NCBI RefSeq assembly: GCF_003065405.1
Contig: NZ_CP026947.1
Span: 1 to 64,000 of the forward strand
Source of the DNA: Corynebacterium yudongzhengii
GTDB lineage: Bacteria > Actinomycetota > Actinomycetes > Mycobacteriales > Mycobacteriaceae
Direction of reading: 5' to 3'
Length of the DNA: 64,000 nt
Part shown: piece after piece, positions 1 through 64,000 of the stretch
How positions within the stretch are numbered: the first letter of the stretch is position 1
How the letters are laid out: each line of letters starts with the position of its first letter
Position numbers and translations under genes: made by a program
Notes under the pieces: model-generated
What the model was told of the DNA's origin: nothing
Database searches by the model: none
Seen by the model: the letters and a program-made list of their open reading frames with translations, nothing else

Positions 1-8
1 GGGGATAG

Positions 9-53
9 GTTGTGGATAACCCGACCGGATAGACTGTCCACACCTGTGGATAA
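9..53. promoter_or_regulatory. DnaA boxes upstream of dnaA
   Basis: Two exact copies of the DnaA box TGTGGATAA (reverse of TTATCCACA) lie at 11-19 and 45-53, with a TGTCCACA half-match between them. They sit about 90-130 bp before the dnaA start, where boxes usually serve origin function or dnaA autoregulation. The window opens here, so the rest of this intergenic region is not visible. Confidence 0.75.
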
Positions 54-144
54 GTGTGTGGAATACGTGGTCGGCGCCCGAAATTCCATCCACCGCCCCG
101 TGTGAACAACAAGCCGCCAACGACCCGAGAAAGCAGGAAACGCC

Positions 145-1677
145 GTGACCGATCCCGCCACCCAGTTGCACGGCACCTGGACCGAGGTAGTCAACGAACT
201 ACTCGCGGCGTCGGAACGACCGGATTCCTCCGTGCCGACGTTCACCCACCTGCAACGCATCTACCTCCAGGCGGTGCGCCCCGCCGCGATGGTCAACGGC
301 TACGCCGTGCTCACCGCCCCCAACGCGCAGGCCAAGGAGGTCGTAGAAAACGAACTCGGCCAGTACATCGCCGAGCAGCTCGGCCGGCGCATGGGCAGCC
401 CCTGCATCCTCGCGGTCACCGTCGCGCCGACGACGCCGCCGGTGGCCGAGCACTCGGCGCCGGCGGCGGAGCCTGCGCCTGCGCCGCGGCCGGCGCGCAA
501 GCATCATGAGCCGGGCACCCAGATCCCGATGAATCTGGACGAGCTGGCTCAGAGTCATGCGCAGGACGTCGAGAAGCGCAATCATCCCACCGTGCCCGCG
601 CCGAAGCGCCTGCCGCGCGAGGAGCCCTCGCACGATCCGAACCGCGAGACCAGCCTAAACCCGAAGTACACCTTCGAGACCTTCGTGGTGGGCTCGTCGA
701 ACCGCTTCGCCAACGGCGCGGCGGTCGCGGTGGCCGAGGCCCCGGCCAGGGCATATAACCCGCTGTTTATTTGGGGTGGGTCGGGTCTTGGCAAGACGCA
801 CCTTTTGCATGCCGCGGGCAACTACGCCCAGCTCCTCCAGCCGAACCTGCGGATCAAGTACGTCTCGAGTGAGGAGTTCACGAACGACTACATCAACTCG
901 ATGCGTGACGATCGCCAGGAGTCCTTCAAGCGCCGCTACCGGAACTTGGACATCCTCATGGTCGACGACATCCAGTTCCTCGAGGGCAAGGAAGGCACCC
1001 AGGAAGAGTTCTTCCACACCTTCAACGCCTTACACCAGGCGGATAAGCAGATCATCCTGAGCTCGGATCGCCCGCCGCGCGAGCTGACCACGCTGGAGGA
1101 AAGGCTGCGCACCCGCTTCGAGGGCGGTCTGATCACCGACGTGCAGCCGCCGGATCTGGAAACGCGCATCGCGATCCTGGAGAAGAAGGCCGCCGCCGAT
1201 CGCAACCTGGTGGAACGATCCGTCCTCGAGCTCATCGCCTCGCAGTTCGAGTCCTCGATCCGCGAGCTCGAGGGCGCGCTCATCCGAGTGACCGCTTATG
1301 CGTCGCTCATCCGCGAGCCGATCACCATGCAGGTCGCGGAGGTCGCGCTGCGCGATATTCTCCCGGACGCCGACGTCGAAATCACCGCCGCCGCCATCAA
1401 GGACACGACGGCGGAGTACTTCGACATTGATGTCGACACCCTGATCGGCACCGGCAAGACCCGGGCCGTCGCGCACGCCCGACAGCTGGCGATGTACCTC
1501 TGCCGCGAGCTGACCGATCTCTCGCTGCCGAAGATCGGCCAAGAGTTCGGCGGCAAAGACCACACGACGGTCATGTATGCCGATAAGAAGATCCGCGGCG
1601 AAATGACTGAAAAGCGCGACACCTACGACGAGATCCAGCACCTCACCCAGCTGATCAAGAACCGCTCGCGGCGGTAG
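145..1677 (+). CDS. dnaA: Chromosomal replication initiator DnaA
   Basis: This is the AAA+ initiator that binds DnaA boxes, melts oriC and loads the replicative helicase. The 510-residue product has an N-terminal domain I (about 1-90), a Pro/Ala-rich linker (about 100-175) and the AAA+ core. In the core the Walker A motif [11 protein letters not shown] is near residue 210 and the Walker B stretch [13 protein letters not shown] near 270. The C-terminal domain IV carries the DnaA signature [15 protein letters not shown] near residue 475. The length is typical of corynebacterial DnaA. The start follows an AGGAAA-type ribosome site (cagGAAAcgccgtg), and the first codon is GTG. DnaA boxes just upstream suggest autoregulation. 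It heads the dnaA-dnaN-recF locus, but is here separated from dnaN by an inserted IS. Confidence 0.98.
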
Positions 1678-1705
1678 TTTGGGTGGCGTTCGCGCGCGTT
1701 CGCAC

Positions 1706-1805
1706 GCCTGGTCGAAAGGAGTCGCCCCTAAAGGAGTCCCGCGCGGTCGAAAGGAGGACTCCTTTCTATAAGGGTGAATTCGACCAGCGCTAGCACGGTA
1801 TACGG
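1706..1805. repeat. Structured repeat copy 1 downstream of dnaA
   Basis: First of two near-identical elements 210 bp apart. The core (1708-1787, 80 bp) is closed by the inverted arms CTGGTCGAA (1708-1716) and TTCGACCAG (1779-1787), with a shared tail CGCTAGCACGG. Inside are further short complementary blocks, such as CTAAAGGAGTCC facing GGACTCCTTT, so a multi-branched fold is likely. No coding potential was seen. The interval between the dnaA stop and the IS (1678-2083) holds only these two copies and spacer. Confidence 0.75.
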
Positions 1806-1915
1806 GATCGGTGTGCGGCACGTCAGGCACTGACAGTCAGTCGCACCACCAGTCACACCTTCCCCAACAGTCCCGTATGGAGCCCATCACATCCGCTTCA
1901 AGCGCCCGCGCGCTC

Positions 1916-2015
1916 GCCTGGTCGAAAGCAGCCTCCCCTAAAGGAGTGCTGATCTCGACCTCGCGAGAGCCCTTTCTATGAGGGTGATTTCGACCAGCGC
2001 TAGCACGGCATGCGG
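1916..2015. repeat. Structured repeat copy 2 downstream of dnaA
   Basis: Second copy of the 80-bp stem-closed repeat (core 1918-1997). The outer arms CTGGTCGAAA (1918-1927) and TTTCGACCAG (1988-1997) and the tail CGCTAGCACGG match copy 1. The interior has diverged but kept local pairing (CTCCCCTAAAGGAG; CCCTTTCTATGAGGG; CTCGACCTCGCGAG). Equal length with changed but still pairing interiors suggests selection on secondary structure. Confidence 0.75.
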
Positions 2016-2083
2016 ATGCCGGGACTCAACCCCGGTCGCGGTCGGTTCCGCGGCGCGAACACGCAAACCCTTGAAGGACGCTC

Positions 2084-3550
2084 GGTTGCGTCCGTTAGCG
2101 TGGTGTATCTGTAGCCCGCGGTAAGTCTTGTGCCGGTGTGCATGAAGGCGACCATCGCGGGTACCTTTCGAATCAACTTCTACCTATCCTCGAAAGGAAG
2201 TACCCTGCGATGGCCGCTGACCCTCATCATATCGATCCGACCGCGTATCTCGAAGAGCTACTGACTCAAGCGTCCCCAGATTTGATGCGCCAAATGCTCT
2301 CGGACTTCATCAACCAAATCCTCTCGGCTCAGGCCGACAGCGTCTGCGGTGCTGACTACGCCACTGTTTCTCCGCAGCGCACCAACACCCGCAATGGCTA
2401 CCGTCACCGCCAACTCGACACCCGTGTCGGCTCCATTGACGTCGCTATCCCAAAACTACGCACCGGGAGCTTCTTTCCTGATTGGCTTGTGGAACGACGC
2501 AGCAGAACCGAACGGGCCCTGACCACAGTGATCGCCACCTGCTACTTAAAGGGTGTCTCCACCCGCAGGATGAACGACCTGGTCGCAACACTGGGGATCA
2601 CCAACCTGTCGAAGTCCCAGGTCTCTGACATGGCCAAAGAACTCGACATCATGGTCGAGGAGTTTCGAACCCGCCCGCTTGATCAGGGCCCGTACTACTA
2701 CCTGTCCTGTGATGCGGTGACCATGAAAGTTCGTGAAGGCGGACGGGTAGTCACGACCAGCGTGCTTATTGCCACCGGTGTCAATAACGACGGCTACCGG
2801 GAGCTTTTGGGCATGCAAGTAGCAACATCAGAGTCCGTGGAATCTTGGACCGGGTTCTTCCAGGACTTAAAAGCCCGCGGACTTGGTGAAGTCTACCTCG
2901 TCACTAGTGATGCCCACCTGGGTATCCAGGCCGCTGTCGGCCAAGTTCTTCCTACTGCCGGTTGGCAGCGGTGCCGAACGCATTTTGCCAAGAACCTTTC
3001 CTCGAAAGTTTCCAAGCGCGGGTGGACGACGTTGTCGGGGATGTTTCATTCCATTTTTCAGCAAGCCGACGCCAGGTCCACGTGGGACCAAGCCCGGGAA
3101 GTAGTAGAGTTCTGTCACCAGCGTTTCCCAGAAGTAGCCGGATACGTGGAAGAGTCGTTGGATGAGATCTTAGCGTTCACGAACACGCCGAAAGCTGTGT
3201 GGACGAAGGTGTGGTCGAATAACCCGACGGAACGACTCAACCGGGAAATCCGCCGGCGTACTGACGTTGTCGGCATCTTCCCCAATCGGGCCGCGGTAGT
3301 ACGACTCGTCGGGGCAGTGCTCGCCGAGCAGCATGATGATTGGATTCAACAAAAGCGCTACATGTCACTGGCAAGCCTGGAACAAACCCGAAAGCTTATC
3401 GTCGCCAACACCGTCGACGCGAGCAACACCGTCACGACCGAGGGAGCGGCCTAATGCACAGCAACCCAGCCCGCGCCGGTCCCCGACACCCCCTCCACTA
3501 GATTCCAATGATTCAGGAAGGACAGATACACCACTCCCGCGGACTTGACC
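2084..3550 (+). mobile_element. Complete IS256-family insertion sequence with 8-bp target duplication
   Basis: The 1,467-bp element is bounded by 29-bp imperfect terminal inverted repeats (2084-2112 and 3522-3550, 22 of 29 positions matching). They share the inner core GTGGTGTATCTGT and its complement ACAGATACACCAC. The 8-bp direct repeat GGACGCTC lies immediately outside both ends (2076-2083 and 3551-3558), as expected for IS256-family transposition. It carries one intact transposase gene and looks recent. It sits between dnaA and dnaN, pointing in the direction of dnaN. Confidence 0.93.
2210..3454 (+). CDS. IS256-family (mutator-type) transposase
   Basis: This DDE transposase moves the surrounding element. 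The 414-residue protein begins MAADPHHIDP; I chose this ATG because AAAGGAAG stands 9 nt upstream, although the frame stays open further 5'. Family landmarks are the N-terminal region with NTRNGYRHRQL, the first catalytic Asp in YYYLSCDAVTMKVR, a second Asp in LVTSDAHLGIQAAV, the block GWQRCRTHFAKNL, and the Glu-bearing block NNPTERLNREIRRRTDVVGIFPN-type sequence near residue 350. No frameshift or stop is seen, so it is probably functional. Codon use is less GC-rich than the housekeeping genes around it, consistent with acquisition. Confidence 0.95.
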   Translation: MAADPHHIDPTAYLEELLTQASPDLMRQMLSDFINQILSAQADSVCGADYATVSPQRTNTRNGYRHRQLDTRVGSIDVAIPKLRTGSFFPDWLVERRSRTERALTTVIATCYLKGVSTRRMNDLVATLGITNLSKSQVSDMAKELDIMVEEFRTRPLDQGPYYYLSCDAVTMKVREGGRVVTTSVLIATGVNNDGYRELLGMQVATSESVESWTGFFQDLKARGLGEVYLVTSDAHLGIQAAVGQVLPTAGWQRCRTHFAKNLSSKVSKRGWTTLSGMFHSIFQQADARSTWDQAREVVEFCHQRFPEVAGYVEESLDEILAFTNTPKAVWTKVWSNNPTERLNREIRRRTDVVGIFPNRAAVVRLVGAVLAEQHDDWIQQKRYMSLASLEQTRKLIVANTVDASNTVTTEGAA

Positions 3551-3558
3551 GGACGCTC

Positions 3559-4154
3559 CCCTCAAGCATCTTCGTTCAAGGGTTTGTGCAGCAGCAAACT
3601 CAAAACGCGCCGAAGAGCGGGACACGCACCTTAGCTAGCGCTCCATAACAGCGAGCCCAGCCTTTAGAGTTATCCACAGACTCTTCCACACCTGTGTAAT
3701 TACGTCGGTGTACTTAGAGAGTTTCCTCACTCAAGTGGTCCACACCACACAAAGAAAACCCCAGGTGAGCGCCCTGTGGATAACCCCAAAACTCCTGTGT
3801 ATGGACGGTGGATAACAAGATTGCCACTGTGGAGATTTCAACCGACAGAAAAGTTATCCACACCCGAGCCGGTTTATCCGCAAGTTATCCACAACGATCC
3901 ACACATCCCGACGCGCCGTCGCCACCTCGACGTTTGGGCCTTTGTCCCCAGATTCAACAGGACTTACTGCTCTTACTCTCTTATTACTTGTAATTCTTCT
4001 AAAGGAAACGGGATGTGGGGAAAACCCTCGCAACGCCACCCGCGCTCACAGCACCGACCACTCATCAAGCCGCTCGCCTGAATGACAAGACTTCTGCGCG
4101 CTGGGGTACGTTGGAGGCTGTCATTTGAGGGAAATCAGGGAGCCTGAGGAGATC
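3559..4154. other. oriC: oriC-type DnaA-box cluster upstream of dnaN
   Basis: About 600 bp without a gene. Exact DnaA boxes (TTATCCACA in either orientation) lie at 3670-3678, 3775-3783, 3854-3862 and 3885-3893. One-mismatch boxes lie at 3807-3815 and 3874-3882, and weaker CCACA repeats occur around 3735 and 3895. An AT-richer stretch follows (about 3958-4010, runs of TTACT and TTATTACTTG), a candidate unwinding element. The position between dnaA and dnaN is the usual actinobacterial origin. The dnaN promoter and its ribosome site (GAGGAG at about 4147) close the interval. Confidence 0.85.
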
Positions 4155-5342
4155 ATGGATTCACAATCGGTGTCGTTTCGCGTCTCTCGCGACGATCTCG
4201 CCAACGCCGTCGCGTGGGTCGCTCGCAACCTGCCGACGAAGGCCACCCAACCGGTCCTGCGCGCGATGGTCATGACCGCGACCGACGAGGGCTTGGAGCT
4301 CGCCGGCTTCGATTATGAGATCTCCACCCGGGTCACCCTGCCGGCGGAGATCGCCGAACCGGGCCGCATCGCGGTGGCGGGCAAGCTGCTCTCGGAGATC
4401 GTCAACACGCTGCCGAACAAGCCGGTCGAACTGGAAGTCGACGGTCAGAAACTCCTGCTGGCCTGTCGCTCCTCCCGCTTCGAGCTGCCCCTGATCCCGC
4501 TCGACGACTACCCGCAGCTGCCCACCTTGCCCGAGGTCACCGGCACCATCGATCCCTCCCTGTTCGTCGATGCGGTGACCCAGGTGGCGGTGGCCGCGGG
4601 TCGCGACGACACCCTGCCCATGCTCACCGGCGTCAACATCGAGATCACCGGCGAGAAGGTCACCCTGGCCGCCACCGACCGCTTCCGTCTCGCGATCCGG
4701 AACGTGGAGTGGAACCCGTCGTCGACAAGCATCCAGGCCAGGCTGCTCGTGCCGGCGAAGTCGCTGCAGGACAACGCGCGCACGCTGGATACGAGTTTGA
4801 ACGACCCGGTGGAGATCGCCGTCGGCACTGGTGAGACGGTCGGCGGCGACGGGCTGTTCGGTCTGCACTCGGATAATCGCGAGACCACCACCCGCATGCT
4901 GGATGCGGAGTTCCCGAACATCGCGCCGCTTCTGCCCACGACGCACACCTCGCTCGCGTCCGTCGAGATCGCGCCGCTGCAGGACGCGATTCGGCGTGTG
5001 TCGCTGGTGACGGATCGCAACGCGCAGATCCGCATGGAGTTCTCCGAGGGCCAGGTGATCCTATCGGCCGGCGGTGTGGACTCCGGCCACGCGGAGGAGG
5101 TCATCCCCGCCGCGTTTACCGGCCGCGATCACCTGATCACCGCGTTCAACCCGAGCTACCTTAAGGACGGCCTGTCGGTGGTGCGCACCGAGAGGGTCGT
5201 TTTCGGTTTCACGGAGCCCTCGCGACCCGCGATCCTCATCCCGGAGCCCGACGAGCTGCCCGAAGCCGACAACGAGGGCAACTTCCCGACACCGGAGACG
5301 AGCTTCACCTACCTGCTCATGCCGGTGCGTCTGCCGGGTTAG
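4155..5342 (+). CDS. dnaN: DNA polymerase III beta sliding clamp DnaN
   Basis: The beta clamp encircles DNA and tethers polymerase III and many repair proteins. The 395-residue product begins MDSQSVSFRVSRDDL. I prefer this ATG to the in-frame codon 30 bp upstream because GAGGAG sits at normal distance and the clamp fold starts here. Three clamp repeats can be followed: residues about 1-125 (NLPTKATQPVLRAM), about 130-260 (AAGRDDTLPMLTGVNIE) and about 270-395. The C-terminal YLLMPVRLPG matches the conserved end that lines the partner-binding pocket. recF follows after 12 bp, probably in the same transcript. Confidence 0.97.
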   Translation: MDSQSVSFRVSRDDLANAVAWVARNLPTKATQPVLRAMVMTATDEGLELAGFDYEISTRVTLPAEIAEPGRIAVAGKLLSEIVNTLPNKPVELEVDGQKLLLACRSSRFELPLIPLDDYPQLPTLPEVTGTIDPSLFVDAVTQVAVAAGRDDTLPMLTGVNIEITGEKVTLAATDRFRLAIRNVEWNPSSTSIQARLLVPAKSLQDNARTLDTSLNDPVEIAVGTGETVGGDGLFGLHSDNRETTTRMLDAEFPNIAPLLPTTHTSLASVEIAPLQDAIRRVSLVTDRNAQIRMEFSEGQVILSAGGVDSGHAEEVIPAAFTGRDHLITAFNPSYLKDGLSVVRTERVVFGFTEPSRPAILIPEPDELPEADNEGNFPTPETSFTYLLMPVRLPG

Positions 5343-5354
5343 GCCGCGGCCGCA

Positions 5355-6563
5355 GTGCACATTCGCCAGCTGGATCTGCGGGACTTCCGCTCGTGGCCGG
5401 AGCTGTCTTTGGACCTGCGCCCCGGGGTGACGCTGTTTGTCGGCCGCAACGGCTTCGGCAAGACGAACATCATCGAGGCCATTGGCTATCTGGCGCATCT
5501 GTCCTCGCATAGGATTGCGCAGGATGCGCCGCTGGTGCGCACCGGCCAGCCGAACGCGCGGCTGTCGGCCACCACCGTGAACCAGGGTCGGGAGCTGACC
5601 TCGCATCTGCTCATCAAGCCACAGGGTGCGAACCTCGCGCAGATCAACCGCACGCGGCTGAAAAGCCCCCGCGAGCTGCTCGGCGTGACCCATTCGGTGC
5701 TCTTCGCCCCAGAGGATCTCGCGCTGGTGCGCGGCGAGCCGGCGGAGCGTCGCAAGTTCATGGATAATCTCATCGCCGCCCGCACGCCGCGGCTCGCTGG
5801 GGTGAAAGCCGAATATGACCGCGTGTTGCGTCAGCGCGGCGCGTTGCTGAAGAGCGCCGGGGCGGACCTGCGCCGCGGCTACGAGGATGCCGACGGCGCC
5901 TCCGCGCTGGCCACCCTGGACGTGTGGGACGCCGAGCTCGCCCGCCTCGGCGCGCAGGTCACCGCCGCCCGCCTCGAGCTTCTCGACGACCTCGGCCCCC
6001 TTATCACCCGCTCCTACCACGCGATCGCCCCGGAGTCGCGGCCGGCGGCGACGCGGTACCGCTCGACCGTCGAGAAGCAAGTCAACGAGATGCTCGGCGA
6101 CGACGAGGCGATCACCTCCGAGATCCTGGAGGCGGCGCTGCTCAGCGAGCTCGGCGCGCACCGTCACAAGGAGATCGAGCGCGGCACGTCGCTGGTCGGG
6201 CCGCACCGCGATGATCTGCTGCTCGATCTCGGCGATCAGCCCGCGAAGGGTTTCGCCAGCCACGGCGAGACGTGGTCGCTGGCGCTCAGCCTGCGTCTGG
6301 CGGAGTTCGAGCTGCTCAAACAGAACGCCGGTTCGGATCCGCTTCTGCTGCTCGACGATGTTTTCGCCGAGCTCGACGCGCGGCGCCGCGAAAAGCTCGT
6401 CCAGCTGGCGGCGGGGGTGGAGCAGGTCTTCATCACCGCGGCGGTTGACGAGGATTTGCCGGTAAATCTCGCCGGCGAGGTGATCGAGCGTTATAACGTG
6501 GTCACAGACGACACGGACGAAGGCAGGGTCTCGCGGATCAGCCGCGCGAAGGAGGCGCAATGA
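5355..6563 (+). CDS. recF: DNA replication and repair protein RecF
   Basis: RecF is an SMC-like ATPase that helps RecOR load RecA at gaps. The 402-residue protein starts at GTG with [13 protein letters not shown]. It has a Walker A motif GRNGFGKTN (about residues 30-38), a signature region with [20 protein letters not shown] (about 300-320) and a Walker B motif [12 protein letters not shown] (about 333-345). Its stop overlaps the start of the DUF721 gene by 4 nt (ATGA), so the two are translationally coupled. The length is normal for the family. Confidence 0.96.
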
Positions 6564-7141
6564 CAGACGACGCCGTCTCGCATGCCTTCGAGGAGATGCG
6601 TAAGGCCGCGAAGCGCCGCGGAAAGAACGTCCCGGACCTGCGGCGGCAGAATTATAAGGCCTTAAGCGACGCGCAGCCGAACGGTGCGGAGGCGACGGTG
6701 CCGGGGGTGGAGATTCCGTCGTTAAGCCGGCGCAGGTTCCGACGCGGCCGCCCCACCGGTCCGGACGGCAGGGCTAAGCGCCGGCCGCTGGATGTGCCGA
6801 GGATGGGGACGGTCGTCGGCAAGGAGATTGCCCAACGTGGTTGGCAGCACGAGCTGGCGCACGGCTGGGTCTCCGGGCACTGGGAGACGCTGGTCGGCGA
6901 GCAGATCGCGCAGCATACGACGGTGGAGATGATTAAGGAAGGCAAGGTGTTCGTCACCTGCACCTCGACCGCGTGGGCGACGAACCTGAAGTACATGCAG
7001 TCGACGATTCTGTCGGAGATCGCGAAGAAGATCGGCCCCGGCGTGATCACCGAGCTGAAGATCTTCGGCCCGAAGGCGCCGAGCTGGCGCAAAGGCCCGC
7101 TGCACGTGAAGGGCCGAGGCCCGCGCGATACCTATGGGTAA
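6560..7141 (+). CDS. DUF721 protein, DciA-like
   Basis: This 193-residue protein lies in the conserved slot between recF and gyrB. DUF721 proteins include DciA, which interacts with the replicative helicase DnaB in bacteria lacking DnaC, and that role is plausible here by family and context. The N-terminal third is basic and variable ([17 protein letters not shown]). The conserved domain covers about residues 80-185, with [22 protein letters not shown] and the C-terminal [24 protein letters not shown]. It starts within the recF stop and should share its transcript. Confidence 0.85.
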
Positions 7142-7245
7142 GGGATTGATAGGTGCCCGAAAGTGACCTGGGAAAACGCGCACAGGCGCTGAAATTGGTG
7201 CCTTACACGCTCCGAAGCTCCGATCAAGGGGCGAGTGAGGGTGTG

Positions 7246-7251
7246 TAGAAT
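7246..7251 (+). promoter_or_regulatory. Candidate -10 element for gyrB
   Basis: The hexamer TAGAAT at 7246-7251 is preceded by TGTG (an extended -10-like context), and a second TAGAAT lies at 7261-7266. Both sit in the 158-bp gap before gyrB, so either could be the -10 of its own promoter. No clear -35 was identified. Confidence 0.4.
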
Positions 7252-7263
7252 GAAAAGGTCTAG

Positions 7264-9392
<2,129 letters not shown>

Positions 9393-9465
9393 CCGGGCCA
9401 GCACGCCGACGCACATCACTTCCTAAACGCCCCCGACAAAGCTTTTGAGATGCGATGATGGAGCC

Positions 9466-10686
9466 ATGCGTAGGCGTTTTGTATCCTTAACCACCGTCGC
9501 TGCTTTCTCCGCGCTGAGCCTGGGCTTCGAGGCTCCGGCGGTGGCCCAACCGGCCGATGCCGGCGATCCCGTCGACCTGAGAGAGGCCCAGGACTTCGAG
9601 CAGGCGGTGGACATGATCGTCGGCACCCTGGATGAGCCCGAGCGCTACGAGGTCGAACTCGAGGCGGCCAAGGGCGCCGAGAACACCGACGACATCGCGT
9701 ATATGAAGGTGGAGATCCCGCAGGGACACCGCCTGCACGTGGGCTTCACGCTCGAGCCGCACGCGGTGGATTCTTCCGTCCAGCTCACCGCCGATCTTAT
9801 CGACGATCAAGGCTACCTCTCCGACTTCGACATCAGCCCGACCATGAACGCCGAAAGCGAGGGAAAGGGCCTGCGCTCCGGGTTTTTGATCTCCGATCCG
9901 ATGGGACCCGAAAACCGCTCCTATGAGCGCGAGACCTTCCTCCGCCTCAACCCGCAGGCCGCCGAGGACGATACGAGCGTGCCCGTGAAGCTCACGCTCA
10001 CGGCCGTGCCGGAGGTCGTCGACGCCGGCGACTTCGAGGAGATCGACCGCCCGAAGCTGCGCTTCGCGGACGCGTTAAAGCCCGTGGATGAACGCAGCGC
10101 TGACACCGCCATCGAGGGCACCATCGACGCTGGTCAGACGCAGTATCACGAGGTGCCGCTGGAGTGGATGGAGGCGGTGGATGCGCAGGCGATGATCACG
10201 AAGCCCTCGGCGAGCGGCGGCGAGCTGAGCTTCGCGCTGTACAACCGGATTGACGAGTACATGGTGGTCGTCGGCGATAAGCAGCTGGCCGCCGACGGCA
10301 GCGAGGACAGCGTCCTATTCGGCCAGCGCCCGCCGATGCATCCCGGCAACGTCAACGCGCGCCTGAAGACCCGCACCACCGGCTTCCTCGACGGCCACGT
10401 GATCCTCGCGGTGACCAACAGCAGCGACGATGAGGTCGGCTATAAGGTCTTCGCCGCCGCCCGCGGCGAGACCCCGCCGCCGGGTACCCAGGGCCCCGTT
10501 TATGACCCCCAGGCCGCCGCGGCCGAGCAGGAGCAGCTCGAAGAAGTAGAGCACACCTACAACGTGGCGCCCGGCATCAAGGACCCGGATTCCGGCCAGG
10601 TGTGGCGCAACCCGCTGACCTGGCTGTCGGGCGTGCTACTCATCGCGGCGCTGATCGTGGCAGGAATTGCTTGGCGACGCCGCTAG
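9466..10686 (+). CDS. Uncharacterised exported protein with C-terminal membrane anchor
   Basis: I recognise no family. The 406-residue protein, started at MRRRFVSL, has a typical signal peptide (RRRF, then hydrophobic TTVAAFSALSLGF, then AVAQPAD as a probable cleavage region). It continues with a long acidic extracellular region rich in beta-type sequence. Near the C-terminus is a Gln/Glu-rich spacer (AAAEQEQLEEVEH), then one transmembrane segment (WLSGVLLIAALIVAGIAW) and Arg-Arg-Arg. There is no LPXTG motif. It is therefore probably displayed outside the membrane. It lies between gyrB and a convergent DUF6918-like gene with which it overlaps by 4 nt at the stops. An upstream in-frame ATG at 9445 is less likely because it would precede the signal peptide. 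Confidence 0.75.
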   Translation: MRRRFVSLTTVAAFSALSLGFEAPAVAQPADAGDPVDLREAQDFEQAVDMIVGTLDEPERYEVELEAAKGAENTDDIAYMKVEIPQGHRLHVGFTLEPHAVDSSVQLTADLIDDQGYLSDFDISPTMNAESEGKGLRSGFLISDPMGPENRSYERETFLRLNPQAAEDDTSVPVKLTLTAVPEVVDAGDFEEIDRPKLRFADALKPVDERSADTAIEGTIDAGQTQYHEVPLEWMEAVDAQAMITKPSASGGELSFALYNRIDEYMVVVGDKQLAADGSEDSVLFGQRPPMHPGNVNARLKTRTTGFLDGHVILAVTNSSDDEVGYKVFAAARGETPPPGTQGPVYDPQAAAAEQEQLEEVEHTYNVAPGIKDPDSGQVWRNPLTWLSGVLLIAALIVAGIAWRRR

Positions 10687-11135
10687 CCACGCATATGGCG
10701 CTCGACAACCCGGCCGAGCTCCGGTACGTGCGGTGAGATCATGCGCCCGCCGCGAGCGCGTAGAGAGTGATAGATCTTCACGAGTGCGCGGTTGTTAACC
10801 CTGTCCACGGCCCCATCGGCCGTCGACACCAAGGAAGCGGCGACCTCATCCGTATGTGGGGCGAGGTAAGAGCCGAAGTCTGTCTCCTCGTTGCGGCTTC
10901 CGGCTTCGTAGCTCTGCCAGTAGTGTTCGAGATCGCCCAGGACATCGGGAAGCAGGCGGTCGATGGCTTCGGGCACGAGGTCAGCCCGGATGCGCTGAGC
11001 TGCGTGCAGGCCGGTCTTGAGCGCGCGGGCGCGCAGGCCGGTGGAGTGGGTGACAGCTTTGTCGATGAGCTGGGCGAGATCGCGAATGACGGGGCGGCGG
11101 CGCTCGGATTCCAGCAGGAGGGCGAGGTGGCTCAT
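10683..11135 (-). CDS. DUF6918-like conserved protein
   Basis: A 150-residue soluble helical protein beginning MSHLALLLESERRRPVIRD. I chose this ATG over one 15 nt upstream because GAGAGG precedes it by 7 nt. Patterns typical of the corynebacterial DUF6918 family, recognised from memory, are the LLPDVLGDLEHYWQSY region, DFGSYLAPHTDEVAASLVSTAD and the C-terminal PELGRVVERHMRG. No function is known and no catalytic motif is evident. It is convergent with the exported protein gene. The 208 bp upstream of it contain no gene. Confidence 0.7.
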   Translation of the reverse strand: MSHLALLLESERRRPVIRDLAQLIDKAVTHSTGLRARALKTGLHAAQRIRADLVPEAIDRLLPDVLGDLEHYWQSYEAGSRNEETDFGSYLAPHTDEVAASLVSTADGAVDRVNNRALVKIYHSLRARGGRMISPHVPELGRVVERHMRG

Positions 11136-11343
11136 CGGATGGCCTCTCACGGATCGAGGAAGTTGATCAGAAAAAGCGGTGGTCGCTATAGTTTAGAACA
11201 CAACACTGCCAGATGGTGCTGTGCGAAAAACTATGGCGACCCAGAGGGTTGCAGCTCTTCCGCCACAGAAAACCTCACCAGTTTCTGCAGCCACAACGTC
11301 CTCAAAATTAACACATGGCGGCGGGCTGTCGCCACTTCGCCAC

Positions 11344-11613
11344 TTAAAAATCGCCCTCGCCGGCCGCCCGGCGCTCATAGACCCGGGCGCAAAAGGCCGC
11401 GAACTCCGCATTCGACGAGGTCAGCGGCTCGAGCCGGCGCAGGGTCTCCGCCAGCGCCGCCGAGGTGTGCGTTGGGGAGGTGAGTACGGCGACGCCGTGG
11501 AGGCGGGCCGTCGTCACGCTTGCTGCCGCGACCAGCGCCGAGTAGCTGCGCACGCGGGCGGGGTATTCAGCGGTGAAGATATCCGCCAGGGCGAGAAGTT
11601 GCTCCGGGCTCAC
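11344..11613 (-). CDS. Small Doc/Fic-like protein with degenerate active-site motif
   Basis: This 89-residue protein starts at GTG, overlapping the stop of the RHH gene by 4 nt (GTGA), so it is the second gene of a coupled pair. The sequence LLALADIFTAEYPARVRSYS, then ALVAAASVTTARLHGV, then a Leu-rich helix, follows the spacing of the Doc branch of Fic proteins. The catalytic HPFxDGNK motif is replaced by EPLTSSNAEF, so AMP- or phosphotransfer by the canonical mechanism is not expected. It may be an inactive or repurposed toxin. The Doc relationship is an inference from pattern and gene order; an unrelated small helical partner cannot be excluded. Confidence 0.5.
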   Translation of the reverse strand: MSPEQLLALADIFTAEYPARVRSYSALVAAASVTTARLHGVAVLTSPTHTSAALAETLRRLEPLTSSNAEFAAFCARVYERRAAGEGDF

Positions 11614-11825
11614 CGCTGGCCTGCCTGGCGGATGCGGTTCTCGGTGCGGCGGTACTCGTCGAGCGTGTCGCGGGCGAGGGCGGCGACGCGGGCGTCGTCC
11701 AGCGTGCGGGCGGCGGTGCTGACGATGGCATAGGCGGCCGCTTGGTGTTTGCTGCTGCCGTGGGCGGCGGCGAGGAGGGTCAGTGCGTGGTCTTGCTCGG
11801 GGGTCAGTCTCAAGGTCATGGCCAT
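11610..11825 (-). CDS. Ribbon-helix-helix (CopG-type) antitoxin-like protein
   Basis: The 71-residue protein begins MAMTLRLTPEQDHALTLLA. The short strand MTLRL followed by TPEQDHALTLLAAAHGSSKHQAAAYAI is the classic ribbon-helix-helix DNA-binding pattern of antitoxins. The C-terminal half (DARVAALARDTLDEYRRTENRI) would be the partner-binding tail. The downstream gene overlaps it by 4 nt, the usual antitoxin-toxin order. A short inverted repeat just upstream may be its operator. It diverges from gyrA. Confidence 0.65.
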   Translation of the reverse strand: MAMTLRLTPEQDHALTLLAAAHGSSKHQAAAYAIVSTAARTLDDARVAALARDTLDEYRRTENRIRQAGQR

Positions 11826-11834
11826 AGGACAAAA

Positions 11835-11853
11835 TGGTAGTAGTCTGATACCA
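11835..11853. promoter_or_regulatory. Inverted repeat upstream of the RHH gene (candidate operator)
   Basis: TGGTA (11835-11839) and TACCA (11849-11853) form an interrupted palindrome about 10 bp before the RHH start, in the divergent interval with gyrA. RHH antitoxins commonly repress their own promoter through such sites. Confidence 0.4.
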
Positions 11854-11943
11854 CATTGCGGGCATGCAAGCCGTATCAGCGCATCTCAAGGGGTAGAGTA
11901 GGAGTGTTCCATTGCTCTTTGTCAGATTGCAGAGAAGGTGCCC

Positions 11944-14532
<2,589 letters not shown>

Positions 14533-14536
14533 ACTT

Positions 14537-14881
14537 ATGGCCGAACGTCCCGTAGCGGTGACCCACATTTCGCCCCTGTCCGCGTTCAAAGTGGCGCTCG
14601 CGATGTCCCTGATCGGGCTGGTGGCATGGCTCATTGCCGTGACCATTCTGTATATCGGCATGGAAGTCGCCGGCATCTGGGATGCCGCGAACAGCCTGTT
14701 CGCCGACGTCGGCGGCACCCAGGCCGTCGGCTTCGGGCTGGTGATCTCCATCGCGGCGCTGATGGGCGCGATCGTCGCCGTGCTCATGGCGGTGCTCGCG
14801 CCGCTGGCCGCCGTGGTTTACAACGGCATCGCCAGCCTGTTTGGCGGCATGCTGCTGCACGTGGAAATTGAGGAGCCTTAG
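14537..14881 (+). CDS. DUF3566 membrane protein
   Basis: A 114-residue protein with two transmembrane segments, VALAMSLIGLVAWLIAVTIL-type (about 18-40) and a second at about 65-95 (VISIAALMGAIVAVLMAVLA). The N-terminus VAVTHISPLSAFKVAL and the GGTQAVGFGLVI loop fit the DUF3566 family. That family is found immediately after gyrA throughout Corynebacterium and Mycobacterium; its function is unknown. It starts 4 bp after the gyrA stop with AAAAGGAG overlapping the gyrA end, so it should be co-transcribed. Confidence 0.85.
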   Translation: MAERPVAVTHISPLSAFKVALAMSLIGLVAWLIAVTILYIGMEVAGIWDAANSLFADVGGTQAVGFGLVISIAALMGAIVAVLMAVLAPLAAVVYNGIASLFGGMLLHVEIEEP

Positions 14882-14891
14882 GGGGACTCCT

Positions 14892-16403
14892 TTATGAACT
14901 CCGGCGGCTGGCCCGCAAGGCGTGCAACGCCGCGGCGCTAGCGGCCGCCGCGAGTATTACTGCCAGGATCAGCGCTAGGACCCGGCGATGGGGCGCGATG
15001 CCGATCTCCGGCCAGGAGGGTACCGCGACCATCCACAGGAAGGTTTCAGAAAGCGCGTCGCCGCCCAAGGTCAGACCCACAATCGTCCACACGATTAGCG
15101 CGCCGAGGGCGGCCGCCGGCCCGAAGCGCACGGTCAAGGTCAGCGCTAGCAACGCCAAGGCGATGCCCACGAGCAACCAGAGGATCGCGCGGATCGCTAC
15201 GTCTGTGAGAGGCATGCCTCGAAGCACCAGGCACAGCGCGAGGATCGCCACTAGAACGGTGATGACCAGCGCGTGATAGAAGACGTACACATGTGTTGCC
15301 GCCCGGTTGTGGACATGCAGTAGCGCGTGGCCGGTCTGGTAGATCCGCCAGGAAAGCACCGGCAGAAGGCCCACACCTACGGGGAACAAGGTGAAGGTCA
15401 TGATCTGGCTGACCAGCTCTGGGTCATAAGTGATCGATGTGAAGATGATGATCGCGGCCGCCAGGGCTGTGAGTATCCAGATGCCCGAGCCGCGGAGAGC
15501 CAAGTTGACCGCTCCCAGTGGGAATGGGTGCTGCGCGCGGCGATGAGTGCCGGCTGTCGATTCCGTGGACAGCGATGCAAAGCTCTGGGTCGCCGCAGTG
15601 TGCTGCGCTGCGGGGGTTTGTGTGCGCTTTGAGGGCTGTGTGCGCTTTGTGCGCCCGGAGGTTTTATAGGGCTGGGCGGTTCGGATCACCAGAGCGCTCA
15701 TGGCTACCGCGAAGAGCAGGCAGAGCAGGGCGCCGAGGAGGGGAGGATCATCGAGCACCGGATTCGTCGGCTCGATGGGGGTGCCGTTGAAGTTCACTCC
15801 GGTCGGCTCGAGCAGGATCCTGATCGGCCAAGCGGCCGGGATCAGCCACCAGATCTGGGACTCGGCGAAAATGCCGCCGAGGATCTGCCACAACACACCG
15901 ACGAACAAGGCGCCTGCCATGCCCATCTCGCGAGCCACGAGAGCGCCGAGCGCGATGTATCCCCACGCGCCGAGTATGGAGTAGGCCATGGCCACAAGGC
16001 TCTCCTGGACGGGGGAACCGGCGACCAGGATGATTGAGCCGTAGCTGAATACCTGGAAAAGGCATGCGGCAAGCCCGGCGCCAAAAAGTCGGGCGGCCTG
16101 GGCGTTGCGCGCGTGGGCGCCGCGCCAGAGCAGGCCCGCCATGTCCGCCTTGCGATCACGGGATTCCTGGATTGCCGCCAGCACCATCATCAGCGGTGCC
16201 GCCATGCCGGTGAAGTACATGACCTGCCAGGAGAACACGGCGGACTCAAATCCGGCGGCGCGGGCCCCGCCGGAGAGCAAGATACTCAGGCCGCCGACGA
16301 GCAGCCCGATGAGGCTGAACCACAAGGCGGCAGAGCCTTTGAGGCGAATGAGCTCGGCGCGCAGGTGGCCCGGCAATGATTCCTGTAGGCGGACATCACT
16401 CAT
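14892..16403 (-). CDS. ABC transporter permease, lantibiotic-immunity type, two permease units in one chain
   Basis: The 503-residue integral membrane protein has about twelve hydrophobic segments in two similar halves separated by a Thr/Lys/Gln-rich linker (about residues 245-295). Each half resembles one ABC-2 permease of six segments, so the two permeases that are often separate (EG or FG pairs in lantibiotic self-protection exporters) appear fused. It starts at MSDVRLQESLPGHLRAEL and overlaps the end of the ATPase gene by 8 nt. It probably exports or shields against an antimicrobial peptide or lipid, but the substrate cannot be told from sequence. Confidence 0.75.
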   Translation of the reverse strand: MSDVRLQESLPGHLRAELIRLKGSAALWFSLIGLLVGGLSILLSGGARAAGFESAVFSWQVMYFTGMAAPLMMVLAAIQESRDRKADMAGLLWRGAHARNAQAARLFGAGLAACLFQVFSYGSIILVAGSPVQESLVAMAYSILGAWGYIALGALVAREMGMAGALFVGVLWQILGGIFAESQIWWLIPAAWPIRILLEPTGVNFNGTPIEPTNPVLDDPPLLGALLCLLFAVAMSALVIRTAQPYKTSGRTKRTQPSKRTQTPAAQHTAATQSFASLSTESTAGTHRRAQHPFPLGAVNLALRGSGIWILTALAAAIIIFTSITYDPELVSQIMTFTLFPVGVGLLPVLSWRIYQTGHALLHVHNRAATHVYVFYHALVITVLVAILALCLVLRGMPLTDVAIRAILWLLVGIALALLALTLTVRFGPAAALGALIVWTIVGLTLGGDALSETFLWMVAVPSWPEIGIAPHRRVLALILAVILAAAASAAALHALRASRRSS

Positions 16404-17124
16404 GATCGCCTCCACCGTGGTGGCCTCCGGTGAGATCGAGGAAGCGATCCTCGAGGTCTCCGCCTTGGACGAACTCGCTCTTCGTGCCGCTAAAGACGGT
16501 GGTTCCTTGGTCGATGACGGTGACGTCGTCAGCTATGCGAGAGACCTCGCTCAACTGGTGCGAGCTGATGATCACCGTGTTTCCGGCTTCGGCGAACTCA
16601 CGCAACATGCGCCTTAAGTCCGTGATGCCCTGGGGATCCAACCCGTTTTGAGGCTCATCGAGCACGAGTATCTCAGGCGACCCAATGAGCGCGATTGCCA
16701 GTGCCAGGCGGGCTTTCATACCCGTGGAAAAGGAGCGTGCCTTCTTACGGCCAGTATCGCCGAGTCCGACCACGTTGAGGACCCGGTCGGCCTCCTCATC
16801 GGGGATGCCGAAGACCTTGGTGTGCACTCGGCAATTGTCGCGCGCGCTCAGGTGCCCGTAGTAGGCGGCACCGTTGATGGAAGATCCGATGTGCTGGAGT
16901 AGCTCCGGGCGAAAGTCCTGGCCGTTGATACGCACTGAGCCGGTATGGGGGACAAGGCCGAGGAGCGCTTTAAACGTGGTGGATTTACCGGCACCATTGC
17001 GACCGAGTAGTGCGTGGACGCGGCCGGGGGTGGCCAGAAGATTAACGTCGTGGAGAATGTCGGAACCGCCGAGGTTTACCGCGATATCGCAGAGTTCGAC
17101 TGCGGGGGTGGGGGCTGAACTCAT
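16396..17124 (-). CDS. ABC transporter ATP-binding protein, lantibiotic-immunity type
   Basis: The 242-residue ATPase is started at MSSAPTPAVELCDIAV; an upstream in-frame ATG would add an unrelated tail. Motifs are Walker A GRNGAGKST, Q-loop region GSSINGAAYYGHLSARDN, a variant signature FSTGMKARLALA in place of LSGGQ, Walker B ILVLDEPQNGLD and the switch His in IISSHQLSEV. The signature variant and INGAAYYGHL resemble ATPases of bacitracin and lantibiotic exporters. It is coupled to the downstream permease. No two-component regulator is adjacent, so control is unclear. Confidence 0.85.
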   Translation of the reverse strand: MSSAPTPAVELCDIAVNLGGSDILHDVNLLATPGRVHALLGRNGAGKSTTFKALLGLVPHTGSVRINGQDFRPELLQHIGSSINGAAYYGHLSARDNCRVHTKVFGIPDEEADRVLNVVGLGDTGRKKARSFSTGMKARLALAIALIGSPEILVLDEPQNGLDPQGITDLRRMLREFAEAGNTVIISSHQLSEVSRIADDVTVIDQGTTVFSGTKSEFVQGGDLEDRFLDLTGGHHGGGDHE

Positions 17125-17334
17125 GAGCGCATTGTGCCAGGAATCTGACAGCTTCGCACGGTTAAGACGATGAACCCTAAATGGTTCAGGTATCAACACT
17201 CATTCTTATTGGTCATCTACTGCAGTATGGGCAGCGCGTTGGTACTCTACGTTTCATGTAACCCCAATGGGTGTGAAAAGTGTGGTTGATGAGCAGCTGT
17301 GCCCTCAGGTTGTGGGCTCAGGAAAGGGGTGTAA

Positions 17335-17679
17335 GTGGACTCGCAGAAGATAATCGTTTATGCCTTGTTGGCGGTGGGCGCCGTGGCCGCAGTCGCGTCC
17401 TTTTTCACCATCACTGCGGGTGTGCTGTCGGTTGTGGTGGTACTCAGCGTGATCGTCATGGCTTTCCTGGCTCGCGGGGAGGGACTCGGCCGTCTCTTAT
17501 GGGCGTCTGCCGGTGTGGGTCTTCTGGGCGTTATTCTCGCTGGGCTGGGAACGTTCGGGTTGATGGGGCAGGTCAGTTCGAATTGCCATCACCTGGACCC
17601 GCGCTCCGAAGAGGGGATCACCTGCTTCAACGAGCACTACAGCCCCGGCTGGGGTCTCTATCACGTCTTGGCTAACTAG
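17335..17679 (+). CDS. Small uncharacterised membrane protein
   Basis: The 114-residue product starts at GTG, 6 nt after AAAGGGG. It has three hydrophobic segments (about residues 5-30, 30-48 and 55-77) followed by a short extracytoplasmic tail with two Cys (NCHHLDPRSEEGITCFNEHY) that could pair. I recognise no family. It stands alone between the divergent ABC operon and the tRNA genes. Confidence 0.65.
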   Translation: MDSQKIIVYALLAVGAVAAVASFFTITAGVLSVVVVLSVIVMAFLARGEGLGRLLWASAGVGLLGVILAGLGTFGLMGQVSSNCHHLDPRSEEGITCFNEHYSPGWGLYHVLAN

Positions 17680-17820
17680 CTCGTCTGGAGCTTAGTCTTG
17701 GTTCTGTTTCGGTGCTGTCATCGTTGGTATCAAAAAGTGTATCAGTCAGGGGTATTATGCCGTTTGCGCTGGCGATTTGGTGCAGTACTGAGTACTGGGT
17801 AATGTTCTTAATCGTTCCCA

Positions 17821-17894
17821 GGGCCTATAGCTCAGTCGGTTAGAGCGCATCGCTGATAACGATGAGGTCGCAAGTTCGATTCTTGCTAGGCCCA
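17821..17894 (+). tRNA. tRNA-Ile (GAT anticodon)
   Basis: A 74-nt cloverleaf. The acceptor stem GGGCCTA pairs with TAGGCCC, the D-arm is AGCTCAGTCGGTTAGAGC, the anticodon loop carries GAT, and the T-arm has GTTCGATTC. CCA is not encoded. A tRNA-Ala follows 12 bp downstream. Confidence 0.97.
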
Positions 17895-17906
17895 CTACGG
17901 AACAAA

Positions 17907-17979
17907 GGGGCATTAGCTCAATTGGTAGAGCATCTGCTTTGCAAGCAGAAGGTCAGGAGTTCGATTCTCCTATGCTCCA
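17907..17979 (+). tRNA. tRNA-Ala (TGC anticodon)
   Basis: A 73-nt cloverleaf. The acceptor GGGGCAT pairs with ATGCTCC (one G-U), the anticodon loop is TTTGCAA giving TGC, and the T-arm has GTTCGATTC. CCA is not encoded. It is probably transcribed together with the tRNA-Ile just upstream. Confidence 0.97.
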
Positions 17980-17984
17980 CAGTC

Positions 17985-18035
17985 GCGACCGCTGACTGGC
18001 ACTGATTTCCTACGGTGCTGGGAGGCGGTCTTTTT
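17985..18035 (+). terminator. Terminator after tRNA-Ile/tRNA-Ala
   Basis: GACCGC pairs with GCGGTC across an internal secondary stem, followed by TTTTT, directly after the tRNA-Ala gene. Confidence 0.7.
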
Positions 18036-18065
18036 GGTTCGTCGGGGACGAGTGAAGTAACGCAG

Positions 18066-18085
18066 GATTACGCACGTGCGTAATC
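18066..18085. promoter_or_regulatory. Perfect 20-bp palindrome (TTACGCACGTGCGTAA core)
   Basis: A perfect palindrome with the 16-bp core TTACGCACGTGCGTAA, located about 115 bp before tRNA-Ala(CGC). The same core recurs at 27722-27737, and with one change at 27628-27643. This looks like the site of a dimeric DNA-binding protein, not a random hairpin. No regulator can be assigned. Confidence 0.55.
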
Positions 18086-18199
18086 AACGGATCAGCCGGC
18101 GATCAGCCCATCTGGACTGGGGGAGGGGGTCGTCGATAAGCGCCCCGGCGCCTGGGATTTTTGTCGTTTGGGCTTCTCGGAGTAACCTCTCTAGCGCAC

Positions 18200-18272
18200 G
18201 GGGCATTAGCTCAGTTGGTAGAGCGTCGCGTTCGCAATGCGAAGGTCAGGGGTTCGATTCCCCTATGCTCCA
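18200..18272 (+). tRNA. tRNA-Ala (CGC anticodon)
   Basis: A 73-nt cloverleaf with acceptor GGGGCAT/ATGCTCC. The anticodon stem TCGCG/TGCGA closes the loop TTCGCAA, giving the anticodon CGC (reads GCG). It is nearly identical to the upstream tRNA-Ala(TGC) outside the anticodon arm, suggesting gene duplication and anticodon change. Confidence 0.95.
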
Positions 18273-18280
18273 CGGTTTTA

Positions 18281-18326
18281 GCCGCCACCAGCACAGACAC
18301 TGAAGTGCTGGCGGCGGCTTTTGTGT
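18281..18326 (+). terminator. Terminator after tRNA-Ala(CGC)
   Basis: GCCGCCACCAGCAC pairs with GTGCTGGCGGCGGC, followed by TTTTGTGTT. It is a strong intrinsic terminator 9 bp after the tRNA. Confidence 0.88.
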
Positions 18327-18431
18327 TGCTAGCCCACCAAGTGCGAGACCCCACCCAGCACGACGCGCTCTCCTGGTACATCATGGCTCTACAGACCCTG
18401 CACCCCATGCCCTAGGAAAAGGAGAGCACTT

Positions 18432-19064
18432 GTGACTTTCGTTGTCTTCGATCTCGGCCGCGTCCTCGTCCCGGACGGCGATCGGGTGCGTCGGTTGATG
18501 AACTGTCTGGCTGATCAGTCCGCCGATATCCGGGAAGAAGAGCTGATGGCCGCCTACTGGAAGCACCGCGACGCCTATGACCTGGGCATGTCCGAGGAGG
18601 ACTACTGGTGGACGGTGCTCGGGGAGGCGGGGATCACCGAGGAGGATCACCCGCAGGTGGATACCCAGGTGCTGGGGGATCTCGATGGTCAGCGCAACGC
18701 CAAGCTCGTGCCCGAGACACAAAAGCTTGTCGACGGCCTCCTCACCGCCCACGTCCCCCTAGGCATCTTGAGCAACGCCCCGGTCTCGATGGCCCGCGCG
18801 GTGCGCGGCGCCGAGTAGGCCCAGAACATCCCCGCGAAGGTCTTTTCTTCGGAGGTCGGCTGCGCCAAGCCGGACCACAAGATTTATGAGCTTGCCGACG
18901 CCGCGCTCGTCGACACCTACGGCGACCACGACAAGGGCGACGTCGTGTTTTTCGACGACCGCCAGCGCAACGTCGACGCCGCGCGCAAGTTCGGCTGGAA
19001 CGGCCAGCTATGGCAGGGCGTGGAGGAGGCGCGCGCATTCCTGCGTGAACTGGGGGTGGGTTAG
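18432..19064 (+). pseudogene. HAD-family phosphatase interrupted by one amber codon
   Basis: The frame starting at GTG 18432 (after AAGGAGA) encodes a HAD-superfamily hydrolase of the YihX-like type. It has motif I FDLGRVLVPDGDR at the N-terminus and motif II ILSNAP. An in-frame TAG at 18816-18818 (codon 129, following GAE) then ends translation. Past it, the same frame continues without any other stop to 19064 and supplies motif III (CAKPDHKIYE) and motif IV (VVFFDDRQRNVDAARKFGW). Full length would be about 210 residues, normal for the family. A single Trp-to-amber change (TGG to TAG) explains the break. The truncated product lacks the motif III Lys and the motif IV Asp pair and should be inactive. 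Confidence 0.85.
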
Positions 19065-19088
19065 GGCTGTTTCGTGCGGGGAACGGTC

Positions 19089-19119
19089 GGATCGTCGGTA
19101 CTTACTCAAATCCAACCCC
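19089..19119 (-). repeat. Partial third copy of the 27-kb palindromic repeat
   Basis: On the minus strand this segment reads TTGGATTTGAGTAAGTACC then GACGATCC. It matches the first half of the two 80-bp repeats at 27002-27081 and 27106-27185 almost perfectly, while the second half is missing or highly diverged. Confidence 0.75.
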
Positions 19120-19132
19120 AGATACCAACAGC

Positions 19133-19165
19133 AAAACGCCCCCGGGAGCCATCCGGAGGCGTTTT
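19133..19165. terminator. Intrinsic terminator between the HAD remnant and the His-rich gene
   Basis: AAAACGCC (19133-19140) pairs with GGCGTTTT (19158-19165). The A/T flanks allow bidirectional action for the two convergent genes. Confidence 0.65.
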
Positions 19166-19211
19166 ATGTATCAGCAGCATTCACCGACGTTGAGCCGGAT
19201 TTAGTGGCGGA

Positions 19212-19508
19212 TTAGTGGCAATCCCAGTGGTCGCCGTGGGCGGCGTGGCGGTGGCCGTCGTGGATGTAGTCGACGTGGTCACCGTGGGGGACTGCGACGT
19301 GGCCGCAGTTCGGGCCGTGCTCGTGCGGGTGGTCGTCGTGGACGACGTGCTCGGTCGGCTCGCACTCGTCCCAGTGGCCCTCGTGCTCGCGGTGCAGGCA
19401 GTCGCCGTGCAGGTAGTCGGTGTGGTCGCCGTGAGGGATGGCGGCGTGGCCGCAGCCGGGGCCGTGCTGGTGGTCGTGGTCTTCGTGGATGATGTGCGGG
19501 GCAGTCAT
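19212..19508 (-). CDS. Histidine-rich metal-binding protein with two internal repeats
   Basis: The 98-residue protein contains about 25 His plus several Cys and Asp. It is built from two copies of a roughly 45-residue unit: HEHGPNCGHVAVPHGDHVDY in one, and HQHGPGCGHAAIPHGDHTDY in the other, each followed by His-rich and HWD-type tails. No signal peptide or membrane segment is seen, so it is probably a cytosolic zinc (or other divalent metal) buffer or chaperone. Similar small proteins are common in Corynebacterium. A TTGAAAAC/GTTTTCAA inverted repeat upstream may be a metal-regulator site. Confidence 0.7.
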   Translation of the reverse strand: MTAPHIIHEDHDHQHGPGCGHAAIPHGDHTDYLHGDCLHREHEGHWDECEPTEHVVHDDHPHEHGPNCGHVAVPHGDHVDYIHDGHRHAAHGDHWDCH

Positions 19509-19544
19509 GTCGGTCCGTCCTTTCCGGATCTTATTGAATCCTTC

Positions 19545-19578
19545 TTGAAAACACTTCTGATGGTAGTCGGGTTTTCAA
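19545..19578. promoter_or_regulatory. Inverted repeat between the His-rich gene and the SGNH lipoprotein gene
   Basis: TTGAAAAC (19545-19552) and its exact complement GTTTTCAA (19571-19578) lie in the 118-bp divergent interval. It could bind a regulator such as a Fur/Zur-family protein, given the metal-binding product, but it matches no consensus I can state with confidence. Confidence 0.35.
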
Positions 19579-19626
19579 CAAGATGTCAATAAGGACGCTT
19601 AAAGAGAATCCCCTACACTAACCCCC

Positions 19627-20508
19627 ATGCATTTCCGCTTTCCCGCGCTCGTTGGGACCACCGTTGCAGCCCTGCTCATCGCCTCGTGTACACCGGCCGA
19701 AGAACAGGCCACACCCACCCCGGAACAGGCCCCAGAACCCACCGAAGAGCCGACGACCTGGTCGTATGTCGCCCTCGGCGATTCCTATGCCGCCATGGGC
19801 TCGACCGCTTCGGAAACGACGGGGCCGGGCCCGTGTGTGCGTTCCGTCGATAATTACCCGGCCGGGGTGCTGGCGCTCGATAACGTCGAGGGCGTAGACG
19901 AGAGTTGTTCCGGTGCGCGGACCGAGCATGTGCTGGGGGAGTGGCACATCGGCGGCGAGGTGATCCCGCCGCAGATCGACGCGCTCGGCCCCGATACTTC
20001 GCTGGTGACGCTGTCGATCGGGGGCAATGACATTAGCTTCTCGTCGTTGGTGGATTGCTTCATCGGCAGTTTTTCGGCCGGTGAGCCGACGAGGTGCCGC
20101 GGGCAGATGCAGGCCATGGTCGACGAGGAGCTCGCCGCTTTACCCGCGGAGCTCGACGCGGTCCATGCCGCGATCCGCGAGCGCTCCCCGGAGGCGCGCG
20201 TGCTGGTGACGGGGTATGTGCCGCTCGTCGCTGAGGGTGAGCAGTGCGCGGATGTGCCGCTTTTGAGCGAGGACGACCAAGCCTGGATCGTGGATCTGAC
20301 CGCCCAGCTCAACGAGACGGTCGCGGCGGCGGCCAAGCGTCACGACGCCGAATTCGTCCTCCCCACCACCGCCGCCGAGCACACGGCCTGCGCGGAGCCG
20401 GCCGAGCGCTGGGTCGACTTCTTCGGTGCGAATACCGGCGCGTATCCCATGCACCCGACGCCCGCCGGCCAGCGCGCGATGGCCGCGAAGATCGCCGAGC
20501 GCCTATAA
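19627..20508 (+). CDS. SGNH/GDSL-type hydrolase lipoprotein
   Basis: A 293-residue exported esterase or lipase. The signal peptide ends in a lipobox LIASC (Cys about residue 20), followed by a Pro/Glu/Thr linker, so it should be lipid-anchored outside the membrane. SGNH block I is ALGDSYAAMG (catalytic Ser), block III is SIGGNDISF (oxyanion Asn), and block V is YPMHPTPAGQ with the catalytic His and a nearby acidic residue. Several Cys (PCVRS, DCFIG, RCRG, QCAD, ACAEP) probably form disulfides, as in actinobacterial SGNH lipases. The true substrate is unknown. Confidence 0.85.
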   Translation: MHFRFPALVGTTVAALLIASCTPAEEQATPTPEQAPEPTEEPTTWSYVALGDSYAAMGSTASETTGPGPCVRSVDNYPAGVLALDNVEGVDESCSGARTEHVLGEWHIGGEVIPPQIDALGPDTSLVTLSIGGNDISFSSLVDCFIGSFSAGEPTRCRGQMQAMVDEELAALPAELDAVHAAIRERSPEARVLVTGYVPLVAEGEQCADVPLLSEDDQAWIVDLTAQLNETVAAAAKRHDAEFVLPTTAAEHTACAEPAERWVDFFGANTGAYPMHPTPAGQRAMAAKIAERL

Positions 20509-20524
20509 GACGCGGAACACGACT

Positions 20525-21214
20525 TTAAGCGTTCTGCATCGGGCGGACGGTGATGACCTCGGTCTGGGCGTTCGGCGGGGTGTCGACGGCCAGCCGCACC
20601 GCCGCGGCGATGTCTGCTGGGGTGGCGTAGGTCTCGGGGCCGCCGGGGCGGTTCGACTGTTCGCGCAGCGTGTAGCCCATGTCGGTGGCCACGAAGCCGG
20701 GGTGGATGGAGGTCAGCCGCACGCCGTGAGGGCGCTCTTCCTCGCGCACCGCATCGCCGAGTGCCTTCAGCGCGAACTTCGAGCCGCAGTACAGCGCGCC
20801 GTTGGCATAGGAGTTCAGGCCGGAGCCGGAGTTCATCATCACGATGATGCCGCGGGCCTCACGCAGGGCGGGCAGCAGGCGGCGGGTGAGGTCGGCGACG
20901 CCGAAGACGTTGACTTCGAAAAGCTCGCGCCAGGCGTTGCGGTCCAGTTCCTCGAGCGGGCGCTCGTTCGCGATGCCGGCGTTGTTGACCAACACGTCGA
21001 GGCTTCCCAGCCCCAGCTCGTCCACCGCCGACGCCACTGAGTCATCGTCGGCCATGTCGATGACAAAGGGGGTGATCTCCGTGCCTTCGGTCCAGGCCAG
21101 CGCATCGAGTGAGCGCGCCCCAGCGTAGACCTTGTGGGTGGTGGAGAGATCCTCGGCGATCGCGCGGCCGATGCCGCGGGAGGCGCCGGTGATGACTGCG
21201 GTGGGGGTTGCCAA
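20525..21214 (-). CDS. Short-chain dehydrogenase/reductase
   Basis: The 229-residue classical SDR has the Rossmann motif TGASRGIG at residue 10, NNAG (about 77), a catalytic Ser in MNSGSGLN and the YxxxK motif YCGSK. HPGFVATDMG follows the active site. It should be an NAD(P)H-dependent oxidoreductase of unknown substrate. It lies 11 bp after the upstream coiled-coil gene on the same strand, so the two are probably one transcript. Confidence 0.88.
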   Translation of the reverse strand: MATPTAVITGASRGIGRAIAEDLSTTHKVYAGARSLDALAWTEGTEITPFVIDMADDDSVASAVDELGLGSLDVLVNNAGIANERPLEELDRNAWRELFEVNVFGVADLTRRLLPALREARGIIVMMNSGSGLNSYANGALYCGSKFALKALGDAVREEERPHGVRLTSIHPGFVATDMGYTLREQSNRPGGPETYATPADIAAAVRLAVDTPPNAQTEVITVRPMQNA

Positions 21215-21225
21215 TGAAATCTCCT

Positions 21226-22164
21226 TTACTTGTCCTGGTTGTCCGTCTGATCCTCGCGGTAGCGCTTGAAGATCTCCTCGGCGCGCCGGGTCTCCTCATC
21301 CAGCTGGTCGGAGGCGTTCTGGGCGCCCTCGGAGGCTTCGGCGACCGCGTCTTCGTTCTGGCGGTGGGCGGCAAGCTGCTCGTCGATGGAGCCGAGCAGT
21401 TCCTCGTCGCGCTCGGCGGGCTCTGCGGCCAGCTCGCTGGCGAGCTTCTCGCGCGGCTCCGCCTCAGCCGGCTCCGCCTCGAGGTCATCCTCGCTGCGGG
21501 AGGTGTGCACCAAGGTGGCTTCCTTCTTGCCGGCGTGCTCCTCGACGTGCGGCGGGCGGGTGGCTGGGGCCTGGCCCTGCTGGCGGAAGAAGAACCAGTA
21601 GACAGCGGCGGCCACCGCGGACAGCGCGGCGAGCACCGCGGCGACGATGCCGAGGTTCTTGCCCACCTTCCGGCGCTGCTGGCGGCGTTGCTTCGCCCGC
21701 GCCTTCTTCTCGGCGCGCTTGCGGGCCTTCTCGGCGGCCTTTTCGATCTTGCGGGACTGCTTCTTGGCCTTCTTCTTCCACGGCTTGAGCTTCTTGCTCA
21801 CCGTCTTCTTCGCTTCCTCCGCGCCGTCGAGAAGCTGGTCCTTCGCCTTGTCGAAGTCGAAAGCGTCGACCGCGGCGCGGCGCCGAGCCAGGCGGTTTTT
21901 GCGGTTGTTCAGGCGCACGTGCGCGGCCTGGGTGACGGGCCCGGCGGCGGCGCGGGCTTTGCGACGCTTGGCGGCCTCCTTGCCGCCGACGTCGAGCTTC
22001 TCGTCGCTATCGAGGAGTTCGAGGTAACGGCGCAGGTCGGAAATGTTCGCCGAGGAGTCCCGGAGCTCGTCGTAGACCGTGCGCTTGGCCTTCTTCTTGT
22101 TGTTCGACAGTGCGCCACGCAGCTGGTTGGCGAGGCTTAGGCCCTGAATGATCATCGGGTTCAT
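21226..22164 (-). CDS. Basic coiled-coil protein with one transmembrane segment
   Basis: I recognise no family. The 312-residue protein is started at MNPMIIQGLSLANQLRG, where AGGAAG precedes the ATG; an upstream in-frame ATG would add 42 unlikely residues. Residues 1-190 are very basic with long Lys/Arg/Ala helices (KKAKKQSRKIEKAAEKARKR). One membrane span follows (NLGIVAAVLAALSAVAAAVYWFFF, about 192-215), then an acidic Glu/Ala-rich tail likely to form a coiled coil. The strong charge division suggests a cytoplasmic basic side that could contact nucleic acid or the phospholipid surface. It is a possible scaffold, but this is only an inference. Confidence 0.65.
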   Translation of the reverse strand: MNPMIIQGLSLANQLRGALSNNKKKAKRTVYDELRDSSANISDLRRYLELLDSDEKLDVGGKEAAKRRKARAAAGPVTQAAHVRLNNRKNRLARRRAAVDAFDFDKAKDQLLDGAEEAKKTVSKKLKPWKKKAKKQSRKIEKAAEKARKRAEKKARAKQRRQQRRKVGKNLGIVAAVLAALSAVAAAVYWFFFRQQGQAPATRPPHVEEHAGKKEATLVHTSRSEDDLEAEPAEAEPREKLASELAAEPAERDEELLGSIDEQLAAHRQNEDAVAEASEGAQNASDQLDEETRRAEEIFKRYREDQTDNQDK

Positions 22165-22420
22165 CGTTTCTCGGGTCTTCCTTACTGCATAAGCGGGGTT
22201 AGCTAACGCACCCCAGCTTAGCGACGGGGGTGGACACCGCGTCAGCAAAGAATTATATTCATACATGAGTCGTGTGAATGTGCTGGTCACAAAGATTTCC
22301 CCGCGAGCGCTCTCTGAGCTTTCGTGAAAAATGAACCGCTCGTTCTACATTGATGAACCAATGCAGAGCCCTGCTATTCATGTGAGAATCGTCTAAAGAT
22401 CGCAAAGGATTCGACCTGTT

Positions 22421-23410
22421 ATGCCCACCCGCAGGCAGGCCGCCCCGCGACTGTCCGCCTCCGCACCGGTGGACTCCGGGGAGCAGGCTTCTTCTTCGAC
22501 CCCGCACTGGGACCGTCTCGCGCTGTCGTTCGAGGTCATCCCGCCGCGCGCGGGGAATACCGCGGACGTCGAGAAGCTCGACGGCCTGCTCGCGGAGCTC
22601 GAGTCTTATCGGCCTGACTATTTGGCGGTGACGTCTTCGCAGCGCTCCGGCTGGCTGAAGGGCACCACCGCGCTCATCGAGTACATCACCGAGACCACCC
22701 GCATGCGCCCGCTCGCGCACATCGCGTGCACCACGGGCGATCGCGCCGCGATGGTCCGGGGGATCAACGAGCTTATCGACGCTGGCGTCCGCGGCCTCCT
22801 CGCCTTACGCGGAGATCTGCCCGAAGGCGAGAGCAGCCTCCCGCCCGGCTACCTGCAGCACGCCACCGACTTAATCCGCCTGATCCGCGACGTCGAGCGC
22901 GGCCAGGCGGCCCGCTTCGCCGCCGGCAACCTGGCCGTCGGCGTGGCGTGCTACCCGTCGGGACACTTCGAGTCGGCCAACGAGGACGAGGACTTCGACG
23001 TCCTTTTGGCCAAGCAGCGCTTGGGCGCCGACTTTGCGATCACCCAGCTCTTCTTCGAGGCGGAGGACTACCTCCGGTTCGTCAAGAAGGCCCGGCTGGC
23101 CGGAGTGACGATTCCGCTCATTCCGGGCATCATGCCCATGACTTCGGCGAAGAGGCTGGAGCGCATGGGCAAGCTGGCCGGGTTGAGCGTGCCGGAGAAA
23201 CTGGCGAAACAGCTCAACGAAGCCGCGCTCATCGGCCCCGACGCCGAGTGGGAAACGGGACTCGAACTCACCGTCCAGCTCGCGCGCGAGGTGCTCGAGG
23301 GCGGTGCGGGTGGACTGCACGTCTACACGCACAACAAGATCGACGTCACCCGCGAACTGCTGACCCGCGTGGGTATCCACCCCAAGCAGCCCATGCGGCG
23401 CATGGCCTAG
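22421..23410 (+). CDS. metF: 5,10-methylenetetrahydrofolate reductase
   Basis: MetF reduces methylene-THF to methyl-THF using FAD, supplying MetE with the methyl donor. In this 329-residue protein the barrel begins at LSFEVIPPRAG. The folate/FAD region includes HIACTTGDRAAM, LLALRGDLPEG, VACYPSGHFESAN and the typical AITQLFFEAEDYLRFV and PLIPGIMPM. The N-terminal 30 residues are low-complexity. metE follows after 44 bp on the same strand, making a methionine operon. A half-site GTCTA at about 22392 was the only hint of an McbR-type operator, which is weak. Confidence 0.93.
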   Translation: MPTRRQAAPRLSASAPVDSGEQASSSTPHWDRLALSFEVIPPRAGNTADVEKLDGLLAELESYRPDYLAVTSSQRSGWLKGTTALIEYITETTRMRPLAHIACTTGDRAAMVRGINELIDAGVRGLLALRGDLPEGESSLPPGYLQHATDLIRLIRDVERGQAARFAAGNLAVGVACYPSGHFESANEDEDFDVLLAKQRLGADFAITQLFFEAEDYLRFVKKARLAGVTIPLIPGIMPMTSAKRLERMGKLAGLSVPEKLAKQLNEAALIGPDAEWETGLELTVQLAREVLEGGAGGLHVYTHNKIDVTRELLTRVGIHPKQPMRRMA

Positions 23411-23454
23411 ATCTGACCCCCTAGCTCACCGAGAACAAAGAGAAACTACGCATC

Positions 23455-25719
23455 ATGTCTTCTTTCCCGAAAGTCACCATCGAGGGTTACCCGCGCATCG
23501 GCGCGAACCGTGAACTGAAGAAGGCCCTGGAGGGCTACTGGGCCGGGCGCATCTCGGCCGAGGACTTCACCTCCGCGGCGCACTCCCTGCGACTGAACAA
23601 CTACCACCGCCTCCAGGACCTGGGCCTCAACGAGGACTACGCCATCCCGGCGGATGTCGCGTACTACGACCAGGTGCTCGAGACCGCCCTGACCGTCGGC
23701 CTCATCGGCGGCGGCGAGGTCTCGCTCGACGAGGAGTTCGCCCTGGCCCGCGGCAACTCGGAGCGCGCCCCGCTCGAGATGACCAAGTGGTTCGACACGA
23801 ACTACCACTACCTCGTGCCGGAGGTCGGCACCGACGCCCTCACCCCGCGCCCGCAGCGCATCCTCAACATCGTCGAGGAGGCCCGCGAGGCTGACGTCGT
23901 CGTCCGCCCGTACCTGGTCGGCCCGGTCACCCTGCTGGCTCTGGCCAAGGCCGCCGAAGGTGCTGGTGAGCCGCTGGAGCGTCTCGACGAGGTCGTCGAC
24001 GCCTACGCCGAAATCCTCACCGAGCTGGCCCGCGCCGGCGTCGACTGGGTGCAGCTCGCCGAGCCGGCCCTCGTCGCCGACCTGGGCCCGGGCGATGAGA
24101 AGCTCGCCGAGCTCGCCGAGAAGGCCCACCGCCGCCTGCTCGAGCCGGCCGCCGGCGAGGAGCGCCCGAACGTGCTCATCACCACCCCGTACGGCTCCCT
24201 GCGCGCCGGGCTGAAGGCCCTGGCCAACGCCGCCCCGGAGGCCCTGCACGTCGACCTCGCGCCGGGCACCCTGGCCAACGACGAGGACTACGTCGCACGC
24301 ATCAACGAGACCGTCGGCAAGGATATTCACCTGGTGGCCGGGCTTATCGACGGCCGCAACGTCTGGGCCGCCGACCTCGCCGAGCGCGACCAGGTGCTCA
24401 AGTCCTTCGCCGGCCGCGAGGTCTCCGTCTCTACGTCGGTCTCCCTGCTGCACGTGCCGCACACGCTCGCCGCCGAGGAAGACCTGCCGGTCGACGTGGT
24501 CAGCTGGCTCGCGTTTGCCGACGAGAAGATCGCCGAGGCCGTCGCCCTGGCCAACGGCGACGAGGAAGCCGTCGCCCGCTCCCAGCGCGCCGTGCGCACC
24601 CGGCGTGAGTCGGAGCGCACCCGCGTCGCCGCCGTCCAGGAGCGCACCGCCGCCCTGCCGGACGGCCAGGTGGAGCGTAAGCCGGACTTCGCGGGTCGTC
24701 GAGAAGCGCAGGAAGCGCTCGGCCTGCCGACGCTGCCCACCACCACCATCGGCTCCTTCCCGCAGACCAAGGAGATCCGCACCTCGCGTGCCGATCACCG
24801 CAAGGGCAAGCTCAGCGACGAGCAGTACACCGAGGCGCTGAAGAAGGAGATCGCCGACGTCGTGCGCTTCCAGGAGGACCTGGGCCTCGACGTGCTCGTC
24901 CACGGCGAAGCCGAGCGCAACGACATGGTCCAGTACTTCGCGGAGCTTCTCGACGGCTTCGTCGCCACCCAAAACGGCTGGGTCCAGTCCTACGGCTCGC
25001 GTTGCACCCGCCCGCCGATCGTCGTCGGCGACGTCTCCCGCCCAAAGGCCATGACCGTGGAGTGGGCGAAGTACGCCCAGTCCCTGTCCGACAAGCCGGT
25101 CAAGGGCATGCTCACCGGCCCGGTGACCATCCTGGCCTGGTCCTTCGTGCGTGACGACGTCCCGCTCGCCGTCTCCGCCGACCAGATCGCCCTCGCGCTC
25201 GCCGACGAGGTCCGCGACCTCGAGGAGGCCGGCATCAGCGTCATCCAGATTGACGAGCCCGCCCTGCGCGAGCTGCTGCCGCTGCGCGAGGACGACCGCC
25301 CGGCGTACCTCGACTGGTCCATCCGCTCCTTCCGCCTCGTGGCGCTGGACGCGAAGCCGACCACCCAGATCCACACCCACCTCTGCTACTCCGAGTTCGG
25401 CCAGATCATCGACGCCGTCGCCGCCCTCGACGCCGACGTCACCTCGATCGAGGCCGCCCGCTCGAAGATGGAGCTGCTCGTTGACCTCAACGACAACTTC
25501 CACTCGCAGATCGGCCCGGGCATCTGGGACATCCACTCGCCGCGCGTGCCGAGCGTCGACGAGCTCGAAGAGCTCATCACCGCCGCTCTCAAGCACGTGC
25601 CCGCCGAGCGGCTCTGGGTCAACCCGGACTGCGGCCTGAAGACCCGCGGCTACGAAGAAACCGAGGCCTCCCTGAAGAACCTGGTGGAGGCGCGGAACCG
25701 GGTCGTCGAGAAGCTCTAG
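23455..25719 (+). CDS. metE: Cobalamin-independent methionine synthase
   Basis: This 754-residue enzyme transfers the methyl group of 5-methyl-THF-triglutamate to homocysteine, the last step of methionine synthesis without B12. The N-terminal folate half opens with PRIGANRELKKALEGYWAG. The C-terminal catalytic half begins around LPTTTIGSFPQTKEIR. Zinc ligands are visible in order: HTHLCYSEF (His and Cys), SIEAARSKME (Glu) and NPDCGLKTR (Cys). VHGEAERNDMVQYF and PPIVVGDV are also conserved. Strong GC-rich codon use suggests high expression. It is co-oriented with metF. Confidence 0.97.
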   Translation: MSSFPKVTIEGYPRIGANRELKKALEGYWAGRISAEDFTSAAHSLRLNNYHRLQDLGLNEDYAIPADVAYYDQVLETALTVGLIGGGEVSLDEEFALARGNSERAPLEMTKWFDTNYHYLVPEVGTDALTPRPQRILNIVEEAREADVVVRPYLVGPVTLLALAKAAEGAGEPLERLDEVVDAYAEILTELARAGVDWVQLAEPALVADLGPGDEKLAELAEKAHRRLLEPAAGEERPNVLITTPYGSLRAGLKALANAAPEALHVDLAPGTLANDEDYVARINETVGKDIHLVAGLIDGRNVWAADLAERDQVLKSFAGREVSVSTSVSLLHVPHTLAAEEDLPVDVVSWLAFADEKIAEAVALANGDEEAVARSQRAVRTRRESERTRVAAVQERTAALPDGQVERKPDFAGRREAQEALGLPTLPTTTIGSFPQTKEIRTSRADHRKGKLSDEQYTEALKKEIADVVRFQEDLGLDVLVHGEAERNDMVQYFAELLDGFVATQNGWVQSYGSRCTRPPIVVGDVSRPKAMTVEWAKYAQSLSDKPVKGMLTGPVTILAWSFVRDDVPLAVSADQIALALADEVRDLEEAGISVIQIDEPALRELLPLREDDRPAYLDWSIRSFRLVALDAKPTTQIHTHLCYSEFGQIIDAVAALDADVTSIEAARSKMELLVDLNDNFHSQIGPGIWDIHSPRVPSVDELEELITAALKHVPAERLWVNPDCGLKTRGYEETEASLKNLVEARNRVVEKL

Positions 25720-25741
25720 AGTTTCGGTACCATGGGTTGCC

Positions 25742-26266
<525 letters not shown>

Positions 26267-26276
26267 GTCTCTTGGG

Positions 26277-26296
26277 GTAGCCCTTGGGCTACTTTT
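26277..26296 (+). terminator. Terminator between cyclophilin and rhomboid genes
   Basis: GTAGCCC and GGGCTAC form a 7-bp hairpin with a 2-nt loop, followed by TTTT. It ends only 5 bp before the rhomboid start codon. Confidence 0.8.
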
Positions 26297-26301
26297 ATCC
26301 C

Positions 26302-26982
26302 ATGAGGATTTCGCAGTGGCTTCGCGGATACGCCCGGCAGGCGCCGGTGTGTTTGTTCATCGTGGTTGCTTGTTCGGCGGTCGCCGTGGTGGCGATGGTG
26401 CAGCGCTTGTCGTTTACGGGCCTGCAGGCCAGCGGGATCGGCGCGCACATGATCCTGTGGGGACCGTTGTCCGCGGGTGCCGATTACGGGTGGATCCGCG
26501 TGCTGACCTCGGGTTTCCTACACCTCGACATAGGCCACTTGGCGATCAACATGTTCCTGCTGATCCTCATCGGCCGGGAGGTCGAGCGCCACATCGGCCA
26601 CGCACTGTTCGCCGCGACCTATCTGGTCAGCGTCGTGGGCGCGTCCGCCGCGGTGCTCGCCTTTACCCCTCACGTGCCGACGGCCGGCGCCTCCGGTGCC
26701 CTCTACTCCCTCATGGCGATCTTCGTCGCCGTCACCGCCGCCCGAGGCGGCGACCTCCGCGCACCGCTGGTTTTGGTTGCCGCGAACGTTGCCTATTCTC
26801 TGTTGGTTCCGGGGATTAGCCTGGTCGGTCACCTGGGCGGGCTCGTGGTCGGTGCCGTGTTGGCTTGGTTCGTGGTGCGCTCGCGCGGCTTGGGCTGGGC
26901 CGCGGTGGCCGTGGTTGGGCTCGCGTGCGTTGTTGTGTGCTGGTGGTTGATCCGAGCGATCGCCGTGGGTGGTGTTATGTGA
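26302..26982 (+). CDS. Rhomboid-family intramembrane serine protease
   Basis: The 226-residue membrane protein has at least six hydrophobic segments. Rhomboid landmarks are the cytosolic-loop Trp/Arg (YGWIRVLTSGFLH), GHLAINM in TM2, the catalytic Ser in GASGALYSL and the catalytic His in VGHLGGLVVG. It should cleave transmembrane substrates within the bilayer. I start it at MRISQWLRGY; no ribosome site is visible, because a terminator hairpin ends just upstream, so the message may be leaderless or begin within that hairpin. Confidence 0.88.
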   Translation: MRISQWLRGYARQAPVCLFIVVACSAVAVVAMVQRLSFTGLQASGIGAHMILWGPLSAGADYGWIRVLTSGFLHLDIGHLAINMFLLILIGREVERHIGHALFAATYLVSVVGASAAVLAFTPHVPTAGASGALYSLMAIFVAVTAARGGDLRAPLVLVAANVAYSLLVPGISLVGHLGGLVVGAVLAWFVVRSRGLGWAAVAVVGLACVVVCWWLIRAIAVGGVM

Positions 26983-27001
26983 GTGTTGGGGTTGTTTGTT
27001 G

Positions 27002-27081
27002 GGGGCTTGGATTTGAGTAAGTACCGACGATCCGGGGGTTTCGGGGGCCGAAACGGGGTTAACGTCGGTAGTTACTTAAAT
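27002..27081. repeat. 80-bp palindromic repeat, copy A
   Basis: This copy begins GGGGCTTGGATTTGAG. Outer arms AGTAAGTACCGACG and CGTCGGTAGTTACTT pair with a small bulge around a GTTTCGG/CCGAAAC inner stem. Copy B lies 104 bp downstream and a half-copy at 19089-19119. Confidence 0.8.
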
Positions 27082-27105
27082 ATCTTGCGGATTTCGGGCC
27101 GGAAT

Positions 27106-27185
27106 GGGGCTTGGATTTGAGTAAGTACCGACGATCCGGCGGTTTCGGGGGCGGAAACGGGATTATCGTCGGCAGTTACTTAAAT
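27106..27185. repeat. 80-bp palindromic repeat, copy B
   Basis: It has the same start (GGGGCTTGGATTTGAG) and arms (AGTAAGTACCGACGAT with ATCGTCGGCAGTTACTT) as copy A. Differences keep pairing intact in the outer stem, consistent with a structural repeat element of the REP type. Confidence 0.8.
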
Positions 27186-27626
27186 CCCGGCATCTCTAGT
27201 GAAGGCACCCGGAACGCTTGTGTGGTTGGTGACTATGGTCCACTCACCACGGCCAACGGGTCTGCGTCCCGATTCGGGGTAGGCGGTAGCGCGCGTCCGC
27301 GCAGTTGGTAGTAGGGGTCTGGCTGCCTGGTAGCACTCCTAGCTACGACGTCTTTCTGATGCGGAGGCTTCGTAGTTTGGCGTTTCCTGTGTCAGTACCA
27401 CGGAGAAGAATTCTTCTTTTCGGTGCGCGGAGATTTTACGGCGATACGCCTCATTCCACGCTCCGCGGCCTCGCGGAGCCTCTCTCATCGCAATGCGCCT
27501 TCCGGAGTGTTCCTTGGGCCTTGGCGATCATCCCGAAAAGAATAGCCGGAGCCGCCCTGATCTACTGGCCTAGCTGAAGAAACGGAACCTACCTACGTTG
27601 TGCCGCGGCATAGTGCGGACCGTGCT

Positions 27627-27678
27627 TTTACGTACGTGCGTAATCCGGATCCAATGGGTCCCGGGAAACTCATAGGTA
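27627..27678. repeat. 52-bp direct repeat with palindrome, copy 1
   Basis: It opens with the near-palindrome TTACGTACGTGCGTAA (27628-27643) and ends with AACTCATAGGTA. Copy 2 lies exactly 94 bp downstream. The middle parts have diverged (GGTCCCGGG versus AATCCCGGGG). Confidence 0.7.
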
Positions 27679-27720
27679 CACGAGGGCGCACTGTTGGAGT
27701 TACGGAGTCGGCCTCTGCTT

Positions 27721-27772
27721 TTTACGCACGTGCGTAATCGGAAATTGATGAATCCCGGGGAACTCATAGGTA
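27721..27772. repeat. 52-bp direct repeat with palindrome, copy 2
   Basis: It opens with the perfect palindrome TTACGCACGTGCGTAA (27722-27737), the same core as at 18066-18085, and ends with AACTCATAGGTA, as in copy 1. Confidence 0.7.
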
Positions 27773-27893
27773 TGCAAGACTCCCTGTTACCTGCGCCGTG
27801 TGGTGAGCACTGGTGCCGCCGCGTTCGGGGTCTGCTGAGGGTTGGGGAGTCTGCGCCGCCAGGGCCTGGGACGTGACTGCCAAAGCCGGATGA

Positions 27894-28121
27894 CTGCTAC
27901 CAACTACCCGGAAACCGGGACTACCAGATAGCCGGAGAAGCGCTACCAACAAACCACATCTCACGACCCTTTCTCGAGCCGAAACCGAATACGAGTTGCA
28001 GCAGCTCAAGGAATCTGTGGAAGCAAGCTTCGAGGAAATCAAGGACAGAGCGGTCAGCTACACACTAAGCCCGCGGGAGTTTGCTGTCTGGGAACCCATC
28101 ACGGATCTAACGCATCACTGA
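27894..28121 (+). pseudogene. Coding-like remnant without a start codon
   Basis: This open frame of 75 codons runs from a TGA (27891) to a TGA (28119-28121). It contains no Met. The second half reads like real protein (RAETEYELQQLKESVEASF, then EEIKDRAVSYTLSPREF, then AVWEPITDL). It could be the 3' end of a lost gene. I recognise no family. Confidence 0.3.
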
Positions 28122-28240
28122 CCTTCAGTGGCTCCTAGATCATGAATAAACAAACCACCGGCAAGCACCCACCCAACCCGGGGGTACTCCAGAGTGGATG
28201 CGGGGGAGTTGTGTACAACCTCGGCGTGTTGTTGACAGGG

Positions 28241-28484
28241 TTATCCACCGGTGGAGTTATCCCCAGAAAAGCGGCGAAGTTGTCCACATTGTGGATAACT
28301 ACATTCTTGTAATTTACCGAACAGGTATGCGTTCGAAGTGTCGGAACCTGCCCATACTCCCGGGTACAGCGTTGGGGTTCGAACGACGCACGCCGATGGG
28401 GAAACAGTGCACAGAGTTATCCACAGGCTGTGGGCAACCGCTGTGGAAAGGTATTTCACAGACCTATGCACAGCTTGTGGATAA
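28241..28484. promoter_or_regulatory. Second DnaA-box cluster, outside oriC
   Basis: Exact boxes TTATCCACA/TGTGGATAA occur at 28290-28298, 28417-28425 and 28476-28484. One-mismatch boxes occur at 28241-28249 (TTATCCACC), 28258-28266 (TTATCCCCA) and 28280-28288 (TTGTCCACA). Six boxes in 245 bp, at a density like that of the dnaA-dnaN region, upstream of no plus-strand gene. Confidence 0.7.
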
Positions 28485-28551
28485 CTGTTGCACCCGAACA
28501 CGAGCCAACACGAGTACACACCACGGGGGTAGGCGGCAGAAGTAACAGGGC

Positions 28552-28586
28552 ATAAGAAAACCCCGCCACCCGGGTGGGGGACGGGG
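28552..28586 (-). terminator. Terminator downstream of crgA (minus strand)
   Basis: Read on the minus strand, CCCCGTCCCCCACC pairs with GGTGGCGGGG around CCGGGT, followed by TTTTCTT. It closes the minus-strand kinase operon. Confidence 0.8.
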
Positions 28587-28601
28587 TATAGAGAAGTGAA
28601 G

Positions 28602-28868
28602 CTAACGCCAGCCCATGGTCATGAGCAGGCCGACGATGAAGAGGCCGAAGCCGATCGCGTAGTTCCACGCTCCGAGTTCAACCATGAACGGGATCATGCC
28701 GGCAGCCAGGTAGAAGACGACGATCCAGGCCAAGCCCAGCAGCATGAGGCCGAACATGATGACCTTGTACCAGATCGGCGTGCCGCTGGTGTTGAGCTTC
28801 ACCGGGGTCCGGCTGACGCTGGAACGCGTTTTCTGCGGGGTCGTGTTCGTGACCTTCGCCTTGGGCAT
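28602..28868 (-). CDS. crgA: Cell division protein CrgA
   Basis: The 88-residue protein has a polar N-terminal region ([20 protein letters not shown]) and two transmembrane segments ([20 protein letters not shown] and [20 protein letters not shown]). The last two match the CrgA family, a small actinobacterial divisome protein that in mycobacteria contacts FtsZ, FtsQ, FtsI and PBPA. The short linker [11 protein letters not shown] between the helices is typical. It lies 70 bp after pknB and before the operon terminator, the conserved crgA position. Confidence 0.92.
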
Positions 28869-28938
28869 ATCAGATCCTTTTCGCCGTTGATGTCGCGTGG
28901 TGGTTTACGTCGATAAGCCTAGCAGGTGAGATTCTCCG

Positions 28939-30942
28939 TCAACCTCCGCGGAGAGCGTCGCGCACGCCGGAGGGGGCGAGCTCCTCGAGGCGGAACTCCC
29001 AGATGTAGACGGTCACGGGGGCGTCCTTGCGCAGCGACTCGCCAGCTTCGGGGTCGGTGCCGGCGACGAGGCCTTCGTCGACAAGCGCGCCCGTGCCGGG
29101 GCGATCGGGCGAGATGCGGAAATCGCTAGGTGAGCCCTCCCAGCCGGCGTCGCGGAGCGCGCGCTGGGCGTCGTCGGGGTTGAGGCGGGTGATCGACGGC
29201 ATGTCTATGAGCATCCCGTTCGAGACCTGCACGATCACCTCCGAGCCCACCGGGGCCTCCTCGCCGGCGCCGCCGACGGCGAGCACGCGGTCCTCGTCCT
29301 CGTGGGAGTCGAGGTATTCGGCGGTCGGTTCGAAGCCGAGCGAACGCAGCGTGTTCTGCGCCTCCGCCCAGGTGGCTCCGGTCAGATCGGGCACGCGGGC
29401 CAGCTCCGGGCCGGTGGAGACGGTGACGGAGACCTCGTCGCCCTCGGACGCTTCCTCCCCGGGCGCCGGGGACTGCCGGATGATCGATCCTTCGGGGACC
29501 GAGTCGGAGGAATCCTCGTCGACCTGCGGGTTCAGGCGCAGGCCCGCCTCGTCGAGCGCGGTGCGCGCCTGGGCGGGGGTGAGCCCCGAGAGGTCGGGGA
29601 CGGTGGTCATCCGCTCGCCCGAAGAGGCGATCAGGGTGACAGTGGTGCCGACGCGCAGCTCCGAACCAGCCGTCGGGTTGGTGCGGATGACGCGGTCCTC
29701 GTCGACCTCCGAGCTGGGCTCTTCTTCGACCTCGACCTCGAAGCCCAGCTCCTCGAGCTGGCGGGTCGCCTCCGCGCGGGTTAGGCCGGAGACATCGGGC
29801 ACGGCGAGCTCGTCGGCCTCGCTGTTCGGGGCGGGGGAGGCGGTGGAAGAATCCTCGCGGCCGAAACCGCCGCCGAAGAGCATCTGCCAGCCGAACAGGC
29901 CGGCAGCCACGATCACGAGGCCGGCCAGCACGAGTGCGAGGACCTTCGCCACGGGGAAGGGCTTCTTCTCGGCGGCGGGCGAAGCAGAGGCAGCAGCAGA
30001 AGAACCAGCAGCCGCAAACGCCGTCGTCGAGACGTCCTCAGACGCGGACTCGGCCTGCGCGTCCTCGAGATGCATAGCGGCCGAGCGGGCGTCCTGGCCG
30101 CGGGCCAAACGCTCGAGGTCCTCGCCCATCTCTGCGGCCGACTGGTAGCGGTCCGCGGGATGTTTCGCCATCGCGGTGAGCGTGACGGCGTCGATGTTGA
30201 CGCGGGCGGTGTTATCGAGGGTGGGGTCGTCGATACGCGCCGACGGCGCCTCCGCGTCTTCCTGAACGTGCTGGTAGGCGACGGCGAAGGGGGATTCGCC
30301 CTCGAAGGGCACGGTGCCGGTGACGGCCTCGTAGAGGACGCAGCCGAGGGCGTAGACATCGGAACGCGCGTCGGCGGCGCGGCCGCGGGCCTGTTCCGGC
30401 GAAAGGTATTGGGCGGTGCCGATGACCGCGGAGGTCTGCGTCATGGCGCTCGTGGCGTCGTCGAGCGCGCGGGCGATGCCGAAGTCCATTACCTTCACCG
30501 CGCCGGTGTTGGTGATCATGATGTTCGCCGGCTTGATGTCGCGGTGGATGATGCCGGCCTCGTGGCTGGATTGCAGCGCCGAGCACACGGGAACTAAAAG
30601 CTCAGCGGCCCGCGCCGGGCTCAGGGGGCCGTCGGTGCGCATGACGTCGCGCAGCGTGCGGCCGTGGATGCGCTCCATGACGATGTAGGGGACATCGAGG
30701 CCGTCGGTATCCGTCTCACCGGTGTCGAACACGGCGACGATGTTGGGGTGGTTCAGCTTCGCGGAGTTCTGCGCTTCTCGACGAAAACGTTCCCTAAAGT
30801 TATCGTCGCGCGCCATGTCCGGCTTGAGCATCTTGACGGCCACGTCGCGGCCCAAAAGCACATCGCTGGCGGCGAAGACGTTGGACATGCCGCCGGTGCC
30901 GATGCGCTCTGCGAGTTGGTAGCGGTCTGCGAGCAGGCTCAT
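28939..30942 (-). CDS. pknB: Serine/threonine protein kinase PknB with PASTA repeats
   Basis: This membrane kinase couples muropeptide or lipid II sensing to control of growth and cell-wall synthesis. It has 667 residues. The kinase domain (about 1-270) has the glycine loop GTGGMSNVF, Lys37 in VAVKMLK, HRDIKPANIMI, DFGIA and the P+1 region GTAQYLSPEQARG. After a juxtamembrane linker comes one transmembrane helix (LALVLAGLVIVAAGLFGW, about 335). Four extracellular PASTA domains start near VPDVSGLTRAEA, VPDLSGLTPAQA, VPDLTGATWAEA and MPSITRLNPDDA. It abuts pknA with no spacer (stop then start), so expression is coupled. Confidence 0.97.
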   Translation of the reverse strand: MSLLADRYQLAERIGTGGMSNVFAASDVLLGRDVAVKMLKPDMARDDNFRERFRREAQNSAKLNHPNIVAVFDTGETDTDGLDVPYIVMERIHGRTLRDVMRTDGPLSPARAAELLVPVCSALQSSHEAGIIHRDIKPANIMITNTGAVKVMDFGIARALDDATSAMTQTSAVIGTAQYLSPEQARGRAADARSDVYALGCVLYEAVTGTVPFEGESPFAVAYQHVQEDAEAPSARIDDPTLDNTARVNIDAVTLTAMAKHPADRYQSAAEMGEDLERLARGQDARSAAMHLEDAQAESASEDVSTTAFAAAGSSAAASASPAAEKKPFPVAKVLALVLAGLVIVAAGLFGWQMLFGGGFGREDSSTASPAPNSEADELAVPDVSGLTRAEATRQLEELGFEVEVEEEPSSEVDEDRVIRTNPTAGSELRVGTTVTLIASSGERMTTVPDLSGLTPAQARTALDEAGLRLNPQVDEDSSDSVPEGSIIRQSPAPGEEASEGDEVSVTVSTGPELARVPDLTGATWAEAQNTLRSLGFEPTAEYLDSHEDEDRVLAVGGAGEEAPVGSEVIVQVSNGMLIDMPSITRLNPDDAQRALRDAGWEGSPSDFRISPDRPGTGALVDEGLVAGTDPEAGESLRKDAPVTVYIWEFRLEELAPSGVRDALRGG

Positions 30943-32466
30943 CTACACACCCCCGAGGAGGTTCTCGAGGTCCGCGACCGGGTCGTCGGCCGTGTCCCCG
31001 CCGGGCGCGGGCAGAGTGGTCTGGCTCGCGCCGGGCGCCGACTCTGGCGGGTTGGGGGCGTCGGGTATCGACGTCGGCGCCGGCGGCACACTCGGCTGGT
31101 TGGGCTGAGGTCGCGGCGGCGCGGGCTGGCGGCTGGTCAGCGGCGGCGGGGAGAGGGTCTCGCGCTCGCGGGCGGTGGGCTCGGCCGGCGCGGACTCGGG
31201 CTCGGGGCGCACGGTGGTGGTCACCTGTTCGGGCGGGGCCTCCTGGTTGGGTTCTACGGTCTCTTCGGTGGGGGTGACCCACTCGGTGACGACCTCGGGT
31301 TCGGTGGTTTCGGGAGTCGGCCTGGGCTGGCGGTCGAAGAGCCCGGCCTGGGCGGCGGTCCACACGCCGATGGCGCCGGCGATCGCGATGATCGCGGCGA
31401 TGAGCAGGCCGATGCCGAAAGCGCCGCCGGAGGACTTCTTCGCCGACTTCCTGGCGGGTTTCTGCCCCGCCTTCTTCGCCGCTGCACCTGAGGCGCCGGT
31501 ACCGGCGGCGGGCTGCGTCGTGCGCGGCCGGGCGACCTGGCCGAGCATGTGCGTCGAGGCGGTCGGGGAGGGTTCCTGGGCGACGCCGGACATGGCGGCG
31601 CTCGCCGGCTGCGGGGGCCGGCGCCCGTCGCGTACGGCGTTGACGGCGAGGGCGAACTCGTTGCCGTCGGCGAAGCGGGTCTGCGGGTCCTTGCGCAGGG
31701 CGATGCCGATGAGCTCGCGGGCCTCGGCGGAGATCGACGTCGGCAGCGGCGGCGGGGCGTTGTTGACGTGCGCGAGCGCCACCGAGACCCCGGAGTCGCC
31801 GGAAAAAGGCCGGTGCCCGGCGAGCATCTCGTAGCCGACCACGCCGAGCGAGTAGACGTCGGTGGCCGAGGTGACCTCGAAGCCCTGGGCCTGCTCGGGT
31901 GAGACGTACTGAGCGGTGCCCACGACCATGCCGGTGCGTGTCAGCGGCACCGCGGCCGCGGCCTTGGCGATGCCGAAGTCGGTGATCTTCACCTCGCCGC
32001 TCTGGGTGATCATGAGGTTGCCGGGCTTGATGTCGCGGTGGATGAGCCCCTGGCGGTGGGTGATGGATAACCCGTGGGCGGCCTGCTCGAGGACGTCGAG
32101 GGCGATGTCCTCGTCGAGCGCGCCCTCGCGGGAGAGCAGGTCGGCCAGCGACTCGCCGCGTACGTACTCCATGGCGATGAAGCAGTTGGTGTGCCCGGCC
32201 GGGTCGGGGACCTCGCGGTAGTCATAGGTGGCCACCACGTGGTCGGAGCTTATCGATTCCGCCGCGATCGCCTCGTTGCGGAAGCGGTCGAGGAACTCTT
32301 CGTTGTTGGAGAACTCCGGGCGCAGGAATTTGATGGCCACCTCGCGGTCGTGGCGGGTGTCGTCGGCAAGCCAGACCGTCGACATGCCGCCGTGGCCGAT
32401 GATCCACTGCAGGCGGTAATCGTCGCCTATCTGCTCCTGTAGCTGCTCCTTGGTCTCTTCGCTCAC
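30943..32466 (-). CDS. pknA: Serine/threonine protein kinase PknA
   Basis: PknA phosphorylates division and cell-wall proteins alongside PknB. The 507-residue product starts at GTG, sharing one base with the pbpA stop. The kinase domain (about 1-280) shows GHGGMSTVW, VAIKFLR, HRDIKPGNLMI, DFGIAKAAAAVPLTRTGMVVGTAQYVSPEQ. A Lys/Ala linker leads to one membrane helix (GIGLLIAAIIAIAGAIGVW, about 350). The C-terminus is a Pro/Thr/Glu-rich extracellular tail without PASTA domains, as expected for PknA. Confidence 0.96.
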   Translation of the reverse strand: MSEETKEQLQEQIGDDYRLQWIIGHGGMSTVWLADDTRHDREVAIKFLRPEFSNNEEFLDRFRNEAIAAESISSDHVVATYDYREVPDPAGHTNCFIAMEYVRGESLADLLSREGALDEDIALDVLEQAAHGLSITHRQGLIHRDIKPGNLMITQSGEVKITDFGIAKAAAAVPLTRTGMVVGTAQYVSPEQAQGFEVTSATDVYSLGVVGYEMLAGHRPFSGDSGVSVALAHVNNAPPPLPTSISAEARELIGIALRKDPQTRFADGNEFALAVNAVRDGRRPPQPASAAMSGVAQEPSPTASTHMLGQVARPRTTQPAAGTGASGAAAKKAGQKPARKSAKKSSGGAFGIGLLIAAIIAIAGAIGVWTAAQAGLFDRQPRPTPETTEPEVVTEWVTPTEETVEPNQEAPPEQVTTTVRPEPESAPAEPTARERETLSPPPLTSRQPAPPRPQPNQPSVPPAPTSIPDAPNPPESAPGASQTTLPAPGGDTADDPVADLENLLGGV

Positions 32467-33887
32467 TACTCATCGCCTCCCGCGGGGGCGGAGGCCAAGA
32501 TCGCGCGGCCGATCGGCGCGGAGACCTGCCCGCCGGTGGCCGAGGCACCGAAGCCGCCACCATTCTTGACGACGACACCGACCGCCACATCCTTGTCCGG
32601 GTCATAGGCGACGTACCAGGTGTGCGGCGGGACGCCTTCGGCGTGCTCGGCGGTGCCGGTCTTGGAGGCGTAGTTGTTGCCGTCGTAGCCGGAGGTGTTG
32701 CGCTCGGAGGCGAACATCAGCTGCTCGAGGGTATCGGCCTGCTCCTCGGTGACGGCCTGGGTGATGTCGTTGGGGCGGGTGGTCTTCACGGTGGAGAGAT
32801 CAGCCTCGGTGATGCGGTCGATGACATAGGGCTCCATGCGCCGGCCATCGTTGGCCACGGTCGCGGCCATCACGGCGGCCTGGAGGGCGGACATGGTCAC
32901 ATCGCGCTGGCCGATGGAGGTCTGGCCGACGGCGGCGTCGTCCGGCAGCTCGCCGAGCTCGCCGGAGGACATCTCGAGGCCCAAGTCATAACGCTCGCCC
33001 ACGCCGAAGGCTTCGGCGGCGTCGCGTAAGGCGTCGGCGCCGACGTCGATACCCATCTGCACGAAGGCGGTGTTGCAGGAGAGCATGAACGCCGTCTCCA
33101 GGGTGACCTGCTCGGAGCCGCCGCAGGACTGGCCGGCGTAGTTGGTCAGCGTCGTGTTCGTATTCGGCAGGGTGATCGACGCCTGGCCGGTCACCGTCGA
33201 CTGCGGCGTGTAGCCGTTTTCCAGGCCGGCGGCGGTGGTGATGATCTTGAAGATCGAGCCCGGCGGCAGGGTCTCCTGGGTGGCGGAGTTGATCAGCGGC
33301 TGGGAGGAATCGTTGGTGATCTGCTCCCAGTTCTCGTCGATGCTGTTGGGGTCATAGGACGGCGTCGAGGCCATCGCCAGCACTTCGCCTGTCGACGGCC
33401 GCAGCGCCACCGCCGCCCCCGAGTAACCGTTGTCGGCCAGCTGGGAATAGGCAGTGGCCTGGGTATCCGGGTCCAGGGTCAGCTCGACGTTGGCGCCGGG
33501 CTCGTCGCCGCTGGAAAACAGGTTGAACGCCCGGGAGGCCAGCACCGAGGTGTCCTGGCCGTTAAGTACTCCGTTCTGGGAGGCCTCGATGCCGGCGGCG
33601 CCGTACTGCGGCGAGAGGTAGCCGACCACCGGGGCAAACGTGTAGGGCGCGCCGGGGTATTCACGGTAGTAGGTGCCCTCCCCGGTGGGGTTGGATTCGG
33701 CCAGCACCAGGCCGCCGGCGGAGATGTTGCCGCGCTGGATCTGCTGCATCTCCTCGAAGCTGCGGGCGTTCAGCGGGTTCTGGGCGTAGGCCTCCTCGCG
33801 GAAGGCCTGGATGATCGTGATGTTGATCAAGAGGATGAGGATGAGCAGGAGTGCGAACATCGCTCCGATACGGATGGACTTGTTCAT
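32466..33887 (-). CDS. pbpA: Class B penicillin-binding protein PbpA
   Basis: This peptidoglycan transpeptidase works with the SEDS protein encoded just upstream. The 473-residue protein has an N-terminal membrane anchor (GAMFALLLILILLINITII) and a pedestal domain. The transpeptidase motifs are PPGSIFK (SxxK, active Ser), SCN (SxN) and ASKTGTAEH (KTG). Its start overlaps the rodA stop by 4 nt and its stop overlaps the pknA start by 1 nt, so the whole operon is tightly coupled. Confidence 0.96.
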   Translation of the reverse strand: MNKSIRIGAMFALLLILILLINITIIQAFREEAYAQNPLNARSFEEMQQIQRGNISAGGLVLAESNPTGEGTYYREYPGAPYTFAPVVGYLSPQYGAAGIEASQNGVLNGQDTSVLASRAFNLFSSGDEPGANVELTLDPDTQATAYSQLADNGYSGAAVALRPSTGEVLAMASTPSYDPNSIDENWEQITNDSSQPLINSATQETLPPGSIFKIITTAAGLENGYTPQSTVTGQASITLPNTNTTLTNYAGQSCGGSEQVTLETAFMLSCNTAFVQMGIDVGADALRDAAEAFGVGERYDLGLEMSSGELGELPDDAAVGQTSIGQRDVTMSALQAAVMAATVANDGRRMEPYVIDRITEADLSTVKTTRPNDITQAVTEEQADTLEQLMFASERNTSGYDGNNYASKTGTAEHAEGVPPHTWYVAYDPDKDVAVGVVVKNGGGFGASATGGQVSAPIGRAILASAPAGGDE

Positions 33888-35278
33888 CGACGCACCTCCT
33901 GGGCGTTCTGGGTGGCAAACAATCCGGTTTCTGCCCCGGCGCCATGTCCTGTGCCGTGGCCGGCAGACAGCTGCGCGGGGTCTTCGATCTCGCGGGCCGG
34001 GCGGTTGGCGGAGTTCGAGATCCGCAGAAGCACGGCGACCAAGATGTAGTTCGCCATGAGCGCGGAACCGCCGGCGGACATGAACGGGGTGGTCAGGCCG
34101 GTCATCGGCATCAGTGCTGTGATGCCGGCAACCACCACGAAGACCTGGATGGCGATGGTCAGCGCTAAGCCGGCAGAGAGCAGCTTGCCGTAGGAATCAC
34201 GCACCTTCAACGCGGTGCGGAAGCCGCGGGAGACGAACAGCGCGAAGAGCACCAGCACGGCCGCCAGGCCGAAGAGCCCCAGCTCCTCGCCGACGGCGGC
34301 GAGGATGAAGTCCGAGTGCGCGACCGGCACCATCTGCGGGTGCCCGTCGCCGAGGCCGGTGCCGGTGATCCCGCCCCAGGACAGGCCGAACAGCGACTGG
34401 GAGATCTGGTAGCCGGTGGAATCGTAGTTGGCGATGGGGTCCAAGAAGTTCTGGACGCGGTCCTGGATCTTGTCGGAGATCGAGTAGATGCTCACCCCGC
34501 CGAGGGCGACGAGGATGACGCCGATGATCAGCCAGGAGATCCGCCCGGTGGCCATAAAGAGCATGCCCAAGACGGTGGCGAAGAGCAGCAGCGCCGGGCC
34601 GAAGTCGTTGGAGGCGGCCATGATCAAAAGGGCGATGAGCCAGACCGCCAGAATGGGCGCGAGGTCGCGCAGGCGCGGGAAGTCCAGGCCCAGTAAGCGG
34701 TAGCCGGCGACCGTGAACAGCGCGCGCTTCTGGGCGAGCAGCTGCGCGAAGAATAGCAGCAGAAGGATCTTGGAGAATTCGCCCGGCTGGATCGAGAAGG
34801 GGCCTAAGTTGATCCAGATCCGCGCGTCGGAATCGACGGGCTGCGGCCACACCAGGGGCAGCGCCAGAAGCACCAGGCCCACCAGGCCCAGCAGGTAGGA
34901 AAAACGGGTTAGCGTGCGGTGATCGCGCAGGATCACCAGCGTGGCCACCAGCAGCACGATGCCCGCCAAGGTCCATAGCACCTGCCGGTTGGCCAGGGAG
35001 GTCTCATTGGCGATGTCGAGGCGGTAGATCACCACCAGCCCGATCGCGTTCAAGGTGGCCGCCACGGGCAGAAGCAGCTGGTCCGCATAAGGCGCGAGGA
35101 AGCGGATGGCCAAGTGGGCGATGCCGAAGGCCCCGATGAACCCGCCGATGAGGTAGGCCATCTCGGTGGTGATCGCGTTGCCCTGGGACAGCTCGAGGCT
35201 AATGAGCATCACGGCGAGAATCACCGTGGCGAGCAGCAGGAACCCGAGTTCGGTGCTTCGCAGAAAGATCTTCTTCAC
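33884..35278 (-). CDS. rodA: SEDS-family peptidoglycan polymerase RodA/FtsW-like
   Basis: The 464-residue protein has about twelve membrane segments and the SEDS pattern. The catalytic-region sequences are IWINLGPFSIQPGEFSK, FGPALLLFATVLGMLF and TTPFMSAGGSALMANYI. SEDS glycosyltransferases polymerise lipid II and pair with a class B PBP, here PbpA, encoded directly downstream with a 4-nt overlap. Context between pstP and pbpA is the conserved actinobacterial arrangement. RodA is preferred to FtsW because FtsW is normally in the dcw cluster. Confidence 0.95.
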   Translation of the reverse strand: MKKIFLRSTELGFLLLATVILAVMLISLELSQGNAITTEMAYLIGGFIGAFGIAHLAIRFLAPYADQLLLPVAATLNAIGLVVIYRLDIANETSLANRQVLWTLAGIVLLVATLVILRDHRTLTRFSYLLGLVGLVLLALPLVWPQPVDSDARIWINLGPFSIQPGEFSKILLLLFFAQLLAQKRALFTVAGYRLLGLDFPRLRDLAPILAVWLIALLIMAASNDFGPALLLFATVLGMLFMATGRISWLIIGVILVALGGVSIYSISDKIQDRVQNFLDPIANYDSTGYQISQSLFGLSWGGITGTGLGDGHPQMVPVAHSDFILAAVGEELGLFGLAAVLVLFALFVSRGFRTALKVRDSYGKLLSAGLALTIAIQVFVVVAGITALMPMTGLTTPFMSAGGSALMANYILVAVLLRISNSANRPAREIEDPAQLSAGHGTGHGAGAETGLFATQNAQEVRR

Positions 35279-35281
35279 GGT

Positions 35282-36676
35282 CTATTCCTCCTCCACTGTC
35301 CGGCAGTTGACCTCGGGGCGTTCGGCGCTGTCTTCGCGGTCTTCGCCGGGGGAGACGCAGACGGGGAGGGCTTCGTCGGAAAGCCTCTGGAGCCTGTCGA
35401 CGATCTCCTCGTAGCTACCCGAGCCCCAGGATTCCACCGAGCCGCGCACGGGTTCGGGCAGGTCTTTCGTTCCGAAGAGCGAGCAGTCGGCGTTGGTGTT
35501 GGCGTCGACGTAGCGCAGGTTGCCGTCTTCGTTGATGCACACCCGCTGCATGGGGGTGTGCAGGTCACGGCCGAAGAGCGAGAAGTCGGCGCCCTGTTCG
35601 ACGACGAAGTTATCGTCGCCGTCGACGGCGACGAAGTACTGGTCGTCGAGGCGGGCATAGCCCCACCACGCCACGCCGATGAGCCCCAGGATGAGCAGGC
35701 ACGCCGCGGCGAGCGCGAACCAGCGGCCGGCGCGGGAGGGGTCGGACTCCTCGTCGTCGTCCTCGTCGGTGCCGGTGGCCATCTCGGCGGCCTCGGGCTC
35801 GCGGGGGGCTTGGTTCGGCGGGATGGTCGCCGGGCGCCGCAGGGCCGCGGCCCGGCCGGCGGAGGTATCGGGGTGGGTGGGGGTCTCGGCGTCGCCGGCG
35901 AGCGCGCCGCCGACCACGGGTTCGGTGGGCAGGTGCCGCTTATCGACGTCCGACAGCTCCCGCTCATCCAAAACATCCGCGACGACGACGGTCACGTTGT
36001 CCGGACCGCCGGAGCGCAACGCGAGTTCCACCAGACGCTTCGCGGCCTGGGCGGGATCGCCTTGGCCGAGGGCGGCTTCGATGGTGGAGGCGGTCACCGG
36101 GTCGGATAAGCCGTCGGAGCATAAAAGCAGGCGATCGCCAGGCTGGACATCCAGCATGGCCAGGGTCGGATCGACCGGCATGCCGGTGTAGGCCTTCAAG
36201 ATCAGCGACTTGCGCGGGTGCGAGGAGACGTCGGCCGGGTCGAGCTTGCCTTCGTCCACGAGGGATTGGACGAAGGTGTCGTCGACGGTGAGCTGGGTGA
36301 GCTTTCCTTCGCGCAGGCGGTAGCCGCGGGAGTCGCCGACGTGGATGAGGCCGACCTCGCGGCCGTTGAACATCACGGCGGTCAGGGTGGTGCCCATGCC
36401 GTCGGTCTCGGGGCGCTCGCGGATGGTGCGCGCGATCTGGCGGTTGGCGTCCTCGGCGTAGTTGCCGAGCAGCGCCAGCATGTCATTGTCCCCGGGATCG
36501 CGATCCAGCTTCTCGAGCTGCTCGACCATCAACGCGCTGGCGACCTCGCCGGCGGCGTGGCCGCCCATGCCGTCGGCCAAGACGAGAAGATTCGGCCCGG
36601 CGTAGGCGGAGTCTTCGTTGTTGCCGCGCACCAGGCCGCGATCGGAGGCGATGGTGAAGTTGAGTCTAAAGGTCAT
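35282..36676 (-). CDS. pstP: PP2C-family serine/threonine phosphatase PstP
   Basis: The membrane-anchored phosphatase reverses PknA and PknB phosphorylation. In this 464-residue protein the PP2C domain covers about 1-235 with DRGLVRGNNEDSAY, LADGMGGHAAGEVAS (metal-binding Asp), GDSRGYRLR, LLCSDGLSD and GGPDNVTVVV. A Pro/Glu-rich linker precedes one membrane helix (WFALAAACLLILGLIGVAWWG, about 313-335), then an extracellular domain of about 125 residues. It overlaps the end of fhaB by 4 nt and ends 3 bp before rodA. Confidence 0.96.
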   Translation of the reverse strand: MTFRLNFTIASDRGLVRGNNEDSAYAGPNLLVLADGMGGHAAGEVASALMVEQLEKLDRDPGDNDMLALLGNYAEDANRQIARTIRERPETDGMGTTLTAVMFNGREVGLIHVGDSRGYRLREGKLTQLTVDDTFVQSLVDEGKLDPADVSSHPRKSLILKAYTGMPVDPTLAMLDVQPGDRLLLCSDGLSDPVTASTIEAALGQGDPAQAAKRLVELALRSGGPDNVTVVVADVLDERELSDVDKRHLPTEPVVGGALAGDAETPTHPDTSAGRAAALRRPATIPPNQAPREPEAAEMATGTDEDDDEESDPSRAGRWFALAAACLLILGLIGVAWWGYARLDDQYFVAVDGDDNFVVEQGADFSLFGRDLHTPMQRVCINEDGNLRYVDANTNADCSLFGTKDLPEPVRGSVESWGSGSYEEIVDRLQRLSDEALPVCVSPGEDREDSAERPEVNCRTVEEE

Positions 36677-37161
36677 GGTGCCAGCCTCACTGTGGTGCCG
36701 CCGAGTTTGATGTCCGTGCCCACCTGGACGCGTTCGGGCTGGTCGATGCGGTAGCCGCCGACGAACGTGCCGTTGCGCGACTCGAGGTCCTCGATGAACC
36801 AGTCGGAGCCGCGCCGGAGGAGGCGGGCGTGGCGGGAGGAGGCGTAATCGTCGCCAAGTACGAACTCACAGGCGTCACTGCGGCCGAGCACGACCGAATC
36901 GACCTGCGAGATATCCATGTGCGAGCCCTGGTAGGGGCCCTCGACGACGGTAAGTACGCGCGCCTTCTGCCGGCGCGCAGGTCCCGCCATCGCCGCCGGG
37001 CGGGCCAGGCGCGGGACGCGGGAGCGCTTGCCCCGCTTGCGGCCCGGGCGGCCGGAGGCGGAGTCGGCGTCCGCACGCATGGTGGTCAGTGCGAGCAGAA
37101 TGAAGACCCACAGAAGCACCAGTAGTGCAATACGTGCGAAGCCGAGAACAGCAGCGTCCAT
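36673..37161 (-). CDS. fhaB: FHA-domain protein FhaB with N-terminal membrane helix
   Basis: This 162-residue phosphothreonine reader is a partner of PknA/PknB signalling. An N-terminal transmembrane helix (IALLVLLWVFILLALTTM, about 11-28) and a very basic stretch (GRPGRKRGKRSR) precede the FHA domain (about 65-160). The FHA motifs are VVLGRSDACEFVLGDDYASSRHARL and LESRNGTFVGGYRI (the Arg, Ser, Asn-Gly positions that bind phosphothreonine). It overlaps the pstP start by 4 nt. Confidence 0.94.
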   Translation of the reverse strand: MDAAVLGFARIALLVLLWVFILLALTTMRADADSASGRPGRKRGKRSRVPRLARPAAMAGPARRQKARVLTVVEGPYQGSHMDISQVDSVVLGRSDACEFVLGDDYASSRHARLLRRGSDWFIEDLESRNGTFVGGYRIDQPERVQVGTDIKLGGTTVRLAP

Positions 37162-37188
37162 GAACTCTCCTAGTGTCTCCCGGGTGAC

Positions 37189-38049
37189 CTACCGGTCGGA
37201 GGAATCGATAATACGGACTTCGATGTGCGAATGGCCGACGGTGATCACGTCACCGTCGGCGAGCAGCCAGTTCTCGATGGCGCTGTCGTTGACGGTCGTG
37301 CCGTTCGTCGACTGCAGATCGACGAGCACCGCATCGGTGCCGTCCCACGTGACTTCCGCGTGCTGACGGGATACCCCCGTATCCGGCAGGCGGAAATCCG
37401 CCTCGTTGGAACGGCCGATGATGTTCGAGCCTTCCTTGACGTGGTAGGTCCGCGACGAGCCGTCCTGCAAAAGCAGCGACACCGAACGGCCCGGATGGGC
37501 CGGCTCCCGGTCGCGGGCCTCGTCTGATGCGGAACCCCGGCTGGCATTCACCGTGGGGGACACGGTCGTCGGCGCTTGGTGGTCGTGCTGAGAGTCCATC
37601 GGGCCCCTATCATTGTCGGTGTCATCCACAGGATCGTGGTCGATGGCATCGAAGCCACTCTCGTGTTCCGGGTCGGACCACGCGAAAGACGACACCCGCA
37701 GCTGGCCGGTGTGCACCCCGGATTCCTCCGCGATGCGCACCACCGTCGGGCCGTAGAAGTCCCAGCCCTGGTTCCGGCCGAAGCGGGCCGTCTGGTCCGC
37801 CAGGCGTGCGGGTAGGTCTTGATCCCGCGAGAGATTCTCCAGATCCTTCGAGGAAACCCCCACCATATAGATGTTGGGGGCGAAGATCTGATCATCCTCC
37901 GTCGAGGCCAGGTTATCCTGCGCCTCCTGTTTGATCAGCTCCTCGATCTCCGCGGGCACCACCCGGCCACCGAAGATGAGCGCGAATCCGTTATCGAGGC
38001 CGCGCTGGAGCGTGCTGTCGAAACGAGCGAAGCGATCCATAAGGCCCAT
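37189..38049 (-). CDS. fhaA: DUF3662/FHA protein FhaA
   Basis: The 286-residue cytosolic protein has an N-terminal DUF3662 domain (about 1-125; MGLMDRFARFDSTLQRGLDN, FGGRVVPAEIEELIKQEAQDN) and a C-terminal FHA domain (about 205-285; NIIGRSNEADFRLPDTGVSRQHAEV, LQSTNGTTVND). In mycobacteria FhaA binds phosphorylated MviN/MurJ and limits peptidoglycan synthesis, and the same role is likely here. I start at MGLMDRF, preceded by AAGGAGG; an open frame extends 84 nt further but lacks family similarity. It is the first gene of the minus-strand operon. Confidence 0.94.
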   Translation of the reverse strand: MGLMDRFARFDSTLQRGLDNGFALIFGGRVVPAEIEELIKQEAQDNLASTEDDQIFAPNIYMVGVSSKDLENLSRDQDLPARLADQTARFGRNQGWDFYGPTVVRIAEESGVHTGQLRVSSFAWSDPEHESGFDAIDHDPVDDTDNDRGPMDSQHDHQAPTTVSPTVNASRGSASDEARDREPAHPGRSVSLLLQDGSSRTYHVKEGSNIIGRSNEADFRLPDTGVSRQHAEVTWDGTDAVLVDLQSTNGTTVNDSAIENWLLADGDVITVGHSHIEVRIIDSSDR

Positions 38050-38291
38050 CGGATATCGCGCCTCCTTCCCGGTGTCGTTTGTCTGTCCTGTGTCTACATC
38101 GTTGCATGCGACGCCCTGGCAGGCCGCTGGCAACGACCTCCGGGACGTGGATGAAGCAATTATAAGGGGTAGAAAGCATAAACTCGTAGCCGCAAAGCCC
38201 TTATCCCGCTCCTGGCCAGCTCACCGCGCTGCTGTTGAACAGGCGATTTGTCCGAAATCCGGGTCCTCATGCTATGTTAGTCAAGTCGCCC

Positions 38292-38375
38292 GCCCGGGTG
38301 GCGGAATTGGCAGACGCGCTGGCTTCAGGTGCCAGTGTTCGCAAGAACGTGCGGGTTCAAGTCCCGCCCCGGGCA
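38292..38375 (+). tRNA. tRNA-Leu (CAG anticodon)
   Basis: An 84-nt type II tRNA with a long variable arm (GTGTTCGCAAGAACGTG). The acceptor GCCCGGG pairs with CCCGGGC, the anticodon loop TTCAGGT gives CAG, and the T-arm has GTTCAAGTC. CCA is not encoded. Insertion-sequence debris starts about 240 bp downstream. Confidence 0.97.
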
Positions 38376-38401
38376 CTCTGTGCAGTTCTCGAACTGCAGG
38401 C

Positions 38402-38451
38402 ACCGGAGGTCACAAACTCGAAAGAGGGTGTGACCTCCGGTTTCTTTTGTT
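38402..38451 (+). terminator. Terminator after tRNA-Leu
   Basis: ACCGGAGGTCACA pairs perfectly with TGTGACCTCCGGT (13 bp), followed by TTCTTTTGTTT. Confidence 0.92.
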
Positions 38452-38619
38452 TCTAGGGTCGGGTGGTTGCGGAATGGGCATTGTGGGGATCTTGCCCGCA
38501 GGTTCTGGTTTGGGCGAGTGGATCGTGATCATCGGGCGCCGCGAGGGGGCAGCTGCGATCGAAAAGATTAACCTCCCACGGTGGTTTCAACCGGTCGTTG
38601 CAACACCTCCTCTGATTGA

Positions 38620-38838
38620 GTGAGGGATTGTGTTGGGAACTCGACGAGTAAAGAGGGCCCGGGCCGGCGCCCGCTATCGGAGCAACGTCACCGTTTCGCC
38701 CAGCTGCGTGCACGCGACAGCATTCGACAGGCCGCCCGCGAGGCCGGGGTATCCGAGTCCGCCGGCAAGAAATGGACTTTCGGCGGCAACGTCTACCGCG
38801 ACGGCATAATGGGGTTCTTCCGGATCTGGAGTGCGTGA
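38620..38838 (+). pseudogene. Transposase N-terminal fragment (IS30-like HTH)
   Basis: The frame encodes RPLSEQRHRFAQLRARDSIRQ, then AAREAGVSESAGKKW, the helix-turn-helix start of IS30-type transposases. It then runs into unrelated sequence and a stop after 72 codons. The DDE catalytic part is missing. Part of a patch of decayed mobile DNA from about 38.5 to 39.25 kb, in which 38840-39060 shows nothing recognisable. Confidence 0.55.
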
Positions 38839-39059
38839 GCGGTGCTGATCGATAACATGTAGGTGGCTTGGCCAGCTAAATCCTGAAGAGCCTAATTATT
38901 CTGGTTCTCCGGACCATGCTGTGGGCGGCCTGGCATCCCAGGGAGAGCCCGGCGGCGGTGGTCGTTGGGATGGCGTCTGGAACTGTCACCAGTTTTGACT
39001 TGTGGAGAATGAACCCGCCGACAGGGGCGTAGGTGGAGGCGGTACCCGAGATCACACCC

Positions 39060-39239
39060 TCAGCAGAGTGCCCGGAAGCTGCGCGTTTGGAATGCCCCGG
39101 ACGCTAGCCCCACCTGCGCGACCTGCGCGCCGGCGCGGCAGAATTCGGAGCCGAGGAACATCACCTGTTGATCATCGGCGTCGGCGGCTGCCATTCGGTC
39201 GAGCTTGGAGAACACGATGACCTTATCGCGGTAGTTGCA
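39060..39239 (-). pseudogene. Recombinase fragment (serine resolvase/invertase-like)
   Basis: On the minus strand 59 codons read YRDKVIVFSKLDRMAAADAD, then DQQVMFLGSEFCRAGAQVAQ, before a stop. FSKLDRMA resembles the S-(R/K)-LDRLA motif in serine recombinase catalytic domains. The N- and C-terminal parts are absent. The assignment rests on this short motif, so it is tentative. Confidence 0.4.
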
Positions 39240-39268
39240 CCTCTGCGGCGTCGCCGACGTGCGGTTCG

Positions 39269-39472
39269 TTAGTAGTCATTGCGGAGATTGTTTCGCTGTG
39301 GGTTGGATTTGTTCAGGTAGATCTGCATCGGCAGCAGGAGAACCAGCGCAATGATCAGTCCCAGCCACCACGGGAAGGAGGTCGCAAAGACAAGTGCGAG
39401 CAGCGCAATCATGACGATGACGCTGACGAGGGTGACAACAGAACGGGTAGTGAAGGTCTTCACAGTATTCAT
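39269..39472 (-). CDS. Small membrane protein in the ABC exporter operon
   Basis: A 67-residue protein with two transmembrane segments (VVTLVSVIVMIALLALVFA and PWWLGLIIALVLLLPMQIYL) and a polar end (NKSNPQRNNLRNDY). It begins 43 bp after the permease gene on the same strand. No family recognised; possibly an accessory of the exporter. Confidence 0.6.
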   Translation of the reverse strand: MNTVKTFTTRSVVTLVSVIVMIALLALVFATSFPWWLGLIIALVLLLPMQIYLNKSNPQRNNLRNDY

Positions 39473-39515
39473 CCTTTTCTGGTGGTGTGGTGCGGTGGTC
39501 GGTGACGAGATGGGG

Positions 39516-40769
39516 TTAGGTGGAAGACAGGGCTTCCCGGAAGGAGACGGTGGTGCCGCTGCGCAAGACCGAGTTTGAGTAGATGCGTCCTGCCAGTGCG
39601 ATCGCCGCAGCCAGTGTCAACAGGGCTATCGCCAGGCTGACCAGCAGCTGCCACGGTGCGACATCGCCGGCGGTCACGAAGACTGGCATCGCGAAAATGT
39701 TGGTCACCGGCGCGTAGGACAAAATCTCTAACGCAGCACCGTTCGGCTTTTCGAAGGCCAGGAATACGACCGCGGCGAACGGAACCATCAGCAGCAGGTA
39801 GACCGGCTGGGTGGCGGTGGAGACGTCGTCCGGGTGGTCGACACGGGCGGCCATAGCGGCCATGAAGGAGGCCAGCAGCGGCACACCGATTAAGACACTG
39901 ATGACGCCGACGACGACCAACTTGACGGGGATTCCCTCAAAGGAGATGCCGTCGCCGAACAGTTCTAGTCCCGCCCAGGTGGCGGCCAGGACCGCGGCGA
40001 CCTGGAGAATGCCGATGATGGTGATCGCGATGATCTTTCCGGCCAGCAGCTGCCACGGGCGCAGCGTCGCCAGCAGGATTTCGACGACACGGGTGGTTTT
40101 CTCCTGGACTACGTCGTTAGCCATGGTCGCGCCCCACAGGAGCACGATGAACACGATTGTCAGGCCGGTGCCCAACGCGAAAAGCAGCGTCGGCATATCG
40201 ACGACGGCTTGTTCGAGGATGATCGGGGTGACGGTGGCATCGGAGACGGCCTCGGTCAACTGCTCTGGGGTAGCGCCGGCTTCGACGGCAGTGGACGTCA
40301 ACGACTGGGTGGACAGCAAGGTCTGCAGCGATTCCAGTAACTGTGGGCTCACCGCCTCCGAGCTGACCAGTGACCAGCTGCCGTCAGCGGCCGGGGTCAG
40401 GTAGGCGTCGACGTCGCCGTTGGTGACGAGTGCTTCGGCTTCGTGCTTGTCCGCGACTTCACGGATTGACCAGGCGCCCTGAGCGCCGGATTCGAGGAGC
40501 CCCGTTAATCCGCCGGACTCCGGCGGAATCGCGATGACCGAGGTGTTGTCACCCCCGCGGTTGAGCAGGGCCGGGGTGAAGAAGGCGACCGCGGTGAAGG
40601 CGATGGTGCTCCACAGGTAGCCGGGGGTCAGTAGCTTGGCCTTCAGCTCGCGGAACAGGACCGCGAAGACGACGGACCAGCGGTTGGTGCCAGCGGTGCG
40701 TGCCAGCTGTGGACGTTGGGAAGGGGGATCGGAGATATGTGGTGGGGGAGATTCATCCAGCGTTGTCAT
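39516..40769 (-). CDS. ABC-2 type transporter permease (NatB-like)
   Basis: The 417-residue permease is started at MTTLDESPPPHISDPP with AAGGAAA before it. It has one N-terminal membrane segment (YLWSTIAFTAVAFFTPAL), a large extracytoplasmic domain (about 70-190) and then five to six C-terminal segments. The conserved VQEKTTRVVEILLATLRPWQLLAGKI loop is typical of ABC-2/NatB permeases. Export of sodium, drugs or peptides is known for relatives; the substrate here is unknown. It follows its ATPase gene by 59 bp. Confidence 0.85.
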   Translation of the reverse strand: MTTLDESPPPHISDPPSQRPQLARTAGTNRWSVVFAVLFRELKAKLLTPGYLWSTIAFTAVAFFTPALLNRGGDNTSVIAIPPESGGLTGLLESGAQGAWSIREVADKHEAEALVTNGDVDAYLTPAADGSWSLVSSEAVSPQLLESLQTLLSTQSLTSTAVEAGATPEQLTEAVSDATVTPIILEQAVVDMPTLLFALGTGLTIVFIVLLWGATMANDVVQEKTTRVVEILLATLRPWQLLAGKIIAITIIGILQVAAVLAATWAGLELFGDGISFEGIPVKLVVVGVISVLIGVPLLASFMAAMAARVDHPDDVSTATQPVYLLLMVPFAAVVFLAFEKPNGAALEILSYAPVTNIFAMPVFVTAGDVAPWQLLVSLAIALLTLAAAIALAGRIYSNSVLRSGTTVSFREALSST

Positions 40770-40828
40770 GGTGTTTCCTTCAGGCGTGGTGGGAAGGGTG
40801 CTCGGTGGTGCTGTTTTGTTTCTGTGCG

Positions 40829-41770
40829 CTAGGCCGCTGCGGTGGTGGGGGAGTCCGCCGTGCCGGACATGGCCGCGGAGTAAATCTCGGTCAGCGGCGG
40901 CAGCCACTGGTAGAAGGCAGTGAGGTCGCCGCTGCGGCGGATAACGTCAATGATGAGCTGTTCGTCGAGGTGCTCGGAAATTTTTACGCGGGTGTGGTTG
41001 CCGTCTTGTGCTTGGACGGACAGATGCTCGGCGTCGTTATCGAGGGCCCGCTCCAGTTGCGACAGCCACGTGGCGCGGGCGACGGGAGTCTCGATGACAT
41101 ACTGTCGTCCGACCGCGCTGCCCAGTTGCTCGTAGGTGCCTTCGGCGATGATGCGGCCGTCGCGCAGGATGCCGATGCGGTCGCAGAGCTTCTCGACTAA
41201 TTCGAGCTGGTGGCTCGAGAAGACGACCGGGATGCCGCGGTCGGCTTCCTCGCGGAGAATGTTCGCGATCGTATTCACAGCACCCGGGTCCAATCCGGAG
41301 AATGGTTCATCCAAGATGAGGGCGGCTGGTTCGTGCACTAGGGCGGCGGCCAGCTGTACGCGCTGCTGGTTACCGAGGCTCAGCGATTCAAGCGGGCTGT
41401 CGAAGCGGCCGGACAGGCCTAAGCGGTGAAGCCAGTAGTCCGCGGCGGCGCGGGCCGAGCGGGCAGTGACACCGTGGACGACGCCGAAGTAAGTCAGCTG
41501 GTCGACGAGTGTCATCTTTGGGTAGAGGCCGCGCTCCTCGGGCATGTAGCCGATTGTCGAGCGCACTCGGTCATCGATGGGGCTTCCGTTTAACCTCACC
41601 GTGCCGGAGTCGGCTTCGCTGATGCCGAGCATGATGCGCATGGAGGTGGTTTTGCCGGCGCCGTTGCCCCCGACGTATCCATAGAGCTCGCCTGGAAGGA
41701 CATCGAGACTGATGCCGCGCAGCACCCGCCGGGAGGTGTAGCTCTTGCTGACATTGTTGAGCTGGAGCAT
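40829..41770 (-). CDS. ABC transporter ATP-binding protein (NatA-like)
   Basis: The 313-residue ATPase begins MLQLNNVSKSYTSRRVLRGI. Walker A is GGNGAGKTTSM, the Q-loop region is IGYMPEERGLYPKMTL, and the signature is ESLSLGNQQRVQLA, where LSLGNQQ replaces LSGGQ as in NatA-type exporters. Walker B is LILDEPFSGLD and the switch His is in FSSHQLELVEKL. About 100 C-terminal residues form an accessory domain. It is first in a three-gene operon divergent from an XRE regulator. Confidence 0.88.
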   Translation of the reverse strand: MLQLNNVSKSYTSRRVLRGISLDVLPGELYGYVGGNGAGKTTSMRIMLGISEADSGTVRLNGSPIDDRVRSTIGYMPEERGLYPKMTLVDQLTYFGVVHGVTARSARAAADYWLHRLGLSGRFDSPLESLSLGNQQRVQLAAALVHEPAALILDEPFSGLDPGAVNTIANILREEADRGIPVVFSSHQLELVEKLCDRIGILRDGRIIAEGTYEQLGSAVGRQYVIETPVARATWLSQLERALDNDAEHLSVQAQDGNHTRVKISEHLDEQLIIDVIRRSGDLTAFYQWLPPLTEIYSAAMSGTADSPTTAAA

Positions 41771-41810
41771 GGTGTTTTCCGTTCGCTGTGGTGATTACAC
41801 CCCCGAAGAT

Positions 41811-41831
41811 ACAACGATGTGTTGTGTATAT
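41811..41831. promoter_or_regulatory. Inverted repeat in the ABC/XRE divergent promoter region
   Basis: ATACAAC and GTTGT(G)TAT form an interrupted palindrome in an AT-rich 129-bp divergent interval. It is a plausible operator for the adjacent XRE-type regulator. Confidence 0.4.
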
Positions 41832-41899
41832 GCAATGTTTTTATGTAAATAAGGGCAGAAAGTGTTGTTCGTGCAAAGGTCAGGTGCTACGCTGGGTCT

Positions 41900-42148
41900 A
41901 TGCCGAGGAAGAAAGAGGTGCGTCCGCTCTACAACCGCCTGCGGGTGTTGCGGACCGAGATGGACCTGTCTCGCAAAGCCTTGGCTGACAAGGTTGACGT
42001 CAACCACCAGACCATCGGTGCGTTGGAGCGGGGCGAACACACTCCCTCGCTCGACTTGGCGATGGCCATTTGCGCGGTGTTCGACTTACCCGTCGAGTCG
42101 GTATTTAGCAGAGAACCTTTCACCTATTCGCCAGACGATTACAGGTAA
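41900..42148 (+). CDS. XRE-family (Cro/CI-type) transcriptional regulator
   Basis: An 82-residue protein that is almost entirely one helix-turn-helix domain (NRLRVLRTEMDLSRKALADK, then VNHQTIGALERGEHTPSLDL). Small XRE proteins of this type commonly control a neighbouring exporter or membrane gene. It is divergent from the NatAB-like operon and 80 bp upstream of a membrane protein gene. No clear ribosome site was seen. Confidence 0.85.
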   Translation: MPRKKEVRPLYNRLRVLRTEMDLSRKALADKVDVNHQTIGALERGEHTPSLDLAMAICAVFDLPVESVFSREPFTYSPDDYR

Positions 42149-42228
42149 GAATTCCGGAGCGTGCTTCCGGGATTAGTTACGTTTGCGGAAAATCATCGAG
42201 ACAAGCGGAGCTGGAGGACCTTGAAGCG

Positions 42229-42648
42229 ATGAAGACAAGAAAAATAGCAGCCATCAGTGCTGCGGCAGTCGCCTGGCTCGTGCTCATCGGTGCGACCCTG
42301 GCGACCGCCTTCGGTTCTATAATCTGGTGGGTAGCGCTTGTCGTGTTCATCCTCTGCTGGCTGATCACTCGCTCCGCCACCCGAGACATTGCTGAAACCC
42401 AGTCCGGGTATCTGGACGAGTACGAACGCAGCCTCAAGTCGCGAGCCTTTACCGCCGGATTCTGGGTTGCGATCGGCGCCGGCGTCGTGCTCATGGTCTT
42501 TCTTGCGGTCATCGGTCAATCCGGTGGAGTCTGGGCCGAGGATGTCCTCCAATCAGTGTGGCAGCTCATCCTGGCTGTGCATCTGCTGATCGCCGCGACA
42601 CCGACCTTCTGGTTGGGTTGGATCACCCGGGAAACTCCCCAGGAATAA
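42229..42648 (+). CDS. Uncharacterised four-segment membrane protein
   Basis: The 139-residue protein has four hydrophobic segments: two at the N-terminus (IAAISAAAVAWLVLIGATLA; IIWWVALVVFILCWLI), then a charged loop with DEYERSLKSRAFTAGF, and two more (FWVAIGAGVVLMVFLAVI; LILAVHLLIAATPTFWLGW). It pairs with the XRE gene just upstream, an arrangement seen in small stress or bacteriocin-related operons. No family assigned. The putative mobile element begins about 50 bp after its stop. Confidence 0.65.
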   Translation: MKTRKIAAISAAAVAWLVLIGATLATAFGSIIWWVALVVFILCWLITRSATRDIAETQSGYLDEYERSLKSRAFTAGFWVAIGAGVVLMVFLAVIGQSGGVWAEDVLQSVWQLILAVHLLIAATPTFWLGWITRETPQE

Positions 42649-42710
42649 CTCTGAGTCGGGGCCCGGTAGCGCCGACTTGGGCTCACCATACAGTCGACAT
42701 ACGGGGGCGC

Positions 42711-43431
42711 CCGTAGACAGTGCACTCACTTGCATCGAAGATCGCCCTCGACAACGAAGTCCGACTCAGCCCCCTTTCTTGACCGTGACCGGCGACCACC
42801 GTCGTTGCCGTCCATGTCCACTCCGGCTTACGCGCCGAACCTGAAGGGTTGCTCGGCCTAGCCCACATCTTCGAGCATATGCGTTTTCGAACGCGCCGCC
42901 GGCTCCGTGGGCGATTCTTTCTGACGGCCCTGAACGGTGCTGTTGCGAACTCACATTTTGAGCCCACTATGCGAAGGCTGGCTTGCTCGCGGCATTGCTG
43001 TGTCGGCAACAGATTCTGACTGCTCTGTGTTGTCAGCGATTGGCGGAGGATGACGGTCATGTTATTCATGGTCTGGTCGCTGTGTGGCTCAACGATGATT
43101 GGCATCGGCAAGACCCTCGGGGAAGCACTACTAGTTGACTCCAGCCGGGGCTCGACACGAATGTCTTTTCGGTGTCGGGAATCGGCGTCCGTAATCTGTG
43201 GAAAAAATGAATTGCACCCTTGCCATTCCAGCCTGGTTCCAGTACTGTGATGTAAAGCACAATTAAATGCCCGCATGAAGGAGCTAGAAGCGTCCTCTGG
43301 GCGGCCCACTCGGGGCCAGGGATAAAAACGCAGGACTCGGATCCTCCGAGGACTGCATGCCGCAGAGAAATCTGTGGCACAGGGGTCGGCGACCGTCGGC
43401 GGCCCGCACGCTGGACCCGAGGAGTGGCGCG
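42711..43431. other. Left non-coding arm of the putative element
   Basis: About 720 bp with no supported gene. Open frames on the minus strand here have no protein-like composition. A GGACTCGGATCCTCCGAGGAC-type hairpin region (about 43333) and a possible promoter around TTGCAC (43212) precede the RHH-like gene. Confidence 0.4.
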
Positions 43432-43668
43432 ATGATTGTGATTCCGGCCGGACGATACGGCCCCAGCAAGGCCCGCGAGGTAGCCGCGGATTCCCTGGTG
43501 CGGATCGATCTCCGCATTCCCGTGTGGATGGCCCGTGAGCTGACGATCCGAGCCTCGCAGGGCAGGCAATCCCGCAACGCCTACGTGGAACAACTACTGG
43601 TGGTGGAACTGCGCCGGGATCGTGGTGATCCCGGCCTTCCTGCGTTTCGGGACAGCCCGCAGGGTTGA
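43432..43668 (+). CDS. Small RHH-like protein
   Basis: A 78-residue protein started at ATG after GAGGAG (7-nt spacing). Its middle part, SLVRIDLRIPVWMARELTIR then ASQGRQSRNAYVEQLL, fits a ribbon-helix-helix pattern (strand LRIDLRIP-like, then two helices). It is the first gene inside the putative mobile element and may regulate it. A second short open reading frame (about 43624-43727, GTG start, ending EDARYH) overlaps its end and may be a real partner or a frameshifted tail. Confidence 0.45.
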   Translation: MIVIPAGRYGPSKAREVAADSLVRIDLRIPVWMARELTIRASQGRQSRNAYVEQLLVVELRRDRGDPGLPAFRDSPQG

Positions 43669-43792
43669 CCCGGATATCGATGATGAAGGCCGTGTCATCG
43701 ACGTCGAAGACGCACGCTACCACTGAGACCACAGAGACAGGAGAGGAAACGACGACACAAGAATACTTAGTGGACCCGCACCAACACATAAA

Positions 43793-43851
43793 GCGGGGCC
43801 AGATCCTGGAAGATCCGGCCCCGCCGATAGCTCAAGTTCCAGAAGAACTTG
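43793..43851 (+). promoter_or_regulatory. Two consecutive RNA hairpins before the leader peptide
   Basis: Hairpin 1: GCGGGGCC(A)GATC pairs with GATC(C)GGCCCCGC (43793-43824). Hairpin 2: CAAGTTC-CAGAA-GAACTTG (43833-43851), a perfect 7-bp stem with a 5-nt loop. They sit 48 nt before the leader start and could gate expression of the recombinase genes. Confidence 0.6.
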
Positions 43852-43898
43852 AACTGCCATTCCCTCTCAAAAACCTCTCAGAGCCTTTAGGAGGAGAC

Positions 43899-43976
43899 AT
43901 GTCTATTCTGACATGCCCGCACGATATCAGCAACCACCAAACCGACCATCTGTACGAAGAAATGGGGTGGGTCTGA
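43899..43976 (+). CDS. 25-codon leader peptide coupled to the recombinase gene
   Basis: The ATG at 43899 follows AGGAGG (4-nt spacing), the strongest ribosome site in the neighbourhood. It encodes the 25-residue MSILTCPHDISNHQTDHLYE-type peptide and ends in TGA whose last base is the first base of the recombinase ATG. Translation of this short frame probably delivers ribosomes to the recombinase start, which has no ribosome site of its own. Confidence 0.55.
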   Translation: MSILTCPHDISNHQTDHLYEEMGWV

Positions 43977-45052
43977 TGGCACGCTTCACGAAAATGGCTG
44001 CTGCGGAACCACCCGAGGAGGACCCGAAGAAGGATCCGCTTAGCTCTGCCAGCGATGCAGCGTCTCGCCATGATCACGGCTTCATGGCCGCCCGCCGCAA
44101 ACCCCGGATTCATGATCACCTCCGCTACGACCGCTTGTGTTCCTTCAGAATCAAGAAGCCGAACCCGGATTTAGCCAGGGATGCCATCAAGGTTGCAGCT
44201 CATGTCTGGTCCTGCACGGGCAAAAAGTCAGACAAACGCGACGCCGATGCCGTGAAATTCCTCGCGAACTATCTCTACGACGTGTCGATATTCTACGGTG
44301 ACATCGACCCCCGCAGAGCCCTGAAGCGCGATGCGGTCGATTCCTGGCTGGCGGCGGCTAAGCATAAGTCGACCAGTGCTCGTACTTACAAGACCGTGCT
44401 GCATACGGCCGGGCGGGTGCTCTACCCGGGGTCTTTCCCGCCGGTGCTCAGTTACAGCAAGCCTCGTTCCCGTCCCGTGGTGCCGGCTAGTCCGGAGTTG
44501 ATCCGGGAACTATATGCCAACTGCACGAGCCTGCCTGAGGTGCATAAGCGTCGAACGCAGCTGATTCTGGATCTGGCCTATCAGGCAGGCTTGCGGTCCT
44601 CGGAGATACTTGATCTGCGCGGCAGTGACGTCACCGCACTGACTCTGGAGACCGGGGAAACTGTCGCCCTTATCCGTGTCCATCGCAAGGGGAAGATCGA
44701 CCGGATCGTCCCGGTGATCTGCCCGGTACGCAGCCGACGCCTCCTTGCGCGTGCCCAAGAAGTAGGCCGCGCGTATTTCCTGCCCACCCCGTCGGGAAAG
44801 CGCCCGCATACCTCCACTATCGGCAATGCGTTTAGCTATCTGCGGGCACGAGGGTTTGCCTCCACCACGGTCGAAGCGCTGAGGGTTCGCTGGATGCTGG
44901 ACATGGTCAACTCCACTTTGCCGACCGCCACGGTGGCCCGGCTATGCGGAAACTCCCTGTTTCGTTCCCTGGACTACCACTCGGAGCACTTGGCTGTCGT
45001 TGAGCCGGAACGACTGGCAGAGCTGCTGCTGCGCGCACGGAGGCTGTCATGA
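43976..45052 (+). CDS. Tyrosine recombinase-like protein with altered active site
   Basis: A 358-residue protein started at MARFTKMAAAEPP, sharing one base with the leader stop. The N-terminal half (about 60-160) looks like a core-binding domain. The C-terminal half has the box I pattern LDLAYQAGLRSSEILDLRGSDV (Arg207), a beta-turn Lys in RVHRKGKIDRIVPV (about 240), VEALRVRWML (Arg303) and LDYHSEHL (Tyr334). The usual His of HxxR is Glu (EALR), and the usual LGHS is CGNS. Arg-Lys-Arg-Tyr remain but both His/His-type positions are changed. It overlaps the next gene by 4 nt. It is either a divergent active recombinase or an accessory DNA-binding derivative. Confidence 0.7.
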   Translation: MARFTKMAAAEPPEEDPKKDPLSSASDAASRHDHGFMAARRKPRIHDHLRYDRLCSFRIKKPNPDLARDAIKVAAHVWSCTGKKSDKRDADAVKFLANYLYDVSIFYGDIDPRRALKRDAVDSWLAAAKHKSTSARTYKTVLHTAGRVLYPGSFPPVLSYSKPRSRPVVPASPELIRELYANCTSLPEVHKRRTQLILDLAYQAGLRSSEILDLRGSDVTALTLETGETVALIRVHRKGKIDRIVPVICPVRSRRLLARAQEVGRAYFLPTPSGKRPHTSTIGNAFSYLRARGFASTTVEALRVRWMLDMVNSTLPTATVARLCGNSLFRSLDYHSEHLAVVEPERLAELLLRARRLS

Positions 45053-46809
45053 CCACCGCAGTATTGTCCTACAGACTGACCAATGAGGTCTTGGAGCGTT
45101 CCTACACTGTGGTAGATCGCTCCGGAGCAGCCGTGTTGATCGACCAGTGTGCTGAGGAATGCCGGGGCGAGGGTGGGCGTCGACCTGTCGGCGTCATCCC
45201 GAGCATGACCACCTATCTTGCTGTGGCCTTGGCGACGATGATGATCCCGACAACGCCTACCGTCAGACGGATCCACCGGTGCATCGACCAGATGAGCCTT
45301 CAGCAGCGCCGTATCGTGGGATTGGATCATGACGGCCCCATCGCCAGTTACTCCAGCCTTCACGCCTGGCTGACCCGCCGGTTGAAGCCACTGGATTCCG
45401 GGCCCGACCTTCCCGCCAGGCGCGTGAGCAACGCCAGTCACCGTGCGATGATGGCCGCGCGGACACTCGAGCAGCAAGAGGCCGCCGCACAGGCTAAGGA
45501 TCTGCTGCACACGGTCGTTAACCTCCTGATCGCTGGCAGTATCGACGACAAGAATCCCGTCGGCGGCGTCGGCGACGTGGTTGCCGACGAGACGATCATC
45601 AGCCTGGCTGGCCCGACGGAAGGCCTCGGTAGCAAGGACGACAAGATGCGGGGTGCTGCCTACATCGGCGCATATTATCTCCGCGACAGGGGTTCCGGTT
45701 CGGTCGTTCTTGGCGAGGGAGCACGAGAGATCAGCAAGCAGGGATTCGGCCTTGGCGTGACTGCTTTATCAAGGGTGGGGTCGAAGAAAAATCTGTATGG
45801 GATCGCCCCAGTCATCACGGCCATCGGCATCGACAAGCCATCGCCGGGTTCTGTTGAGGCGTTGTCGGTGGCCCTTCACCATCACCGGCTTAACGGTCTT
45901 GATCAGCGCAAGAACGCCCCTAACGCGGAACTGCCGAACATGTGCCTGGATATGAGCTACAGCGTGCGCAAAGGTTTTACCTCCATGGTGCTGCGGCAAG
46001 GCTACGCACCGGTAGTGCGCTACCCGAAGAATCGTCAAACCGTTTGGGCCAGCGCCGGCCACGACGACGAGGAGAAACAATCCCCTGGGCCAATACAGAT
46101 CGACGGGACGTTTTATTGTCCGGCTGCGCTGCCGTTAGTCAAGGGACGACGGCTGGTAGGCAGGCTCAAGGATCTCCTCGATGCGCCCGACGGCTTCGAG
46201 GCCCATGACCAGGCGTTACAGAAACTTTTTCCGTTGATGATGGGCACGAACACCAGGCCCTTCGCCTCTCGGTCGAAAGCAGACAATCCGTTTGCCACCA
46301 AGGCGGAGATAGGTGAGGTGCACAAGATCGAGCTGGTCTGTCCTGCTGTGCAGGGGCGGGTGAAGTGTCGGCTGAAGCCAGATTCGCTGCTGGAGTCCTT
46401 CGACAAGCCGGAAGTGCACCCAGAGTGGGAGGCGAGCCGTTTTCGCTGCTGCTTACAGACGACCATGAAACACGTGTACTCCGAGGAGCAGTGGAAGCTG
46501 GCAGCGTGGGCAATGGTGCCGGGAAGCTGGGAACACGCGATCTACTACGAAGCCGCCCGGTCTTTGACTGAGCAACGCTTCGCCATCATGAAATCGCAGT
46601 ATGTGACTAGTCTGCAGGACCTGACCTGGTCGGCACGCCGCGAACCCTTGTTGTGCCTGACCATTGGCTTATGGGTGGCAGCGACCAACATCGCCATCCA
46701 GGGGGCTCATGCTCGAAACCCCCGGCGTCCGAACTCGATGGACCTGCGGTTTCGGCAGTTGGAAAGCTACCTCGGCCGTTCACCTATGAAGACTCCGCCA
46801 CGGACGTAA
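45049..46809 (+). CDS. Large DDE-transposase-like protein
   Basis: A 586-residue protein whose ATG overlaps the recombinase stop (ATGA). I know no named family for it. Several segments look like a RNase H-fold DDE transposase: GDVVADETIISLAG (Asp180), a strand with NMCLDMSYSVRKGFTSMVL (Asp301) followed by VRYPKN, a roughly 150-residue insertion, then EAARSLTEQRFAIMKS (Glu508), the typical place of the catalytic Glu before a basic helix. The N-terminal 110 residues (PTTPTVRRIHRCIDQ) could bind ends. It is far too short for a Tn3-type TnpA. A perfect hairpin follows its stop. Confidence 0.6.
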   Translation: MTTAVLSYRLTNEVLERSYTVVDRSGAAVLIDQCAEECRGEGGRRPVGVIPSMTTYLAVALATMMIPTTPTVRRIHRCIDQMSLQQRRIVGLDHDGPIASYSSLHAWLTRRLKPLDSGPDLPARRVSNASHRAMMAARTLEQQEAAAQAKDLLHTVVNLLIAGSIDDKNPVGGVGDVVADETIISLAGPTEGLGSKDDKMRGAAYIGAYYLRDRGSGSVVLGEGAREISKQGFGLGVTALSRVGSKKNLYGIAPVITAIGIDKPSPGSVEALSVALHHHRLNGLDQRKNAPNAELPNMCLDMSYSVRKGFTSMVLRQGYAPVVRYPKNRQTVWASAGHDDEEKQSPGPIQIDGTFYCPAALPLVKGRRLVGRLKDLLDAPDGFEAHDQALQKLFPLMMGTNTRPFASRSKADNPFATKAEIGEVHKIELVCPAVQGRVKCRLKPDSLLESFDKPEVHPEWEASRFRCCLQTTMKHVYSEEQWKLAAWAMVPGSWEHAIYYEAARSLTEQRFAIMKSQYVTSLQDLTWSARREPLLCLTIGLWVAATNIAIQGAHARNPRRPNSMDLRFRQLESYLGRSPMKTPPRT

Positions 46810-46824
46810 AAACCACCGAGACAT

Positions 46825-46863
46825 CGACCCCTGCGCCGCAACTTTCTTGGGGCGCAGGGGTCG
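46825..46863 (+). terminator. Hairpin terminator after the DDE-like gene
   Basis: CGACCCCTGCGCC pairs exactly with GGCGCAGGGGTCG around a 13-nt loop, 15 bp after the stop codon. There is no clear T-run, so it may alternatively be an element-end structure. Confidence 0.6.
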
Positions 46864-46968
46864 AACACGTTTCTTGCTGGCGCCAACCCGCTGGACTTTA
46901 GGGACCGTTCCTTGCGAACACTGCGTGAGTCACCGTCTTACGGGGGCGCGGACTGTGTCGGGTAGGCG

Positions 46969-47118
46969 GCGAAGAAGAGACGGCGTCGTCTGAGGGTTGC
47001 CTACACCTCCCGCAATAACGACGTCCTGGCGCTGGCTGGGGAGGGCGTCAACCCGCTGGACTTTCCGTATTTCTGGACTGGACATTCTCCGCTGATTCCG
47101 GGGGCCATCTGCATTTGA
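46969..47118 (+). pseudogene. Coding-like remnant right of the element
   Basis: An open frame after a TAG reads AAKKRRRRLRVAYTSRNNDV, then LALAGEGVNPLDFPYFWTGH, then SPLIPGAICI and a stop. It looks like the C-terminal end of a lost gene. The 16-mer CAACCCGCTGGACTTT inside it (47049-47064) also occurs at 46884-46899 within the element end. The rest of 46864-47286 shows nothing else except the terminator at 47135. Confidence 0.35.
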
Positions 47119-47134
47119 GATGCGCTCACTCTGT

Positions 47135-47180
47135 ACGGAGGCTGCCGGCTCTTTGATGGGGCAGGTGGCCTCCGTTTTGT
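47135..47180 (+). terminator. Strong intrinsic terminator
   Basis: ACGGAGGC pairs with GCCTCCGT, with an inner TGCC/GGCA stem, followed by TTTTGTT. It resembles a genuine operon terminator whose gene has been lost (see the remnant just upstream). Confidence 0.8.
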
Positions 47181-47286
47181 TCGTCCTAATCTTAAGCTTC
47201 AAAAGACGGCACTAAAGGATTGCGCTATCCGCACGGTGGCTATCGGAAGCGAACCCAAAACTTAAAAATAATTAATAAGTTTTTGT

Positions 47287-48009
47287 GTGGCTAACATAAG
47301 GGTTATGCCTATTGGAATGCTAAGCGAACGCTTGGGGATGTCAGTTCCGACGATCAAGTATTACGTCAGGGAAGGCTTGATCCCGCCGCCTTCGAGAGTA
47401 TCTGTGAACCAGGCGGATTACACCGAGGATCACTTCTATCGCCTCACCTTGATTAACCTGCTCACGGTCATCGGCGAGTTTAAGTTAGAGCAAATCCGGG
47501 AAATTTTAGGGCTTATTGATAAAAAGGCGAGCGTGCGGAAGGTTGTGGGTGTCATGCTCACCCTTCGGGACAAGATCTTCCCTTTTGAGCGTGGTGGGGA
47601 TGAAAAGTGGGCCGCGCAACTGCTGTTAAAAGAGGGCGTGGTTAAAGAGTCGCACGAGCTCGAGCCGATGGAGCGCCAGCTGCAGGATCTCTTGGCGAGT
47701 ACTCCAGAGGAATTTCAGCCCGTGGTGGAGCGATACTTTGCCCGCTACGTAAGCATCGCCAAGCAGATTTCCGAGCTCGACGCCCAATTCTTCGACGACC
47801 TTGCCATGGTGAAGTCAAGCCCGGCCCCCCTTGCCCTTTTCGTCGTGTCGGGAGTGCTGATGCGCCGTCGCGTTCTGGACAGCCTCATTACTGGCAACAC
47901 GTTGGCAACGTTTGCGGGAAGTGACACTCCGCTGACTTTTGATGTTGGATGGTCGCTTCACGACGACCTCGCCCTCGATTCCAACCGCAAAAGCGTTACC
48001 GAACCGTAA
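47287..48009 (+). CDS. MerR-family transcriptional regulator
   Basis: A 240-residue protein with an N-terminal winged helix (MPIGMLSERLGMSVPTIKYYVREGLIPPPSR) followed by the usual YTEDHFYRLTLINLLT helix and a long effector region of about 165 residues. The latter resembles TetR-like ligand domains in size more than the short metal-binding MerR tails; no Cys cluster is seen. The GTG at 47287 or the ATG at 47305 could be the start; neither has an ideal ribosome site. It precedes the surface-protein gene by 325 bp and is a candidate regulator of it, but this is only positional. Confidence 0.85.
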   Translation: MANIRVMPIGMLSERLGMSVPTIKYYVREGLIPPPSRVSVNQADYTEDHFYRLTLINLLTVIGEFKLEQIREILGLIDKKASVRKVVGVMLTLRDKIFPFERGGDEKWAAQLLLKEGVVKESHELEPMERQLQDLLASTPEEFQPVVERYFARYVSIAKQISELDAQFFDDLAMVKSSPAPLALFVVSGVLMRRRVLDSLITGNTLATFAGSDTPLTFDVGWSLHDDLALDSNRKSVTEP

Positions 48010-48335
48010 TTGACCGCGATCACACCGAGCGTACGGACAGAATCCGGCTATAAGCCCGTAATTATAAAATCCCCCTATGGGGGAATTAAAGTGCAAGTAT
48101 CGATAGTTCGGGTTCTAGTCCCAGGCAGCGCCTTTGTGAGGGTGACCTAGGCAATATTTAGAGACTGTCTAATCGAATAGACCTTTCTGAAAAAACCTTA
48201 AAATAATGCCAATGGCATGGCGCCCGTGGACAAGCGAACCAGAGTTTGCTCAGCAGTTTTCGTGGCGGAGAGAAATGACAGTTCTCACACGAGCACTATC
48301 CAGGTCTTCATTTGTCCTAACGAAGGGGATTGAAA
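48010..48335. other. Intergenic region before the surface-protein gene
   Basis: About 325 bp without a gene. A CCCCC-TAT-GGGGG hairpin with A/T flanks (about 48070-48090) may terminate the MerR gene. An inverted repeat GTCTA-N6-TAGAC (48167-48182) could be an operator. A ribosome site AAGGGG (48323-48328) serves the GTG start at 48336. Confidence 0.5.
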
Positions 48336-48593
48336 GTGGGATCTACTCCATCCCGGATTCGCCGTCGCGGTGTGACCATCGCTGCAGCGGCACTGTCGGT
48401 TTCGATGGTCGCAACATTTGCTCAGCCGGTCGCGGCGCCTAATGCGCTTCCGATCGCAGCAGCTCAGGAGGCGGAAGAGGGCGCTCCGGACGAAAACGCC
48501 AACGCGCCTGCCGAGAACACGGACGGGGGGACACCCCGACCTCTGATATTCAGGAACCGATCTGGGTCGATGGCCATGAAAACGGCTATGTAA
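48336..48593 (+). pseudogene. Signal-peptide-encoding 5' end of the surface protein, out of frame
   Basis: The GTG at 48336 follows AAGGGG by 7 nt and encodes a clear signal peptide (RIRRRGVTIAAAALSVSMVA; probable cleavage after FAQPVAA) and an acidic spacer. At the G6 run 48525-48530 the frame departs from that of the large downstream protein and stops at 48591-48593. One extra G would give GGGGGGG and join the frames, reading DGGDTPTSDIQEPIWVDGHE-type sequence into the main protein. This is therefore the detached start of the next entry, not a separate gene. Confidence 0.8.
48525..48530 (+). repeat. G6 homopolymer at the frameshift point
   Basis: A run of six G inside the coding region of a surface protein. 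A change of one base switches the downstream 1,280 codons into or out of frame with the signal peptide. It could be a phase-variable switch, a fixed mutation or a sequencing error. Confidence 0.75.
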
Positions 48594-48607
48594 CGACCCA
48601 GACCGAT

Positions 48608-51600
48608 ATGACCAACGCGCAAAGCATCCTTTCGGGACATGCTTACGTGTTGGATAACGCAAACCTAGGCTCCACGGCGACGGGTAACTCCCCGGTGCCG
48701 GCAGGCACGACCGTCTACATGCAGTGGATCGATCGTGATGGTGCTGTGTCGCCAGTCTATGCAACGAAGACCCATGATGACATGGGCGGCGGAGATGGTG
48801 CCCAGAACGGTCCCGGCGCTTATGTCTTCGACCTGCGCCAGCCTTGGGTTGACCTTGCCGGTAACGAGCACACTTACACCGCGTCGAACGGCCAGTCGTA
48901 CCGTCTCTGGATTGAGCCCTACGAGGATCCGGTCACGGGTACACTGTTGCAACCGCTCCGTCAGAACGGTGGTGTGTTCCCCGGCGCCTTCCGTAACTCG
49001 GCGGGGGCGGACCAGTCTGGTGCTTTGAACTTTATTAACGTTAACATGCAGCGCACTGCTGTCTTCATGGCTCCGCCAGCCGACTACGGCGTGGAAGACT
49101 TGGTGCTGCCGGAGGAGGAGTGGGTCAAGGACGACCAAGGGCCGATTTCGAACCCAGCTGTTAACACGAGCGCCAAGCATACTGTTTCGGGCCGTGTTTG
49201 GATCGAAAACACTGATGCGCGCCTAGATGGTCCTGGCAAGGATTCGGCTGATCCTGCTGCCGTTGGCTACGAAGTGGTAATGTCGACTCTGACACCGGAG
49301 GGTATTACTGCCTACAGTGAGCGGGTAGAAAGGTTTCCGCAAAAGAACCAGACACAGGCAGCTATCGAATTGCTGCGCGAGAACCCCGACTTCATTGCAA
49401 CTACGGTTGTTGGCAAAACCGATGAAGAGGGCCGTTACACTCTCCGATTCCCAGAAGATCCTGACCTAGGTCAGACTTTGACTAATCAGAGCGAACGCTA
49501 CCTCTTCGGATTTGTTCGTGACCGCGACGGTAATGTCCGCAAAGCTTACTCGCCGTTCGCTATGTCAACCTACGAGTGGCCGGACAAGATGATTTCGTTC
49601 ACGCCACAGGCGGTTCCGGCACAGAATCTCGCTACGAGACCGATGTGGCATAATCTCCACTTCGCGGTTCTTCCTTACGCCGCTGCTTCTCTCGAAATCA
49701 CCAATTTCGATATGCTCGAGAAGCCGGGTTACGCAGGTCAAACTGCAGAGATCGAGGTCACCGGCCAGCTCTCTGATCTTCTGCCGAACAAGATTGAGTG
49801 GACTAAGGAAGACGGCACGGTCCTCAAGACCTGCGAGAACTTGACCAGCTTGGAACAGGTTAACGCTTGTACGCTCGAGATTCCTGCAGAGATTGAAAAC
49901 GATGAGATCGTGACCGCTAAGCTGTTCACTGGCTCCAATGTGATCGCGGCTGATTCCTTCATCGTGAAGAAGCTCGCCGAGGATTTGGTGCCGAACTACG
50001 AGGACGGCACCGTGCAGCAAGGCCGCGAGGAGACTATCCCCGCGCCGACCTTCGACAACGAGCGCACGGAGGAAAAGGAGACCGAGCCGGCTCCGGAGGG
50101 CACCACCTTCGCCCCGTCCGAAACGAAGGACGGCGACGAGCCCGCTAACAACCCGGATTGGGCTGAAGTCGAGCCGAATACCGGTGCCATCACCATCAAG
50201 CCCGGTGCGGACGTTGCGGTCGGTGACTACGAGGTGTGGGTTGAGGTTACCTACCCGGATGGGTCCAAGGACAAGACGTCCGTCCCGATCACCGTTACAG
50301 AGAACAACCCCGACAACGCGGCATTCGACCCCTCGTACGAGCCGACTAACGTGACCGTTGGCGAGAGCAGCACCACCAACGATCCGTTTGAGAACGCGGA
50401 AGAAGCGGCCCCGGTTAACAACGCTTCCACCAAGGAAGGATTTGAGGCTGACGGCTGGACTTTCGAGGTCGATCCCAACACCGCGGTAATCACTGGTAAT
50501 GCTCCGAGTCTGGACGAGCTGACCGAGCGTTTCAACGGCTTGGACGAAGGGCAGAAGGGTGACCTGACCAAGGTTGCTGAGGGCCTCGGCGAGGACCTGC
50601 TGAACCCGACCGTTCCGGTTGAGATCACCTACGGTGATGACACCACCGATGAGACCAACGCTAACTTCCAGCTCGTTGGTAAGGACGGCAACCCGATCAC
50701 CGATCCGAACGGCGACTTCGATGGCGACGGCGTCTCGAACAGTGACGAGATCGAGGGCGGGTCCAACCCGTTCGACGAGAACGACACTCCGGCAGAAGAG
50801 CCGGCTGCACCGGTTATCCCGGATCCGGTAGCAAAGCAGATCGAGACTCCGCGCGGTGACGTTCCGTCCGCGGAATCGGGCATTGAGAACGCTGGCGACT
50901 TCCCCGAGGGCACCACCTTTGAGTGGAAGGAGCAGCCCAACGTCGAGCAGCCGGGCCCCATCTTTGGCACGGTTGTCGTGAACGTTCCTGGCCAGGATGA
51001 GCCGAAGGAAGTTGCCGTCCCGATCACCGTTCAGAGTGACGCGGACGTTTTCAACCCGACCCCGCAGGAAGTTTCCACCAACATCGGTGAAGAACCTAAC
51101 TCGGATGACGGCATCGCGAACCTGAACGATCTGCCTACCGGTACGACCACCGAGTGGGTAGACACCCCGGACGTCTCGACCGAAGGTGTGGTCCCGGCAG
51201 AGATCACGGTCACCTACCCCGATGGATCCAGCGAGACCGTCGGCGTGACCGTCAAGGTCAACGATCCGACCGATGATGCTGGCAAGTTCGATCCGTCCTA
51301 CGACCCGACCCAGGTCAAGGGTGGCGAGACCGCTCAGACGAACGATCCGTTCGCTGGCGCTGAAGACGCCGAGGTCAAGGGCGCTAACGTTCTGGACGGC
51401 TTCCAGGCTGATGGCTGGACCTTCGAGGTTGACCCGAACACCGCGATCGTCACGGGTACCGCGCCGGGCCTGGATGTCCTGGCTGAGCGTTTCAACGACC
51501 TGCCTGAAGTGCGGAAGGGTGACCTGGTCCTGGTTGGCCAGGAGCTCAACGAGGTTCTGAACCCGAATGTCCCGGTGAACATCACCTACGGTGACGACTC

Positions 51601-52459
51601 CTCCGAGACGGGCAACGCCCAGTTCCAGCTGGTCGGCCAGGACGGCAACCCGATCACCGATCCCAACGGCGACTTCGATGGCGACGGCGTCTCGAACGGC
51701 GACGAGATCGAGGGCAGTTCCAACCCGTTCGACGAGACCTCCACGCCTGAGCCCTCCACGCCGGTCGACGAGAACCCGCCGTTGATTAACCCGGTGGATA
51801 CCGATGATCGTGAGATCACTGGTACCGGTGAGCCGGGTGAGGAGATCACGGTGACCCTGCCGGATGGCACTGAGATCACCACTGAGGTGGATGATGAGGG
51901 TAACTGGACTGTTGAGGTCCCGGAGGGTACTGAGCTCAACCCGGGTGGCACCGTCAGTGCGAATGACGGTAATGGCAACAAGACCGAGATCACCGTCACC
52001 GGCAACGGCACCGACACCGACAACGGCTCCAGTGCGGGCAGCGTCGATATCCTGCGCTGTGGCAGCAGCGTCGGCATCTCCCTGCTGCCGCTCCTGCTGA
52101 TCCCGGGTGCCCTGGTCGGTGAGGTCTTCCGCCCGCAGATCCAGGAAATCAACAACCGGATCCAGCAGCAGCTCGGCCTCTTCAACCCCGAGCTCGCCCG
52201 TCTGGCCAACGAGTACCGCCACGTCTTCCAGGGCATCGCAGGATTTACCGCAGTGCTGACCAGCATTGGCCTCATCGCCAACGCCGTCAACGCTTGCTCC
52301 CCTACGGAAGGTGGTTCCTCGTCCAGCTCCAACAACGAGGATGAGGGCAGCTCCGCCAACGGCGGCGGCTCCGGTTCCTCCATCGAGGGCGGCTCTAGCT
52401 CCTCCTTCGGTGCAGGTTCCTCGTTCGGATCCTCCCGCGGATCCAGCTTCTCCTCCTAG
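48608..52459 (+). CDS. Large YPDG/Rib-type cell-surface protein (main frame)
   Basis: The open frame is 1,283 codons from the first internal ATG, but homology-like sequence begins before it, so the native product would be about 1,375 residues with the signal peptide of the previous entry. An N-terminal region of about 450 residues is followed by YPDG-type modules (VEVTYPDGSKDKTSVPITV; ITVTYPDGSSETVGVTVKV). Two copies of a roughly 120-residue unit each hold DGWTFEVDPNTA and end in a calcium-binding-like DPNGDFDGDGVSN, DEIEG, SNPFDE. An Ig-like module with EITVTLPDGTEITTEVDDEG is next. The C-terminus has two hydrophobic stretches and a Ser/Gly-rich tail but no LPXTG motif. It is probably an adhesin or biofilm protein. 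Its TAG stop is completed by the IS inserted there. Confidence 0.85.
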   Translation: MTNAQSILSGHAYVLDNANLGSTATGNSPVPAGTTVYMQWIDRDGAVSPVYATKTHDDMGGGDGAQNGPGAYVFDLRQPWVDLAGNEHTYTASNGQSYRLWIEPYEDPVTGTLLQPLRQNGGVFPGAFRNSAGADQSGALNFINVNMQRTAVFMAPPADYGVEDLVLPEEEWVKDDQGPISNPAVNTSAKHTVSGRVWIENTDARLDGPGKDSADPAAVGYEVVMSTLTPEGITAYSERVERFPQKNQTQAAIELLRENPDFIATTVVGKTDEEGRYTLRFPEDPDLGQTLTNQSERYLFGFVRDRDGNVRKAYSPFAMSTYEWPDKMISFTPQAVPAQNLATRPMWHNLHFAVLPYAAASLEITNFDMLEKPGYAGQTAEIEVTGQLSDLLPNKIEWTKEDGTVLKTCENLTSLEQVNACTLEIPAEIENDEIVTAKLFTGSNVIAADSFIVKKLAEDLVPNYEDGTVQQGREETIPAPTFDNERTEEKETEPAPEGTTFAPSETKDGDEPANNPDWAEVEPNTGAITIKPGADVAVGDYEVWVEVTYPDGSKDKTSVPITVTENNPDNAAFDPSYEPTNVTVGESSTTNDPFENAEEAAPVNNASTKEGFEADGWTFEVDPNTAVITGNAPSLDELTERFNGLDEGQKGDLTKVAEGLGEDLLNPTVPVEITYGDDTTDETNANFQLVGKDGNPITDPNGDFDGDGVSNSDEIEGGSNPFDENDTPAEEPAAPVIPDPVAKQIETPRGDVPSAESGIENAGDFPEGTTFEWKEQPNVEQPGPIFGTVVVNVPGQDEPKEVAVPITVQSDADVFNPTPQEVSTNIGEEPNSDDGIANLNDLPTGTTTEWVDTPDVSTEGVVPAEITVTYPDGSSETVGVTVKVNDPTDDAGKFDPSYDPTQVKGGETAQTNDPFAGAEDAEVKGANVLDGFQADGWTFEVDPNTAIVTGTAPGLDVLAERFNDLPEVRKGDLVLVGQELNEVLNPNVPVNITYGDDSSETGNAQFQLVGQDGNPITDPNGDFDGDGVSNGDEIEGSSNPFDETSTPEPSTPVDENPPLINPVDTDDREITGTGEPGEEITVTLPDGTEITTEVDDEGNWTVEVPEGTELNPGGTVSANDGNGNKTEITVTGNGTDTDNGSSAGSVDILRCGSSVGISLLPLLLIPGALVGEVFRPQIQEINNRIQQQLGLFNPELARLANEYRHVFQGIAGFTAVLTSIGLIANAVNACSPTEGGSSSSSNNEDEGSSANGGGSGSSIEGGSSSSFGAGSSFGSSRGSSFSS

Positions 52460-53399
52460 GGCGTGTCTGACAATTTCTTCGGCTAGGTCATGACGGCGAT
52501 AGTCATCACGCCGGCCCGGTAGACAACCGCGAGCTTGTCGTACCGGGTTGCCACACCCCGCCACTGCTTGAGGTTGCCGAAAACCGTTCCACCACGTTGC
52601 AGCCCTTGTAGGACTGCGCATCGAACGTCGGTGGACGCCCACCCTTCGAGCCTTTCCGCTTCCGGGCGGCGATCACGTCCTTTTTCTCCGGGATCGTCGC
52701 CGTGATCTTGTGCTCGCGCAGATACCTGTGCACAGCCTTCGATGCATACGCCCTATCCGCGCGCAGTTCATCGGGCCGGGTGCGCGGTCGGCCCACCGTC
52801 CCGGGCATCCGCAGGCGTTTCAACAACGGGATCAGCACCGGGCAGTCACCGCGGTGGCCCGCAGTGACGATCATGGTCAGGGGCATGCCGTGGCCGTCGA
52901 CCAGGGCGTGGACCTTGGTAGACAGACCACCCCGTGATCGGCCGACCGCGTGATCAGGCGGCTCGGCCAGCGGGTTGTTGTAATTCGACAAAGCCCCCTG
53001 TGACCCGCGTGATGTTCGTGGCGTGCTGATGGGCCCGGGCGATCGTCAAAGTCCACCGACACCGACCAGTCGATCAGGTCTTCCGTATCGGCCTGTCTAA
53101 GAAGTCGCTGAAAGATCACGTCCCAGGTGTCCGTCCTTGGCCATCCGGTTGTGCCAGGTGTAGACCGTCTGCCAGGACCCGAAGCAGGCGGGCAGGTCAC
53201 ACCGCGCGATCCCTGCCCGAAGGCAGTAGAGGATGGCCTCGAGCATCTGCCGGGGATCGGAGAACGGTCGGCCTTTTCTCCCCGTGCGACGGGGCAGAAG
53301 CTCTTCGACCATCTCCCACTGGGCATCACTCAACATGTGAAAACGCGACACGGGAGCCAGGGTCCCATGCCACGCTTCCCTCAATTGTCAGACACGCCC
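52459..53399 (-). mobile_element. IS5-family (IS427-like) insertion sequence, decayed
   Basis: The 941-bp element has perfect terminal inverted repeats of at least 17 bp: GGGCGTGTCTGACAATT at 52459-52475, and the complement at 53383-53399. The dinucleotide TA flanks both ends (52457-52458, 53400-53401) in a C-TA-G/A context, as for IS427-group elements. The transposase inside is frameshifted. The left insertion point falls inside the stop codon of the surface protein gene. Confidence 0.93.
52506..53384 (-). pseudogene. IS5-family transposase in several frames
   Basis: On the minus strand the N-terminal part (53384 down to about 53110) reads LSDAQWEMVEELLPRRTGRK, LRAGIARCDLP and SWQTVYTWHNRMAKDG. 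The frame then changes to DTWDVIFQRLLRQADTEDLI, then DWSVSVDFDDRPGPSARHEH (catalytic region). It changes again to AEPPDHAVGRSRGGLSTKVH, ALVDGHGMPL and ELRADRAYASKAVHRYL. At least two frameshifts separate the parts and the last catalytic Glu region is in yet another frame. Some IS427 elements use one programmed frameshift; this many changes indicate decay. Confidence 0.85.
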
Positions 53400-53421
53400 T
53401 AAACCCAGGACGCTTCATTTC

Positions 53422-53610
53422 GTGTTCCACTGGTCGTTCTTCTGGGTCGTGTTTCCCGTTGCGGCGATGGCGAGCTGGGGCGCGCGCGGCCTGGCCGGTC
53501 TCAGCGACGACGAAGAAGAGATCGCGGACGAACTGGAAGAAAAGGAGTCGAAGCTGCGCGCCGAGAGGTTGCGCCGCGCCGCCGAACGCCGCCGCGAGCT
53601 CGGGCACTGA
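53422..53610 (+). CDS. Small membrane protein with charged coiled coil
   Basis: A 62-residue protein, GTG start, with one hydrophobic segment (WSFFWVVFPVAAMASWGARG) followed by a Glu/Arg-rich helix (DDEEEIADELEEKESKLRAERL). No family recognised. It lies 23 bp beyond the IS and 111 bp before the HigA-type gene. Confidence 0.5.
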   Translation: MFHWSFFWVVFPVAAMASWGARGLAGLSDDEEEIADELEEKESKLRAERLRRAAERRRELGH

Positions 53611-53721
53611 GCCGGCCCGCGCGACACGCCATGACGCGCCGCGGTCACCCGGGTACGTGTCGCGGCGCGTTATGCTCAGAGGCGATTCCACCCGCCGCAA
53701 AGTCAAGGAAGTGTAGCGCCC

Positions 53722-54030
53722 ATGGCCACCACTCACGCTGTCGCCGACGCCCCGCCCGGCGAGATCCTCCTCGAGGAGTTCATGGCTCCGCTCGGGTTGA
53801 GCCAGAACGCCCTCGGCCGTGCGTTGCGGGTCCCGCCGCGGCGGATCAACGAGATCGTGCACGGCAAGCGCTCCATCACCCCCGACACGGCGCTGCGGCT
53901 GGCCCGCTATTTCGGAACCTCTGCCCAGTTCTGGCTCAACGTGCAGCAGAACTACGACCTGGCGAAAAGCCAGCGCGAGCTGGACAGCGTGCTCGCCGAC
54001 ATCGTCCCGCACCCGGACGTCGCGGCCTAG
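53722..54030 (+). CDS. higA: HigA-family antitoxin-like HTH protein (orphan)
   Basis: The 102-residue protein begins with PPGEILLEEFMAPLGLSQNA, the hallmark of HigA/VapI antitoxins, followed by an XRE helix-turn-helix (LGRALRVPPRRINEIVHGKR) and FGTSAQFWLNVQQNYDLAKS. HigA normally follows a higB toxin gene of about 90 codons, but no HigB-like frame is present within 110 bp upstream. It may be an orphan regulator, or the toxin may have been lost near the IS. Confidence 0.8.
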   Translation: MATTHAVADAPPGEILLEEFMAPLGLSQNALGRALRVPPRRINEIVHGKRSITPDTALRLARYFGTSAQFWLNVQQNYDLAKSQRELDSVLADIVPHPDVAA

Positions 54031-54040
54031 CCGCCGCAGA

Positions 54041-54922
54041 TCACTCCGCTAGTCGGAACCCGAGGTGGCTGGTGGAGGAATCCTCCGTCTGCGGCTGCCG
54101 GGCGGGCGGGCGGTAACGGTGGCAGTACTCCGGGGCGCACAGGTGTGAGCCGCCTTTGACGGCGCGGCTGGCGAAGGTGTGGCCGGCGGGCGTCGATAAG
54201 CGCCGGGCCGGTGAACAGCACGCCTGGTTGTCCGCGTCGCGGCGCTGGGAGCCGGTGGTGTAGAACGTCGAGGTCCACTCCCACACGTTGCCGATCAGGT
54301 CGTAGAACCCGTAGCCGTTGGCCGGGTACGCGCCGACGGGGGAGGAGCCGCGGTAACCCTCGTAGGGGAACCGGCCCTGGAACGTGTTCGCCCGCGTCGG
54401 GTCCGGGGTGTCGCCCCACGGGTAGATGCGCTCGCGCGGCGCGCCGCCCCACGCGGCGTACTCGAGTTCCGCTTCCGTCGGCAAGCGGCGCCCCGCCCAC
54501 TCGGCGTAGGCCTGGGCGTCGGCGAAACTGATATGCACCACCGGGTGGTCCGGGCGCGACTGCCACCCGGAGCCCGGCCCGTCCGGCGCATGCCAGCACG
54601 CGCCGGGGGAGAACCGCCACCACCGGCGGTGGTCGTGCAGCGGCACCGGCCCGTCGGTCGGGGTGAACACCAGCGAACCGGCCACCAGCTCGGCGGGATC
54701 GACGCCCGGGTAATCCTCCGGCGCCGGCGCCCGTTCGGCCGTGGTGCGGTACCCCGTCTCGGCGACGAACGCCGCGAACTGCGCGTTCGTCACCGGGTGG
54801 CGCTCCAGCCGGAAGTCCGCGACCGTCACCTTCCGCGGCGGGCCTTCCTCGGGGTAGAAGTCGTTCGTACCCATCTCGAAGGTCGCGCCGGGGACGTCGA
54901 GAAGTTCGGTCAGCGATTCCAC
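54041..54922 (-). CDS. Formylglycine-generating enzyme (sulfatase-modifying factor)
   Basis: It oxidises a Cys in the CxPSR motif of type I sulfatases to formylglycine. The 293-residue protein (GTG start at VESLTELLDVPGATFEMG) has the FGE-sulfatase fold: GATFEMGTNDFYPEEGPPR, HPVTNAQFAAF, HPVVHISFADAQAYAEWAGR, RLPTEAELEYAAWGG, NVWEWTS. The active-site Cys pair is in KGGSHLCAPEYCHRYRPPAR (C-x4-C), as in aerobic FGEs. It is divergent from the transporter-sulfatase pair and almost certainly modifies the sulfatase at 55999. Confidence 0.93.
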   Translation of the reverse strand: MESLTELLDVPGATFEMGTNDFYPEEGPPRKVTVADFRLERHPVTNAQFAAFVAETGYRTTAERAPAPEDYPGVDPAELVAGSLVFTPTDGPVPLHDHRRWWRFSPGACWHAPDGPGSGWQSRPDHPVVHISFADAQAYAEWAGRRLPTEAELEYAAWGGAPRERIYPWGDTPDPTRANTFQGRFPYEGYRGSSPVGAYPANGYGFYDLIGNVWEWTSTFYTTGSQRRDADNQACCSPARRLSTPAGHTFASRAVKGGSHLCAPEYCHRYRPPARQPQTEDSSTSHLGFRLAE

Positions 54923-55004
54923 AGTGCACCACTTTCCAAGCAAATGTTGGTCCTTGCGACTACAAAGGTACTCACAACCCTCCCCCGCGTACGCTTGAGG
55001 AACT

Positions 55005-55964
55005 ATGTTCGATCTCTTCCAACAACTCTCCGGCTGGCTGACCGTGATCTTCGTGGTGTTGAGCATGCTCAACGTCGGTTTGACCCAGGACCCCCGCAAG
55101 CTGCTCCAACACCTGCGCGACTGGCAGTACCTGGTGCGCATGCTGGTCGCGAACTTCCTGGTCGTTCCGGGCGTGATGCTGCTGGCCGTGGTCATGTTCG
55201 AAATCCCGGCACCCTATTCCTCGGCGCTGCTCATCTTCTCCGCGGCCGCCGGGGCGCCGCTTTTGATCAAACTCACCGCCCAATCCGACAACGACATCGG
55301 CCAGGGCGCGACCATCCAAATGGTGCACATGGCGGCGACGGTGCTGCTTCTGCCGACCCTGCTGCCGATGCTGCTCGACGACACCGTCTCCGTCGGCATG
55401 TGGGCCATCGCCCAGCCGCTGCTGCTGCAGATGATCACCCCGCTGATCGCCGGAATGATCCTGCGCACCGTCGCCGAGAAGGTGGCCGGCGCGATCCAGA
55501 CCCCGGTCGCGCGCATCTCCAACATCGCGCTGTACGGGCTGCTCATCTTCGCCGTCCTCGGCTACCTCCCGCAGCTTATCGACGCCCAGCTCTGGGGCGC
55601 GCTGCTCACCGGCATGGCCGTGCTGCTCATCGCGTTCTACGTCGGCTACGGCACCGGCCAGGGCCGCCCGGCGCAGTCGCAGCTCGGGGCGCTGGGCACC
55701 GCCCAACGCAACACCGCCGCCGCGCTTATCACCTCTAGCCAGTTCGACGACCCGCGGGTGTTCCTCACGGTGATCATGCTCAACACGCTGATGATGTTCC
55801 TGCTGCTGTGGCTCGCAACCCGGCTGGGAAACGACGCGAAGATCGCCTTCCTCGAACCCCTCGAAGCGGACATGCCCGGCGGCGTGGAACGCCCCTACTC
55901 CGACGACCCCGCCGGCGGCGCCCGGCTGGCCCGCAAACTCCGCCTGCGCAAACCCACCTCCTAA
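55005..55964 (+). CDS. Bile acid:sodium symporter (BASS) family transporter
   Basis: The 319-residue membrane protein has nine to ten hydrophobic segments. MFDLFQQLSGWLTVIFVVLS, MLNVGLTQDPRKLLQHLRDW and the GALGTAQRNTAAALITSSQF block (Na+-site-like polar residues in a discontinuous helix) fit the BASS/arsenite-type carrier fold. It ends 34 bp before the sulfatase gene on the same strand, so it may import the sulfated substrate or export a product. The substrate is unknown. Confidence 0.82.
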   Translation: MFDLFQQLSGWLTVIFVVLSMLNVGLTQDPRKLLQHLRDWQYLVRMLVANFLVVPGVMLLAVVMFEIPAPYSSALLIFSAAAGAPLLIKLTAQSDNDIGQGATIQMVHMAATVLLLPTLLPMLLDDTVSVGMWAIAQPLLLQMITPLIAGMILRTVAEKVAGAIQTPVARISNIALYGLLIFAVLGYLPQLIDAQLWGALLTGMAVLLIAFYVGYGTGQGRPAQSQLGALGTAQRNTAAALITSSQFDDPRVFLTVIMLNTLMMFLLLWLATRLGNDAKIAFLEPLEADMPGGVERPYSDDPAGGARLARKLRLRKPTS

Positions 55965-55986
55965 AGACAAACCCACCTCCTAAAGA
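55949..55986. repeat. 19-bp tandem duplication across the transporter stop codon
   Basis: CAAACCCACCTCCTAAAGA occurs twice in tandem (55949-55967, 55968-55986). The first copy encodes KPTS and the stop; the second lies in the leader of the sulfatase gene. Confidence 0.95.
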
Positions 55987-55998
55987 AAGGACCGACCT

Positions 55999-57657
55999 AT
56001 GACCGCCAACCTCTACCGTCAGCCGAACATCCTCATCCTGTGCATGGACCAGTGGGACATGCGCATGGACCTTCCCGACGGCGTCGAACTGCCGTCGCTG
56101 CGCCGCCTGCAGAAGAAGGGCGTCACCCTCGACCGCCACTACTGCACCGTCCCGATCTGCACCCCGTCGCGCACCACCATGTGGACCGGGCAGCACGCCA
56201 TCAAAAACGGCCTGTGGGACAACACCAACTTCCCGTGGGTGTCCTCCCTCGAACCCGGGGCGCCGACGCTGGGCACCATGATGCGCGACCAGGGCTACTA
56301 CACCGCCTTCAAGGGCAAGTGGCACGTCTCCGACGTCCCGCCGGGCACGTCCGACGCGCTCGAGGACTACGGCTTCTCCGACTACCAGACCTGGGGCGAC
56401 AACTGGGGCGGGCCGATGGAGGGCCAGACCAAGGACGGCACGGTGGCGATGGAGACCGTCGACTGGCTGCGCAACACCGCCCCGAAGGACGACCCGTGGC
56501 TGCTGATCTCCTCGATGGTCAACCCGCACGACATCATGTTCTACCTGGCCCAGGAAGCCGAGGCGGGGCACGAGAAGTCCATGTTCGAGCCGATGATGCA
56601 CGGCCTGCCGTCGATGGCTGAGCTCACCCGCTGGTGGGACCCCGAGCTGCCGGAATCGGTGCACGACGAACTGTCCCAGCAGCCGCTGGGCGTGCACAAC
56701 TACAAGGAGTTCATCGAGCTCAACTACACCAACCCGCCGGCCGGCGCGGACGGCGAGGAGATCTGGAAGCAGCGCCGCATCTACCTCATCAACTGCATGC
56801 GCCTGGTGGACTGGGAGTTCTCGAAGATCTTCGCGGAACTCGACGCCCAGGACCTCTGGGACAACACCGTGGTGATCTTCACCTCCGACCACGGCGAAAT
56901 GAACGGCGCCCACGGCATGTCGCAGAAGGGCGGCATCCACTACGACGAAGCGACGGTCGTGAACATGACGGCCGTCGTCCCCGGCGGCGCCTCCGGTGTC
57001 GAGACCACCGCCGTCGGCTCCCACATCGACCTCGTGCCGACCTGCCTCTCCTTCGCGGGGCTTGACGACGACATCCGCCAGGAAACCTACCCCGATCTTC
57101 CGGGCCGGGACCTGTCGGGCGTGTTCACCGACCCGCGCCACGTCAAACCCCCGCGCGGCGACGCCGACGAGCCCGGTGACGGCGCGCTGTTGATGTGGGA
57201 TGGCCTCCACCAGGTCGACCCCCAGTGGACGGTGACCGGCGCCATGGCCGAATTGCTCGGCCTGCCCGCTGACACCGAGTTGCGGGCCCAGAAAATGCGC
57301 GAGGTCGGCGAGAAGTACGGAGCACCCGACTTCACCCGCCGCACCTTCTACCGCATCGTCGTCGACGGCCGCCACAAGTTGGTGAGGTGGTTCTCGCCGC
57401 TGGAGTACGGCCGGCCCCGCAGTGTCGACGAGCTCTACGAGACCTCGGACGTCACCGTCCACGATCTTGTCGCCGACCCGAACGAGATGGAGAACATCGG
57501 CCACCCCGACCACCCGGATTTCGACCGCGACCTAGTGCAGCGCCTGCTGGACAAGCTCAACAGTCTCATCGACCGCGAGCTGGGTGAGGACACCTCGCCG
57601 CTCGACCTCGATATGTTCGGCACGCGGGAGGTTAAGTACGCGCGCGACGCCGAGTGA
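55999..57657 (+). CDS. Type I sulfatase with CTPSR formylglycine motif
   Basis: A sulfate ester hydrolase of 552 residues in the alkaline phosphatase superfamily. The N-terminal metal-site motif NILILCMDQWD is followed by the modification motif CTVPICTPSRTTMWTGQ, where Cys54 of CTPSR should become formylglycine. FKGKWHVSD and FTSDHGEMNGAHGMSQKGG supply the remaining metal and sulfate ligands. There is no signal peptide, so it is cytosolic, consistent with a co-encoded transporter and cytosolic FGE. A choline- or aryl-sulfate-like substrate is possible. GAAAGGA precedes the ATG. Confidence 0.93.
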   Translation: MTANLYRQPNILILCMDQWDMRMDLPDGVELPSLRRLQKKGVTLDRHYCTVPICTPSRTTMWTGQHAIKNGLWDNTNFPWVSSLEPGAPTLGTMMRDQGYYTAFKGKWHVSDVPPGTSDALEDYGFSDYQTWGDNWGGPMEGQTKDGTVAMETVDWLRNTAPKDDPWLLISSMVNPHDIMFYLAQEAEAGHEKSMFEPMMHGLPSMAELTRWWDPELPESVHDELSQQPLGVHNYKEFIELNYTNPPAGADGEEIWKQRRIYLINCMRLVDWEFSKIFAELDAQDLWDNTVVIFTSDHGEMNGAHGMSQKGGIHYDEATVVNMTAVVPGGASGVETTAVGSHIDLVPTCLSFAGLDDDIRQETYPDLPGRDLSGVFTDPRHVKPPRGDADEPGDGALLMWDGLHQVDPQWTVTGAMAELLGLPADTELRAQKMREVGEKYGAPDFTRRTFYRIVVDGRHKLVRWFSPLEYGRPRSVDELYETSDVTVHDLVADPNEMENIGHPDHPDFDRDLVQRLLDKLNSLIDRELGEDTSPLDLDMFGTREVKYARDAE

Positions 57658-57714
57658 CACGGCCGCCTTCCCGGTCCCGGACTATCGATGTATGGGGGCG
57701 GCGCACCGCGACAG

Positions 57715-59118
57715 TCAGCGCGCCCGATCAAGCGCGATGGCGCCCATGACGAGCAGGCCCGTGCCCAGCAGCAACCATGCAATGACACCGACCGCGCCGG
57801 TGAAGGCATTAAGCGCGTCGCCGCCCCCGGCGGCGGCTGCGGCGTAGAGGGAGCCGAGGAAAGCGGGGGCTAACGCGCCGCCGGTCTGGCGGAACGCGGT
57901 GTTCACGGCGCCGGCTTTGGGCGCGAGGTCGGGTGCGCAGGAGTGGACGGCGACGGCCGCGGCCAGGGAGATCATCAACGCGACGCCGAGGCCGATGAAG
58001 GCGAGGCGCCAGGCGACGTCGATAAGCGTGAAGTCGCCGGGGAGCTGGGACAGGGCGAAGGTGCCGAGGCCCGCGGAGATGATTCCGCACAGCAGGACGT
58101 GCGCGGCGTCCAGTCTGGACATGAGGAACCCGGTGACGGTGAACGCGGCGACAAGTGCGGTGCCGGGCATGAACACCATGTGCAGCGCGATCCGCCACGG
58201 GTCGTGGTCGAGGCCCTGGCCCAGGAAGACGACCAGCAAAAATCCCGTTCCGATTACGGTGAACAGCGCCATCGCCGCGGCGAGTGCGGCCGCGTTGAAC
58301 AACGGTGCGCGGAACATGCTCGGCGGGATGAGGGGCCGGCGGGTGCGGCGCTCGTGCAGCGCGCAGACCACGAACGCCGCCGCGGCGACGAGGTAGGCGA
58401 GCAGGGCGGGCGCGGAGAGGAAGCCGGCGGAGCCGCCGCGGATGAAGCCGAAGATCAGGGCGACGATCCCCAGCGTCGCGGTCGCCTGCCCGACGACGTC
58501 GAGACCCGGGTCCGAGGTCGGGGCGCGCCGCAGAGCGAACGCGGCGAAACCCGCGACGGCCGCGGCGAGGGCGGCCACGAGCACGTAGACCCAGCCCCAG
58601 CTCAGCCATTGGCTGATCACCCCGCCGGCCAGCACCCCGCCGGCCAGCACTCCGCCGGCCAGCCCGCCGGTGGTGCCGCCGACCCACCCGGCGACCGCGC
58701 GGGCGCGCCGGGCGGGGTCGGTCACGGTGGTGTTGATCGTCGCCAAGGTGGTGGGCAGCAGCGCGCCCGCGCCGACGCCGGCGGTCGCCTGGGCGGTGAG
58801 CAGGAGGGGCATGACGCCGCCGGCGCTTATCGACGCCACCGCCCCCACCGTCGCCCCCACCACCATGAGCAGCAGCGCCGACACGATGACCCGCTTGCGG
58901 CCGACGGTCTCGGCGATGACCCCCGCGGAGAGGACGGCCGCCGCCATCGCGAGCAGGTACAGCGACTGCATCCACTGCAGGCCGGCGATGGGGGTGCCGG
59001 TGTCGTCGGCGATCTCGGACAGCGACACGGCGACCACGGTGATCGGCAGTTGCGAGGTGAAGACGGCGAGGATGGCGGTGGTCGTCGATAAGCGCTCGGC
59101 GCGGCGGGAAGTCTCCAT
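57715..59118 (-). CDS. MFS transporter, drug:H+ antiporter type
   Basis: The 467-residue protein has about 14 membrane segments (DHA2-like). It has motif A-like VIAETVGRKRVIV and the antiporter-type segment GVGAGALLPTTLATINTT. A low-complexity loop GGVLAGGVLAGGVISQW reflects a 15-bp tandem repeat in the DNA (58621-58662). It is convergent with the sulfatase gene (57-bp gap). Substrate unknown; multidrug or metabolite export is typical. Confidence 0.88.
   Translation of the reverse strand: METSRRAERLSTTTAILAVFTSQLPITVVAVSLSEIADDTGTPIAGLQWMQSLYLLAMAAAVLSAGVIAETVGRKRVIVSALLLMVVGATVGAVASISAGGVMPLLLTAQATAGVGAGALLPTTLATINTTVTDPARRARAVAGWVGGTTGGLAGGVLAGGVLAGGVISQWLSWGWVYVLVAALAAAVAGFAAFALRRAPTSDPGLDVVGQATATLGIVALIFGFIRGGSAGFLSAPALLAYLVAAAAFVVCALHERRTRRPLIPPSMFRAPLFNAAALAAAMALFTVIGTGFLLVVFLGQGLDHDPWRIALHMVFMPGTALVAAFTVTGFLMSRLDAAHVLLCGIISAGLGTFALSQLPGDFTLIDVAWRLAFIGLGVALMISLAAAVAVHSCAPDLAPKAGAVNTAFRQTGGALAPAFLGSLYAAAAAGGGDALNAFTGAVGVIAWLLLGTGLLVMGAIALDRAR
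58621..58662. repeat. 15-bp tandem repeat inside the MFS gene
   Basis: CCCGCCGGCCAGCAC is repeated 2.8 times with one substitution in the last unit, encoding VLAGG units. In-frame expansion or contraction by slippage is likely. Confidence 0.85.
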
Positions 59119-59210
59119 GGGCCCTCATCTTAGGGTGCGAAGCGGTAACAAATCGGTCAAAGCTGCGCTGCGCGGCCGCGCGGGCCGAACCCCGGTTATA
59201 GCCTTAAAGT

Positions 59211-59645
59211 ATGAGCACGACACGAATTTCCACCCGCATCGCGTCCGCCGTCGCCGCCGTCGCCCTCTCGCTAGGCATGGCGACCGCCGCCGCGGCCGTC
59301 GACCTCAACCCAGCGGCGCTCTCCTCGCAGGCCGGCGTCCCCGTGGTCAACGCGTCGGGGCCAGTCGGCAACTGCCATATCGCCGCGATCCGCGCGGACA
59401 TCGGGGTCGACGCGATGAACACCGTGACGTTCTGCGACGGCCGGTGGGCCGAGGTCGGCGCGGCAGGCTCCGACTACATCCTGCACGCCACCTGGACGGG
59501 CACCCGGTGGCACCTGCCGCCCTTCGACGGGGTGACCACCACCGGTCTGCAGCGCGGCTGCTACACCGCCGAGACCATCGACCGGTTGGGCGCGCCGAAT
59601 GGACTGCTCACCGAATGTGTCGCGGGGCAGTCGCAGTTGCACTAA
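59211..59645 (+). CDS. Small secreted protein
   Basis: A 144-residue protein with a clear signal peptide (RISTRIASAVAAVALSLGMA, cleavage near AAAAVDLN). The mature part has four Cys that could form two disulfides (NCHIAA, FCDGRW, GCYTAE, ECVAGQ). Family not recognised; similar short actinobacterial secreted proteins are common. It is divergent from the MFS gene and convergent with the HNH gene 4 bp away. Its stop lies in an 8-bp tandem repeat. Confidence 0.75.
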   Translation: MSTTRISTRIASAVAAVALSLGMATAAAAVDLNPAALSSQAGVPVVNASGPVGNCHIAAIRADIGVDAMNTVTFCDGRWAEVGAAGSDYILHATWTGTRWHLPPFDGVTTTGLQRGCYTAETIDRLGAPNGLLTECVAGQSQLH

Positions 59646-59649
59646 TGCA

Positions 59650-60696
59650 CTAAAGAAGGTGCATCGCACCGAGCACGGACACCGGGTGGTCCTTGACCAG
59701 CGGCGCACCGCCGCCCGGTGGGACCCATTTGAGCAGCCCGTCGCCGTCGCGGATCATGTGCCCGCGGCCCCGGCGCCGGTTGACGCTGTTGTGGTAGGCG
59801 CACAGCATCGCCACCTCGGAGGCGTTCGTCTGGCCGCCCTCGCCCCAGTCGGTGAGGTGGTGTGCCTCGCAGGCCTCGGCCGCGCGGTGGCAGTCCGGCC
59901 ACGCGCACACCGGCGACTCCGCCCGGGCGAGGAGGCGCTGTTTGCGGTTGAACTGCCGCTGCGTGCGGTAGAGGTTCGCCGGTCCTGCGACGGGGTGGTA
60001 GAGGCCGACGTAGCTGTAGTCGCTTAAGGTGGCCGCGAGGAATTCGGCGCCGGTCATGGTGGTGCCGTCGGTAAGGGCGAGGGTGACGTCGTCGCCGTGG
60101 CCGTCGCGGATGCGGGTGGCGTCGTCGAGGCCGACGATGACCATCGGGGTGACGGTGGTGGGGGAGATGCCGTCGCCGTCGAGAAGTTGGGTCAATGCGG
60201 CGCCGCGGTCGGTGTCGGTGAGCCCGACGCCGGTGCGCGAGCCGGCCTTCGCGTCCACGGAGTGCAGCAGGTCGCGGCCCTGGTTCATGCCGGTGAAGAA
60301 CTGGAAGTGCATCCGCTTCGTGCGGTGATCGACGCGGTGGCGCAGGCGCGGGGTGTCGTCGGCGTCTTCGGGGCTCGGGCGGGTGGCTTCGCGGGCGGCG
60401 GCGGCGATCGTGTCGTGGTCCGCGTCCATCGCGGCGAGCTTGCGGGCGTAGTTGTTGATGAGTACCAGCGTCTGCACCGAGTGGCGGTGGTTGTGGGCGG
60501 AGGTGGTGACGCGGCGTCGATAAGCGGTGAACCGCGTGGGGCCCAGCAGCTCGCGCGCGGTGCGGCACCACGCGCGGGCCTCGGCGAGTGAGATGCCGGC
60601 GCGCGCGACGAGATCCCGCGGGGCCAGCTCGGTGGCGGCGCGGAGGATGTCGAGGCCCCGGCTTTGCAGGGCGGCGATCTCGTCGAGGATGTTCAC
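59650..60696 (-). CDS. DUF222/HNH endonuclease-domain protein
   Basis: The 348-residue protein has an N-terminal DUF222-like helical region (about 1-200; ISLAEARAWCRTARELLGPT) and a C-terminal HNH module: ESPVCAWPDCHRAAEACEAH, HLTDWGEGGQTNASEVAMLC, YHNSVNRRR. The Cys pairs for zinc and the His-His, Asn and His positions are present. Such proteins are abundant in actinobacteria, often scattered like mobile genes; their function is poorly known. A DnaA box lies upstream in the 98-bp gap. Confidence 0.87.
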   Translation of the reverse strand: MNILDEIAALQSRGLDILRAATELAPRDLVARAGISLAEARAWCRTARELLGPTRFTAYRRRVTTSAHNHRHSVQTLVLINNYARKLAAMDADHDTIAAAAREATRPSPEDADDTPRLRHRVDHRTKRMHFQFFTGMNQGRDLLHSVDAKAGSRTGVGLTDTDRGAALTQLLDGDGISPTTVTPMVIVGLDDATRIRDGHGDDVTLALTDGTTMTGAEFLAATLSDYSYVGLYHPVAGPANLYRTQRQFNRKQRLLARAESPVCAWPDCHRAAEACEAHHLTDWGEGGQTNASEVAMLCAYHNSVNRRRGRGHMIRDGDGLLKWVPPGGGAPLVKDHPVSVLGAMHLL

Positions 60697-60747
60697 GCCG
60701 CTGAGCTTAAACGCTTCGCAACGCCCCGCCCCGCCCCAGCCGAAAAC

Positions 60748-60756
60748 TGTGGATAA
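60748..60756. promoter_or_regulatory. Isolated DnaA box
   Basis: An exact TGTGGATAA, with a TTGTCCACA near-match about 20 bp downstream, in the interval between the HNH and M20 peptidase genes. Confidence 0.45.
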
Positions 60757-60794
60757 CTACGGGGGTGCGGGGTAGTTGTCCACAGGCGCGGTTG

Positions 60795-62111
60795 TTAGCG
60801 AACCATCTTGTTTACCAGTTTCTGGTATGCGGCGACGGTCAGCTCGAGGTCTTCGAGGTAGAGGTGCTCGTCGTGGGAGTGGAGCTGGCGGTTGGCCTCG
60901 GCGAGGTCACGGCCGGGGGCGTGCAGCGCGAAGCCGTAGCCGACGCCGCCGAGCCGGCGCGCGAAGCGTAAATCAGAACCGCCGGTGGCGCACACGGGCA
61001 CGACCTGCGCATCCGGCATGAGCTCGTGGTAGGTGGAAACGACCGCGTCCCACAGCGGGCCTTCGGTGGGGGAGACGGTCGCCGGCTCGGAGATGAGGCG
61101 TTCGATGGTGACTTCTTCGGCGAGGTCGCCGAGGGCGTCGCGGAGTAGGGCGTCGATGTCGTCCTGGCTGGTGCCCGGGGTGGGGCGGATGTCCATCTCG
61201 AGATACCCGGTGGAGGGCAAAACGTTGATCGGGCCGCCGGCGTGCGCGACGGTCTGCGAGATCGTGGTGTGGGAAAACGCGTGCGCGTGGGCGGCGAGGT
61301 TGCCGAAGACGTCGTAGTCGCCGTCGCCTTTTTTGAGGGCGACTTCGGTGGCAGGGTCGAAGCGGAAGGCTTCGACGAAGCCGGTCCACAGGTCGTCGGC
61401 AAGTACGGGGGGTTCGGCGGCGGCGATGCGGCGGGCGACCTCGCCGAGCTTGACCACCGTGAAGTCCTTGCCGAAGGGCGTGGAGCCGTGCCCGGCGTCG
61501 CCGACGACGGTGATGCGTCGCTGCGCCGCGCCTTTTTCGCCGACGTTGATGGCGAGGGCGTCGGAGCCGTCGGCAAGCGGCAGGTGCGAGCCGGCGGTCT
61601 CTGAGAGGCAGTTCTTCCAGCTGAAGGCGTCGGGTTCGTTCTCCGAGATCCATTTCGCGCCCCAGCCGCCGCGGGCTTCCTCGTCGGCGAGGCCGACGAA
61701 CGTGAGCGTGCCGCGCGGGCGGCCGGCGCGCGCGACCTCGCGGGTGACGGCGGCCATGGTGGCGGTCATGAACAGCATGTCGACGCTCCCGCGGCCGTAG
61801 AGCTTGCCGTCGATGATCTCGGCGGCGAAGGGGTCGACGGTCCACTTCGATTCGTCAACGGGCACGACGTCCGTGTGGCCGAGCAGGGTGAGCGGTTCGG
61901 CGGCGTCGTCGGTGCCGTCGACGGTGAACGCGATGGAGACGCGGCCCGGGTGCGGCTCGAAGCGGCGGATGCGCACGTCGGTGTCGGCGAAGAACTCCTC
62001 GAGGGTGTTGGCGTTGCGGTACTCGTATCCGGTGTCGCCGGTGAAGTCGTTGACGCAGGCGTTGCGGATGAGTTGGCGCAGGAGTTGGAGGGTGTCGTCG
62101 TAAAGCGTCAT
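60795..62111 (-). CDS. M20-family metallopeptidase/deacylase
   Basis: The 438-residue zinc hydrolase of the ArgE/DapE/carboxypeptidase G2 type is started at MTLYDDTLQLLRQL. Metal and catalytic motifs are LLGHTDVVPVD (His, Asp), GRGSVDML (bridging Asp), LADEEARGGWG (Glu-Glu) and a C-terminal His in LHSHDEHLYLEDL. The dimerisation domain lies at about 200-310. The substrate is probably a dipeptide or N-acyl amino acid; it is not clearly DapE. It is divergent from bioB (63-bp gap). Confidence 0.9.
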   Translation of the reverse strand: MTLYDDTLQLLRQLIRNACVNDFTGDTGYEYRNANTLEEFFADTDVRIRRFEPHPGRVSIAFTVDGTDDAAEPLTLLGHTDVVPVDESKWTVDPFAAEIIDGKLYGRGSVDMLFMTATMAAVTREVARAGRPRGTLTFVGLADEEARGGWGAKWISENEPDAFSWKNCLSETAGSHLPLADGSDALAINVGEKGAAQRRITVVGDAGHGSTPFGKDFTVVKLGEVARRIAAAEPPVLADDLWTGFVEAFRFDPATEVALKKGDGDYDVFGNLAAHAHAFSHTTISQTVAHAGGPINVLPSTGYLEMDIRPTPGTSQDDIDALLRDALGDLAEEVTIERLISEPATVSPTEGPLWDAVVSTYHELMPDAQVVPVCATGGSDLRFARRLGGVGYGFALHAPGRDLAEANRQLHSHDEHLYLEDLELTVAAYQKLVNKMVR

Positions 62112-62138
62112 GGCCGCCATCCTAACCACCGCGCCCAC

Positions 62139-62154
62139 TTGAACGGTGTTTAAC
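62139..62154. promoter_or_regulatory. Candidate BioQ-type operator before bioB
   Basis: TTGAACGGTGTTTAAC lies 20 bp before the bioB start. It resembles the TGAAC-N3-GTT-type palindromes bound by the TetR-like repressor BioQ in Corynebacterium, as I recall that consensus. One extra T breaks perfect symmetry. Confidence 0.5.
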
Positions 62155-62174
62155 GATCGGGCTATGCTATCGCC

Positions 62175-63161
62175 ATGGCTGACATCTTGGACCGTATCCG
62201 CAGCACCGTGCTCGAGGCCGGCGAGCCCGCGGGCGCCGAGGACCTGCTGGAGGTGCTGCACATCGAAGACGCGCGGCTGGCGGAGCTCTCCGCGCTCGCG
62301 CACGAAGTGCGGCTGAAATGGTGCGGCGACATCGTCGAAGTCGAAGGCATCATCTCGCTGAAAACCGGCGGCTGCGGCGAGGACTGCTCGTTCTGCTCGC
62401 AGTCCGGGCTGTTCAACGAATCGCCGGTGCGCGCGGTGCGTCTCGACGTCGCGGAGCTGGTCGAGGCGGCGAAGCAGTCATCGAAAAACGGCGCCACCGA
62501 GTTCTGCATCGTCGCCGCCGTGCGCGGGCCGGACGAGCGCCTACTCGACCAGGTCCAAGACGCGATCGTGGCGATCGAACGCGACGTCGACATCAATATC
62601 TCCGCCTCGCTGGGGATCCTCACCGCCGAGCAGGCCGCCCGGCTGCGCGAGATGGGCGTCAAACGCTACAACCACAACCTGGAAACGGCGCGCTCGCACT
62701 TCCCGCAGATCGTCTCCACCCACGACTGGTTAGAGCGCCAGCGCACCCTAGAGCTCGTGCGCGACAACGGCATGGAGATCTGCTCCGGCGGGATCATCGG
62801 GATGGGCGAGACCCTCGAACAGCGCGTCGAATTCGCCCAGCAGCTCGCCGCGGTTGAGCCCTGCGAGGTGCCCATCAACTTCCTCGACCCCCGGCCCGGC
62901 ACCCCGCTGGCCAACTACCCCGTGCCCACGCGCGGCGAGTCGCTGCGCGCCATCGCGATGTTCCGCTTCGCCATGCCGCGCACCATCTTGCGCTTCGCCG
63001 GCGGCCGCGAGCTCTCGCTTGGCGACGACGGCACCGAAGCCGGCCTGCTTGGCGGCATGAACGCGATCATCGCCGGCAACTACCTCACCACCCTCGGCCG
63101 GGCGGCCGAAAAGGACCTCGACATGCTCGACCGCCTGCAGCTGCCGCTGAAGGTGCTGTAG
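62175..63161 (+). CDS. bioB: Biotin synthase
   Basis: This radical SAM enzyme inserts sulfur into dethiobiotin. The 328-residue protein carries [13 protein letters not shown] (CxxxCxxC for the 4Fe-4S cluster), [28 protein letters not shown], and [13 protein letters not shown]. Conserved Cys and Arg of the auxiliary cluster are present (SCxxx-type [16 protein letters not shown]). The next gene, bsaP, starts directly after its stop, matching the actinobacterial bioB type that needs an auxiliary protein. Confidence 0.97.
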
Positions 63162-63398
63162 ATGGGCGCGCTGGCAGAAGCCGTGGTCAGCGGCGATAAA
63201 GCCGCCTACGACCCGTTTACCGGAACCGCCGTGGGGACCGTCGGGGAGGGGTGGTCGCCGTCGGCACGCGCGGGGCTGGAAGCGCCGCGATACTGCCAAA
63301 TCTGCGGGCGGCGCATGGTCGTGCGCATTCACCCGATAGGCTGGACGGCGCGGTGCTCGCGCCACGGCGAGCTCGACTCCACGCTGCTGGAACGCTAG
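63162..63398 (+). CDS. bsaP: Biotin synthase auxiliary protein BsaP
   Basis: A 78-residue protein translated immediately after bioB (no gap). It has a YDPFTGTAVG segment and four Cys-type positions around APRYCQICGRRMVVRIHP, then ARCSRHGE, a probable metal or Fe-S ligand set. This matches the short protein next to actinobacterial bioB genes, reported to support biotin synthase turnover. Recognised from memory of the family and the context. Confidence 0.82.
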   Translation: MGALAEAVVSGDKAAYDPFTGTAVGTVGEGWSPSARAGLEAPRYCQICGRRMVVRIHPIGWTARCSRHGELDSTLLER

Positions 63399-63423
63399 GC
63401 GCGCGCCACTAGACTCGGGGCGT

Positions 63424-64000
63424 GTGAGCTCTTTTAGTGACCCCGCCATCGCCCGCGCGCACGCCTCGGCGCTGCGGTCGATCGCGCGCGTCGTCGAGGA
63501 GAAAGCCGCGCCGACACCAGCGGATATCGCCCTCGAGCGCGTGGTGGCGCAGCTGCGGAGCGGCCCGGCGCTGGTCTTAACGGGCGCCGGCGTATCGACA
63601 GACTCCGGCATCCCCGACTACCGCGGCCCCACCGGCAAGCTCACCAAGGGCCGGCCCATGACCTACCAGGAATTCCTCCACGACCCCGCCGCCAGCCACC
63701 GCTACTGGGCGCGCAGCTTCGTCGGCTGGCGCGCCATGACCCAGGCGGCGCCGAACCGCACGCACTACGCGCTCGTCGAACTCGAACGCGCCGGCTACAT
63801 CACCGGCGTGATCACCCAAAACGTCGATGGGCTGCACGAAGCCGCCGGCAGCGGCAACGTCTTGACCATCCACGGCGACATGGGACACGTCGTGTGCCTC
63901 GACTGCGGGCACCGCGAAATCCGCGCGCACTTCGACGACCGCATGGACGCCGCCAACCCCGGGTACCTATCCTCGCTGCACATCACCCGCGACATGGTCA
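63424..64000 (+). CDS. NAD-dependent protein deacetylase (sirtuin), 3' end outside window
   Basis: The GTG at 63424 opens a frame that runs off the right edge after 192 codons. Sirtuin motifs in order are VLTGAGVSTDSGIPDYRGPT (NAD-binding GAG..T/S), ITQNVDGLHEAAG, TIHGDMGHVVCLDCG (catalytic His and the first zinc Cys pair). The second Cys pair and the end of the Rossmann domain should lie beyond the window. It would deacylate proteins such as acetyl-CoA synthetase. It follows bsaP by 25 bp and may belong to the same transcript. Confidence 0.93.
   Translation, partial: MSSFSDPAIARAHASALRSIARVVEEKAAPTPADIALERVVAQLRSGPALVLTGAGVSTDSGIPDYRGPTGKLTKGRPMTYQEFLHDPAASHRYWARSFVGWRAMTQAAPNRTHYALVELERAGYITGVITQNVDGLHEAAGSGNVLTIHGDMGHVVCLDCGHREIRAHFDDRMDAANPGYLSSLHITRDMV

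Follow-up and report, generated by a model that had tools for sequence, protein, structure and literature searches.

To our knowledge, the known site-specific DDE transposons need several proteins, namely TnsA/B/C/D or CRISPR parts. Tn7 duplicates 5 bp of its target, as do Tn4430-type Tn3 elements, which unite a DDE transposase (TnpA, ~1,000 residues) and a tyrosine recombinase in one element, and transposases of the IS4 group carry the signature Y(2)R(3)E(6)K. The 3' ends of tRNA genes are classical integrase targets, and integrase-type genomic islands found there accrete in tandem and bring cargo. Faure et al. describe the Tn7-like element Tn6022, which uses TnsA, TnsB, TnsC and TniQ and targets comM; this site is selected by TnsF, an inactivated tyrosine-recombinase protein, and a relative whose recombinase domain is active works in Tsy (Faure et al., 2023; PMC10293859).

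Here we describe a locus of Corynebacterium yudongzhengii in which an integrase-fold protein and a DDE transposase occur together. The window, that is the whole stretch of DNA analysed, comprises the first 64,000 nucleotides of contig NZ_CP026947.1, and its positions 38380-47127 probably constitute an 8.75-kb site-specific DDE transposon, with the integrase-fold protein as its selector and the 3' side of tRNA-Leu(CAG) as its target. The original prediction of a distinct mobile system built on such a pair is supported by the recurrence of the pair in 34 of the 35 loci compared, and the two overlapping genes of 358 and 586 codons (ATGA at 45049-45052), the small RHH-like gene upstream of them and the small ORF between are present as described. 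Its extent of 42700-46949, however, was wrong, the element also having ~4 kb of cargo and starting at the tRNA gene. No description of this gene pair was found in the literature covered, which excluded bioRxiv preprints and most subscription journals. The features of the locus are as follows.

37189-38133, minus strand: host gene fhaA (ORF as listed), outside the element, just upstream of the target tRNA; Pfam FhaA_N 8.2e-31, FHA 1.4e-18
38292-38376, plus strand: tRNA-Leu(CAG), the target gene (ARAGORN)
38375-38379, plus strand: left target duplication ACTCT, identical to the right copy
38380-38448, plus strand: left end, terminal GTGCAGTTC..GAACTGC and a hairpin with T-rich tail; the conserved module behind tRNA-Leu in relatives
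39516-40907, minus strand: cargo, ABC-2 transporter permease (ORF as listed, true start probably downstream); Pfam ABC2_membrane_3 6.7e-32
40829-41770, minus strand: cargo, ABC transporter ATPase; Pfam ABC_tran 3.9e-28
41900-42148, plus strand: cargo, XRE-type HTH regulator; Pfam HTH_3 7e-12
42229-42648, plus strand: cargo, small protein with many hydrophobic stretches, probably membrane; ORF with no Pfam match above cut-off
43357-43668, plus strand: small RHH-like regulator; Pfam HicB E 0.0089, below the curated cut-off
43793-43826, plus strand: inverted repeat between the RHH-like and recombinase-like genes, with counterparts in relatives (alignment of nine upstream regions)
43976-45052, plus strand: tyrosine-recombinase-fold protein of a catalytically degenerate family, putative target selector
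45049-46809, plus strand: DDE transposase, Tn5-like RNase H fold, D180/D301/E508 (alignment and structure model)
46884-46899, plus strand: subterminal repeat, copy 1 (CAACCCGCTGGACTTT; internal repeat comparison)
47049-47064, plus strand: subterminal repeat, copy 2 (internal repeat comparison)
47106-47127, plus strand: right end, ..TGCATTTGAGATGCGCTC, compared with relatives' right ends at different sites
47128-47132, plus strand: right target duplication ACTCT, matching the left copy
47135-47176, plus strand: terminator-like hairpin; fold -30.5 kcal/mol, z -4.5

Comparison of relatives shows that the element runs from 38380 (left end) to 47127 (right end), and the 5-bp direct repeat lies outside both ends. 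The right end, of the ..AACCGCTC type, is called there because near-identical elements at different sites share DNA only up to that point; in relatives it lies ~240-345 bp 3' of the transposase gene, and ~1.3 kb 3' of it in loci L062 and L066, which have an extra ORF between. By eye, a hairpin stands 3' of the right end in most loci and is missing from L064 and L067, where the right end looks truncated. In many loci this hairpin is one conserved module, which in the window is found directly 3' of tRNA-Leu(CAG). Genomes with transposase-less copies have the tRNA, then the module, and kilobases later a right end with a different terminator; the conserved hairpin module is therefore the left end of the element. 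Its RNA is predicted to fold at -40.2 kcal/mol (z -6.8) in the window, and the hairpin at 47135-47176, which likewise ends in a T-rich tail, is taken to be the original terminator of the tRNA gene, displaced by the element. The left end (GWGCRGTTC..) and the right end (..GAACCGCWC) form an inverted repeat of ~9 bp, weaker in the window, and because it is so short a simple search found no inverted copy of the right end at the left side.

Inside the right end, the members of the best internal repeat pair occupy two of three fixed positions (~245, 80 and 58 bp from the end) in 18 of 28 cases as judged by eye, a count that leaves out L005 and L063 with their similar distances and weak similarity; pairs beating all of 12 shuffles each are found in only 12 of the 28. 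In the window the distances are 244 and 79 bp, and the letters of the repeat vary between lineages despite the fixed spacing. An asymmetric end layout of this kind is familiar from Tn7. As for the 11-bp direct repeat TACGGGGGCGC that had been proposed as the boundary, it is present at 42700 and 46939 (2 matches against 0.13 expected for that chosen word), but relatives put the ends elsewhere; exact 11-mer direct-repeat pairs number 11 in the region 41500-48000, and 200 Markov sequences give 7.7 +/- 3.6, so that such a repeat is not unusual there. An inverted repeat at 43366/46825 was rejected as the pair of element ends because relatives define them elsewhere, and two early readings were given up, one that took a small conserved cargo gene for the left end and one that took the conserved right flank for a host locus.

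The junctions carry much of the argument. In 25 of 28 elements, which have 18 different left 5-mers, the 5-mer after tRNA C72 equals the 5-mer after the right end; permutations average 2.1, and none of 100,000 exceeded 10. These 28 comprise 26 elements with a transposase gene together with L107 and L111; duplicates of tabulated loci are left out, as are loci with no readable right end or matching tRNA flank (L004, L015, L018, L064, L067, L070, L072, L073 and L075), and the right-end words were fixed after the junctions had been seen. A frame-free test again gave 25 of 28, compared with 25 of 726 for foreign 5-mers and a permutation maximum of 11, and with one element per distinct 5-mer 16 of 18 were equal. 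The exceptions are L111 (ACCAT/ACCAC, in a genome without a transposase match), L025 (ACATA/ACAGA) and L068 (ACAAT/ACCAT, a draft with the tRNA on another contig); L005 has another insertion at the tRNA, and its right 5-mer is nonetheless equal. Related elements in different hosts bear the hosts' own 5-mers (L021/L030, L022/L024, L012/L014). Equal host-specific 5-mers are the direct product of a staggered cut by a DDE enzyme, whereas an integrase crossover would give them only if each overlap already matched the host. ACTCT also follows the tRNA-Leu of G053, whose tRNA is the most similar among the genomes compared, with no left-end module after it. Among 60 other genomes searched with the right flank, none showed the window's own site empty; an uninterrupted site, GGGC-ACCAT-CGAAATCC, is seen in L108 and L118, right of another insertion, and its filled counterpart in L107.

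Sequence comparison also shows a single orientation. The tRNA-Leu(CAG) lies upstream of the transposase gene, on the same strand and contig, in 17 of the 26 tabulated elements with the gene (the window, G143, G010, G085, G036, G199, G005, G091, G177, G225, G226, G227, G230, G232, G233, G235 and G237); in the other nine the two are on different contigs, and no case shows another order. A 5-bp duplication and a single orientation at one conserved site are thus observed, as for Tn7-like elements. The tRNA-to-transposase distance ranges from ~7 kb in the window to ~43 kb in G036, which implies larger or multiple elements at many sites. With the conserved module identified as the left end, the 15 of 28 tabulated loci in which, by eye, a right end meets a left end are tandem insertions; in G236, 8.4 kb separate two full transposase genes of the same strand, and in L068 an ORF right of a tandem junction (9708-10604) resembles an Erm-type rRNA methyltransferase. 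In L111 and L107 both ends are present in genomes without a full-length match to the transposase (G109 has only a sister-family match), which suggests that these copies moved in trans; they are probably non-autonomous cargo carriers. The idea that any rho-independent terminator serves as target was dropped, the flanking hairpins being tRNA-Leu flanks or left ends of neighbouring elements.

The same tRNA-Leu(CAG) 3' end receives a second type of insertion, with a GTGAAGTCTCGAGACAT-like left end (L108:4796-6223, L118 on the reverse strand, L142, L144, L160, L167, L169 and L176); by eye, that of L108 carries what resembles a transposase of IS481 type and has ~15 bp of the tRNA end repeated in direct orientation. 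In several corynebacteria an island resembling metal or copper handling (by eye; L065, L069, L107-L110) adjoins tRNA-Leu insertions, and the 3' end of an adjacent host gene is duplicated there.

The structure model bears out the reading of the 586-residue protein as DDE-type. At E <= 0.001 Foldseek found nothing, its top hit being Tn5 at 2.5e-3, and the protein has no Pfam match at E up to 10 and no NCBIfam match at E up to 1. Its gene is present once in the host genome (one 2.51-Mb contig). A scan of genome contigs with the single protein gave nothing, and with an alignment as query 29 loci; no relatives were found in plasmids, phages or viral contigs. Across 44 members the R, E and K of E(2)R(3)E(6)K are invariant at exact spacing. 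With its RNase H fold and this motif the protein resembles Tn5 and the IS4 group; it differs in having Glu where their signature has Tyr, in the lack of any Pfam DDE_Tnp_1 match of note (1 of 44 members, E 0.22), and in the 5-bp duplication, the strict site specificity and the partner protein. A TnsB-type (rve) domain was absent from the window protein (Pfam E up to 10) and not listed for the 44 members (E up to 1).

The 358-residue partner has a weak Pfam Phage_integrase match and, by structure comparison, the tyrosine-recombinase fold, residues 1-39 of the model being of low confidence. The predicted Arg-Lys-Arg-Tyr layout is real in the window's copy (R207, K238, R303, Y334), which therefore cannot be called inactive from its sequence alone, but the family does not conserve its Lys, kept in 5 of 28, or its Tyr, kept in 1 of 28. 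Of the catalytic R-K-H-R-H/W-Y only the two Arg are widely retained (in 21 and 27 of the 28 proteins aligned), the nucleophile Tyr is missing in 27 of 28, and only 4 of 28 reach Phage_integrase at E 0.01. Another Tyr, 8 residues downstream in 15 of 28 relatives (several have Phe there), may conceivably be a shifted nucleophile. The suggestion that the system uses both chemistries finds no support in this loss of Tyr or in junctions that look like DDE target duplications. That the recombinase fold serves only for binding fits, but binding of the ends, as had been proposed, appears less likely than binding of the target.

How the two proteins share the work can be read in other ways. An integrative element might be moved by the tyrosine recombinase through classical crossover at the 3' end of the tRNA gene, the DDE-like protein then being an accessory or a passenger; such a view can draw on the target, on the two ends, whose inverted repeat, spaced by 5-7 bp, also resembles an integrase core site, and on the four residues and Phage_integrase match of the window's copy. 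We hold it to be quite unlikely in the face of a family so largely without nucleophile or Phage_integrase match and of junction 5-mers that are host-like and equal on both sides, where an unmatched crossover overlap would leave different letters. Were the recombinase-like protein instead a still active cointegrate resolvase alongside DDE transposition, as TnpI is in Tn4430, the conserved inverted repeat with its 6-base centre between the RHH-like and recombinase-like genes could be the resolution site (43793-43826; fold z -4.9, terminator-like on the minus strand), and the 5-bp duplication resembles that of Tn3 elements; with the nucleophile lost in relatives this is very improbable. Finally, the integrase-fold protein could control transcription of the transposase, in the manner of the integrase-fold phage regulators MrpR, YopR and SroF, with the transposase choosing the tRNA site alone, a division of roles that we judge unlikely.

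We favour the integrase-fold protein as target selector. The Tn5-like transposase would cut and join the element ends, inserting with a 5-bp stagger directly 3' of tRNA-Leu(CAG), at ACNNN from A73 on and in one orientation, and the staggered insertion would duplicate 5 bp of the target. The 358-residue protein belongs to a family that appears to descend from tyrosine integrases, having lost the nucleophile and most active-site residues while keeping the DNA-binding fold; most likely its task is to recognise the 3' end of tRNA-Leu and bring the transposase to it, as TnsF does for Tn6022, and the RHH-like protein would regulate. Through the left end's own hairpin the tRNA gene would regain a terminator-like structure, and later insertions at the same tRNA would build tandem arrays. 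The DNA between the left end and the RHH-like gene is best read as cargo of one element. By eye, a fragment like a serine resolvase N-terminus lies in this region (39100-39250, minus strand); just outside the element, 48608-52459 encodes a large protein of the cell surface that bears Rib and RibLong domains.

Transposase relatives at 22-24% identity, including those of L051, L053 and L058, form a sister family, with an integrase-like ORF just upstream of the transposase in L051, L054 and L058 (by eye). Among eight sister loci compared, the downstream side of the transposase stands directly at the 3' end of tRNA-Pro(CGG) in L210, L211 and L216 (near 11500-11910); in L214 a tRNA-Arg 3' end lies ~1.5 kb beyond, behind other DNA. 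By eye, the right side of the L213 element adjoins a direct-repeat array resembling CRISPR (11560-11750), the L212 element lies next to the apparent 3' end of a glutamine synthetase gene (12600-12800), and the flanks of L209 and L215 show no clear target. This hints at several targets.

If the selector reading holds, the element shares a principle with Tn6022: an inactivated tyrosine-recombinase protein picks one conserved chromosomal site for a DDE transposon that duplicates its target. The likeness to TnsF, a tyrosine-recombinase fold without nucleophile, applies to the family, the window's own copy retaining Tyr. TnsF is further marked by zinc fingers at its N-terminus and by tandem CB domains; of the 358 residues here, the N-terminal 39 are the part modelled at low confidence. 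The element is nevertheless not a Tn7-like or Tn6022 member: its transposase is Tn5-like, its target is tRNA-Leu(CAG), and TnsA, TnsB, TnsC and TniQ are all absent from the eight proteins of 38380-47127 scanned with Pfam, a set without smaller or broken ORFs. With Tn4430 it has in common a DDE transposase beside a tyrosine-recombinase protein and a 5-bp duplication; its transposase, however, is 586 residues long and without Pfam match, and its recombinase is degenerate in the family. Like integrase islands it is found at a tRNA 3' end, accretes in tandem and bears cargo, but it shows a host-derived 5-bp duplication rather than an identity block, and the nucleophile is absent in 27 of 28 integrase-like proteins.

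Targeted DNA insertion tools are built on site-specific DDE transposons, and one that places kilobases of cargo at a single harmless conserved site with little more than two genes would be a simpler system; it opens to direct test the question whether a foreign transposase can be addressed by an integrase fold. We see evenly balanced prospects for a wider claim, that the element represents a widespread actinobacterial class in which a retired tyrosine integrase, not a TniQ/AAA+ hub, directly guides a Tn5-like transposase to tRNA 3' ends, with a diverged sister lineage sent to other conserved sites, and that integrase-derived selectors were invented independently. For the organisms themselves, the element accounts for a cargo hot spot behind tRNA-Leu(CAG), beside fhaA in the window, in Corynebacterium and other Mycobacteriales.
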